A stretch of 40,608 nucleotides of DNA, taken from Planctomycetaceae bacterium. Its GTDB lineage: Bacteria > Planctomycetota > Planctomycetia > Planctomycetales > Planctomycetaceae. Under the pieces are notes generated by a model. That model was not told the origin of the DNA, searched no databases, and was given only the letters and a program-made list of their open reading frames with translations. This document shows, piece after piece, positions 1 through 40,608 of the stretch; within the stretch, counting starts at the first letter, position 1, and the number at the start of each line of letters is the position of its first letter. The DNA lies in assembly GCA_020426515.1 (NCBI GenBank), contig JAGQPW010000024.1:1-40608 (forward strand), written 5' to 3'. Made by a program: the position numbers and the translations under genes.

Positions 1-2897
1 GTCAGCAGATGACATTGAACTCGGGCAACACGTTTCGTTTTCGTGCCGATGGTTCGCACATTGAGCAATGCACGTGGGGGCAGGTGAATCCGTTCGGGCT
101 CGCGTTCGACCGCTGGGGGAATGCCTACAACGCCGACTGTCACTCCATGCCGCTCACCTGCCTGCTGCCCGGGGCGTACTACCCCAGCTTCGGCAAGCCG
201 CATGATGGGCTCGGTTTTGCTCCCAACATGATCGATCACTCGCACGGCTCCACGGGCATTTGCGGTGTGGCCTGGTACGAAGCGAGTCACTTTCCGGAGG
301 AGTATCGCGACTGCATCTACCTGTGCAATCCGGTCAATGGACAGGTGCATCGCGACCACATTGCGTTTCATGGTTCCTCGCCTTGGGTGGAGACGCAGCC
401 CGAGTTCATGACCTGCGACGATGGCTGGTTCCGCCCGGTTGATGTCAAACTCGGTCCCGACGGCTCCCTGTACATCGCGGACTTCTACAACGCCGTGATC
501 GGCCATTACGAAGTCCCGCTTCAGCATCCCAGACGGGACCGCACGCATGGCCGCATCTGGCGTGTGGTCTGGCGCGGCACAAATGCAGAGCCGGAAGACG
601 CTCCGAAGATGCCGGATCTGACTCAACTCAATGTCAACGGACTGGTTGACGCACTTGGCAGCGACAATATCACCGTGCGGACACTGGCGACTCATCAACT
701 CGTTGATCATCCGAATCGCGAGGAGATGACCTCCGTACTGACCACGGCGGTCGACACGGTACTGAATGGGGCGGACTCAACTTCGGGTGAACTCATGCTG
801 GCGCACGGCCTGTGGGTGTTGGCTCGCTGCGAGGTCCTGACGTCGGAACGTATCGCCCAGCTGCAAACACGGTCGTCGCTGGTACGCACACATCTGGCTC
901 ACCTCGCCGGTGATCAAAAGCTCTCAGCATCATTCAGAACGTCACTGCTGCCCCAATTGCTGCTCGATGCCGATCCACAGGTTCAGCGGGCGGCAGCGAT
1001 GGCGGCCCGATTTCCTGCTTCGGAAACCTTGTTGCCAATTACGCAACAGCTGATTCGACTGGAACGGGACGGAGACCAGGGGGACTCGCACTTGCGTCAC
1101 ACCCTGCGGATTGCCGCTCGAAATCATCTCTCGGCGGGTCTCGTGGGAAATCAGTGGGACGATGTTCTTCTGCAGGCTCCGGAGCTGTTTGCAGGAATCG
1201 CCCTCGGTGCGCGTGACACTCAAGGGGCTTCTCTTGCGGCCCGGCTTCTCAGATCACAACCGGCATCCGCTCAGTCGCTCTCGCTGTTGCAGCATCAGGT
1301 GCGGTACGGCGAGGAACAGTCACTGTCCGATTTGATTGAGCACCGTCGCACACATCATGCGAACACTATCGAACGGCAGTTGCTGGAACTCGAAGCCATT
1401 CAGTTGGGGCTGGCCGAGCGAGGTCTGCCACTCTCGATGTTGCAGGACTGGGGCACGTCACTGGCCCGGCACCTGTTGCAGCAACCGATGACTTCCGGAT
1501 TGAACTGGACGGAGACTGGACTGGATGGGCAATTTCCCGCTGAGCCAACTTTTGTGGTACAGCAGCGTCTATCGGCTGATGGAGATAAGTCCGGCAACTA
1601 CTTCTGCTCGCTTCCACGCGGTGAGCAGCGGACCGGTCGTTTGCGTTCCGAGCCGTTTGCCTTACCCGCCGAACTGAGCTTCTTCATTGCCGGACACAAT
1701 GCTATTCCGGGCCAGAAACTTAAGAGGAGCAACCTCGTTCGCGTGCGGTCCGCGGAGACCGGGGAAGTGCTTGCAGAGACGCTTCCTCCGCGAAACGATG
1801 TGGCCCAGCCGGTGGTATGGAATCTGGAACAGTACAACGGACGGAGCGGCGTCGTTGAAATTGTCGATGGCGATACGGCAGGAGCTTACGCGTGGCTGGC
1901 GGTTGGGCGTTTCTCTTTGCCTGCACTCAATCCCGGAGGTCCATCTTCCATACAGCAGGCGGCGAGACTGATCGCTCAACTGAGGCTGGCCACTCTGGAT
2001 GCCGAGCTCAGGACGCTTCTGCAGAACGCTCAGGCGTCGTTGTCGAATCGACTGTACGCCGCGGACGCATTGATTCAGCTGCATCCGGACAGTCGCCAGC
2101 GTGTGATTCTGCTGGCCGCGCAAACAACTCCAATTGCCGAGCGTAAACAGCAGGCACTGACGGCACTCGCTTCCGATAACGCCGACCAGATGCGAGAGCA
2201 ACTGGGACTGGTGATGCAGTCAGCCAGTGGGTCAGCGCAATCATTGCTGGCTCAGACTCTGCTGGAAGATGCTCAGGGGGGTGAATCGCTGCTGCAACTT
2301 GTCGCGGAAGGAAAGGCATCGCCGCTGCTCCTCACCCGGCCCGATTTCGTGGAACAGTTAACGGCACTGGAACTCCCCAACCTCAACAATCGGCTGGCCG
2401 AGCTGACGCGAGATCTTCCTCCGGCCAATGAACAGTTGGCCAAACTCATCCAGCATCGCAAATCAGTCGTCGATGCATTGCCGATGGTCGACGTTGAAGC
2501 CGGGGCCGCCACGTTCAAGAAGCACTGTGCCGCCTGCCATCAGTATCGTGGTGCGGGGAACAAGATCGGCCCGCAACTCGATGGCGTTGGACAGCGGGGG
2601 CTGGATCGATTGCTGGAAGATATCCTTGATCCGCACCGCAATGTCGATGCCGCATTTCGTTCCACGGCGCTGGCCCTGCAGAACGGACAGGTGCTGACCG
2701 GTCTGAAACGTCGTGAAGAGGGAGCGACGCTGGTTCTTGCCGATCCGCAGGGAAAAGAGTTCACGGTGCCGTTGGCGGACATCGACGAACAGCGGACCAC
2801 GCCACTCTCGCTGATGCCCGCCAATCTTGGCGAAGTGATCCCCGAGCAGGACTTCGCTCAACTCGTGAAGTACCTGCTGACCGTCCCGAAACCGTAG
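1..2897 (+). CDS. PVC-type heme-binding dehydrogenase, 5' partial
   Basis: The reading frame is open to the left window edge (first complete codon at 3), so the N-terminus is missing. About 960 residues are visible. The first ~190 look like the C-terminal part of the beta-propeller 'membrane-bound dehydrogenase' domain found in planctomycetes and verrucomicrobia (phrases such as GPDGSLYIADFYNAVIGHYE and HGRIWRVVW). A long helical, HEAT-like region follows. Near the C-terminus is a c-type cytochrome motif, CAACH, with Cys840, Cys843 and His844 counted from the ATG at 9; a GPQL segment with the likely distal ligand region comes after it. Family knowledge suggests an exported oxidoreductase passing electrons from sugar or alcohol oxidation to a covalently bound heme; the substrate cannot be read from the sequence. 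It converges on the next gene with a 15-base gap. Confidence 0.9.
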   Translation, partial: QQMTLNSGNTFRFRADGSHIEQCTWGQVNPFGLAFDRWGNAYNADCHSMPLTCLLPGAYYPSFGKPHDGLGFAPNMIDHSHGSTGICGVAWYEASHFPEEYRDCIYLCNPVNGQVHRDHIAFHGSSPWVETQPEFMTCDDGWFRPVDVKLGPDGSLYIADFYNAVIGHYEVPLQHPRRDRTHGRIWRVVWRGTNAEPEDAPKMPDLTQLNVNGLVDALGSDNITVRTLATHQLVDHPNREEMTSVLTTAVDTVLNGADSTSGELMLAHGLWVLARCEVLTSERIAQLQTRSSLVRTHLAHLAGDQKLSASFRTSLLPQLLLDADPQVQRAAAMAARFPASETLLPITQQLIRLERDGDQGDSHLRHTLRIAARNHLSAGLVGNQWDDVLLQAPELFAGIALGARDTQGASLAARLLRSQPASAQSLSLLQHQVRYGEEQSLSDLIEHRRTHHANTIERQLLELEAIQLGLAERGLPLSMLQDWGTSLARHLLQQPMTSGLNWTETGLDGQFPAEPTFVVQQRLSADGDKSGNYFCSLPRGEQRTGRLRSEPFALPAELSFFIAGHNAIPGQKLKRSNLVRVRSAETGEVLAETLPPRNDVAQPVVWNLEQYNGRSGVVEIVDGDTAGAYAWLAVGRFSLPALNPGGPSSIQQAARLIAQLRLATLDAELRTLLQNAQASLSNRLYAADALIQLHPDSRQRVILLAAQTTPIAERKQQALTALASDNADQMREQLGLVMQSASGSAQSLLAQTLLEDAQGGESLLQLVAEGKASPLLLTRPDFVEQLTALELPNLNNRLAELTRDLPPANEQLAKLIQHRKSVVDALPMVDVEAGAATFKKHCAACHQYRGAGNKIGPQLDGVGQRGLDRLLEDILDPHRNVDAAFRSTALALQNGQVLTGLKRREEGATLVLADPQGKEFTVPLADIDEQRTTPLSLMPANLGEVIPEQDFAQLVKYLLTVPKP

Positions 2898-2912
2898 TCC
2901 GTGCGGGGCGTT

Positions 2913-3563
2913 CTACTTCTTGGCAGCTGGCTTGGGAGCGGCAGCGGCCCGCAGCTCCTGAGCCTGCCCCCACTTGTAGAAGTAGAGCCCAACCAGCGTT
3001 CCAATCGCTGTGGCTGAGAGAACGGCGAAGGGGCTTTGCGGAAACGTGGAATTCTCGGTGGCGGCCTGTGTGGTGAGCACGAGTCCGATCAGGCTGATGA
3101 TCAGGCCGATGGCATCGCTGATCGCTTCCGTCAGGCTGAACTTGAACTTTGCCAGCATCACCAGCTTTCCGAGCACCAGTTGCAGGCCGAAACCGACAAC
3201 CCCAATCACCATGACCGTGAAGGCCGACCAGTAGAACGGAAACCCGGCACACGCTTCGGCAAGCGCGTAGATCGGCTGCAGAATGCCTGCTGAGACTTCC
3301 TGGGCCGTCTTGTTCTGATCGACCTCACGAGCAACTTCGGACACCTTGTCCTTCACGGGATCCATCTGCGATTCCACCTGATCGAGAAGATTGGAGGAGC
3401 TGGACGGAGATGCGGGAGTCGTGGGTTCAACCTTCGAGGCGGCAGGTGCAGCTGGAGCAGGCTGCGCGCCGGGAGGAAGCACTTCGTCCTGAGCATTCAG
3501 GTCGCATGCGGAGGCGAGCGTAAGAAATGTGCCAAAGGTGAATGCGAGAACGAAGCGTGTCAT
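2913..3563 (-). CDS. Small exported/membrane protein of unknown function
   Basis: The frame is open further upstream to 3659, but I prefer the ATG at 3563 (216 residues) because it begins directly with a signal-like sequence, MTRFVLAFTFGTFLTLASAC, followed by a Pro/Ala-rich linker. Cleavage could be at the ASA site. The adjacent Cys is a weak lipobox candidate only, since the -3 residue is not the usual Leu. The second half has three hydrophobic helices: one ending in VVGFGLQLVLGKLV, one containing AIGLIISLIGLVLTT, and one around AVLSATAIGTLVGLYFY. The tail is Ala/Pro/Lys-rich. I do not recognise a catalytic motif or a named family. It lies between two unrelated genes and converges with the cytochrome gene. 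It may equally be a membrane protein with a longer N-terminus. Confidence 0.7.
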   Translation of the reverse strand: MTRFVLAFTFGTFLTLASACDLNAQDEVLPPGAQPAPAAPAASKVEPTTPASPSSSSNLLDQVESQMDPVKDKVSEVAREVDQNKTAQEVSAGILQPIYALAEACAGFPFYWSAFTVMVIGVVGFGLQLVLGKLVMLAKFKFSLTEAISDAIGLIISLIGLVLTTQAATENSTFPQSPFAVLSATAIGTLVGLYFYKWGQAQELRAAAAPKPAAKK

Positions 3564-3697
3564 GGTGATGCCTGAGAAGGAGAGAGAGCAATGTGCGGAG
3601 TCGACGATCTCCATCGTAGCGGCCAGACACCGACCAACGAATGCCGATTCCTCGCTCAAACGACATTAATCGAAGGCTTGATGGAACGCTTTCGTGA

Positions 3698-4675
3698 TTA
3701 AAACTCGTCGTCGTCTTCGAAGTCGTCGTCATCCTCATCGTCGAAATCGGCGTCGGGATGGAGGGGGCTGTCGGGGTTGAAGAAGAAGTCGCCGAGGCCC
3801 ATCGGCAGGGCATTGCCACCCAGTGACTGACGTTTTCGCTCAGCAGCAGACTGGAGGTCGAATGCTTCGTCACCCAGACAGGCTCGCAGGCTTTCCTGCC
3901 ACGCGGCATCCTTGGAGAGCGGGTGCTGCGGATCGGAGGCGATGCGCTTGATGGCGTACCGCAGCACGTTGATGCCATCGCGGGTGGAGAAGTCGAGCTT
4001 CAGTTCGTGGGACTGCTGCAGGAACTCAACGGTGAGGTTCAGCATCTCCAGATCGGCGAAGGGGAGGTGGTACTTCAGAATCTGAAGTTCGTCTTCGCGA
4101 GAGGGGAAGCCCAGCGTCAGCGTGGGCTGAAGTCGAGAAAGGATGTAATCGGGGATTTCAAAGGTGGAGTCGTCTTCGTTCATCGTCACAGCACAGCGGA
4201 AGTCGGAGTGTGCGTGAATCGTGATTCCGGCGACGATCGATTCAACATAGCGGCGATGATCGAGCAGCGGAGCGAGTGAGGCCCACGACTTCTCGTTCAT
4301 GCGGTTGCCTTCGTCCAGAATGCAGATGCCGCCACGAATCATTGCGGTGACCAGTGGCGACGCCTGGTACTGAATCTTGCCGCTGTCGGCCAGCACGGGT
4401 GTTACCAGCAGGTCTTCTGGTCGGGTGTCCGCCGTACATTGATAAATGTACAGGTCCTGTTCACGGGCTCGTGCTCCCGCCATGCCGAGCGTCGTCTTGC
4501 CAATTCCGGGGCAACCGACGAGTCGCGGCGTGAGCGGGAGATCTTTCTTGTCGACCACCAGCCAGCAGGCCAGTAACTGTTTAAGCACCTCCCGCTGCCC
4601 GATCCACTCACCGCGAGAGGTGTCGGGATGGCCCAGGTGCAGGCGAATACCCTCGATGTCGACGAAGCGTTCCAT
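3698..4675 (-). CDS. MoxR/CbbQ-like AAA+ ATPase with acidic tail
   Basis: A 325-residue AAA+ ATPase. Walker A is GCPGIGKT (residues 54-61), Walker B is [10 protein letters not shown] with D121 and E122, and there is a sensor 1-like TMNEDD segment plus an arginine-finger-type [17 protein letters not shown] stretch. This is the MoxR/CbbQ pattern: ring ATPases that remodel or activate partner proteins, usually working with a von Willebrand A protein. No VWA gene is present in the window, so this copy is an orphan here. The last 14 residues are almost purely acidic ([14 protein letters not shown]), which is unusual and could be a partner-docking tail. The gene is divergent from the secretin gene across a 363-base gap. 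The start codon lacks a strong ribosome site, but no better internal start exists before Walker A. Confidence 0.88.
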
Positions 4676-5038
4676 AACTCGGAAATAACCACTCTAGAGG
4701 AGATTGTGCGTGTCGGCTTCCAGTCTGACAGGTCGCGACGGCCTGTTCAATGGGGGCATTCACAGGGAAGTTGGTGGGGGCCATGCGGACCGCAGCTTTC
4801 TCATTGCGGGTGGCGTATGGCCAATAACATTGCCGTGAGTTATCGAGAGTGGGCAGACATGAGTCAAATTGTCACGGAGTCTCGAATTTCTTGAAGAAAC
4901 CTGCGATTCGAGTAGTGAAGACAGGCAAACTTTGACGATGAATCTGATTGTGCGGACCCAGAGCCCTGCTGCGCGGAGATTTTTTGAACAAAGGCTCAAG
5001 TCGGACGAATTGATCTCATTGAGATTCAGGACTATCCC
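4676..5038. other. Divergent intergenic region with nested inverted repeat
   Basis: This 363-base stretch separates the AAA+ ATPase and secretin start codons and must hold both promoters. I see no convincing sigma70 -35/-10 pair on either strand. The only clear structure is the nested palindrome at 4881-4912. A Shine-Dalgarno AGGA at 5028-5031 lies 7 bases before the secretin ATG. Short open frames here have no recognisable coding character. Confidence 0.6.
4881..4912. promoter_or_regulatory. Nested inverted repeat, possible operator or RNA hairpin
   Basis: The outer arms CTCGAA (4881-4886) and TTCGAG (4907-4912) are perfectly complementary. Inside them, TTTCTT (4887-4892) and AAGAAA (4894-4899) form a second perfect stem around a single G. 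The element sits about 125 bases before the secretin start and about 205 before the divergent ATPase start. That position fits a shared operator or a 5'-leader hairpin. No known regulator site is recognised. Confidence 0.35.
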
Positions 5039-8000
5039 ATGTGGCAATCCCAATCCACTCGAATCCACCAGGGGCCCCGGTGCGGCCCACCTTGGTCTGT
5101 GATTCCGGTGTGTCTGACGGCGGGACTGATCTGGGGAGCGTTGTCGACCTGCGCCAGCGCGCAGCAGGAGAGCGAACCTTCCACCCGGGTGACAACACGT
5201 TCACGTTTTGAACAGCCAGCCGACGCCGCGACTTCGGCATCGCCCAGCGGAACGAGTGAACCAGAATTCCGAATCAACTACATCAACACCTCGTGGACCA
5301 AAGTGTTGAATGATGTCGCCGAAGCCTCGGGATGCGATCTGGTAGTGCTGGACGCTCCCAGCGGAACTTTCAGCCGCCACGACTGGTCGAAACACTCCCG
5401 CACCGAAGCCATTCGCATTCTCAACCAGAGTCTGGAGCCACTGGGCTATCGACTGATCCACAAGGGCCGCTATTTGACGGTGATGGCCGTCGAACGCTCG
5501 CGCGTTGAGTATCCCCGTCGCGAGTTTGCGGCCAGTCCCAGCAGCGAATCAACGTCCGCGCCGGATGTTCCAAACTCGAATCCGTCGTCGCCTGGGAAAC
5601 GACCCGCTCCGGCAACTTCCGCAGTGACACTGATGCCTGTTCCCGAGTCGTCTCGGCGGGATGCACGGGTACAGTCGGTTGAGTTCACGGACGAGACTGC
5701 GTCAGAGGTTTCCGCAGAAGTGATTTCCCTGCAAGTCACACCAAAGAAGCGGACGGCCGTTGAACTGGCCCGGCAATTACATGCAGCGTTCAAGAAGCGG
5801 GCCACCATGCTCGAATCCGGGCCACATGGCCTGCCTGCCATTCGAGTTGCCCCCGGAGTGCAGAATGCCGTCTTCGCTGATGCCGAAAAAACGTCCACAT
5901 CGCCGACCGGGCCGACGTTCGTACTGGAGGTTGATGTCAAGCAGAATCAGCTGTGGCTGGAAGCGGCGGAGCCAACAGCCCGCAGTCTCGAACGACTGCT
6001 GCTGCAACTGGATCGCCAGGCAGTTGCCCCGGGGCAAACGGAACGACTCGTCGTTGGAACCGAGAAGACCACAGAAGTCGCCGGTCGACTGCAGCCCGAG
6101 TTGAGTCGCCTGCTGGAGATGAAACGCCGGGAAGCAACCGGTCAGCCGGTCGCAGCCGATGCGGCCGATCCGTTTCCATGGAGCACTCAGCCCGACAAGG
6201 CGTGGACAGCAGTGGCTCAGGCCCCTGCCGCCGAGCCGGTTGCCGACGATGCTCCAGGGGCAGCACAGATTCCCACAGCCAATGCACCCGCAGCCGCACC
6301 ACCGGCTGGCGAGAAGGATCCTCTGCCGGAACTGATTGGCAACCTCAAGGGGGATGTCACGCTGGAGGCCCTGCAGGATCTCGACATGTTGATTCTGCGA
6401 GGAAACGAAAAAGATGTTGAGCAGGTGATGCAGGTGATTCGCGCCATTGAACAGATGGCCGTGGGGACAGCCCCAGAAATTCATCTGCTGAAGTTGCAGC
6501 ACGTCAACTCCGACTCACTGGCCACACTTCTTGAAGATGTGTACGAGCGGCTGTCTACACTGCAGGCCCGAGGAACATCTCAGTCACGCAAGACGGTCGA
6601 TATCGTGCCGGTCGGCCGCCCCAATGCGATCATGATCATGGCCCCCGAGTCGGTGATGGAATCGATCATCACTCTGGCGACGGAACTGGATCAACCGGTT
6701 GATCCATCGTCGGAAGTGCAGGTCTTCGCGCTCAAGCATGCGGTGGCCTCGCAGGTTGTTACCGTGATGGAAGACTTCTTTGCCGATCGCATTGGATTGG
6801 GAACACGCGTCCGGGTGACGGCCGATGTGCGGACCAACTCCGTCATCGTTCAGGCCCGGCCGAGCGAACTTGCGGAAGTTACTCTGCTGATCCGGAAAGT
6901 GGACCGGGACGATGCGAAGTCCGTCAACCAGGTCAGAACCATCCGGCTCAATCATGCCGCTGCTGATGAACTGGCGGAGTTCCTCTCGAATGCAATTCAA
7001 AGCGTTGTGAATCCCCCTCGCACAACCACTACCACAGGCGGCGTGGGTGGGGCCGGTCAGGCTCCGCAGGAACTGCGAGATTCGAAGGCGGTTGTGCTGG
7101 AGTTTCTGGCTCACGATGGCAACGCCGGCCAGTTGCTGCGAAGTGGCCTGCTGTCGGATATTCGAATCAATGGCGATGTCCGCACGAATACGCTGATGAT
7201 CACGGCTCCCAAACAGAGCCTGCCACTGCTTGAAGAACTGGTGCGACTGCTCGATCAGCCAAGTGCCGCCGTTGCCGATATCAAAGTCTTCTCACTCAAG
7301 AATGCCGATGCCTCTGCAGCTGTGGACCTGTTGACGGAGTTGTTCAGCAGCACAGCGAACAACAATCAGCAGAACCAGCAGATGGGAATTCAAATTGCCG
7401 GCGCGACCGATGCCAGCAGCAGTCTTGTGCCCTTGCGATTCTCGACCGATGTTCGAACCAACAGCGTCATTGCGATCGGGGGGGCCGATGCACTACGAAT
7501 GGTGGAGGCCATTCTGTTGCGGCTCGACCAAAGCGATTCACGGAACCGTCAGAACACTGTGATCAAACTGCGGAACAGTGCTGCAGCCGATGTCGCCGCA
7601 GCCATCACGCAGTTCCTGGATGGGCAACGGCAGCTGCTGACTCTCGATCCGAATCGTGTGAGCACGAGCGAATTGCTGGAGCAGGAAGTCATCGTGACGC
7701 CCGAGCCCGTCAGCAACAGTCTGCTGATCAGCGCGACACCGCGGTACTACGAGAATATTTACCGTATTGCGAATGAACTGGATCGCGAACCGGCGCAGGT
7801 GCTGATTCAGGCCCTGCTGGTGGAAGTTCAGCTGGACAACAACGACGAGTTTGGCGTCGAACTCGGGTATCAGAACGACGTGTTGTTCGACCGCAGCGTG
7901 CTGGATGCCCTGCAGACGATCAGTGAGACAACAACATTGCCTAACGGCACGCAGACGACGACTCAAAGAATTATCTCGCAGACCTCCCTGCCAGGGTTCC

Positions 8001-8911
8001 TGTTCAACAATCAGCAGTTGGGCAACAACACAGCTTCGTCGCCCAATTCCGTTGGCGGGCAGGGACTGAGCAGCTTCAACCTTGGTCGCGTGAACAGCGA
8101 TCTGGGATTTGGCGGCCTGGTGCTCTCGGCGAGTTCCGAGAATGTGAGCGTGTTGATTCGGGCGCTCGCGGCACGTCGCAACGTTCGCGTGCTCAGCCGT
8201 CCACAGGTTCTCGCGCTCGATAATCAAACTGCTCAGATTCAGGTCGGACAGCGCGTGCCCATTGTGAACGGCGTGACCGTGACTCAGACGGGATCCAATC
8301 CCCAGATTATTCAGGACGAGGCCGGGATTATTCTCACGGTCGCTCCCCGCATCAGTCCGGAAGGACAGATCGTGATGGAAGTCACCGCAGAAAAGAGTGC
8401 GTTCACGGGAGCCGAAGTCCCCATCTTCACCGACGTGTCCAATGGCAACGTTGTGACCTCTCCGATTAAGGACATCACCACCGCCAGAACTTCGGTCAAA
8501 GTTCCGGATGGTCAGACGATCATCATGGGGGGGATGATCACCGAAAGTACAGATACCAGTGAGCGGAAAGTGCCGTGGCTGGGTGATGTGCCAATTATCG
8601 GCCGGGCGTTCCGCTACGACTCACATTCCAATCGCCGAACTGAGTTGCTGATCTTCCTGACACCACGCATTGTTCATTGCGATACAGACATGGAATTCAT
8701 CAAGCAGGTGGAAGCCGGTCGGCTGCATTACTTCCAGGAAGAGGCCGAAGCGGTACATGGCCCACTGTTCGGACTGCCCGAGGAGCAACGCTGGACGACG
8801 CCCGAACCGATTCCTGGAGCTGTTCCAGGCGTGGGGGCGACTCCCATGATTGACCATCCGGCTTTGTTGCCATTGCCTGAGCCGGTCGAGGCAGGGAGTC
8901 CGGAACAGTGA
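5039..8911 (+). CDS. Secretin (GspD/PilQ superfamily) with extra N1-type modules
   Basis: A 1290-residue outer-membrane secretin, well above the usual 600-750 of GspD. The N-terminus is a signal peptide ending in STCASAQQ. Residues ~80-145 resemble a secretin/TonB short N0-type fold. A low-complexity Pro/Ala linker and then at least five N1-like ring-building modules follow, at about residues 479-557, 558-628, 629-746, 747-837 and 838-920. Three carry the same strand motif DVRTNSV or DVRTNT. The secretin barrel domain runs from about 921 to 1230, with AGIILTVAPRISPEGQI, VKVPDGQTIIMGGMI, VPWLGDVPIIGRAFR and RTELLIFLTPRIV. It would form a multimeric pore for a type II secretion- or type IV pilus-like machine. 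No ATPase of the GspE/PilB kind or pseudopilin gene is nearby. Start chosen by AGGA 7 bases upstream. The stop overlaps the next gene. Confidence 0.93.
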   Translation: MWQSQSTRIHQGPRCGPPWSVIPVCLTAGLIWGALSTCASAQQESEPSTRVTTRSRFEQPADAATSASPSGTSEPEFRINYINTSWTKVLNDVAEASGCDLVVLDAPSGTFSRHDWSKHSRTEAIRILNQSLEPLGYRLIHKGRYLTVMAVERSRVEYPRREFAASPSSESTSAPDVPNSNPSSPGKRPAPATSAVTLMPVPESSRRDARVQSVEFTDETASEVSAEVISLQVTPKKRTAVELARQLHAAFKKRATMLESGPHGLPAIRVAPGVQNAVFADAEKTSTSPTGPTFVLEVDVKQNQLWLEAAEPTARSLERLLLQLDRQAVAPGQTERLVVGTEKTTEVAGRLQPELSRLLEMKRREATGQPVAADAADPFPWSTQPDKAWTAVAQAPAAEPVADDAPGAAQIPTANAPAAAPPAGEKDPLPELIGNLKGDVTLEALQDLDMLILRGNEKDVEQVMQVIRAIEQMAVGTAPEIHLLKLQHVNSDSLATLLEDVYERLSTLQARGTSQSRKTVDIVPVGRPNAIMIMAPESVMESIITLATELDQPVDPSSEVQVFALKHAVASQVVTVMEDFFADRIGLGTRVRVTADVRTNSVIVQARPSELAEVTLLIRKVDRDDAKSVNQVRTIRLNHAAADELAEFLSNAIQSVVNPPRTTTTTGGVGGAGQAPQELRDSKAVVLEFLAHDGNAGQLLRSGLLSDIRINGDVRTNTLMITAPKQSLPLLEELVRLLDQPSAAVADIKVFSLKNADASAAVDLLTELFSSTANNNQQNQQMGIQIAGATDASSSLVPLRFSTDVRTNSVIAIGGADALRMVEAILLRLDQSDSRNRQNTVIKLRNSAAADVAAAITQFLDGQRQLLTLDPNRVSTSELLEQEVIVTPEPVSNSLLISATPRYYENIYRIANELDREPAQVLIQALLVEVQLDNNDEFGVELGYQNDVLFDRSVLDALQTISETTTLPNGTQTTTQRIISQTSLPGFLFNNQQLGNNTASSPNSVGGQGLSSFNLGRVNSDLGFGGLVLSASSENVSVLIRALAARRNVRVLSRPQVLALDNQTAQIQVGQRVPIVNGVTVTQTGSNPQIIQDEAGIILTVAPRISPEGQIVMEVTAEKSAFTGAEVPIFTDVSNGNVVTSPIKDITTARTSVKVPDGQTIIMGGMITESTDTSERKVPWLGDVPIIGRAFRYDSHSNRRTELLIFLTPRIVHCDTDMEFIKQVEAGRLHYFQEEAEAVHGPLFGLPEEQRWTTPEPIPGAVPGVGATPMIDHPALLPLPEPVEAGSPEQ
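6475..7790 (+). repeat. Five tandem N1-type secretin modules (protein-level repeat)
   Basis: Each unit begins with a strand such as VQVFALKHA or IKVFSLKNA, continues into a helix, and ends with a DVRTN-type strand plus an amphipathic helix finishing in LDQP or similar. Approximate unit borders are 6475-6710, 6711-6924, 6925-7276, 7277-7551 and 7552-7797. The units are diverged in DNA, so this is old domain duplication, not a recent tandem repeat. Confidence 0.75.
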
Positions 8912-8958
8912 CCTCGATGTGCAGCCGACAAGTTGAGTGCAAACTGGTGGAGTGCGGA

Positions 8959-9891
8959 ATGGCCATGATGGCATGTCGTCGACCGAGTCTGGCAAGGCAG
9001 TCTCAATGGCTGTTGGGACTGCTGTTGCTGAGCGGCATCGTCTCATTCTCGGGCTGCACCAGCCTGGGACTGAATCTGCTGACCCGTAAGAAGCCGCTGT
9101 TGCACGCAGATGCCAAACACCCCGTGATGGATGTGATCTGCTTGTGGGAAGCTGCTGAGGGGCAGAATCTGGACGGCCTGCCATGCCGAGGCTTCGCTGG
9201 ACAGGTGCTGTTCTTTGCACACGGACATTCGGAACCGGTGCTGGTGGATGGAGCCGTGACCGTGTATGTCTTTGACGATCAAGGCGATGCCTCGGAGCAG
9301 TCTCGCCCGATGCATGAGTTTCACTTCGAAGGGCCTGCCTGGAACACCTATGGTCGCGAATCCAGCCTGGGGGCGGCCTATCAGTTGTTCGTGCCATATA
9401 CACGTCCCGGTTCTCATCACGCCGCCTGTGCAATTCGAGTGAAGTACCAGCCTGAAGGCACGGAACGGGCGACCTTCTCCAAGATGGCGAATGTTATTCT
9501 GCCTGGGGAGAAATCCGATCGTGCGGACGCATCGATGACACGTCGGCGTGGTTCCGCCTCAGCGCTTCAGCAGGCGGATGCCGAGATTGCCGCAGGCATG
9601 ACTGCGGCGTCAGGAGTTGTTCAGGCCAGTTTTGAGGCGGCACAACCACTCAGTGAAAAACGGAGCCTGGAGACGTTCAGCAGTGCACTGCCATCAGGTG
9701 CCCCGCGTCCGGACACTTCGCGTCTGGAACGAATCCTCCGGCAGTCTGCACATACCGAACCGGAATCGGAACCACCGGTCGCATCGGCGAAAGAAGAACC
9801 TGCGACAGCATCTGATGTCTTCGGAGGCGAGGTCAGGCAAACAGAAGAGCCGGTCACCGCACCTGTGGAGGCGCGGCGGTACCGGCTCTAA
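8959..9891 (+). CDS. Lipoprotein coupled to the secretin
   Basis: A frame opens at GTG 8908, whose bases overlap the secretin stop (GTGA), but I favour the ATG at 8959, which has GGTGGAG at 8946-8952, six bases upstream. That gives 310 residues. The N-terminus has positively charged residues, a hydrophobic run WLLGLLLLSGIVSFSGC and a lipobox-like FSGC with Cys33, so it is likely lipid-anchored. Residues ~40-180 form a compact, probably beta-rich domain with phrases VTVYVFDDQGD and PGSHHAACAIRVKYQPEG. The C-terminal half is disordered, rich in Ala, Glu, Ser and Pro. I do not recognise a named family. Position directly behind the secretin suggests an assembly or stabilising partner (pilotin-like role); that is inference. 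It converges on the ThuA-like gene with a 23-base gap. Confidence 0.82.
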   Translation: MAMMACRRPSLARQSQWLLGLLLLSGIVSFSGCTSLGLNLLTRKKPLLHADAKHPVMDVICLWEAAEGQNLDGLPCRGFAGQVLFFAHGHSEPVLVDGAVTVYVFDDQGDASEQSRPMHEFHFEGPAWNTYGRESSLGAAYQLFVPYTRPGSHHAACAIRVKYQPEGTERATFSKMANVILPGEKSDRADASMTRRRGSASALQQADAEIAAGMTAASGVVQASFEAAQPLSEKRSLETFSSALPSGAPRPDTSRLERILRQSAHTEPESEPPVASAKEEPATASDVFGGEVRQTEEPVTAPVEARRYRL

Positions 9892-9914
9892 GTTATCCAT
9901 TGGAGGTGGATCGA

Positions 9915-10925
9915 CTACTTCAACGCGTGGGCGGATGGTTTCACACCCTTTGTGAATTTGTTGAAGCCAAATGGCGTGGGATTGTATTCACCGACAATTT
10001 CCACATTGGACTTGGCGGGAATCTGATCTTCCATTCCGAGGGCCCAGTACGCGGCGTTGACGATCATCCGACGCACACCTTCGCTGCTGAGATCCTGCGA
10101 AGCGCCCATGGTGGTCGTGAAGACGCGGGCCGCTTTTCCAGCCTTGCCGGTGAATGTCCTGGTCCAGGCCACGGGCATCATGGGGGAGTTCTTGGCTCCT
10201 TCGACGGGAGCGCTGTCAGCAGTCATGCCGGAGAGAACCTGGCCGAGCACGAGAGGTTGCGAGTCACCCGGCAGTGGCAGACGCACTCCGTACACATCGG
10301 TGGGGCCCCAGATGTCGCCCGCCTTGATGCCGCGGAGGATCGGATTGTTTTCCTGTCCTTCCGCAACAATTCCCAAGGTGCTCTCTTTTCCGTGGTGGCC
10401 GTGGTGACTGATCCAGGTTTCACCGAGCACCTGCCGACCAAAGCCGCCGTCCCAATCCTTGCTGCGCCAACTGTAGTGCCCGTAGCTCGAGTTGCCATCG
10501 AGGTTGAAAGCGTGGGTTGCTGTGCGGAGGCCGATGACGGGGCGGCCGGACTCCACATAGTCCACGACATGCTTCATCTGGTCGTCGGGCAGGTTGCGGA
10601 ACCGGTTGAGGCTGATCAGTAGATCGGCATCATCCAGTTCGTGCAGGCCGGGAATGTTCTTCTGCTCGTTGGGATCGATTTCTCCGGTTTCCGGATTGAT
10701 CGAAAACAGCACGACGCATTCAAAGCCGTGATGGACCGACAGAATTTTTCCCAGTTGAGGGAGACCTTCCTCGGAGCGGTATTCTTCGTCGCCCGACATC
10801 AGCACAATTTTCTTGCCTTTGCCGGGACCATCTCCACCAGGGTAGGTGATCCACAGGGCGTCTTCGGCCTGCAGAGCGGGCAGGCCTGTCAACAAGGCGA
10901 ACAGAGCAAGCGAAACGTAGCGCAC
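9915..10925 (-). CDS. ThuA-like secreted protein
   Basis: A 336-residue protein with a clear signal peptide (MRYVSLALFALLTGLPALQA) and a ThuA-like, glutamine-amidotransferase-type fold: KIVLMSGDEEYRSEEGLPQL at the first strand and nucleotide-binding-like loop, DLLISLNRFRNLPDDQ, a GRPVIGLRTATHAF segment, and an HGHHGKEST stretch. ThuA-fold proteins are linked to sugar (trehalose) metabolism, and exported versions are abundant in planctomycetes with no proven reaction. The start is GTG at 10925, decided by AGGAG (10931-10935) five bases upstream. The gene appears to be a single unit, separated from the BFN gene by 120 bases. Confidence 0.88.
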   Translation of the reverse strand: MRYVSLALFALLTGLPALQAEDALWITYPGGDGPGKGKKIVLMSGDEEYRSEEGLPQLGKILSVHHGFECVVLFSINPETGEIDPNEQKNIPGLHELDDADLLISLNRFRNLPDDQMKHVVDYVESGRPVIGLRTATHAFNLDGNSSYGHYSWRSKDWDGGFGRQVLGETWISHHGHHGKESTLGIVAEGQENNPILRGIKAGDIWGPTDVYGVRLPLPGDSQPLVLGQVLSGMTADSAPVEGAKNSPMMPVAWTRTFTGKAGKAARVFTTTMGASQDLSSEGVRRMIVNAAYWALGMEDQIPAKSNVEIVGEYNPTPFGFNKFTKGVKPSAHALK

Positions 10926-10930
10926 GAGAA

Positions 10931-10935
10931 CTCCT
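10931..10935 (-). promoter_or_regulatory. Shine-Dalgarno site fixing a GTG start
   Basis: AGGAG on the minus strand, five bases before GTG 10925 of the ThuA-like gene. No ATG in a suitable position upstream competes with it. Confidence 0.7.
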
Positions 10936-11045
10936 GGTCAATCAAGGTTGTCAATCAGCAAACTGCCCAGCCAGCGCTGGGGAGAGCACTGATGAGTCTG
11001 TGTTGATGCTTGTGAAGTTTCAAGTCCGACTGCAACACAATGCCA

Positions 11046-11444
11046 TCAAGTCGCGGCTTCCAGCACCTCGTCGGAGACGAAGATCGGGACGGGCGGATCG
11101 AAATGGACGGCCAGAGCAATGGCATCACTCGGACGACTGTCAACTTCGTGGAGTTCTCCATCCTTCTGAATACGGATCACGGCGAAATAGGTGTGGTCCT
11201 TCAGATTGGTGATGACCACATCCTGAACTTCACCGCCGAGTTCAGTGATTACGCTCTTGAGGAGATCATGGGTGAGCGGCCGTGGCGGAGTGATTCCCTG
11301 CACCTGACGGTCGATACTGGTCGCCTCGAAAATTCCGATCAGGATCGGAAGAGAGCGTTCGCCGTCAACTTCGCGGAGGAACACGACCTGCTGGTCGTTG
11401 ATCTCGCTGATGATGATTCTTGCCAATTCCATGCGTACGAGCAT
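11046..11444 (-). CDS. Bifunctional nuclease (BFN/DUF151) domain protein
   Basis: A 132-residue single-domain protein matching the BFN (DUF151) family throughout: ELARIIISEINDQQVVFLRE, LPILIGIFEATSI, the HDLLKSVITELGG helix, and the highly conserved DSRPSDAIALAVHFDPPVFV-like end (here SRPSDAIALAVHFDPPVPIF). Family members in plants have been reported to have nuclease activity; most bacterial ones are uncharacterised. The length is normal for a stand-alone domain; many relatives carry a C-terminal UvrB/UvrC motif, absent here. The ATG has AGGAG (11450-11454) five bases upstream. A promoter with a perfect TATAAT lies just upstream, so it is probably transcribed separately from the RNase Z-like gene. 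Confidence 0.92.
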   Translation of the reverse strand: MLVRMELARIIISEINDQQVVFLREVDGERSLPILIGIFEATSIDRQVQGITPPRPLTHDLLKSVITELGGEVQDVVITNLKDHTYFAVIRIQKDGELHEVDSRPSDAIALAVHFDPPVPIFVSDEVLEAAT

Positions 11445-11481
11445 GGTGACTCCTGTTGGTTGACCCGGTGAGCAATCCCTG

Positions 11482-11511
11482 ATTATAGCCCGGTCGGAAT
11501 TACCACGACAA
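11482..11511 (-). promoter_or_regulatory. Sigma70-type promoter for the BFN gene
   Basis: On the minus strand a perfect -10 hexamer TATAAT lies at 11487-11482 and TTGTCG (4 of 6 to TTGACA) at 11511-11506, with an 18-base spacer. Transcription would begin near 11475, giving a leader of about 30 bases before the ATG at 11444. This is the best promoter match I found in the window. Confidence 0.5.
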
Positions 11512-11610
11512 GCAGGCCACTGCCCAATGAAGTCTTACAGCGGCATTCGTATTTCGCAATCCGCTGGTGGGTTGCCGTGTGTTAATTACATCCGGAAGAG
11601 AGTTGCAAAA

Positions 11611-12453
11611 CTACAGCCACAGTTCGACTCGACCTCGCAGATTCTCCGGTAAAGCTTTGTCGATGGCTTTGCTGATCTGATTGTCGTGATAGCGGGTGCT
11701 GAAGTGCCCCAGTATGATGAGTTCGTTCTGGAACTGATCGGCCCGGGCCAGGATGTCGTCGAGGTGCATGTGCCCAAACTTATGGATCTTCTCTTTGCGG
11801 TGCTCGGGGCGGAAGAAGGTCATCTCGGTAATCAGGATTTTCGCCTGAAAGTTGGCCGGATCGGCATCGAGTCCTGGCGGAGCAGTGTCTCCGGTGTAAC
11901 TGACCAGCGGAATTCGTGTTTCTTCGCTGACTTCGGTTCCGCCCAGCCGTATGTCACGGATCTCCTGTCCTGAAAGTCCCAGGAATTCGGCCTTCAGCTT
12001 TTTGCGGCGTTCCCACACGATATACCCCACGGAAGGAACGGTGTGTTTGGTGGGGTATGCAGTGACCACATGCTCGCGTGAGAGTTCGTATTCTTCACCA
12101 GGTATGACGGGCACGAGATTACACAGCATGCGTCCGCGGTCCAGTTTGTGCCACGACTTCAGCATGCGATCAACATGCTCAACGACCTGAGCGGGCAGGT
12201 AAATGGTGGGCGGTTCCATTTTCATCATCCGTCGCCGGGCGACGAACGACGGCAACGCAGCCATGTGATCCAGATGCGCATGGGTGATGAAAAACGTTGG
12301 CGTCCCCATGAACGACCAAGGACTGGCCCCCATATCGAACCCAAGTTTGAGTTCGGGAATACGCCAGTAGGTCTGAACTGCCGCGCGAGAGTACCCCTCG
12401 ACGGTGAACCCATCGTGGATATGAGATCTCAGTGGCAGATTTTCGAGGTTCAT
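11611..12453 (-). CDS. RNase Z-like metallo-beta-lactamase-fold hydrolase
   Basis: A 280-residue metallo-beta-lactamase-fold protein. The metal-binding motif HAHLDH lies at 58-63, preceded by PTFFITH. Later ligands are the Asp in SYTGDTAP and the His in [20 protein letters not shown] is also typical of this group. The order and spacing resemble RNase Z, which removes the 3' trailer from tRNA precursors, but the protein is shorter than typical bacterial RNase Z (about 300-320), and its N-terminus (a substrate-facing [15 protein letters not shown] segment) differs. It could instead be another metal-dependent phosphodiesterase of the ElaC/AtsA group. There is no clear ribosome site before ATG 12453. 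Upstream lies the inverted-repeat cluster at 12561-12626. Confidence 0.85.
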
Positions 12454-12560
12454 GGATTGCAGAACAATTCAGGGGCAGTGCACATCAGCAACGCGAACGA
12501 CGGGAACCGATGATGGGAAACCTTGGCAGCGGATGATAGGAGATTGCAGCGGGGGAGTCA

Positions 12561-12626
12561 GTGATGGCCTCATCACATGACTGGCCGTGTGGTGGAAACG
12601 GCCAGTGACAACCAGGCCGGTTCCAC
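12561..12626. promoter_or_regulatory. Cluster of overlapping inverted repeats
   Basis: Three inverted repeats are packed together. GTGATG/CATCAC: 12561-12566 with 12571-12576, loop of 4. ACTGGCCGT/ACGGCCAGT: 12580-12588 with 12598-12606, perfect, loop of 9. GTGGAAACGGCC/GGCCGGTTCCAC: 12592-12603 with 12615-12626, 12 bp with one mismatch, loop of 11. The second and third share 12598-12603, so they cannot form together. The element lies 52 bases after the UPF0173 stop and 127 before the RNase Z-like start. It may terminate the upstream transcript or be an attenuator-like switch for the downstream gene. No T-run follows, so an ordinary intrinsic terminator is not demonstrated. Confidence 0.5.
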
Positions 12627-12677
12627 GCGGGGCATGACGAACGTGGAAACGTGTGCCAATATTGGCGGGCGGCGAGT

Positions 12678-13361
12678 TTACTTGACCAGTTCGAAACTCT
12701 GGCCAGGCTCAAGAATGACCGGTTCAGCAGTCGTATTGGCTCGAATTTCATGAGCCCAGGCAGCGGCATCCTGGGCAATGGGAGGCCAGGTGTTGTAGTG
12801 GCACGGCATGACCTGCCGAGGTTTCAGGAATTGCGTGGCCCGGACCGCATCGCGCGGCCCCATGGTGTAATTGTCGCCGATCGGCACGATCGCCAGATCA
12901 ATTCCCTCGTCGCCGTACAACTGCATGTCCGAGAACAGCGCGGTATCTCCGGCGTGGTAAATTGTGCCAGTCGGCAACTTGAGCATCAGCCCGGCCGGAT
13001 TGCCGCCGTACGATCCGTCAGGCAGCATGGATCCGTGAAATGCGATGGTCATTTTCATGCGACCAAACGGAAACTCGAACTCGCCGCCCATCTGCATCCC
13101 ATGGGCCTGAATCTCCTGCTTCGAGAGCCATTCAAAGATCTCGTAGTTGGCGATGACAGTTGCGCCGCATCGTTTGGCAATTTCCACGGTGTCGCCAATG
13201 TGGTCACCGTGACCGTGAGTGATCAGGATGTAATCCGGAGAAAAGGAATCGGGCGTGCGGTCGGTGGATGGATTTCCGTTGAGAAACGGGTCAATCAGCA
13301 GCGTGGTTTCGCCGCTGACGATTTCGAAGCAGGAGTGTCCAATAAAGGTGACTTGAGCCAT
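12678..13361 (-). CDS. UPF0173-family metal-dependent hydrolase
   Basis: About 227 residues from the preferred ATG at 13361 (MAQVTFIGHSCFEI is the standard family beginning). A longer frame beginning with TTG at 13391 has no ribosome site. The metallo-beta-lactamase signature HGHGDH lies at 49-54, followed by YHAGDTALFSDMQLYG and the end motif CHYNTWPPI, all diagnostic of the UPF0173 (YtkL-like) hydrolases. The biological substrate of this family is not established. The gene begins about 50 bases after the prenyl synthase stop on the same strand, so it probably belongs to the isoprenoid transcription unit as its last gene, with the inverted-repeat cluster after it. Confidence 0.9.
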   Translation of the reverse strand: MAQVTFIGHSCFEIVSGETTLLIDPFLNGNPSTDRTPDSFSPDYILITHGHGDHIGDTVEIAKRCGATVIANYEIFEWLSKQEIQAHGMQMGGEFEFPFGRMKMTIAFHGSMLPDGSYGGNPAGLMLKLPTGTIYHAGDTALFSDMQLYGDEGIDLAIVPIGDNYTMGPRDAVRATQFLKPRQVMPCHYNTWPPIAQDAAAWAHEIRANTTAEPVILEPGQSFELVK

Positions 13362-13411
13362 CGGGACTACCGTGGATTTCTTAGCTGACAAATTGAATTC
13401 AGGAGGGAGAC

Positions 13412-15364
13412 CTACCCGGCGACGACAGGCAGCGACAGTGTGAGACCGTCGTTCTGCTGCAGGTCTGGCTCATCGATCTCCGGAGCCAGAACCGTGTCGA
13501 CCAGGAAGTACAGCAACTGTCGAACGGTGTCACACTCCAGGTCGTCCGCAAGTGCTTCAGCGCGGGCACGGGATTTCTCCACGAGCGCTTCGGCTTTTTC
13601 GAAGACTCCCGCATTCATGAAGATTCGCCGGACTTTTTCCAGCCGCATCACATCATCCCCGCGAGATTCGTAGATCTCTCGCAGTTCGCGACGCACCTTA
13701 TCGGAACTGCCCTGCAGGGCGAGCGCCAGCAACACGGTGGGACGCAGCGTCAGGGCATCCTGTCCGGCCACGAGCTTGTTGTCCTGATCGCCCTGCCAGT
13801 CCTTGAGGTCGTTGAGAATCTGAAAGCCCACCCCCAGTTGCCGACAGAACTGCGGCACCAGTTGAGCGTACTCCGCTCCCTTGCCTGCCATTGTGAATCC
13901 GGCATGCAGGGCCGCTTCAAACGCGGGCGACGTCTTCAAGGCGTAAATCTGCAGTGCATCCAGAGGAGTGAAGTCCCAGTCGGGATCGTCATTCCAGGCC
14001 ATTTCGGCCCCTTGTCCTTCGCAAAGACGAATGTGCGCGGTCGACATGCTGTCGAGAATGTCGCACGCAACATCAGCTCCCAGTTCGTCCCGGCTGCTGC
14101 TCACGAGGCGGTATCCCATCCCGATGAGATAATCGCCAATGTTGATGGCCGGTCCCATGCCATGGCTGCGGTGCAGGGTTTCCCGACCGTAGCGGAACAG
14201 GTCATCATCCTGGATGTCGTCGTGTACGAGCGAAGCCTTGTGGAAGGCTTCGATTGCCATCGCCACGCGGCATACGCTGTCGGAGAATTCCAGATTGTTG
14301 GCTCCTGGACCGGCGGAGAGCCATTGGCCGCCACTGGCAGCATCATAAGCCGCCAGAGTAATGAACGGACGAAACCGCTTGCCGCCGTTGGCCAGCCAGT
14401 CGTAGGCAACATCTTCGGTCAGTCCCAGTGGCGAGCGGGCCTTTTCCGGTGTCGTGCTGCGAACGCGAGGGACAAGCCGATCGAAATGCTGATCGAACAA
14501 ATGCCCGGCAGCGCGCATCAGCGGGATGTAGCTGGTCGTTTGTGGCTCGGGCAGCGGCTCGTATTTTTCCAGCACTTCCCACACCCAGGCCTCATCCATC
14601 TTGGTGTTCTTGCAGTCACCCGAGTGCAGGGGAACGGCATACGAAGGGACGCCCGCGATGAGAATCTTGTCGATGGCCTTTTCCAGAACGTTCAGGCAGG
14701 CCACACCCAGAATACCGTCGACGTATCCCTCGACGATGATCCGCAGCACGATTGGAGACCCTTCGGCCACCAGAACTTTGTAGCCCAGCTGCTCGGCCCG
14801 CACCTTATAGTCGGCGATCGAGCAGGCCCCGCATTTTTCGCAGTCGAGCCCGAACTGATCGTAATCTGCCGGGCAGCCTTCGGCGTGCTTCAGACAGTGA
14901 GGCAGCAGCAGCATGCGGCGTTCAAATGGCGTCGCCAGGAACTGCCGCATCCAGAAGTAATTGCCGAGCAGGACCATCGCGAAGCCCAGAAATCCTTCTG
15001 GCTGATTGATGGAGTCCAGAAACGCCCGTCCATGCTGTTCCAGTTCATCCCGTGAGAACGGTTTGGACTTGTCGAGCGAGGCGGCGTATTTTTCCGCAGC
15101 AGCCTTAATCGACTCGCGCAGTTCCAGCGTCTCTGGAACAAGCTTCAGGTGCGAGGTGCTCTTGCGTTTGCGCCGTTTCACGGGCGCGGGATCGTCTTCC
15201 TCGATGGCGACACGCGGGACCTCAACCGAAGTGGCAGGGACCGAAGTCGATTCGGGGGGCGAACCGGCAATGGGAGGATCAGAGAAATCCAACGTAGGCT
15301 CCTTCACGCTGCGCGTTTGGGTGCATTCAGTGGGCGGGGCAGTCGGCAAGTCACGTTGACTCAT
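13412..15364 (-). CDS. DUF116-polyprenyl diphosphate synthase fusion
   Basis: A 650-residue, two-domain protein. Residues 1-75 are a disordered, Pro/Ser-rich leader with a basic patch KRRKRK. Residues ~80-265 match DUF116, a Cys-rich domain of unknown function: C157, C164, C175, C178 and C181 ([11 protein letters not shown], then CEKCGAC), with C223 and C251 further on; metal or Fe-S binding is likely but unproven. Residues ~285-640 are a trans-isoprenyl diphosphate synthase: GGKRFRP (327-333), first Asp-rich motif HDDIQDD (381-387), KTSPAFEAA, and a second motif FQILNDLKD (514-522) in which the usual first Asp is Asn518. The expected reaction is chain elongation of an allylic diphosphate with isopentenyl diphosphate; product length is not readable. 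It lies 200 bases downstream of the cyclase gene on the same strand, suggesting substrate supply. Confidence 0.9.
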
Positions 15365-15564
15365 TCTGATGGTTCCGCGGTCAACCTGCCAGCGAAACGG
15401 CCTGACTCATCTCCGTAAACCCAAAGGTTTCCTTACGCATCAACCCGTCGGAGGGCGAACGGTTCCGCACAATCCGCAAGTTTCATGCAGTTTGACCGGT
15501 CGACGGGGCATTTGTCGAGACGTGGAGGGGTGGCTGGCAAAAAAACAGCATCGGCCGCCTGGAC

Positions 15565-17421
15565 TCAAGTCTGGTCCTGCTCAGCCACCTGTAGAGCATG
15601 ACGCAGTGCGGAGACCGCCCAGACTTGCGGGTACAACTTTTCAAAATACCACAATTTGAAGAAGTAGAACCCGATAGGGGATGGTTCAGTCCACGTTCCG
15701 GAATCGACACGCGCAATGAGCCAGTCGAGCCCTCGTATGACTTCATCGATGCTTTCACGATCACACAGCAGCGCTTCAATTGCCAGCGCCGTTTCTTCCA
15801 CGGTCGACGGCGAACCGGGGACGCCGCCCCATCCCCCATCTGAATTCTGGCTGGAACGCAACCACCGCAGCCCATCCACGGCCGGCAGGGCTTCCAGTCG
15901 GTCGAGATCTCGATACGCGGCGATGACTTTCGCCGTGCCGTAGGTGGGATTGATATCGTCCGGAGCCTGCTGGTTTCCGAACCACAGAGGCAGCCACGAT
16001 CCATCGGAGCGTTGATTCCGGGCCAGGAACTGCATTCCCCGTCGGATGGCGCCAATGACTTCCTGCCATGGCCAGTCCGTGCCGGGCGACTCAAACTGCT
16101 CCCGGGAGTCCTCTGTCAGCTCGATGCTCAGCAGCAGCTGTGCGTCAGGACATGCGGCCACACAGGCCCGTAACACGTGGGCGGTGAGGTCGCAGGAGCT
16201 TCGATCGAATGGAAGATTCCCCCAGCCGCGACAAAATGTCGGCCAGCCTCCATCGCGATTCTGCAGATCGAGCAGCCAGCGCAACCCTCGTTTCTGGGCA
16301 TCGAAGGTTGTTGGTGATTGTTGAGGATCGAGGTTTCGCAGCGCAATGATCGCCCCGGGGGTATCATCGGCATCAGGCACTCCGCCGGGAAGATTGGTCC
16401 AGGCCCAGCCTCCGGGGGGGGCATTCGTGTAGGGGTGGAGTTCCGCGTACTGCTGGTTGAGCAGCCATTGACGAATCGGTTCGGCGGCATCCTCGGGAAG
16501 GTCATCCGTCAGGGCATTGACGCTCAATGTTGTGACCCACGTGGCCAGGTTGGTGTCAATGGGCCAGCTGCCGTCCTCCAGCTTGGAGGCACAGATGAAT
16601 TCAACGCCTCGTTCCACCACAGGGTGATTGATCAGGCCTTTCGCGGCGAGGCTCATCGTCACGAAACTAGTGAGCGGCGTCGCTTCCAGGAATCCTCCGT
16701 GAGGCGGCTGAATACGTTTGAGGATTCTCAGGCTTCGCGGCGTGCAGATGTCCCGCAGCCAGTTCAGGAATGGATTCCAGGATCGCCGAAAGTGATGCCG
16801 TACCTGTCCAATTGCAATCAGGGCCGGTAAGGCGTAGCTGACGACCGGCAACTGAATCGCCGCATAAAAGCTCGCTGGCACGCACGCCAGTTCGAATGGC
16901 AGAGCCGGAACATCTTTCCAGTCCACCAGACCCGCGAGAGCACAGTGCGTGAGAATCGGAATGGAGAACGTCTTGTCTTTGCCGTAGCGGGCCAGAATGG
17001 CGGGGATGCCCCCATGCTTCTGGATGTAGCTGTCGGCTGCCGCGACGTGCTCCGAATACTGCTCGACCGTTCCTGTGGCGTGAAAGACGGCGTGGCACAG
17101 TACGGTCGTGGAAATATTGCTGAAGCTCTTGACCGTGTCGCCCCAGCCACCATCACCATTTTGATGCTGAACCAGCCATCTCAGGCCGCTATCAATATCG
17201 GCTTTGAGTCGAGCGGGATCGGGCAGCTCCGCGGGCCACGTGGGGACGCGGAGTCCGGCCTTCCGCGATTGTTCCAGGGCCATCACAGCGGTTGCTGTTG
17301 AGAGGGCAGAAGTCGAGAGTTGGCCAGTCCAGTAACCGGAGCCGTTTCGTTGTGCCAGCAGGGCCTCGGTCACAACCTTTGCAGCGGTGCGGAGACGCTC
17401 GACGTCGTAGCGGAACTTCAT
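15565..17421 (-). CDS. Squalene-hopene-cyclase-like class II terpene cyclase
   Basis: A 618-residue protein, the normal size for a squalene-hopene cyclase. It has at least five QW-type repeats (QNGDGGW at 87-93, LEDGSW near 281, QNRDGGW near 387, QRSDGSW near 470, QNSDGGW near 525). The catalytic acid motif DxDD is present as D350-A-D352-D353 in VPDADDT, within the expected [11 protein letters not shown] context. [10 protein letters not shown] (411-420) and PTYGTAKVI (492-500) also match known cyclases. An intact DxDD implies proton-initiated cyclisation of a polyprene; hopene, another triterpene or a different substrate are all possible. At the place of the conserved WDT of Alicyclobacillus cyclase this protein reads W295-V-T297. 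Its ATG overlaps the stop of the PIN-TRAM gene (ATGA), so the two are translationally coupled. Confidence 0.9.
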
Positions 17422-18461
17422 TTGGCAACGCCATCAATCAGGCGAGAGAATATCATGCGACCGGCGTTATTCTGCAGCACGCTGGTCACGATGGTGTCCA
17501 CTTCCTTGCCCATCTCGCGAGTTCCCTGCTCCACGACCACCATCGTTCCATCGTCCAGATAACCGATCCCCTGACCGGCTCCTTCGCCTTCCTTCATGAT
17601 GCGGATGCGGACGTGTTCGCCCGGAATGAATTTGGGCTTCAGAGCGCTGGCGACTTCGTTCAGATTGATGACGTCCACTCCCTGCACGCCGGCCAGTTTG
17701 TTCAGGTTCACGTCGTTGGTGACCATCCGACCGTTGTACTGTTTGGAGAGTTCCACCAGTCGCTGGTCGATCGTACGATCACTGGCGAGGTTGCTCTCCA
17801 CGACCTTGATGTCGACTTTGGGGTCCTGCTGCAGCTTGCGCAGCATGTCGAGCCCGCGACGGCCCCGACTGCGACGCACCTTGTCGTGACTGTCTGCAAT
17901 GTCCTGGACTTCCTGCAGAATGAACTGCGGAACGAGGATCTGGGCATCAATGATGTTTGTTTCGATGACATCAACAATGCGTCCATCAATCAGGGCGCTG
18001 GAGTCAAGAATCATCGGACGGCCCCCGCGCAGTTCGCGTGCGAATTCCACGTAGGGAATCACAAACCGGAACTGGTCCTTGGTCTGCATCAGGAATGTGA
18101 TGCACAGGTAAGGGAGCAGCAGAAGCGACATCATGCTGATCGCCGCATCAAATCCCGGTCCATTCTGGCCAAACACACCTCCCGCACTGAACAGCGGGTC
18201 GAGTGCCAGGTTGAACAGGTAAGCCAGCAGCACACCAATCAGTAGTCCGAAGTAGATCGCAGAAATGACTTCAACCCGTTTGCGGGGAGTCAACACGTCG
18301 ATCAACAGAATCGACAAGGCACCCATCACCAGAACGACGAACGTCGCGACCGGGTTTTCCACCACGACAGGAGGAGCTGCCGAATCCTTGGCAAAGCAGA
18401 AGGTCGCGATGGCTCCCACGGCAATGACGGTGTACAGAGCCCGAATAATTAGCAGCAGCAT
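17418..18461 (-). CDS. PIN-TRAM membrane protein (YacL-like)
   Basis: A 347-residue protein. Four hydrophobic helices lie at about 4-24, 38-56, 65-87 and 106-126. A PIN nuclease-fold domain follows (~149-270), with the acidic residues expected for metal binding: D153 in [13 protein letters not shown]184 in [10 protein letters not shown] and D250 in [20 protein letters not shown]-binding domain occupies ~278-335 ([32 protein letters not shown]). This is the YacL-type architecture common in bacteria; RNase activity is plausible, but the target is unknown. The gene heads the minus-strand unit that continues into the terpene cyclase by a 4-base overlap. Whether its function relates to isoprenoids or the coupling is incidental cannot be told from sequence. 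Confidence 0.93.
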
Positions 18462-18900
18462 GGCCGTGCTTCTCGTGTGTCAGGTGTTTCAAAGTATGAA
18501 CTCCTGCGACGCCGTGAGCGACGCAGAGGCAGGAGTGCAACATTTCGTCCTCAGTCGTTGAGTGACGAAATGGGGGGACAAGGTGGGCACAGCTTGAGGA
18601 AGTTGTGGACAAGTCCACGAAGTGAACCGCTCGCTGTGGCAGCAGATCGACCCGTAGTGTACGGACTTGCCAGACCGGATTCCACTGGTCATTCCGGTGG
18701 TCAATCGTTGACGCCAAAATCGTGCATCTTGCAGCAAGTTAACACTGCTACAACCGTTATGGTCAAACGGGGCGTTAGGCGGCATCGTCTGTCCCAGTCC
18801 ACGGACCGGCTCTTCGGCGCGGCCTCTGGAATGGCTTCCTTCACCCCGCGGGGTTCACGAACTATCCTCCGGGAGTTGTTGCTCCACTCCGCCTGCCCAC
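18462..18900. other. Divergent intergenic region, 439 bases
   Basis: This region separates the PIN-TRAM gene (minus) from the sulfatase (plus), so it should carry the promoter of the isoprenoid unit and that of the sulfatase. I found no convincing -35/-10 pair. Two inverted repeats are visible: GTGGAC/GTCCAC at 18605-18618, and ACCGGA/TCCGGT at 18674-18679 and 18693-18698. Open frames here show no coding character. Confidence 0.5.
18605..18618. promoter_or_regulatory. Palindrome GTGGAC-AA-GTCCAC
   Basis: Six-base perfect arms with a two-base centre form a compact two-fold symmetric site in the divergent region, about 145 bases from the PIN-TRAM start and 283 from the sulfatase start. This shape suits a dimeric repressor, but no regulator is known and such a site can arise by chance. 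Confidence 0.25.
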
Positions 18901-20547
18901 ATGAGTCAATCCATGAGAATGCGTGCCTTGATGTGGCTGCTGTGTCTCACGGGAGCCATGATTTCGGCCGGTCGCAGCGCAGCTGCCGATCGTCCCAATA
19001 TTGTCTTTGCGTTTGCGGATGACTGGGGACGCTACGCCAGTGCGTATGCAAAGCTCGAACCGGGCGGACCGTCGGACGTGGTCTCGACGCCGAACTTCGA
19101 CCGCATTGCCCGAGAAGGGGTGCTGTTTACGAAGGCATTCGTCAATGCCCCGTCCTGCACCCCCTGCCGCAGTTCGTTGCTCTCGGGGCAATACTTCTGG
19201 CGGACCGGGCGGGGGGCCATTCTTTCGGGAGCGGTGTGGGATGAGAACATCCCCAGCTATCCACTGATTCTGCGGGACGATGGATACCACATTGGCTTTA
19301 CGTACAAGGTCTGGGGGCCCGGAACTCCGGCCAATGCTCCCTACGGGGGGGCGGCCACGGCCTACGCAAAACGGGGCGGAGGCTTCAATCAGTTTTCTCA
19401 GCAGGTCATGGGAGCCGCCAATGCTGATCAGAAGCGTCAACAGTTACTCAGCCAGGTGCGAGGCAACTTTCAGGATTTCCTGAATGACCGCAAGCCCGGT
19501 CAGCCTTTCTGCTATTGGTTTGGTCCGACGAATTGCCATCGCAAATGGGCCGCCGGTTCAGGCAAGAAACTGTGGGGGATTGATCCCGATGAACTGCAGG
19601 GGCAGCTGCCGGGATACCTGCCGGATGTGCCACTGGTTCGGGAGGATCTGGCCGATTACCTCGGTGAGGTTCAGGCCTTTGACGCCGGGCTGGGAGAATT
19701 GCTCGACGAACTGGAACAGCGCGGCGAACTGGAAAACACGCTGGTGGTTGTGAGTGGCGATCATGGTTTTCCGGGTTTCCCACATGGGAAATGCAACCTG
19801 TACGATGCCGGTGTGCATGTGAGCCTCGCGATTCGCTGGCCGCGACAGGTGCCCTCGAATCGCATCGTCGATGACTTTGTCTGCCTGCCGGATCTCGCTC
19901 CCACGTTCCTGGATGCTGCTGGCGTTGAGATTCCGGACGTGATGACGGGGCGCAGTCTGCTGCCGGTCTTGACCTCTGAGAAATCCGGGCTGGTCGATTC
20001 CTCGCGCGATGCGGTGATTGTGGGACGCGAGCGGCATGTCGGCAGCGCCCGCGAGGACAACCTGCCATATCCACAGAGGGCGATTGTCACGAAGGATTTT
20101 CTGTACATTCACAACTTCCATCCTGAGCGGTGGCCGCTGGGAGATGCTCCCGGTTACGGGCTGCCGGCCGGACCAATGCCGACCTTCAAGGATCTGCGAG
20201 AGATAACCGTTGGCGCCTTCGCCGATTTCGATGCCAGTCCAACGAAAGCCTGGATCATCACGCATCGCGATGATCCAGCCGGGCAGTCCGATTTTCAGCG
20301 GGCCTTTGGTTTGCGGCCTCAAGAAGAGCTCTACGATCTACACACCGATCCCCACTGCCTGAACAACCTCGCAGGCGAAGCAAAATTGGCTGCTATTCAG
20401 GTTGCGCTCCGTGAACGACTGATGCTGGTGTTGAAATCAACGGGCGATCCGCGCGTGACAGGCGAGGGAGACACCTTCGATCGTTCCCCGTACTCCGACC
20501 CCGCTCAACCGGGTGGTTTTCGCAAGCCGAAGCCGTCAGGAAAGTGA
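18901..20547 (+). CDS. Type I sulfatase, exported
   Basis: A 548-residue sulfatase. A signal peptide covers about the first 29 residues ([15 protein letters not shown], cleavage near SAAA-D). The N-terminal metal-binding pair is in FAFADDWG (D40, D41). The formylglycine signature is C86-T-P-C-R90 followed by SSLLSGQ, so Cys86 would be oxidised to formylglycine by a separate enzyme. The second metal site is [16 protein letters not shown]. Sulfatases are hugely expanded in marine planctomycetes for use of sulfated polysaccharides or for host-derived sulfates; the actual sulfate ester is not predictable. ATG 18901 has no clear ribosome site; ATG at 18913 or 18919 would also leave an intact signal peptide. 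The gene is followed after 16 bases by the prenyltransferase-like gene and probably shares its transcript. Confidence 0.93.
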
Positions 20548-20563
20548 AAGATCCGACATTTCC

Positions 20564-21523
20564 ATGACGACCTCTTCCCAGGAATCTCAGCTGCCATATC
20601 TGGTGCGGCTGGGCAATCGGCTCCAGTCTGCGCTATCGGGAATGGATGCGGCTCGCGTGCTGCGGCACCGCCAGTTTCTGCGCTCGTTTCAGCAGAAGGA
20701 TGGAGGTTTTTCGGGACGGGAAGGGGACTCAGATCTCTACTACACGAGTTTCGCCGTCCGCGGATTGATGATGCTTGGAGGATTGGAACCCGACACGGCC
20801 GGGCCACTAACCCAATACCTGCGATCGATCGAATGGCGATCGCTGGGCGTCATCGACCTGATGAACTGGATGGCCACGGCGCTGGCTGTTCAGGTCTCGA
20901 CCGGCCAGGACCTGCTGGCCGATGAACCGGCGACCTGGTCGGCAGAGGCAGCCACACAGTTAGAGTCGGTTCGTACAGGCGATGGAGGATACGCCAAGTC
21001 GCCGGACGGAGCTTCGGGCAGTACGTATCACACGTTTCTGGTTGTGTTGACGTATCAGCTGCTCGGGATTCCTGTCCCCCGCCGGAATGCGCTGATTCAG
21101 TTCCTGTATGATCGCCAGCGCGATGATGGCGGATTCGTCGAGATTGCTCCGATGCGCCGCGCCGGGACGAATCCCACGGCGGCAGCGGCGGCATTGTTGC
21201 AGGAGTTTGGCGCTGTTGATGATGAGTTGCGTCAGGACCTGCGCGGGTTCTTGAAGTCCGTGCGCTCCGATGAAGGAGGCTTTCAGGCCAATGGCCGAGT
21301 CCCGTTTGCCGATAGCCTGTCGACGTTTACGGGCTTTCTGACGATTCGCGATCTCTCGCTGGGGCCCATCCTCGATCCTGAGCAAGTGCGGCACTGGGTG
21401 GAAACGCAACTGGAGTTTCCTACCGGAGGGTTTCGTGCAGCCTCGTGGGATGAGGCCGCTGATGTGGAATACAGCTTTTATGGCCTGGCGCTGCTCGCAT
21501 TGCTGGCCGAAGTGATGCCCTGA
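20564..21523 (+). CDS. Prenyltransferase beta-subunit-like toroid protein
   Basis: About 319 residues from the ATG at 20564; the frame is open 51 bases further upstream, but that would overlap the sulfatase. The protein is a series of alpha/alpha-toroid repeats marked by GGF or GGY turns (DGGFSGR near 46, DGGYAKS near 140, DDGGFVE near 187, DEGGFQA near 236, TGGFRAA near 287). Segments resemble the beta subunit of eukaryotic geranylgeranyl/farnesyl transferases: SDLYYTSFAVRGLMMLG, STYHTFLVVL with H156, and ADVEYSFYGLALL with D300 and E302. In the eukaryotic enzymes the last motif is DxC, part of the zinc site; here Cys is Glu. Role unknown: a lipid-binding toroid, a terpene enzyme or a protein prenyltransferase relative. 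Lies 16 bases behind the sulfatase and 26 before rsmG. Confidence 0.82.
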   Translation: MTTSSQESQLPYLVRLGNRLQSALSGMDAARVLRHRQFLRSFQQKDGGFSGREGDSDLYYTSFAVRGLMMLGGLEPDTAGPLTQYLRSIEWRSLGVIDLMNWMATALAVQVSTGQDLLADEPATWSAEAATQLESVRTGDGGYAKSPDGASGSTYHTFLVVLTYQLLGIPVPRRNALIQFLYDRQRDDGGFVEIAPMRRAGTNPTAAAAALLQEFGAVDDELRQDLRGFLKSVRSDEGGFQANGRVPFADSLSTFTGFLTIRDLSLGPILDPEQVRHWVETQLEFPTGGFRAASWDEAADVEYSFYGLALLALLAEVMP

Positions 21524-21549
21524 CGATCGCCCGTGGGCGATGAACACCA

Positions 21550-22272
21550 ATGAAAGATTCTTCTTCGATGTCGGAACATGCAGCGCTCCAGGAACTCTTG
21601 CAGGCCGGTGTGGCTTCGCTCGGATTGTCGTTTGACGATGCTCAGATGAAGCAGATGCTGGGCTATCTGCTGGCGGTTCTGGATGAGAATCAGCACGTCA
21701 ATGTGACGGCGATTCGCGAACCGGAAGCGGCGGTCGCACAGCATCTCATCGACAGCCTGGCTTTGGTCAAAGTCTGGAATGAGCACTGCAGCAGCAAGGC
21801 TCCTTCCACGGCCTTCGATCTGGGGACGGGGGGAGGTTTCCCCGCCGCTGTTCTCGCTGCGGCGTGGCCACACTGTAAGGTGACCGCTGTGGACAGCACT
21901 GGGAAAAAGGTGGCCGTCGTAGAACGCTGTTCCGGCTTGGTGGGGATTACGAACCTCACGACGCTGCATGCCCGCGGAGCCGAATTGCCCGCCTTGCAGC
22001 CTCAGTTTCGACAGGCCTTCAAACTCTCCACGGCTCGTGCTGTTGGCCCGGCGGTCAAATTGCTTAAGGAACTGCTGCCACTGACGAGCCGCCACGGCTG
22101 GATTCTGCTGATGAAGGGCCCGGAGGTAACTGGTTCCGAGTTTCGCGCGGCTCAACGACTGGCGGAGAAACGGGACTTCATCGCTCTGGACCCGATCAGC
22201 TATTCGGTCCCCGACGTCGGCGACCGAACCATCCTGCCTTACCGAGGCAATCGGGTTCCGGTGTCCGAGTAA
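21550..22272 (+). CDS. rsmG: 16S rRNA (guanine-527-N7) methyltransferase RsmG
   Basis: A 240-residue protein matching RsmG (GidB) along its length. Early helices end in LLAVLDENQHVNVTAIREPE, followed by the family-specific HLIDSLAL. The SAM-binding glycine loop is FDLGTGGGFPAAVLA, the next strand is VTAVDSTGKKVAVVERC, and a later conserved segment contains STARAVGPAVKLLKELLP. The enzyme methylates N7 of G527 in 16S rRNA using S-adenosylmethionine; loss of it gives low-level streptomycin resistance in other bacteria. The ATG at 21550 is used here, but the ATG at 21568 (MSEHAALQ) is equally possible. Not in the usual gidA/parAB neighbourhood; instead it follows the toroid protein gene. Confidence 0.95.
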   Translation: MKDSSSMSEHAALQELLQAGVASLGLSFDDAQMKQMLGYLLAVLDENQHVNVTAIREPEAAVAQHLIDSLALVKVWNEHCSSKAPSTAFDLGTGGGFPAAVLAAAWPHCKVTAVDSTGKKVAVVERCSGLVGITNLTTLHARGAELPALQPQFRQAFKLSTARAVGPAVKLLKELLPLTSRHGWILLMKGPEVTGSEFRAAQRLAEKRDFIALDPISYSVPDVGDRTILPYRGNRVPVSE

Positions 22273-22489
22273 GCCCTTGGCATGGCAGTACGGATGGCAG
22301 ACCTTCGTGTTGCGGGGAAGCTGTCGAGACAGGCTGGCCGCAGAGGGCGCGGAGGATCGCAGAGGTACGAGAGGGAGGGACCGCTGGAATGCCTTCCATT
22401 CACACCTCCCCCCGTCGTGCTGTCGCGATTGCGTTTCAGATGGTGAGGATGAGAGGCTTCATCATCTCACGCTTTCTCTGCGGCGAAAA

Positions 22490-23542
22490 TTAAGTCCCTG
22501 ACGTCAGTGCAGGTTGCTGCTGCGTCACGCAGTGAATTGCGCCCAGTCCCCAGACGAGTGGTGTGCAGTCGATGCCGACGACTTTTCTTGTGGGGAAAAG
22601 GTCCTGCAGGATGTCGCACGCGAGTTGGTCGTTCGCGTGGCGATAGGTCGGGACGAGAACGTGGCCGTTGGTGATCAGGAAGTTGGCGTAGCTGGCCGGA
22701 AGCCGATGCTCTTCGTAGTACACCGGGCCGGGCATGGGAAGCTCGACGATCTTCAGTGAGCGTTCCCCGGCGATGCGTTTCAGCAGCTCAAGATTCTCCT
22801 GCAGCGGGGCGTGGTTCTCGTCGTCCGTGTTCGGTTCGACGGCGGTGACAATCGTGTCGGCCGAGACGAAGCGGGTGATGTCGTCGATGTGGCCATCGGT
22901 ATCGTCGCCGATGATGCCATCTCCCAGCCACAGGAATTCCTGCACGCCAAGGTAGTCTCGCAGCTTTTGTTCAATGTCGGATTGTGTGAGGTGCGGATTG
23001 CGATTGGGATTGAGCAGGCAGGAGGTGGTTGTCAGCAACAGGCCTTCACCGTTGACATCGATGGAACCACCTTCCAGTACGATGCCCGCTTCGAAACGCT
23101 GTTCACCAAATTCTTCACCGATGCGGCGGGGAACCTGATTGTCCAGATCGTATGGCGGGTACTTGTCGCCCCAGGCGTTGTACTTCCAGTCAGTCAGCGC
23201 CCGTTCCCGTTGACCGGTTTCGTTATTGCGCACCACGTAGATCGGCCCGTGGTCACGCACCCACGCATCGTTGGTGGGGTTGAGATGAAAGCGAATCTGT
23301 GACAGCGGGACTCCGGCATTCTCAAGCAGATTGCGGACTCCGTCGGCCATCGCCTCATCGGCGACATTGATGCGAACCAGCTCCGAGAGGGCAATGTTCC
23401 GGGCCAATTCCACGAACACGCCGGGGACCGGGGCGAAGGCATCGGGCCAGCTTTCCTGCTTGTGAGGCCACGACAGCCAGACGGCCTCCTGTGGCTCCCA
23501 TTCGGCGGGCATACGAAAACCAAGCTGGGCGGGCGTCGTCAT
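22490..23542 (-). CDS. aguA: Agmatine deiminase
   Basis: About 350 residues from the preferred ATG at 23542 (MTTPAQLGFRMPAEWEPQEA, the normal family start); the frame continues upstream to 23605. The agmatine deiminase/peptidylarginine deiminase fold is shown by NDAWVRDHGP, the VLEGGSID segment, DDTDGHIDDITRFV, and the catalytic Cys in LGAIHCVTQQ (about C338). The enzyme converts agmatine to N-carbamoylputrescine and ammonia, a step of putrescine synthesis from arginine. The partner genes (arginine decarboxylase, N-carbamoylputrescine amidase) are not in the window. It lies 120 bases after the HTTM gene on the same strand and converges with rsmG across 217 bases in which I see only a short GATGA/TCATC hairpin. 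Confidence 0.93.
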   Translation of the reverse strand: MTTPAQLGFRMPAEWEPQEAVWLSWPHKQESWPDAFAPVPGVFVELARNIALSELVRINVADEAMADGVRNLLENAGVPLSQIRFHLNPTNDAWVRDHGPIYVVRNNETGQRERALTDWKYNAWGDKYPPYDLDNQVPRRIGEEFGEQRFEAGIVLEGGSIDVNGEGLLLTTTSCLLNPNRNPHLTQSDIEQKLRDYLGVQEFLWLGDGIIGDDTDGHIDDITRFVSADTIVTAVEPNTDDENHAPLQENLELLKRIAGERSLKIVELPMPGPVYYEEHRLPASYANFLITNGHVLVPTYRHANDQLACDILQDLFPTRKVVGIDCTPLVWGLGAIHCVTQQQPALTSGT

Positions 23543-23662
23543 ACGGTCAGCATTGCGTACAGATCTCGGAAACGGATTCCGCCGCATGATAGGACCGAAG
23601 GCCACCTTCGACGAGCCCGGCGCTCAGACGTTTTTGGTCAATGCTGCGAGTGCAGGCAACGC

Positions 23663-25210
23663 TCACGGCCGCAGTTCAATGACGCGGCGGGCGATTTCGC
23701 GGCCATGAATCCGCAGCACGAGCGCGTAGGTACCAGGCTGCAGAGACTCACGCAATTCATAGTGTACGGTGGTTCGCATTTGCTCGCGTGCGGCGACCAT
23801 GCCGTTCCGTTCAATCAAGTGGTCGGAGCTGTCGTGCAGATTGACCTCCACCCAGAGATCTTCATGCGGCGGGACAAACGAGCACTGAGCGAGGACCGTA
23901 TCGCCGTGATGGAACTGCCGACGTCGATCGGCAAGTACACCCCCCACGAGCACAGTTCCGACATCGTACGAGAACACCACATCCACGGGCCTCACGGAAA
24001 TGTCGTTTCGCAGCAGTTCGGCGGCACGCTGCGGGCCGAGGGGACGCAACGCCTTGCGACCGGCGGGCTGATGTTCCCCGTACACGTCCATACGTGCTTC
24101 GGCTTCGACGGCCAGAAAGGCAATGGCCGCGAGAATGCTGCCAAATGCAGGCAGTCCAAACAGTGTCGACATTGAGGGGGACGGTCCGGGCCGCGATGCA
24201 ATCGGCCGGCTGGTATTCCAGTAGGAGCTGATTCGCAGCCAGGTATCCTGGAACCACTGTCCGATGGCCCTTGCTTCCCGCTCTTCCAGGAAAGTCAGGT
24301 ACAAGGCCATGAACATCAGGGGGAACACGATCAGGCCCAGTGTGAAGTACGTCATCGCGTGAAAGACGAGGCCAATGGTCAGCATGATCACCCGTCCCAC
24401 CCCCTTCCAGGCAAGAAAGATGAACATGATTTCCCACACGATCGAAATGTAGCTCATCGCCACAACCACTGCGGGGAACAGGCTCAGGTATTCGCCCACC
24501 GGATTGGCGAGATTCACATTGGACAGCAGCCAGAACGACAGCTGGTCGCCACTGAAGTATTCCGGAGTGTGCATTTTTGTTGCAGCCGCACTCAGGTAGA
24601 TCAGTCCGATCAGCAGCTGAATCAGCCGTCGCGGCCAGACAGGACAACGGGTGGACACAACGGCGTTGGATGGATTGGACTGCCGCAACCAGGCATCAAT
24701 GGACCAGACTCGACCACATCCGGAACATGCCAGCAGTAACAGAATGTGCGTGGCGACGACGGTGTACTTGGTCATTGTGCTGAGTGCATCGGCCAGCCCG
24801 AAGTACGGGTAAAGCACCAGCACCACAATTGTCGAAAGCCTCGTCTGCCACCCGAGTGACATCGTCACGAGGCAGCAGATCAGCAATGTGTATCCGGCGA
24901 CTGCCAATGCAGGGCTCAATATCGGCAACAGGCCGGGATGACCAAAACTCTCCCACAGCGGTGCGGCGGCCCCGTCCGAGGAGAACAGCTCCCGAACGTG
25001 AAACCAGCGTGGCAATGCAGCCACCATCAACGCCCAGGGGAGCAAAATCCGCAGGAGCGCCATCGCATAAGGGGTCTCCCGGGCGTAGAAAAACGCTTCC
25101 AGTTTCACGAGTAGCGACTCTTCCGCAGCGTAGACCGGACTGCGGCTGACCACAGGATCTGTGGGCTGGTCGCTACTCTGTGCTGCGGGAGAAGATGTTG
25201 CTTCCGTCAT
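23663..25210 (-). CDS. HTTM (vitamin K carboxylase-like) membrane protein
   Basis: A 515-residue integral membrane protein. The N-terminal ~35 residues are soluble. Hydrophobic helices then run through residues ~45-320 (examples: MALLRILLPWALMVAALP, ALAVAGYTLLICCLVT, YTVVATHILLLLACSGC, FPAVVVAMSYISIVWEIMFI, VIMLTIGLVFHAMTYF). RRLIQLLIGLIYLSAAATKM plus EYFSGDQLSFWLLSN is typical of the HTTM domain shared with vitamin K-dependent gamma-carboxylase. The last ~150 residues are a soluble, probably beta-sandwich tail (VFSYDVGTVLVGG, ALVLRIHGREIARRVIEL). Family knowledge does not prove carboxylase activity for such bacterial proteins. The small protein gene 42 bases upstream (25253-25915) is co-oriented and probably co-transcribed. 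Confidence 0.85.
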   Translation of the reverse strand: MTEATSSPAAQSSDQPTDPVVSRSPVYAAEESLLVKLEAFFYARETPYAMALLRILLPWALMVAALPRWFHVRELFSSDGAAAPLWESFGHPGLLPILSPALAVAGYTLLICCLVTMSLGWQTRLSTIVVLVLYPYFGLADALSTMTKYTVVATHILLLLACSGCGRVWSIDAWLRQSNPSNAVVSTRCPVWPRRLIQLLIGLIYLSAAATKMHTPEYFSGDQLSFWLLSNVNLANPVGEYLSLFPAVVVAMSYISIVWEIMFIFLAWKGVGRVIMLTIGLVFHAMTYFTLGLIVFPLMFMALYLTFLEEREARAIGQWFQDTWLRISSYWNTSRPIASRPGPSPSMSTLFGLPAFGSILAAIAFLAVEAEARMDVYGEHQPAGRKALRPLGPQRAAELLRNDISVRPVDVVFSYDVGTVLVGGVLADRRRQFHHGDTVLAQCSFVPPHEDLWVEVNLHDSSDHLIERNGMVAAREQMRTTVHYELRESLQPGTYALVLRIHGREIARRVIELRP

Positions 25211-25252
25211 GGTTCACCGGAATCGGACTGGGAAAAGTGAGATCAACTGCGA

Positions 25253-25915
25253 CTAGCGGTTGGCAGTGCGAATGGGATCAGGTGAAGGCTGCAGATAGCT
25301 GACCGGAGTCACCATCGACTGGCCAGTTGGTCGGGACGATGTCGCCATGAAAGGCTGGGTGCGGGCCACTTCCTCCATCAGCCTCGGGTTGGCCATCAGG
25401 GCCCGGCTGGTGAGATGTGTTTTCCATGGGTAATGCAACTGAGCGCATTCGCCCTCTGGCGTGTATTCGGCCCGCAGGTAGTTGTATGAATACTTGTCCT
25501 GCGGCTCATCGTAACGCTGCTTCCACAGATGTTCCGGCAGGTTGTACTTGCGTGGCCAGGATTCATCGATCAGGAAGACCCGCGTAATGGGTTCATGGTC
25601 GGTATGTTTCAGGACATTCGTCGCGATGCGGCCCGAGTATTGGGCCTGTCCGTCGTAGTCGTGACGGGCGGCCGAGCCGAAGGGGATGAAGTTTCCCCAG
25701 GGAGCCGGGCTCAATTCGTAGTAGTTCCCGCTGAGTCCTTCGGCGACGAGGTGCCGTCTGGTTTCGTACGCGTCCCAGCCGCAGTACATGTCCCATACGA
25801 TGAAATACATCCCCAAATGCTCATGGGGTTTGTAGTTGATGGTGTGGCACACCACGCCGTACATCAGAATGGCGAGGTATGTTCCAATGAACCCATGTGT
25901 CAGCCAGCGTTTCAT
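25253..25915 (-). CDS. Small membrane-anchored partner of the HTTM protein
   Basis: A 220-residue protein with one N-terminal hydrophobic helix (WLTHGFIGTYLAILMYGVVC) that is either an uncleaved anchor or a signal peptide. The rest is soluble, rich in aromatic residues and Tyr (YFIVWDMYCGWDAYETR, SPAPWGNFIPFG, YSYNYLRAEYTPEGEC) with a Pro-rich C-terminus. I do not recognise a named family. An excellent ribosome site (AAGGAGG, 25925-25931) lies nine bases before the ATG, and a sigma70-like promoter candidate sits at 25976-26005. Spacing and orientation indicate a two-gene unit with the HTTM protein, so it may be its extracytoplasmic partner; that is inference. Confidence 0.8.
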   Translation of the reverse strand: MKRWLTHGFIGTYLAILMYGVVCHTINYKPHEHLGMYFIVWDMYCGWDAYETRRHLVAEGLSGNYYELSPAPWGNFIPFGSAARHDYDGQAQYSGRIATNVLKHTDHEPITRVFLIDESWPRKYNLPEHLWKQRYDEPQDKYSYNYLRAEYTPEGECAQLHYPWKTHLTSRALMANPRLMEEVARTQPFMATSSRPTGQSMVTPVSYLQPSPDPIRTANR

Positions 25916-25924
25916 CGTGAGCAG

Positions 25925-25931
25925 CCTCCTT
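25925..25931 (-). promoter_or_regulatory. Strong Shine-Dalgarno AAGGAGG
   Basis: A full-length AAGGAGG on the minus strand, nine bases before ATG 25915. It is the strongest ribosome site seen in the window and fixes the start of the small membrane-anchored protein. Confidence 0.75.
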
Positions 25932-25975
25932 GCCGCAGGGCGGGAATCGTGAACGAATCCCGGAAATGAGCGGAA

Positions 25976-26005
25976 ACTATGCGGTAGCAGGCCGATTCAG
26001 GTCAA
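25976..26005 (-). promoter_or_regulatory. Candidate promoter for the HTTM-partner unit
   Basis: On the minus strand TTGACC (26005-26000, 5 of 6 to the -35 consensus) and CATAGT (25981-25976, 4 of 6 to the -10) are separated by 18 bases. Transcription would begin about 55 bases before ATG 25915. The -10 match is modest, so chance occurrence is possible. Confidence 0.35.
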
Positions 26006-26184
26006 GATCGAGTTGGCAGGCACTGTCGAGCGCGGAAATTGAGAGTTCTGTTGAGCGTAGGCGGGCTGGTAGCCTTTGTCGCGGGTGAGGCATCAATCGA
26101 TGCTGGGGAGGGGCCCCGTTGCGGCGTTCGACCCTCGTTGTTCATCGCTGGACACTCAACTCACAACACTGGACACTCGCAGGA

Positions 26185-27267
26185 ATGACTGGCCACGAAT
26201 CCAATCGACGAGAGTTTCTGACAGGACGCGCATCTGGGAGTGCGTCCGAAGACACGGATCAGCCCGCTTCGGCCCCCGCGCAGGCGCCCCAGGCTGGCGA
26301 CACCGTTCGTCTGGAAACGCGGGCCATGGCGTGCGTCTGGAACGTCATCTTCAATCCCGGCCCGCCGGACCAGGTGATGGCGGCGACCGAAGCATTTTCT
26401 GTGGTGCACGCACTTGAGGAACAGCTGTCCATCTATCGGTCTGAAAGCGAAATCAGCAAGCTGAATCGTTCGCTGATGTTTGGCGAATGGTTTCCAATCG
26501 AACAAGGGTTTTTGAAACTGCTGCAGCGTTGCCAGCAAATCCACGCCGAAACAGAGGGAGCCTTTGATCCGCTAACCCGTCCACTGCTGTCGCTCTGGCG
26601 CACCTGTCGTCGCGAGGGACGCCTGCCCACGGAAACCGAGATTGAAGTTGCGCTCAGTTGGGGAGGGATGCAGCACGTAAGGTTGAGCGAACGGGAGGGT
26701 GTTGTGTGCACTCTGCAGGGACTTGAAACTCCGCCGCTCGAAATTGGCTTCGACCTGGGAGCCATCGGGAAAGGTTACGCCATCGATCGCGCTGCAGATT
26801 GCCTGAACAATCTGCAACTTGAGGACTACTTGATCCACGGAGGCTACAGCAGCGTGCTGGCTCGTGGGACACATGCCGGTCAGTCCGGCTGGCCGGTCGG
26901 AATCAAGAATCCCCTGTTCACGAACCGGCGTTACGCAACCGTCGTTCTGCGCGATCAGGCTCTCTCCAGCAGTGGTTCCAACGTCCAGTTCTATCGACAC
27001 GAAGGGCAACGTTACGGGCATCTGCTCGATCCCCGGACCGGCTGGCCAGCCGAGACGCTCCTTTCGGTGACCGTGCTCGCGCCGGATGCTGCGTTGGCGG
27101 ACGCTCTGTCGACGGCGTTCTACGTCATGGGACTCGACAATTCCCTGAAGTATTGCGATGATCACCCGGAGATTGGTGTCTTGTTGATTCCGTTTCCTCA
27201 TCGTGGCCGGACACTTGCGCCAGTCATCCGGAACATTCCGGACGAAGTCCTGTTTTTCGAGCCCTGA
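26185..27267 (+). CDS. apbE: FAD:protein FMN transferase (ApbE family)
   Basis: About 360 residues from ATG 26185. The ApbE fold is clear: MACVWNVIF, LEEQLSIYRSESEISKLNR, EGAFDPLTRPLLSLWR, the central GFDLGAIGKGYAIDRAADCL, HGGYSSVLARG, YGHLLDPRTGWPAE and DALSTAFYVMG (metal and flavin site). The enzyme transfers FMN from FAD to Thr/Ser of target flavoproteins such as NqrB/NqrC or RnfG, using Mg. The N-terminus reads NRREFLTG, a twin-arginine-like phrase common in planctomycete exported proteins, but no hydrophobic stretch follows, so Tat export is doubtful. The ribosome site is unclear: AGGA touches the ATG. A TTG start at 26119 is possible and would add 22 residues. No Nqr or Rnf genes are in the window. 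Confidence 0.9.
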   Translation: MTGHESNRREFLTGRASGSASEDTDQPASAPAQAPQAGDTVRLETRAMACVWNVIFNPGPPDQVMAATEAFSVVHALEEQLSIYRSESEISKLNRSLMFGEWFPIEQGFLKLLQRCQQIHAETEGAFDPLTRPLLSLWRTCRREGRLPTETEIEVALSWGGMQHVRLSEREGVVCTLQGLETPPLEIGFDLGAIGKGYAIDRAADCLNNLQLEDYLIHGGYSSVLARGTHAGQSGWPVGIKNPLFTNRRYATVVLRDQALSSSGSNVQFYRHEGQRYGHLLDPRTGWPAETLLSVTVLAPDAALADALSTAFYVMGLDNSLKYCDDHPEIGVLLIPFPHRGRTLAPVIRNIPDEVLFFEP

Positions 27268-27311
27268 CCGGACCTTTCTCTGGCGGGAACTCAGCCGCCG
27301 GTTCAGCTTGA

Positions 27312-27328
27312 GCTTCGAGTGTCGAAGC
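27312..27328. terminator. 7-bp hairpin between apbE and the DoxX-like gene
   Basis: GCTTCGA and TCGAAGC (27312-27318 and 27322-27328) form a perfect 7-bp stem around GTG, 45 bases after the apbE stop. No T-tract follows, so it is only a weak terminator candidate. The loop GTG is a formal start codon for the next frame but is unlikely to be used. Confidence 0.3.
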
Positions 27329-27381
27329 CCCCGCCTTCGGGCCGCGGTTTTCATTTTGCATCGACAAGGAACCCGTTCGTC

Positions 27382-28713
27382 GTGGATACGCGCCGTTTCC
27401 CATTGATCGCCATCATTCTGATCGTTGTGTTGCGAATTTCGATTGGCTGGCAGTTTCTGTATGAAGGTTTGTGGAAGTTCGATTCGCTCGATTCCCCCAC
27501 TCCGTGGACTGCGGAAGGCTACCTGAAGAATGCGCAGGGGCCGTTTCGCAATACGTTCCGCAGCATGCTGGGCGATCCAGACGACCTCGACTGGCTCGAA
27601 TACAGTAAAGTGTCCGCCAAGTGGTACGACTGGCGAAACCGATTTGCGGCTCACTATCGCCTCACGCCGGAGCAGGTTGGGAAGCTGAATACCTTGGTGG
27701 ACGGAACCTCGGAAACGTTGACCGACCCGAACGCCGATCCCGTGGGCCCGTTCGTCAGTGTCAAAGTCAATGGACTCCCGGAGAGCGTTGACTTGAAGAA
27801 TCGCTCGCTCAACGGAACATTTGCCTACATCGAGAAGTCGGGCACCCTCAAGGTTGATCGCCCCGTACTTCCCAGCGAAGAAAACGCACTCCTTGAGATG
27901 GCTCCCGAGGGGGAAGCAAACGACGAATTCCGCACCGCTGTCGAAAGACTCTGCAATGCTTCTCGCAAGGTCTCCTTCCGACACCGTCTGGCGGCTCAAT
28001 TGCGAGGCAACCCGGACTTTGTCGGGGTGACCGGACAGCTCAACGAACGGGGCACCTTTGATTTTGTGATGGGCACGACGACCGCTCAGGAAGAGTCTCG
28101 CGAACGAAACACCGTCGTGTATGGCAAAATTCGGGAATACAAAGACCTGATTCATGACTACGAAGCTGAACTGGCCAAGGCCAAAATCGACTATCAGTTT
28201 GAGCATGCCAGCAAGCTCAAGACCAAACTTGCCATTCTGCGAAGTGAAGTCGTCGGTCCAGTTCAGGCGCTCGACAAGGAACTGAGAGAAGCCGCATTCA
28301 AGCTGCTTTCCACGGACCAGTTAGCGTACGGTGCAATGCCTATGGAAGATACGCCGCTGTGGCGGGCCAGCAGCAAGGCGATGTGGGGGCTGCTGATTCT
28401 CGGAGCTCTGCTGGTCTTCGGCCTGGGAACCCGCGTTGCCGCGCTCGCCGGTGCCTTCATGCTGTTGAATTTCTATCTGGTGATCCCACCATGGCCGGGA
28501 GTTCCGCAGCCTCCCGGACCGGAACACAGTTTCATTGTGAACAAGAACCTGATTGAGATTTTCGCATTACTGGCGATTGCTGCACTGCCAACCGGTCGCT
28601 GGTTTGGACTCGACGCGATCGTAGCCCGTCTGTGGACGAATTGCTGCAAGCGAAAGTCGCCAGCGGCACCAAAACCTGTCGGGGCTGCGAAGTCAGAACC
28701 CGCCAAGGCCTAG
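27382..28713 (+). CDS. DoxX-like membrane protein with large extracytoplasmic insert
   Basis: About 443 residues from the preferred GTG at 27382, with AAGGA at 27366-27370 eleven bases upstream; the frame extends upstream to 27319, but that start lies in a hairpin loop and adds a non-membrane leader. Helix 1 (RFPLIAIILIVVLRISIGWQFLYEGLWKF) is the typical DoxX opening. Then comes a soluble insert of roughly 300 residues (~32-330) with a helical, charged, coiled-coil-like end (IREYKDLIHDYEAELAKAKI). It is followed by the other DoxX helices: MWGLLILGALLVFGLG, VAALAGAFMLLNFYLV and IFALLAIAALPTG. DoxX proteins are small (130-170 residues) membrane proteins tied to thiol/oxidative stress and terminal oxidases. 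The insert suggests an added periplasmic function. Follows apbE on the same strand, with the glycosyltransferase gene ten bases later. Confidence 0.8.
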   Translation: MDTRRFPLIAIILIVVLRISIGWQFLYEGLWKFDSLDSPTPWTAEGYLKNAQGPFRNTFRSMLGDPDDLDWLEYSKVSAKWYDWRNRFAAHYRLTPEQVGKLNTLVDGTSETLTDPNADPVGPFVSVKVNGLPESVDLKNRSLNGTFAYIEKSGTLKVDRPVLPSEENALLEMAPEGEANDEFRTAVERLCNASRKVSFRHRLAAQLRGNPDFVGVTGQLNERGTFDFVMGTTTAQEESRERNTVVYGKIREYKDLIHDYEAELAKAKIDYQFEHASKLKTKLAILRSEVVGPVQALDKELREAAFKLLSTDQLAYGAMPMEDTPLWRASSKAMWGLLILGALLVFGLGTRVAALAGAFMLLNFYLVIPPWPGVPQPPGPEHSFIVNKNLIEIFALLAIAALPTGRWFGLDAIVARLWTNCCKRKSPAAPKPVGAAKSEPAKA

Positions 28714-28722
28714 GCACTGTTC

Positions 28723-30366
28723 ATGGACCGTCCGTGGATCGGACCGCTGATTGTCGCGCTGGTTGCATTGGTAGCCGTCCTGGCGACGCTGGATGCGGCT
28801 GACGACTCGGCTCTGTTGGGGCCGGGGCCCGGACTGACACTGGATGAGGGCTTCAACGTTGAAGTCGGTGTCTACCTCGTTCAAAGCGTGAAGCAGTACG
28901 GAGTCGCGGCGGTCCATCCATCCAGCCTGATGGAAATCTTTGGCCAGCCAGTCTGCAATCCCGATCATCCTCCGTTGGGACGGATGTTTCTGGGGCTGGC
29001 GGAGGCGGCAGGACGGGCCACGTTGGGCGAACGTCCCGGCGCCCCGATGTACGTGTTGACCTATGCACGCATCGCCCCGGCACTGGCCTTTGCTATCACA
29101 GCCCTGCTCGTCGGCTGGATGACTGCGCGATGGCACGGGAGCCTGGCCGGGACTGCGGCGGCGACAGCACTGGTCCTGATGCCGCGTGCATTCGGCCATG
29201 CTCATTTGGCCTCGCTGGAAACGTTCATGGGGCTGGTGTATTGCAGCGTTCTGCTGGTGTTGGCAGATCGCTGGAAGGCCGACCAGTCACCGGGTTGGAA
29301 GCAGAGCCTGCTCCCCGGCATCCTGTTGGGGTTGGCGTTTCTGACCAAGATTCAGGCGATTTTCCTGCCTCCAATGATTGTTGTGTGGGCTCTCTGGAAC
29401 TGGCGCGGCCGGGCGATATTTCCGTTGATCGCCATGATGTGTGTGGCGGGTGGCGTCTTCTTCATCGGTTGGCCCTGGCTGTGGATTGATCCGCTGGCTC
29501 ATCTGCGAGAATACTTTGCCCGCACGACCGAGCGTCAGGTGCTGTACTGTCAGTACTTTGGCCAGCGATTCGCCGATCGTGATGTCCCCTGGCACTACTC
29601 ACCGGTGATGTTTCTGCTCACCCTGCCGCTGGGACTGACGATTCTGGGGGCCGTTGGCATTCCCGCGCTCGCTCGCGCACATGGAAGCACCATCTGGAAC
29701 AACCCGCGCTGGCAGCTGGTCACCATGGGCTGGCTGGGCCCCATTTGTTTCTTTGCACTCCCCGGCATTGCCTTGTACGACGGCATCAGGCTGTTCCTCG
29801 TCAGCCTGCCGTTGTTCGCGGTTGTCTGCGGGTATGGCGCTGCTGCACTCGACCGCAGGCTTCGCGAACAATGCTCCGCCTCGGTGACTCGTGGAATTAC
29901 TGGTCTCTGTCTTGCCGCAGCACTTCCGCAGATGATCCTGCTGAGTCCGTGTTGGCTGTCATACTACAGTGAGTCTGCGGGCGGATTGTTCGGGGCGGCT
30001 GCCTGCGGGCAGGAGGAGAACTATTGGGGAGACGCCGTCAATTCCGCGCTGCTTGCCGAAGGACTCCGGCAGATTCCAGAAGGGGCCACGCTTGATGTCG
30101 CTCCCGTCCTGCATCCGCTGCAACTGACATTCATGCAGCATCAGACGGGTCTGCGGTTACGACCGGATGTCCGCTTGAGAGCCTACGATGACCGGCTGAA
30201 TTCCGACATCCGCTATGTGCTGACCTTTGCCCGCGTCGCTGATTCATGGGCTTCGCTCAATCCGCCTCCGCCTGATACGCATGTGCTCTCGCAAACGGTC
30301 CGGGAGGGAGTCGTCCTCGCTCGAATACTGGAACTGCCGACATCCTCAGAGCCTCACGAACCGTGA
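28723..30366 (+). CDS. GT-C family glycosyltransferase (ArnT/PMT-like)
   Basis: A 547-residue membrane protein. Helix 1 (IGPLIVALVALVAVLATL) is followed by a luminal loop with the acidic pair D41-E42 (LTLDEGFNVEVGVYL), the position of the catalytic acid in GT-C enzymes, and NPDHPPLGRMFLG, a phrase shared by GT39/ArnT relatives. Many further hydrophobic helices continue to about residue 420 (YARIAPALAFAITALLVGW, AIFPLIAMMCVAGGVFFIGW, VMFLLTLPLGLTILGAVGIP). A C-terminal soluble domain of ~120 residues contains AACGQEENYWGDAVNSA. It would transfer a sugar from a polyprenyl-phosphate sugar to lipid or protein outside the membrane. The gene begins ten bases after the DoxX-like stop. Donor and acceptor are unknown. 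Confidence 0.85.
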   Translation: MDRPWIGPLIVALVALVAVLATLDAADDSALLGPGPGLTLDEGFNVEVGVYLVQSVKQYGVAAVHPSSLMEIFGQPVCNPDHPPLGRMFLGLAEAAGRATLGERPGAPMYVLTYARIAPALAFAITALLVGWMTARWHGSLAGTAAATALVLMPRAFGHAHLASLETFMGLVYCSVLLVLADRWKADQSPGWKQSLLPGILLGLAFLTKIQAIFLPPMIVVWALWNWRGRAIFPLIAMMCVAGGVFFIGWPWLWIDPLAHLREYFARTTERQVLYCQYFGQRFADRDVPWHYSPVMFLLTLPLGLTILGAVGIPALARAHGSTIWNNPRWQLVTMGWLGPICFFALPGIALYDGIRLFLVSLPLFAVVCGYGAAALDRRLREQCSASVTRGITGLCLAAALPQMILLSPCWLSYYSESAGGLFGAAACGQEENYWGDAVNSALLAEGLRQIPEGATLDVAPVLHPLQLTFMQHQTGLRLRPDVRLRAYDDRLNSDIRYVLTFARVADSWASLNPPPPDTHVLSQTVREGVVLARILELPTSSEPHEP

Positions 30367-30367
30367 G
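30353..30367 (+). other. Short hairpin spanning a stop codon
   Basis: CTCACG and CGTGAG form a perfect 6-bp stem with loop AAC; the stop codon of the glycosyltransferase gene lies in the second arm. It is followed by A residues, not T, so it is not a standard terminator on the plus strand. Confidence 0.3.
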
Positions 30368-30403
30368 AAAAACCATCCCCGTAAATATAACTGCTCCCTG
30401 ATT

Positions 30404-31123
30404 ATGAATCGGTCACGACAACACAAACTGGCTGCGTGGACAGATGCGCTGGGCAAAACACTGGCCGATCTACGGGCATCTCGCGGAGAGCGACAGGCGC
30501 TGAAAGCTCTGTTAGAGGACTGGGGACTTACGGCCTCGGAAATTCCGTTAATGCGTGCAGCGGCATTTGATCTGGCCAAGGAATCGCTGCAGGGGGCTCC
30601 ACGCGCGGCGGACACGCTCGACTGGCTGGAGGACATCATGCGTTTACTGGATGCCCCGCCCGCCGAATCGGTCACCAGCGAAGCGCTATTCAGTCCGGGA
30701 GATGGTCCGCGGTTGAGGATTCGGCGACTGTTGGATCAGTCCCGCGAGTCCGTCGATATTTGCGTGTTTACGATTACCGATGATCTCCTGACGGAAGCAA
30801 TTATCGCTGCGGTGAAGCGAAAAGTCCGGGTTCGTATCATTACGGACGACTACAAGTCCGGCGACACTGGCTCAGATATTGAGCGAATCCGAAACGCCGG
30901 TGCTGAAATTAGGTTTGACTGTTCGCCTCATCATATGCATCATAAGTTCGCGATCTTTGACCGGCGAGTACTCCTGGGCGGGAGTTACAATTGGACCCGG
31001 TCTGCGGCAAAGGGCAACGAAGAGAATGTCATTGTTACAGATGACGGCAATCTCTTGAGGTCGTTTAGCCGCTTATTTGACAAACTGTGGGACGACTTCG
31101 CTGAGACGTGTCCCACAAGATAG
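30404..31123 (+). CDS. Single-HKD phospholipase D-like nuclease
   Basis: A 239-residue protein from ATG 30404; the frame is open upstream to 30227 but that would overlap the glycosyltransferase. Residues 1-85 are helical and resemble no domain I can name (ALGKTLADLRASRGERQALK, a charged helical segment). Residues ~95-235 are a phospholipase D-like domain with one HKD motif, H179-H-K181-FAIF-D186, then GGSYNWTRSA (Asn196) and NEENVIV. A single HKD with about 140 residues is the Nuc/PLD6 type, active as a homodimer on DNA, RNA or phospholipids. The alkyltransferase gene starts ten bases later, suggesting a DNA-repair or defence role, but that is inference. Some 60-base stretches (30901-30960 and 31021-31080) are about 40% GC, lower than neighbours. 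Confidence 0.85.
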   Translation: MNRSRQHKLAAWTDALGKTLADLRASRGERQALKALLEDWGLTASEIPLMRAAAFDLAKESLQGAPRAADTLDWLEDIMRLLDAPPAESVTSEALFSPGDGPRLRIRRLLDQSRESVDICVFTITDDLLTEAIIAAVKRKVRVRIITDDYKSGDTGSDIERIRNAGAEIRFDCSPHHMHHKFAIFDRRVLLGGSYNWTRSAAKGNEENVIVTDDGNLLRSFSRLFDKLWDDFAETCPTR

Positions 31124-31133
31124 AGCAGGACCT

Positions 31134-31712
31134 ATGGGCAGGGCATCGTTAGGGCGAATTGATCATTTTACACTTCCCACTCAACTTGGCTGGATGGCAA
31201 TCAGTGGGACAGAGCGGGGAATCTCTCAACTGACTTTCGGACATTCCAAAGAACCGACTGCGGTAAAAGCACTTGAAGACGCCGTTCCTATCGGCCACGC
31301 CAACTGGGACTGGTTGACTGCAGTGGCTCAGCGTCTGGAACAATATGCGGCTGGCGAGCTGGTGGACTTTGCTGACATCCCGGTCGATCTCGTGGCAGGC
31401 ACGCCATTTCAAGAAGAGGTTCGCGTTGCTTTACGCAAGGTCCCGTACGGCACGACCATTTCCTACCTCGATCTGTCGATCGCTGCGGGGCGGCCTCGGG
31501 CCGCACGAGCTGTTGGTGGAGTGATGGCCCGCAACCCGGTTCCTCTGGTGCTGCCATGTCATCGCGTGACGGGAAGCTATGGGAACCTCGGAGGCTATTC
31601 CGCACCACAGGGCCTGGAGATGAAACGGCGTCTCCTGGCGATGGAGGAGTCGACGTTGCTCCGGCTGCAAAGGTCGTCCGGTGATGGCAATGTGGTGACC
31701 GAACAGGCCTGA
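31134..31712 (+). CDS. ogt: Methylated-DNA-[protein]-cysteine S-methyltransferase
   Basis: A 192-residue protein from ATG 31134, with AGCAGGA at 31124-31130 three bases upstream. It has the N-terminal Ogt-type domain (LGWMAISGTERGISQLTF, LEQYAAGELVDF) and the C-terminal active domain: GTPFQEEVRVALRKVPYGTT, ARAVGGVMARNPVPLVLPCH and the acceptor Cys142 in PCHRV, then GGYSAPQGLEMKRRLL. The enzyme removes O6-alkyl groups from guanine in DNA by transfer to its own Cys, a one-use reaction. Stand-alone Ogt, without an Ada regulatory domain. It follows the PLD-like gene by ten bases and converges on the Gln/Ala giant across 49 bases. Confidence 0.95.
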   Translation: MGRASLGRIDHFTLPTQLGWMAISGTERGISQLTFGHSKEPTAVKALEDAVPIGHANWDWLTAVAQRLEQYAAGELVDFADIPVDLVAGTPFQEEVRVALRKVPYGTTISYLDLSIAAGRPRAARAVGGVMARNPVPLVLPCHRVTGSYGNLGGYSAPQGLEMKRRLLAMEESTLLRLQRSSGDGNVVTEQA

Positions 31713-31761
31713 TGGCACGATTGCCGGTGATCGATTCCAAACGAGCGAAACGGGGCCGCTG

Positions 31762-34700
31762 CTACTCTGGTTGATCAACCGGCGGAACCACCATCGGGGC
31801 ACGGGCTTTGGAAACCTCGCGGAAATACTGTCGAATCAACTTGGCGTAATCGCCATCGGATGTTCGGCGGGCACTTTCCAGGAGTTCGGTCTGCAGCGTC
31901 CCGGGGAGTTGACCCCAGTTTCGGACCTGTCCTTGCACGTTGATATTCGGATCGACAATGTTGGACAGGCCATCAAATCCATTTTCGCTCGGTTCACCAT
32001 CCGCCGGATTTCCCCCCGGTTGTCCCTGCTGCGAGGCCATGCTGTTGGCTTGAGACTGCTGATTGAGTCCCATTTGTTCAGCCGCCTGACGCAATGATTG
32101 TGCGGCCTGCTGCAAGGCTTCGGAAGCATTCTCCGGGGCGGGGGCTGGTTGTCCTTGATTTCCCTGAGCCTGTGCGGCAGGGGGGCTCATGGGAGAGGGA
32201 GTGCCTTGACCTTCTCCCATCGGATTGGCGGCCATGCCTTCCAGAGAACCGAGATTCTGCAACGCCTGAGCCGCATCGGCGAGCTGTTGGGCGGCGCTGG
32301 AAACCTGTTGAGCAGCTTCACCGGGCACGGCATTTGGCTCGGCATTCTGCTGGCGGCCCTGCGCACCCTGTCGAGCCTGCTGTGCGGCCTGTTGCAGTGC
32401 CTGAGCTGCCTGCTGTCCCTGCTGCCCGGCCTGACCATTGTTCCCCTGCTGTATATTCTGAGAAGCCTGAGTCATTTCCCCGGCGGCCTGGGCGGCAGAC
32501 TGCTGTGCCGCATTTGAGGCATTGGCCTGCTCACCGGCGTTGATGGGCTGCTCACCCAACTGGTTCGCGATCTGACCCAGCTGTTGGGAAAGGCGTTGCG
32601 TTTCCTGTCTCAGCTGGTTCTGGCGGGAATTGCGAGCGGCGGCCATTTCCGATGGGCTGAGACTCAGTTGTTGCAACTCCTGAGCCAGTTGCTGTTGAGT
32701 CGTTGCGAGTTGTTGGGCCGCTTCGGCTAATGGAGCGGGAACGGCCTGTTCCCCGCTCATTTGCCCCAGTTGCTGCCCGGCCTGAGCCGCCTGCTGCGCG
32801 GCCTGTTGCGCTGCGGGTGTGTTTGTTGCTGCGGCCTGCTGAGCGGCCTGTCGGGCCTGGTCCGCAAACTGTTGAGCTTGTTGTTGGACGGGCTCGCCTA
32901 CGTTCTCCATGGCCTGCAGAACCTCGGCAAGCTGCTGAGCCTGTTGGGCAACCTGCGCCTGCCGCTCGGCAACGGGAGCCTGAGGAGCATTGGCCGGCTG
33001 CTGTCCGGCTGGAGTCGCGGGTGCTGCTGCGGCAGCCTGGGCTTCCCCGGTCGGGGCGGGATTCCCCATGGGCTCTCCTGGTGCCGAAGGAGTCTGGCCC
33101 ATCGGAGTATTCTGAGCCAGACCTTCGGGGGGCTGTGCGGCCACTTGCGTTGCCGCGGCAATTTCGCGCTGCTGTTGGGCGAGCGCCCGTGCCTGCTGAG
33201 CCAGCGCTGCGCTGGTCGATGGTTGAGCGGTGGGAGTGGTTCCCTCGGTCGGCTGACCAGCAGGTGGCTGTGCTGGCGATGCTTCCGTTCCCTCGGTTGG
33301 GAGATTGGCAGCCATCTGAGCAGCGGCTTCACCGGGATTGCGAAGGACTTCGGCCTGTTGACGGGCTTCCTGGGCGACACGCTCCAACGCCTGTTGAGCC
33401 TGCTGCTGTGCGGCCTGAGCCTGAGGACCCTGTTGTTGTTGAAGTGCTCGCGCGGCTTCACCAGCTTCGGCTTGAGCGGCGGCCTGGGTGAGCGGATCAC
33501 CCGTTGGATCGAGGTTCGCCATCTCGCGAGCCAGTCCAGCTTGCGCCCCTTCCAGTTGATTCAGGGGGCGGTTTTCTGCCATCGCCTTCTGTGTTTCCTG
33601 AGCCAGTTGCCCCTGTCGCTGGGCCAATTGCTCTGCCTGATTCGCGACCCTCTCCAACTGGTCCGCCGTCTGTTGTGCTTGTGGCGAGGCAATCTGTCCT
33701 GCTGCCTGTTGTGCCTGCGTTGCTTCTGCGGCGTTTGGCAGTGAGGCAGACGCTGCTTCAGTCAAAGCCTGAGCAAGATCCTGCATTGCCTGTTGTGCCT
33801 CGGCCACAGCCTGTTCGGCCTGCGGCACGGCATCTTCATTTCCAGCGGCCTGTCGCAATTGCTGAGCAGCCTGCTGAGCCTTTTGTTGCGCAGTCTGCTG
33901 TTGCTGTTGAGCAGCCGGGGCCAGGAGTTGTTCTGCCTGCCGGGCCAGTTGCTCTTGCTGCTTTGCCTGCTCGCGTAACGGGTCGGCCATGTCTTTCGAG
34001 TTCGCCAACGCTTTCTGGGTCTGTTCGGCCAAAGCCTGTTGTTGACGCTGCATTTCAGCCGCCTGTTCAGCGGCACTGGCCTTGCCGCTTAGGGCGTTTT
34101 CCAGATCGGCCACTGCCTGCTGCGCTCGCGCCTGCGATGCGGGGATCTGCTCGGCAGCTCCATTCTTCAGGTCGTCGAGAGCTTCTGCGGCAGCGGCAAG
34201 TGCCTGTTGCCGGGCACGCTGTTCAGGGGCCTGGGGGGCATCAATTCCTGCGAGCCGTTCTGCAGTCCGTTGCTGTCGCTCGGCAAGCTGCTTCAATTGT
34301 TCGGCGTCAGGCTGTTTGACTTTCTCGCCATCGCGAGTCTGCTCACGTGCCTGATTGGCAATGGCAGACTGCTCCTGACGGATTCCTTCGGCCTGTCGCC
34401 GTGCTTCCTGTTGTCGTTCTTCGGGAGTTCCCACAGCGCTGGCGAGATCATTCAGCCGGTTCTTCGTCTCTTCGGCCCGTTGAATCGCCTGTTCCTGATC
34501 ACCGTTTAACAGTGCCTGCATTGCCTGCTGCGCTTGCTTGACCGTCTCACGCTGCTGATTGCGAGCCTTCTCCGGGACATCCAGTTGAGCAGCTGCAAGC
34601 TGCAATGAAGCCTGTTCGCTGGCGAGTTGCCGTGCTTCGGTCGACCGTTCGCCATTCTCGGGCATCTGCAACTGTGCCATTTGCTTTTGAAGTTCTCCCT

Positions 34701-37401
34701 GTCGTTGAGCCAATTCGCGCGCTGCGGCCTGCGCATCAGCGGGAAGTTGTTGATTCTTCTCCAATGCGTCGGCCAGGCGTTCCAGTTCGGCTGCGGCGCG
34801 TTGCTGTTCTTCCGCAGCGGCCTGCAGGTCTCCGGCGGCGAGAGCATCGAGCGCTTTCTGCAGGTCTTGCGTGTCGAGCGGCGCTACGGGCTTTTCGTTC
34901 TGCTGCATGTTGACCTGCCGAGCCAACTGCTGTCCCGCATCGTTCAGTGCGGCCTGCTGCATCTGCTGAGGCTGTGCTTTTGCTGCCATCTGCTGAGCCT
35001 GTTCATGTACCGCATCGGCGAGCAGTTCCTGATCCTGTGCCAGCTGATCCGCACGATTGGCCAGTTGTTCCAACTGCTGCAGCAGTTCATCGCGGGCGGC
35101 GTTCACAAGTTCGGGACGCCGATCGAGCAGGTCTTTCAGATCCTGCATCAGGTTCTGCTGGCTGTCCTGGGCTCGTTCGCGAGCCGCTTCAAACTGCTGC
35201 TGTTGCTGAGCGGTCGGCTGCGGTGCAGGCTGCCCGTTGGGCTGTTGCTGCTGGAATGCCTGTTGTTGCTGTTCGAGTTGCTGGACGTTCTCGGCCAGAC
35301 GTTCGGTTCCGGCGGCCAGGCGATTCAGTTCCATCAGATCTCGCTGGAGTTCGGCCAGTTTGCCGAAGTCCTGCTGCATACGGTCGAGACCTTCCGCCGC
35401 CTGTTTGAACTGTTCAGCCGCCTGCTGAAGTCCCTTTGGCTTTTCGGAAAGTGCTGCCTGCTGAGCCTGCTCCAATCCCTGTTCGGCGGGCTGTAATTGC
35501 TGCTGAGCGATTTGCTCCGCCTGATTCCCCAGCTTTTCGAACAGCGGGTTCGCCTGCAGGACCGCAGCAATCTGTTCCATTTGCTGCCGAACTTTCTGTT
35601 CGGCTTCGAGCAACTTCTGGAGTTCCGCGTCTTTCTTCCATTCCAACTGCTGGGCCTGATCGGCTTGTGCCTCTTTCCGCAGTTCCTCGGCCTGATGCTG
35701 CTGGTCTCGCAGCTGATTTTCCAGGTTCTGCAGCAGTTCCTGAAGTTGCTGCTGCTTGTCGGCCAATGACTTTTCGCCGTAGGGGACCGCGTCTTTCTTG
35801 ATTTGCAGCATACGTTCCGCGGTCCACGATTCGTTGGGTTTGGGGACCGGGCGTTCATCGGCCGCGCGAGCCTTTAGCGAAACGAGCATCCCATCCGTAA
35901 GCTGGAGTGGCGTGAGATCAAACCTGAAGAGCTGCACCACTTCCTTCTGGCCCAGCTGATTCGCCTCAGCCGAGAGGAAGCCTTCCTGCTGCAATCCCGC
36001 TGATGAAACGTAGGAGTAGTGCAATTCAAGGGCTGCGACTCCAAAGTCATCGATGGAGCCAACGGGAATTTCCACGACGTCGTCGGGACGAGCCTCGGCT
36101 TGATCTTCGGCGTCGAGGAACATGACGACCGGGGCTTCATCGGGCTGTACGGTCAGGCGACGAAGCGGCAGCGGCTCGGTTTCGAGTTGATATTCATCGC
36201 GTGCCCGCAGGTAATAGCGTCCGGAATGCCCATCGAGAGCCGCCAGAAGTTCTCCAGTGGCTGAAAGCCCGTCTTCCGATACTTCGAGCGGTGTGACGGC
36301 TTCACCTGGCCCAGCGGAAGTGGCATCACCGGCGGCGTCAAGTTCGGTGCGGCGGTCCAGCCACACCAGTTCCGCAGACTGCAATGGCTTGTTGAATCCC
36401 ACGCCAAACTGCAATCGACTTTGTTCCAGTGTCACCAGTTCGCCCAGCGCTCCATCCAGATGCTGGGCCGGATTGCCGGTGTAAGCTGGCGGCGTGACTT
36501 CAATGTTGAATGCCGTTGCGGCAGGAGGGTCCACGACATCAATGCGATGCGAGCGGGAACGGGCGTTGTCGACAGACGCGTGAAAATTGAAGCCACTGAA
36601 AACATGTGGCAGCACCGTGGTGTAGGACTCGGTTTTTGCATCCCAATCCAATCGACGGCGGTCTTCGTCTCCGGCATCGTTATTCCATACCAGCCATCCG
36701 GTCTCGGGCAATTCTTCTTCGTGGAATTGCCACTTCGGTGTGACACGCACCTCAACATCCGATCCCTTGGCCACAATGCGGTCACCATCGACCACGGTCA
36801 GCACCAGATTGTCCAGCCGTTCGTAATTGCCCCAGGGATTGAAAAAGCGGGAGAGCATCAAGGCATAGGCGCTCGATGCGAACAGCAGGGGAAGAATCAA
36901 CGCCAGGAGAGCCGCACTCCCCATCCAGCACCGCCGCATCGCGAGACGCGAATCCGCTGCATCGCGAAAGTCGATTTTCTCGGCTCGGGTGATTGTTTCC
37001 TCCAGCATCCAGCGCTGCATGATGGGCGAGCCCTGCTCTCCTGAGGTCACGTCGCTTCGCGACAGTTCCACGGCCGTCAACAGGCGTTCCTGCAACTGCG
37101 GATACGACTGTTCGACGAGTGCCGCCAGATCCTCGGTGGAGACCTTTCGCAGCAGCGGGCGAACGATGGTCCAGATGGCGGTGAACGCTGTGACGCCAAC
37201 GCCAGTCCACAACAAACCTGCGCGAATCCCCAGAGGAAGATCCCACAACCAGTCGATGAGCATGGCCGTGGCCAGCAGGACGGTGCAGGTCGTGAGGGTG
37301 ATTCCCACTCCACTTGCGACGGCAAGTCCCCGCAATCGTCCGCGAAGGCTCCGCAAATCCTGCTCAATCTCCGGTGGAAGCGAAAATGACGGTGCGACCA
37401 T
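31762..37401 (-). CDS. Giant Gln/Ala-rich membrane-anchored protein (DUF4175-like)
   Basis: A 1879-residue protein. Hydrophobic helices lie at about 26-48, 61-83 and 159-183. Residues ~190-530 form an extracytoplasmic beta-rich region like that of DUF4175/BatA-neighbour proteins (FNIEVTPPAYTGNPAQ, YYLRARDEYQLETEP, DDFGVAALELHYSYVS). From about 540 to 1790 the chain is an almost uninterrupted, heptad-like helical region dominated by Gln and Ala with Glu, Arg and Leu, best explained as very long coiled coils or a Q/A-rich fibre. The end (WGQLPGTLQTELLESA, DGDYAKLIRQYFREVSKA) is a recognisable conserved C-terminus of this planctomycete group. Function unknown; a cell-envelope spanning or stress-linked role is inference. 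In other planctomycetes such genes sit by MoxR/DUF58 operons; here none is adjacent. No strong ribosome site. Confidence 0.9.
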   Translation of the reverse strand: MVAPSFSLPPEIEQDLRSLRGRLRGLAVASGVGITLTTCTVLLATAMLIDWLWDLPLGIRAGLLWTGVGVTAFTAIWTIVRPLLRKVSTEDLAALVEQSYPQLQERLLTAVELSRSDVTSGEQGSPIMQRWMLEETITRAEKIDFRDAADSRLAMRRCWMGSAALLALILPLLFASSAYALMLSRFFNPWGNYERLDNLVLTVVDGDRIVAKGSDVEVRVTPKWQFHEEELPETGWLVWNNDAGDEDRRRLDWDAKTESYTTVLPHVFSGFNFHASVDNARSRSHRIDVVDPPAATAFNIEVTPPAYTGNPAQHLDGALGELVTLEQSRLQFGVGFNKPLQSAELVWLDRRTELDAAGDATSAGPGEAVTPLEVSEDGLSATGELLAALDGHSGRYYLRARDEYQLETEPLPLRRLTVQPDEAPVVMFLDAEDQAEARPDDVVEIPVGSIDDFGVAALELHYSYVSSAGLQQEGFLSAEANQLGQKEVVQLFRFDLTPLQLTDGMLVSLKARAADERPVPKPNESWTAERMLQIKKDAVPYGEKSLADKQQQLQELLQNLENQLRDQQHQAEELRKEAQADQAQQLEWKKDAELQKLLEAEQKVRQQMEQIAAVLQANPLFEKLGNQAEQIAQQQLQPAEQGLEQAQQAALSEKPKGLQQAAEQFKQAAEGLDRMQQDFGKLAELQRDLMELNRLAAGTERLAENVQQLEQQQQAFQQQQPNGQPAPQPTAQQQQQFEAARERAQDSQQNLMQDLKDLLDRRPELVNAARDELLQQLEQLANRADQLAQDQELLADAVHEQAQQMAAKAQPQQMQQAALNDAGQQLARQVNMQQNEKPVAPLDTQDLQKALDALAAGDLQAAAEEQQRAAAELERLADALEKNQQLPADAQAAARELAQRQGELQKQMAQLQMPENGERSTEARQLASEQASLQLAAAQLDVPEKARNQQRETVKQAQQAMQALLNGDQEQAIQRAEETKNRLNDLASAVGTPEERQQEARRQAEGIRQEQSAIANQAREQTRDGEKVKQPDAEQLKQLAERQQRTAERLAGIDAPQAPEQRARQQALAAAAEALDDLKNGAAEQIPASQARAQQAVADLENALSGKASAAEQAAEMQRQQQALAEQTQKALANSKDMADPLREQAKQQEQLARQAEQLLAPAAQQQQQTAQQKAQQAAQQLRQAAGNEDAVPQAEQAVAEAQQAMQDLAQALTEAASASLPNAAEATQAQQAAGQIASPQAQQTADQLERVANQAEQLAQRQGQLAQETQKAMAENRPLNQLEGAQAGLAREMANLDPTGDPLTQAAAQAEAGEAARALQQQQGPQAQAAQQQAQQALERVAQEARQQAEVLRNPGEAAAQMAANLPTEGTEASPAQPPAGQPTEGTTPTAQPSTSAALAQQARALAQQQREIAAATQVAAQPPEGLAQNTPMGQTPSAPGEPMGNPAPTGEAQAAAAAPATPAGQQPANAPQAPVAERQAQVAQQAQQLAEVLQAMENVGEPVQQQAQQFADQARQAAQQAAATNTPAAQQAAQQAAQAGQQLGQMSGEQAVPAPLAEAAQQLATTQQQLAQELQQLSLSPSEMAAARNSRQNQLRQETQRLSQQLGQIANQLGEQPINAGEQANASNAAQQSAAQAAGEMTQASQNIQQGNNGQAGQQGQQAAQALQQAAQQARQGAQGRQQNAEPNAVPGEAAQQVSSAAQQLADAAQALQNLGSLEGMAANPMGEGQGTPSPMSPPAAQAQGNQGQPAPAPENASEALQQAAQSLRQAAEQMGLNQQSQANSMASQQGQPGGNPADGEPSENGFDGLSNIVDPNINVQGQVRNWGQLPGTLQTELLESARRTSDGDYAKLIRQYFREVSKARAPMVVPPVDQPE
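31990..35790 (-). repeat. Gln/Ala-rich low-complexity coding region
   Basis: About 3.8 kb encode imperfect, irregular repeats built from AQQ, QQAQQ, AEQAQQ and LAQ units. At DNA level the plus strand shows many near copies of a 9-12 base word (such as gcctgctgtgc and ctgttgagcc). There is no fixed period, so replication slippage and length variation between strains are likely. Confidence 0.8.
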
Positions 37402-37447
37402 GTTGAAGAAGCCTGCTCAAAAGGCACTTGCAAAAAACACGTCTAAA

Positions 37448-37470
37448 GTCCCGGAAGCAACTTCAGGGAC
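37448..37470 (-). promoter_or_regulatory. 10-bp hairpin in the leader of the Gln/Ala giant
   Basis: GTCCCGGAAG (37448-37457) and CTTCAGGGAC (37461-37470) pair over ten positions with one mismatch around a CAA loop. The element lies 46-69 bases before the giant's start codon and downstream of its candidate promoter, so it would be in the mRNA leader. It could slow translation, bind a protein or act as an operator. Confidence 0.45.
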
Positions 37471-37492
37471 ATGTGTTCGGACGATGGAGGCA

Positions 37493-37523
37493 ATGATAAC
37501 AGATTCGATTGATGGGTTGTCAG
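37493..37523 (-). promoter_or_regulatory. Candidate promoter for the Gln/Ala giant
   Basis: CTGACA (37523-37518, 5 of 6) and TATCAT (37498-37493, 5 of 6) on the minus strand, with a 19-base spacer that is longer than ideal. A transcript would start near 37486, giving a leader of about 85 bases that includes the 37448-37470 hairpin. Confidence 0.3.
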
Positions 37524-37702
37524 TCCCGTTTTTTCAGATTGTCTCACTGTGTGGCAAAACAGATCAGTCTGGATGAATGATTGGCGGAAGCTGTTTCGCC
37601 GGCTCTGGACAGTTGGCCATGCCGCTGGCACTTCTCCTCGCGGAAAATTACAGTCCGCTGCTTGATGGCTCGGCAAACGACTGGTCGGACTGCATGATGC
37701 AT

Positions 37703-37708
37703 AAGGAG
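37703..37708 (+). promoter_or_regulatory. Shine-Dalgarno AAGGAG fixing a TTG start
   Basis: AAGGAG lies eight bases before TTG 37717 of the topoisomerase gene. The next in-frame ATG (MSVIM) lies inside the conserved N-terminal domain, so the TTG must be the start. Confidence 0.75.
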
Positions 37709-37716
37709 CTGGATTC

Positions 37717-40092
37717 TTGAGCAGACGGAACGGAAAGAACGGACAGGGACAGTCTCGGCAGGAACCTCAGGAGGACCTGCAGTTCGTCAATATCAGCGAC
37801 GAAACACGGCGGCGTTACCTCAATTACGCCATGTCGGTGATCATGTCGCGCGCTCTGCCGGACGTGCGCGATGGTCTCAAACCCGTGCAGCGTCGCATCA
37901 TGTACGTGATGTCGAACGAGCTTCGGCTGTCTCCCGACGCCAAGTTCGTTAAGTGTGCGCGCATCGTGGGCGACACCATCGGTAAGTTTCATCCGCACGG
38001 TGACATGGCCGTGTACGATGCGCTGGTGCGACTCGCTCAGGACTTCACCTATCGGGAAACGCTGGTACATGGGCAGGGGAACTTCGGCAACATCATGGGG
38101 CTGCCCGCCGCCGCCTCGCGCTATACCGAAGCCAAACTGACCGCCATTGCCGAACGGCTGATGTCGGAACTGCGGTACGATACCGTCGACATGCGGCCCA
38201 CCTACGACGGCACTCGCAACGAGCCGGTCGTGCTCCCCGCCCAGTTCCCGAACCTGCTCGTGAACGGGTCACAGGGCATTGCCGTGGGAATGGCGACGAA
38301 CATGCCGCCTCACAACCTGGACGAAGTCATTCGTGGCTGCATCCAGATGATTCAGAATCCCGAGGCCTCGACAGCGCAGGTGATGCGGTCCATCAAGGGG
38401 CCAGACTTCCCTCTGGGAGGGCGCATCGTTACGGACCGTGAAGAGCTCAAGCAGATCTACGAAGAGGGACGCGGCAGCATCAAAGTTCGCGGAGAGTGGA
38501 AGTTTGACGAGGAAAACGGCAAACCTGTCCGCAGCCGGATCGTCATTCACTCGATTCCCTATGGCGTTGAAACCGGTCCACTACTGAATGCACTCGGAGA
38601 AGTCCGCGACTCCCGCAAGTTGCCGCAACTGCTCGATCTGGCCGACGAGTCCGACGAAAACAGCGGTCTGCGGATTGTGCTGCACATCAAACAGGGGGCC
38701 GACGCCGAGACCGTCATGGCGTACCTGTACAAGCACACGCGGTTGGAAGATAACTTCGCCTACAACGCCACCTGTCTCGTTCCTGACGAACACGGTGTGC
38801 TCGTTCCTCGACGTTGCGGACTGGCGGAAATCCTCAAGCACTTCCTGGACTTCCGCCTGATCACGGTGCGGCGGCGATTTGAATACCTGCTGGCTCAGCT
38901 CGAAAAACGCATTCACATTCTGCAAGGCTTTGCCATCATTTTTGATGGACTCGACAAGGCGCTCAAAATCATCCGGGCCAGCAGTGGCAAGCAGGATGCC
39001 GCTGTCAAACTGATGAAGGCCTTCCCGCTGGATGAAGTCCAGACCGACGCGATTCTCGACCTGGCGCTGTACCGCATCTCCTCGCTCGAAATCGATCGCA
39101 TTCTGGAAGAGCTGCGAGAAAAGGAAGCCGAAGCGTCTCGCATTCGCAAGATTTTGAAGTCCAAGCAAAAACTGTGGGCCGAAGTGCAGGGCGAACTGGA
39201 AGGAATTCAAAAGGCCTTCAAGAGTGCCCGCCGCACGGAACTGGGGTCGAGTGAAGAGATCACCGAATTCGACCCGCAGGCTTACATCGTACGGGAGAAC
39301 ACAAATGTTGTGGCGACCAGCGAAGGCTGGATTCGACGGCTCGGCAAGATTTCTTCGGTCGACAAGCTCCGGGTTCGAGAAGGCGAGGAAATCTCGATCG
39401 TCCTCCCCTGCACGACACTCGATAACGTGATCTTCTTTTGCAGTGACGGAACCGCCTATACGCTCCCCGTCGATCAGATCCCGCCATCAACCGGATATGG
39501 TGAGCCGCTTTCCAAGCATGTGAAGCTCAGCGATGGGGCAACGATTGTCGGAGCCATTACCACTGATGTGCGGTTCACGCCCGAGGATACAGAGGTTGAA
39601 GATGCTCCTCCTGCTCCGTATCTGATGATCGCCACTTCGGATGGACAGGTGATGCGGCTGAGCCTCAGCCTGTTCCGCCTGCCATCAACCAAGTCGGGAC
39701 GGCGCTACTGCCGCACGGCGAAAGGGGCCAAGGTGGTGCATGTCGAGTTGATGAATGACGAAGACACAATGTTCCTCATCTCCCGACAGGCGCGACTCAT
39801 TCACTTTGGTGTAACGGATGTTCCTGTATTGAACGGTCCGGGCAAGGGGGTTCGCGGCCTGAAACTGGTCGAACCGGACGATGTCGTGCTCGGAGCCCGC
39901 CGTCTGACCCGTCCCAGTGATGTGCTCAAGGTGGTCAACGAAAATGACAAGGAACTGAGCTTCGGACAGATGAAGTACACAGTCACGTCGCGTGGCGGCA
40001 AGGGAGTCAAGACCAGCCAGCGTACGAGTATTGAACGGATCATTCGTCCGGAGATTGAAGTCGTCGACTTCAGCGGCGTGGGTGACGAGTAA
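37717..40092 (+). CDS. Type IIA topoisomerase subunit A (GyrA/ParC)
   Basis: A 791-residue DNA gyrase/topoisomerase IV A subunit. The N-terminus has the standard LNYAMSVIMSRALPDVRDGL. The active-site pair is R135-Y136 in AAASRYTEAKL, where Tyr136 forms the phosphotyrosyl link to DNA. LLVNGSQGIAVGMATNMPPH is conserved. The C-terminal beta-pinwheel has blades like FCSDGTAYTLPVDQIP and FGVTDVPVLNGPGKG. The spacing, the GYGEPLSKHVKLSDGAT phrase and the end resemble ParC. The canonical GyrA box QRRGGKG is only partly kept, as TSRGGKG at 757-763 in the last blade, so wrapping ability is uncertain. Position 97, equivalent to E. coli GyrA Ser83, is Met, while D101 (Asp87) is kept. The start is TTG with AAGGAG eight bases upstream. 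No gyrB/parE partner is nearby; a second A subunit elsewhere is expected. Confidence 0.93.
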   Translation: MSRRNGKNGQGQSRQEPQEDLQFVNISDETRRRYLNYAMSVIMSRALPDVRDGLKPVQRRIMYVMSNELRLSPDAKFVKCARIVGDTIGKFHPHGDMAVYDALVRLAQDFTYRETLVHGQGNFGNIMGLPAAASRYTEAKLTAIAERLMSELRYDTVDMRPTYDGTRNEPVVLPAQFPNLLVNGSQGIAVGMATNMPPHNLDEVIRGCIQMIQNPEASTAQVMRSIKGPDFPLGGRIVTDREELKQIYEEGRGSIKVRGEWKFDEENGKPVRSRIVIHSIPYGVETGPLLNALGEVRDSRKLPQLLDLADESDENSGLRIVLHIKQGADAETVMAYLYKHTRLEDNFAYNATCLVPDEHGVLVPRRCGLAEILKHFLDFRLITVRRRFEYLLAQLEKRIHILQGFAIIFDGLDKALKIIRASSGKQDAAVKLMKAFPLDEVQTDAILDLALYRISSLEIDRILEELREKEAEASRIRKILKSKQKLWAEVQGELEGIQKAFKSARRTELGSSEEITEFDPQAYIVRENTNVVATSEGWIRRLGKISSVDKLRVREGEEISIVLPCTTLDNVIFFCSDGTAYTLPVDQIPPSTGYGEPLSKHVKLSDGATIVGAITTDVRFTPEDTEVEDAPPAPYLMIATSDGQVMRLSLSLFRLPSTKSGRRYCRTAKGAKVVHVELMNDEDTMFLISRQARLIHFGVTDVPVLNGPGKGVRGLKLVEPDDVVLGARRLTRPSDVLKVVNENDKELSFGQMKYTVTSRGGKGVKTSQRTSIERIIRPEIEVVDFSGVGDE

Positions 40093-40098
40093 CGCCCA

Positions 40099-40608
40099 TC
40101 AGCCGAAGATCTCTGTCACCGGGCGGCCGTTCGCAATAGGAAGCGGACGGTCCAGGTTGTCGCGCATCTCGGTGTGCGGGTCGATGCCCATTGCGTAGTA
40201 CAATGTCGCGGCCAGATCTCCCACCGTGACAGGATCAAGATCGGGAACCGCGCCGTGACGATCGGACGCCCCGTACACGGCGCCTCCGCGGACACCGCCG
40301 CCAGCCAGCAAGGCGGTGTAGCACTTCGGCCAGTGATCCCGGCTGATATTGGCGTTGATCTTTGGCGTCCGTCCGAACTCACCGACCCACAACACCAGTG
40401 TTTCGTCGAGCAGTCCGCGGCTTTCCAGGTCGGTGAGCAGCGTTGGCAACGTCCGATCGGTTTGAGGGAAGTGCCACTCGGGGAGGATTTCGTACATTCG
40501 GGTATCGTCAAACCCGTGCGTGTCCCACCCGCCTGAGGTCTTGCTCCGCCCGCCGATGCTCGGAGCAAAGTAAGCCGTGACGAACTTGACGCCCGACTCC
40601 ACAAGCCG
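40099..40608 (-). CDS. DUF1501 protein, C-terminal part
   Basis: The gene is cut by the right window edge; about 169 codons of its C-terminus are visible. It shows the DUF1501 pattern: GVKFVTAYF, GGWDTHGFDDTRM, LPTLLTDLESRGLLDETLVL, VGEFGRTPKINANISRDHWP, AGGGVRGGAVYGASDRHG, and an end with RPVTEIFG. DUF1501 proteins are exported sulfatase/alkaline-phosphatase-fold relatives very common in planctomycetes, usually beside a DUF1549/DUF1553 cytochrome protein. No reaction is established. It converges on the topoisomerase gene with a six-base gap, leaving no room for a separate terminator. Confidence 0.9.
   Translation of the reverse strand, partial: RLVESGVKFVTAYFAPSIGGRSKTSGGWDTHGFDDTRMYEILPEWHFPQTDRTLPTLLTDLESRGLLDETLVLWVGEFGRTPKINANISRDHWPKCYTALLAGGGVRGGAVYGASDRHGAVPDLDPVTVGDLAATLYYAMGIDPHTEMRDNLDRPLPIANGRPVTEIFG

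Follow-up and report, generated by a model that had tools for sequence, protein, structure and literature searches.

The stretch of 40,608 nucleotides analysed here, referred to as the window, encodes a giant protein of 1879 residues, which we read as an inner-membrane-anchored scaffold of variable length that holds a conserved C-terminal unit (CT) and an alpha/alpha-toroid protein (TOR) in an envelope module of planctomycetes, a reading to which we assign a probability of about one half. It builds on computed features: the open frame, the domain order of the protein, the periodicity of its helical region, its conserved ends and variable middle, the gene order of the module in homologs, the adjacency of CT and TOR, and the occurrence of CT in both split and fused form.

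A giant protein with conserved ends and a middle of variable length

The giant gene (P0001) is an open frame starting with an ATG at position 37401 (Table 1). The original prediction had placed the 1879-residue frame exactly, and the present analysis adds its strand. The source assembly, planctomycete judging from related genomes, amounts to 5.8 Mb in 530 contigs, of which the window is contig C166. Upstream, the gene is flanked by the divergent gyrA gene (37717-40092) and downstream by a PLD-like gene on the opposite strand, and no MoxR, DUF58 or BatA/VWA gene is found among these neighbours. A search with the N-terminal 535 residues returned matches in all 59 genomes searched (the own genome and 58 relatives). 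In a tree of 38 giant N-termini the proteins of loci L040 and L041, from the same family, are nearest to the window giant, with 100/100 support for the three, and many of the deeper forks are weakly supported.

Table 1. Features of the giant gene and its product, in protein residues and window positions
Feature	Residues	Window position	Strand	Basis
Giant gene P0001		31762..37401	minus	open frame; N-terminal matches in 59/59 genomes including its own
Three hydrophobic, putatively membrane-spanning segments in N-terminal helices	10-187	36841..37374	minus	hydropathy, AlphaFold2
Three predicted Ig-like beta-sandwich domains	199-534	35800..36807	minus	AlphaFold2; overlap the DUF4175 match at 293-468
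First helical block, conserved, six helices of 26-68 residues	541-800	35002..35781	minus	AlphaFold2, occupancy, heptad periodicity
Q/A-rich helical expansion that varies between orthologs; numerous helices of some 22 residues joined by short loops	801-1500	32902..35001	minus	occupancy, AlphaFold2
Second conserved Q/A helical block, then Gly/Pro/Gln-rich, probably disordered linker	1501-1828	31918..32901	minus	occupancy 0.83-0.99, pLDDT
CT tail, predicted helix-loop-helix (low confidence)	1829-1864	31810..31917	minus	invariant residues, model

Both ends of the protein are conserved and the length of its middle is variable. In an alignment with 18 orthologs, occupancy is 0.90-1.00 at residues 541-800, falls to 0.28-0.75 at 801-1500 and returns to 0.83-0.99 at 1501-1828. 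Identity to the window giant, calculated per 50 residues, is 0.19-0.43 over residues 1-800 and 0.24-0.36 from residue 1501 onwards, and 0.07-0.16 at 1001-1450, a stretch with an occupancy of 0.28-0.54. We assembled a set of 37 complete giants, leaving aside four that are cut by contig ends, with a few of the 37 being closely related to each other; the 31 of them that carry CT range from 923 to 2638 residues with a median of 1605.

At the N-terminus, hydropathy peaks at residues 25-43, 62-80 and 157-175 lie in helices of the AlphaFold2 model (10-53, 57-84 and 152-169), in agreement with the three anchoring helices that had been proposed from the sequence. Across the complete giants, the first 300 residues contain three hydrophobic segments in 25 proteins, four in nine and two in three, and past residue 300 such a segment occurs in none of the 37. 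A model of residues 1-800, computed together with 11 orthologs (pLDDT 83.9; pTM 0.48, which is low), places beta-sandwich domains at residues 199-303, 313-419 and 425-534, followed by six helices spanning residues 543-799. The first domain, which alone was searched individually (residues 198-291), superimposes on Ig folds with Z of about 10 and 2.0-2.5 Å over 85-90 residues, and a fold search with the entire 1-800 model yielded multi-domain Ig-like or macroglobulin-like matches that are non-specific.

Residues 293-468 match positions 179-327 of the 825-position DUF4175 profile (PF13779) and hence do not cover most of it. The N-terminal 550 residues, scanned alone, score 27.6 bits, the cut-off being 27.3, and the full-length protein scores 19.6, below that cut-off; 12 of the 19 giant N-termini scanned match at E<=0.01. 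The DUF4175 label would thus be a partial one, and it stays tentative because a six-frame search of the own genome for this family returned no match. Both the helical expansion and CT fall outside the matched segment. As a separate observation, the giant of locus L054 (genome G022, gene 5866-12471) seems, judged by eye, to contain an inserted thioredoxin-like domain in its Ig-like region, and one of the 19 N-termini, perhaps that of L054, matches Pfam Thioredoxin with E 2.5e-13.

The region that follows had been described as dominated by glutamine and alanine, and this holds: residues 561-1809 contain 23% of each, compared to 4.5% glutamine and 9.8% alanine in 11 other window proteins. Hydrophobic residues recur in it with a 3.5-residue period (z 9.9 for residues 541-1300 and 8.1 for 1300-1800, compared to 0.1 for 180-540). 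The same period is present in all 33 complete giants tested, a set that leaves out L063, L086, L114, L119 and the four contig-end-cut giants, with z between 3.0 and 14.8. Glutamine content varies from 4 to 23% among the 33 and the heptad period is found whatever its value; the window giant has both the highest z and the most glutamine.

The low glycine and proline content noted in the original prediction was confirmed as such, with Pro+Gly making up 5-9% per 100 residues over 501-1300 versus 13.6% in the other window proteins, but the description of almost no breaks was borne out in part only. The sole long stretch free of both residues is 543-618 (76 residues). From residue 619 prolines reappear; 36 of them, one per about 24 residues, and 31 glycines are present in 541-1400, the longest proline-free run there after 618 being 65 residues. 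For residues 690-1879 AlphaFold2 predicts 36 helices with a median length of 23.5 and a maximum of 46 residues, accounting for 851 of 1190 residues (pLDDT 70.6, with 814 of 1190 residues at pLDDT >=70; pTM 0.46, which is low). Four stretches of more than 30 residues have pLDDT below 50 (1359-1394, 1424-1475, 1719-1757 and 1779-1853) and are, going by the model, probably disordered. A long uninterrupted helix was not found in either model, the maximum predicted length being 68 residues for helices of 541-800 and 46 for those of 690-1879, from shallow alignments: both models rest on 12 sequences each and are weak evidence on overall shape. The models thus suggest that the region, envisaged earlier as a single coiled rod of about 1250 residues, is more aptly pictured as a succession of short helices.

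Strings of short-helix bundles are known from the alpha-catenin, vinculin and talin arrays, and the best, albeit weak, Foldseek matches of the 690-1879 model in the PDB are alpha-catenin (E 8.3e-4) and a vinculin homolog (E 2.3e-3). With TM-scores of 0.09-0.15 and rmsd of 40-44 Å in the top matches, the likeness is one of arrangement, and we claim no homology. Tandem duplication of the helical region found no support at the level of sequence, as forward self-alignment scores (mean 76.5, 90th percentile 99) were hardly better than those of the reversed control (74.8 and 92). Tandem Repeats Finder reported two short arrays only in the DNA of the gene, and the repeat families seen there at loose identity resemble recurring Q/A/L codons.

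The C-terminal unit, its toroid neighbour and the gene module

The conserved C-terminal motif noticed earlier in the window giant, now read as W-G-x-L-P-G..., lies at most 60 residues from the end in 31 of the 37 complete giants, the window giant included, although the CT profile was partly built from the very giants in which this conservation was counted. All 17 tails that were aligned share the invariant residues W, G, L, G, E, Y, I, Y and F. The six complete giants without CT are those of L063, L064, L065, L066, L076 and L119. All 13 named records with the giant's C-terminal tail bear planctomycete names, six of them 'Planctomycetaceae bacterium', and in a sample of the phylum CT matches occur in 33 of 149 genomes, some of them ending proteins of 211-251 residues. 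A broader profile matches 58 of 59 genomes, and of the 150 CT matches listed 84 lie in frames below 500 residues and 57 in frames of at least 880.

By sequence comparison, CT appears as a unit of its own, encoded by a separate gene in many relatives. In the split form the giant has no tail and a distinct CT gene comes after it (L063, 365 residues; L064, 334; L119, 236; L120, 284), with TOR coming next in three of these four loci; the L120 giant was identified from its position, length and N-terminus and not from the profile. Because CT occurs separately elsewhere, upstream of TOR, the window protein probably arose by joining a giant to CT. The C-terminus of the giant probably lies outside the inner membrane, because the small separate CT proteins start with signal-peptide-like stretches (judged by eye), provided that these proteins are exported. 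The own genome contains two further CT matches, G000:C432:16823-16954 and G000:C210:22658-22789, in frames of 209 and 367 residues, which are perhaps separate CT proteins.

Among the 150 CT and 150 TOR matches listed, 39 pairs, from 35 of 59 genomes, have CT upstream of a same-strand TOR and no more than 600 bases away, while three control orientations gave 0, 0 and 0 pairs; this count excludes weak CT matches in other frames at L033 and L112. The CT frame is a giant of at least 880 residues in 19 pairs, a small protein below 500 residues in 18 and of intermediate length in two. Each member pairs once, so that 111 of the 150 CT and 111 of the 150 TOR matches listed remain unpaired: most CT copies do not adjoin a TOR. 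Again among the matches listed, 18 genomes have a fused pair, 14 of them belonging to the window's family, and 18 have a split pair, one of them belonging to that family. The occurrence of CT both as a separate gene and as part of a giant is the classic fusion argument that such parts are functionally linked.

The TOR family is large, with matches in every one of the 59 genomes. Eight of ten frames downstream of giants match Pfam SQHop_cyclase_C, seven of them over the cut-off; the remaining two are the frame at L042, a locus in which later analysis detected no TOR, and an incorrect frame at L054, whose TOR lies at 12468-13550. Most of 16 TOR N-termini show a signal-peptide-like stretch by eye. 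The macroglobulin/complement matches of the Ig-like part prompted a search for a thioester (CGEQ-like) motif in TOR, which is absent from 16 of 16 sequences. In the window, a polyprenyl synthetase and DUF116 gene (13412-17421) is adjacent to a squalene-hopene-cyclase-like gene of the same orientation.

In homologs, the giant is clearly linked to MoxR/BatA modules, with the gene order MoxR, DUF58, BatA, VWA-like, giant, TOR; such a module is absent beside the window gene. At L075 all six genes run in one direction, and L124, from another family, has the full order as well, with L126 following it from BatA on. L120 has MoxR-DUF58-BatA-VWA, a giant-like frame, CT and TOR. At L053/L101, BatA-VWA-giant-TOR stands beside a divergent MoxR-DUF58 operon, at L059/L102 VWA-giant-TOR diverges from MoxR-DUF58-BatA, and partial modules comprise DUF58-BatA-VWA at L063 and L064 and BatA-VWA at L062. 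At L101 (G010, 279-16805) the BatA-VWA-giant-TOR set is back to back with MoxR-DUF58-BatA-VWA and a second giant on the other strand, and one MoxR/DUF58 pair may serve both giant modules. Of the 27 loci L040-L066, ten have TOR immediately after the giant and two have it after an intervening CT gene; in the other 15 no TOR lies just downstream, and in three of these the giant runs off the contig. The gap between giant and TOR in the ten direct cases ranges from -133 to 254 bases, and giant stop and TOR start overlap by four bases in L053, L054, L055, L075 and L114. 'VWA-like' is a working name: the partner of L075 matches PF00092 at 25.4 bits, and Pfam returned no match for those of L053 and the own genome.

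To quantify the association across the 59 genomes, the own genome included, we compared those with a close giant (E<=1e-35) to those without, using a cut-off of E<=1e-80 for the partners. TOR and the VWA-like partner are each present in 25 of 26 genomes with a close giant, versus six (TOR) and seven (VWA-like) of 33 without one; in the window's family (37 genomes) both partners occur in 23 of 24 with a close giant, compared to 3/13 (TOR) and 4/13 (VWA-like) without. The bands were chosen after the data had been seen, with giants at 1e-30 giving 25/28 and at 1e-40 24/25 for each partner, and the corresponding Fisher tests ignore the relatedness of the genomes. The window giant has no TOR or MoxR partner beside it, nor do the 15-19 kb around the giants of its relatives L040 and L041; its own genome encodes TOR on contig C493 (59% identical to that of L048) and the VWA-like partner on C288, both unlinked to the giant.

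Three further loci are worth recording. At L073 (G000:C490, 5565-9107) the gene for a 1180-residue protein, missed by the N-terminal search, follows a MoxR gene in the same orientation, and the C-terminus of the protein resembles that of tail-less giants by eye. The window also encodes a MoxR-like AAA ATPase that is diverged and barely exceeds the AAA_3 cut-off (3698-4675), about 27 kb from the giant, and a secretin of 1290 residues with five Secretin_N stretches (5039-8911).

Alternative explanations for the helical region

A continuous coiled-coil rod, which if fully helical would measure up to about 190 nm, could span a wide periplasm and set the spacing of the membranes. The strong 3.5-residue period over 541-1800, the low Pro+Gly in 501-1300 and an anchored N-terminus separated by a variable length from a conserved C-terminus are what one would expect of such a tether, but prolines interrupt residues 541-1400 every 24 residues or so on average, the predicted helices are short and joined by loops (in models from 12 sequences, weak on overall shape), and giants differ nearly threefold in length, so that we regard a rod as unlikely. 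Even less probable is the opposite extreme, a mostly disordered, low-complexity Q/A filler, possibly aggregation-prone, of which the ends alone would be functional. The poorly aligning middle of very variable length, the spread of glutamine content between homologs and the four low-pLDDT stretches speak for it; the heptad period that persists in every complete giant tested irrespective of glutamine, the preponderance of helical and reasonably confident residues, and the conservation of the helical blocks at 541-800 and 1501-1700 speak against it. No positive evidence was obtained for the earlier idea of an aggregation-prone scaffold. Of the outcomes that had been named in advance as counting against the original prediction, an unconserved length was found, together with a conserved C-terminus and a chain predicted to be mostly helical in place of mostly disordered; a membrane-anchored, largely helical protein with a conserved C-terminus is thus supported.

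Two further explanations draw on known systems. AdvA of Acinetobacter baumannii, a protein critical for division according to the available excerpts of PMC7481262, has predicted transmembrane helices in common with the giant and a DUF4175 annotation, which in the giant is tentative, a likeness by description. A cell-division factor of this kind, with the helical region as division-site scaffold, would agree with the match of residues 293-468 just over the cut-off in the isolated N-terminus and with its recurrence in 12 of 19 N-termini. The match is confined to a small part of the profile and lost below the cut-off at full length, however, and the gene context differs from that of AdvA, with MoxR/BatA genes around the homologs and no division gene noted when the recurring neighbours were surveyed in general, so that we rate this explanation as improbable as the disordered filler. 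A force transducer, in which inner-membrane energy moves the outer end, would combine an inner-membrane anchor, a long helical arm, a small C-terminal unit and BatA/VWA partners, as the giant and its module appear to do, and PMC12204202 proposes that vWA transducers exist in Planctomycetes as well as in other phyla. TolA and TonB, by comparison, have a single N-terminal transmembrane helix, a SHLS motif and a TolQR-type motor, whereas the giant has three hydrophobic segments, and we consider a transducer of this type very improbable.

Proposed role in the planctomycete envelope

For the anchored scaffold that we favour, the arrangement would be as follows. The three N-terminal segments would hold the giant in the inner membrane, and outside it would follow the three Ig-like domains, an array of short alpha-helices, the total length of which evolution would have changed freely, and the CT tail. 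CT would bind the exported-looking TOR, and the giant would tether the CT/TOR unit to the membrane. BatA/VWA-type proteins would assemble or remodel this unit, energised by the cytoplasmic MoxR ATPase. More tentatively, and with considerably more doubt than belief on our part, the whole set of MoxR, DUF58, BatA, second VWA-like protein, giant, CT and toroid could constitute an envelope machine of Planctomycetota, in which the membrane-anchored helical-bundle array, its length free to evolve, positions the exported toroid via CT, whether CT is exported separately or fused to the giant, the toroid and CT forming the working end and MoxR/VWA the assembly motor.

Several homologs of the giant lie in or beside operons of the MoxR-DUF58-BatA (Bat, cmd) envelope type. 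The available excerpts of PMC5700661 name no giant, CT or toroid for the MoxR-DUF58-BatA clusters of Borrelia, Bacteroides, Leptospira and Rhizobium; as retold there, envelope and morphology depend on a related operon in Rhizobium, and in other systems MoxR/VWA pairs reportedly remodel their targets (PMC9976466 and PMC13036017), none of these accounts being about the giant. In our literature searches, which covered few subscription papers, the single paper naming DUF4175 was the one on AdvA of Acinetobacter, neither giant, CT and toroid nor MoxR, squalene and planctomycete were found together, and the accessible portion of an essential-gene paper on Verrucomicrobium contained none of the searched terms. 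The searches agree with the earlier statement that the function of the protein is undescribed.

Planctomycete envelopes are unusual. In Planctopirus limnophila, 151 of 748 essential genes are of unknown function, going by the available part of PMC10632474. The occurrence of CT in split and fused form provides a specific and cheap prediction, namely binding of CT to TOR on the outer side of the inner membrane. If true, this would give the MoxR/BatA system, which is widespread but little understood, definite exported partners.
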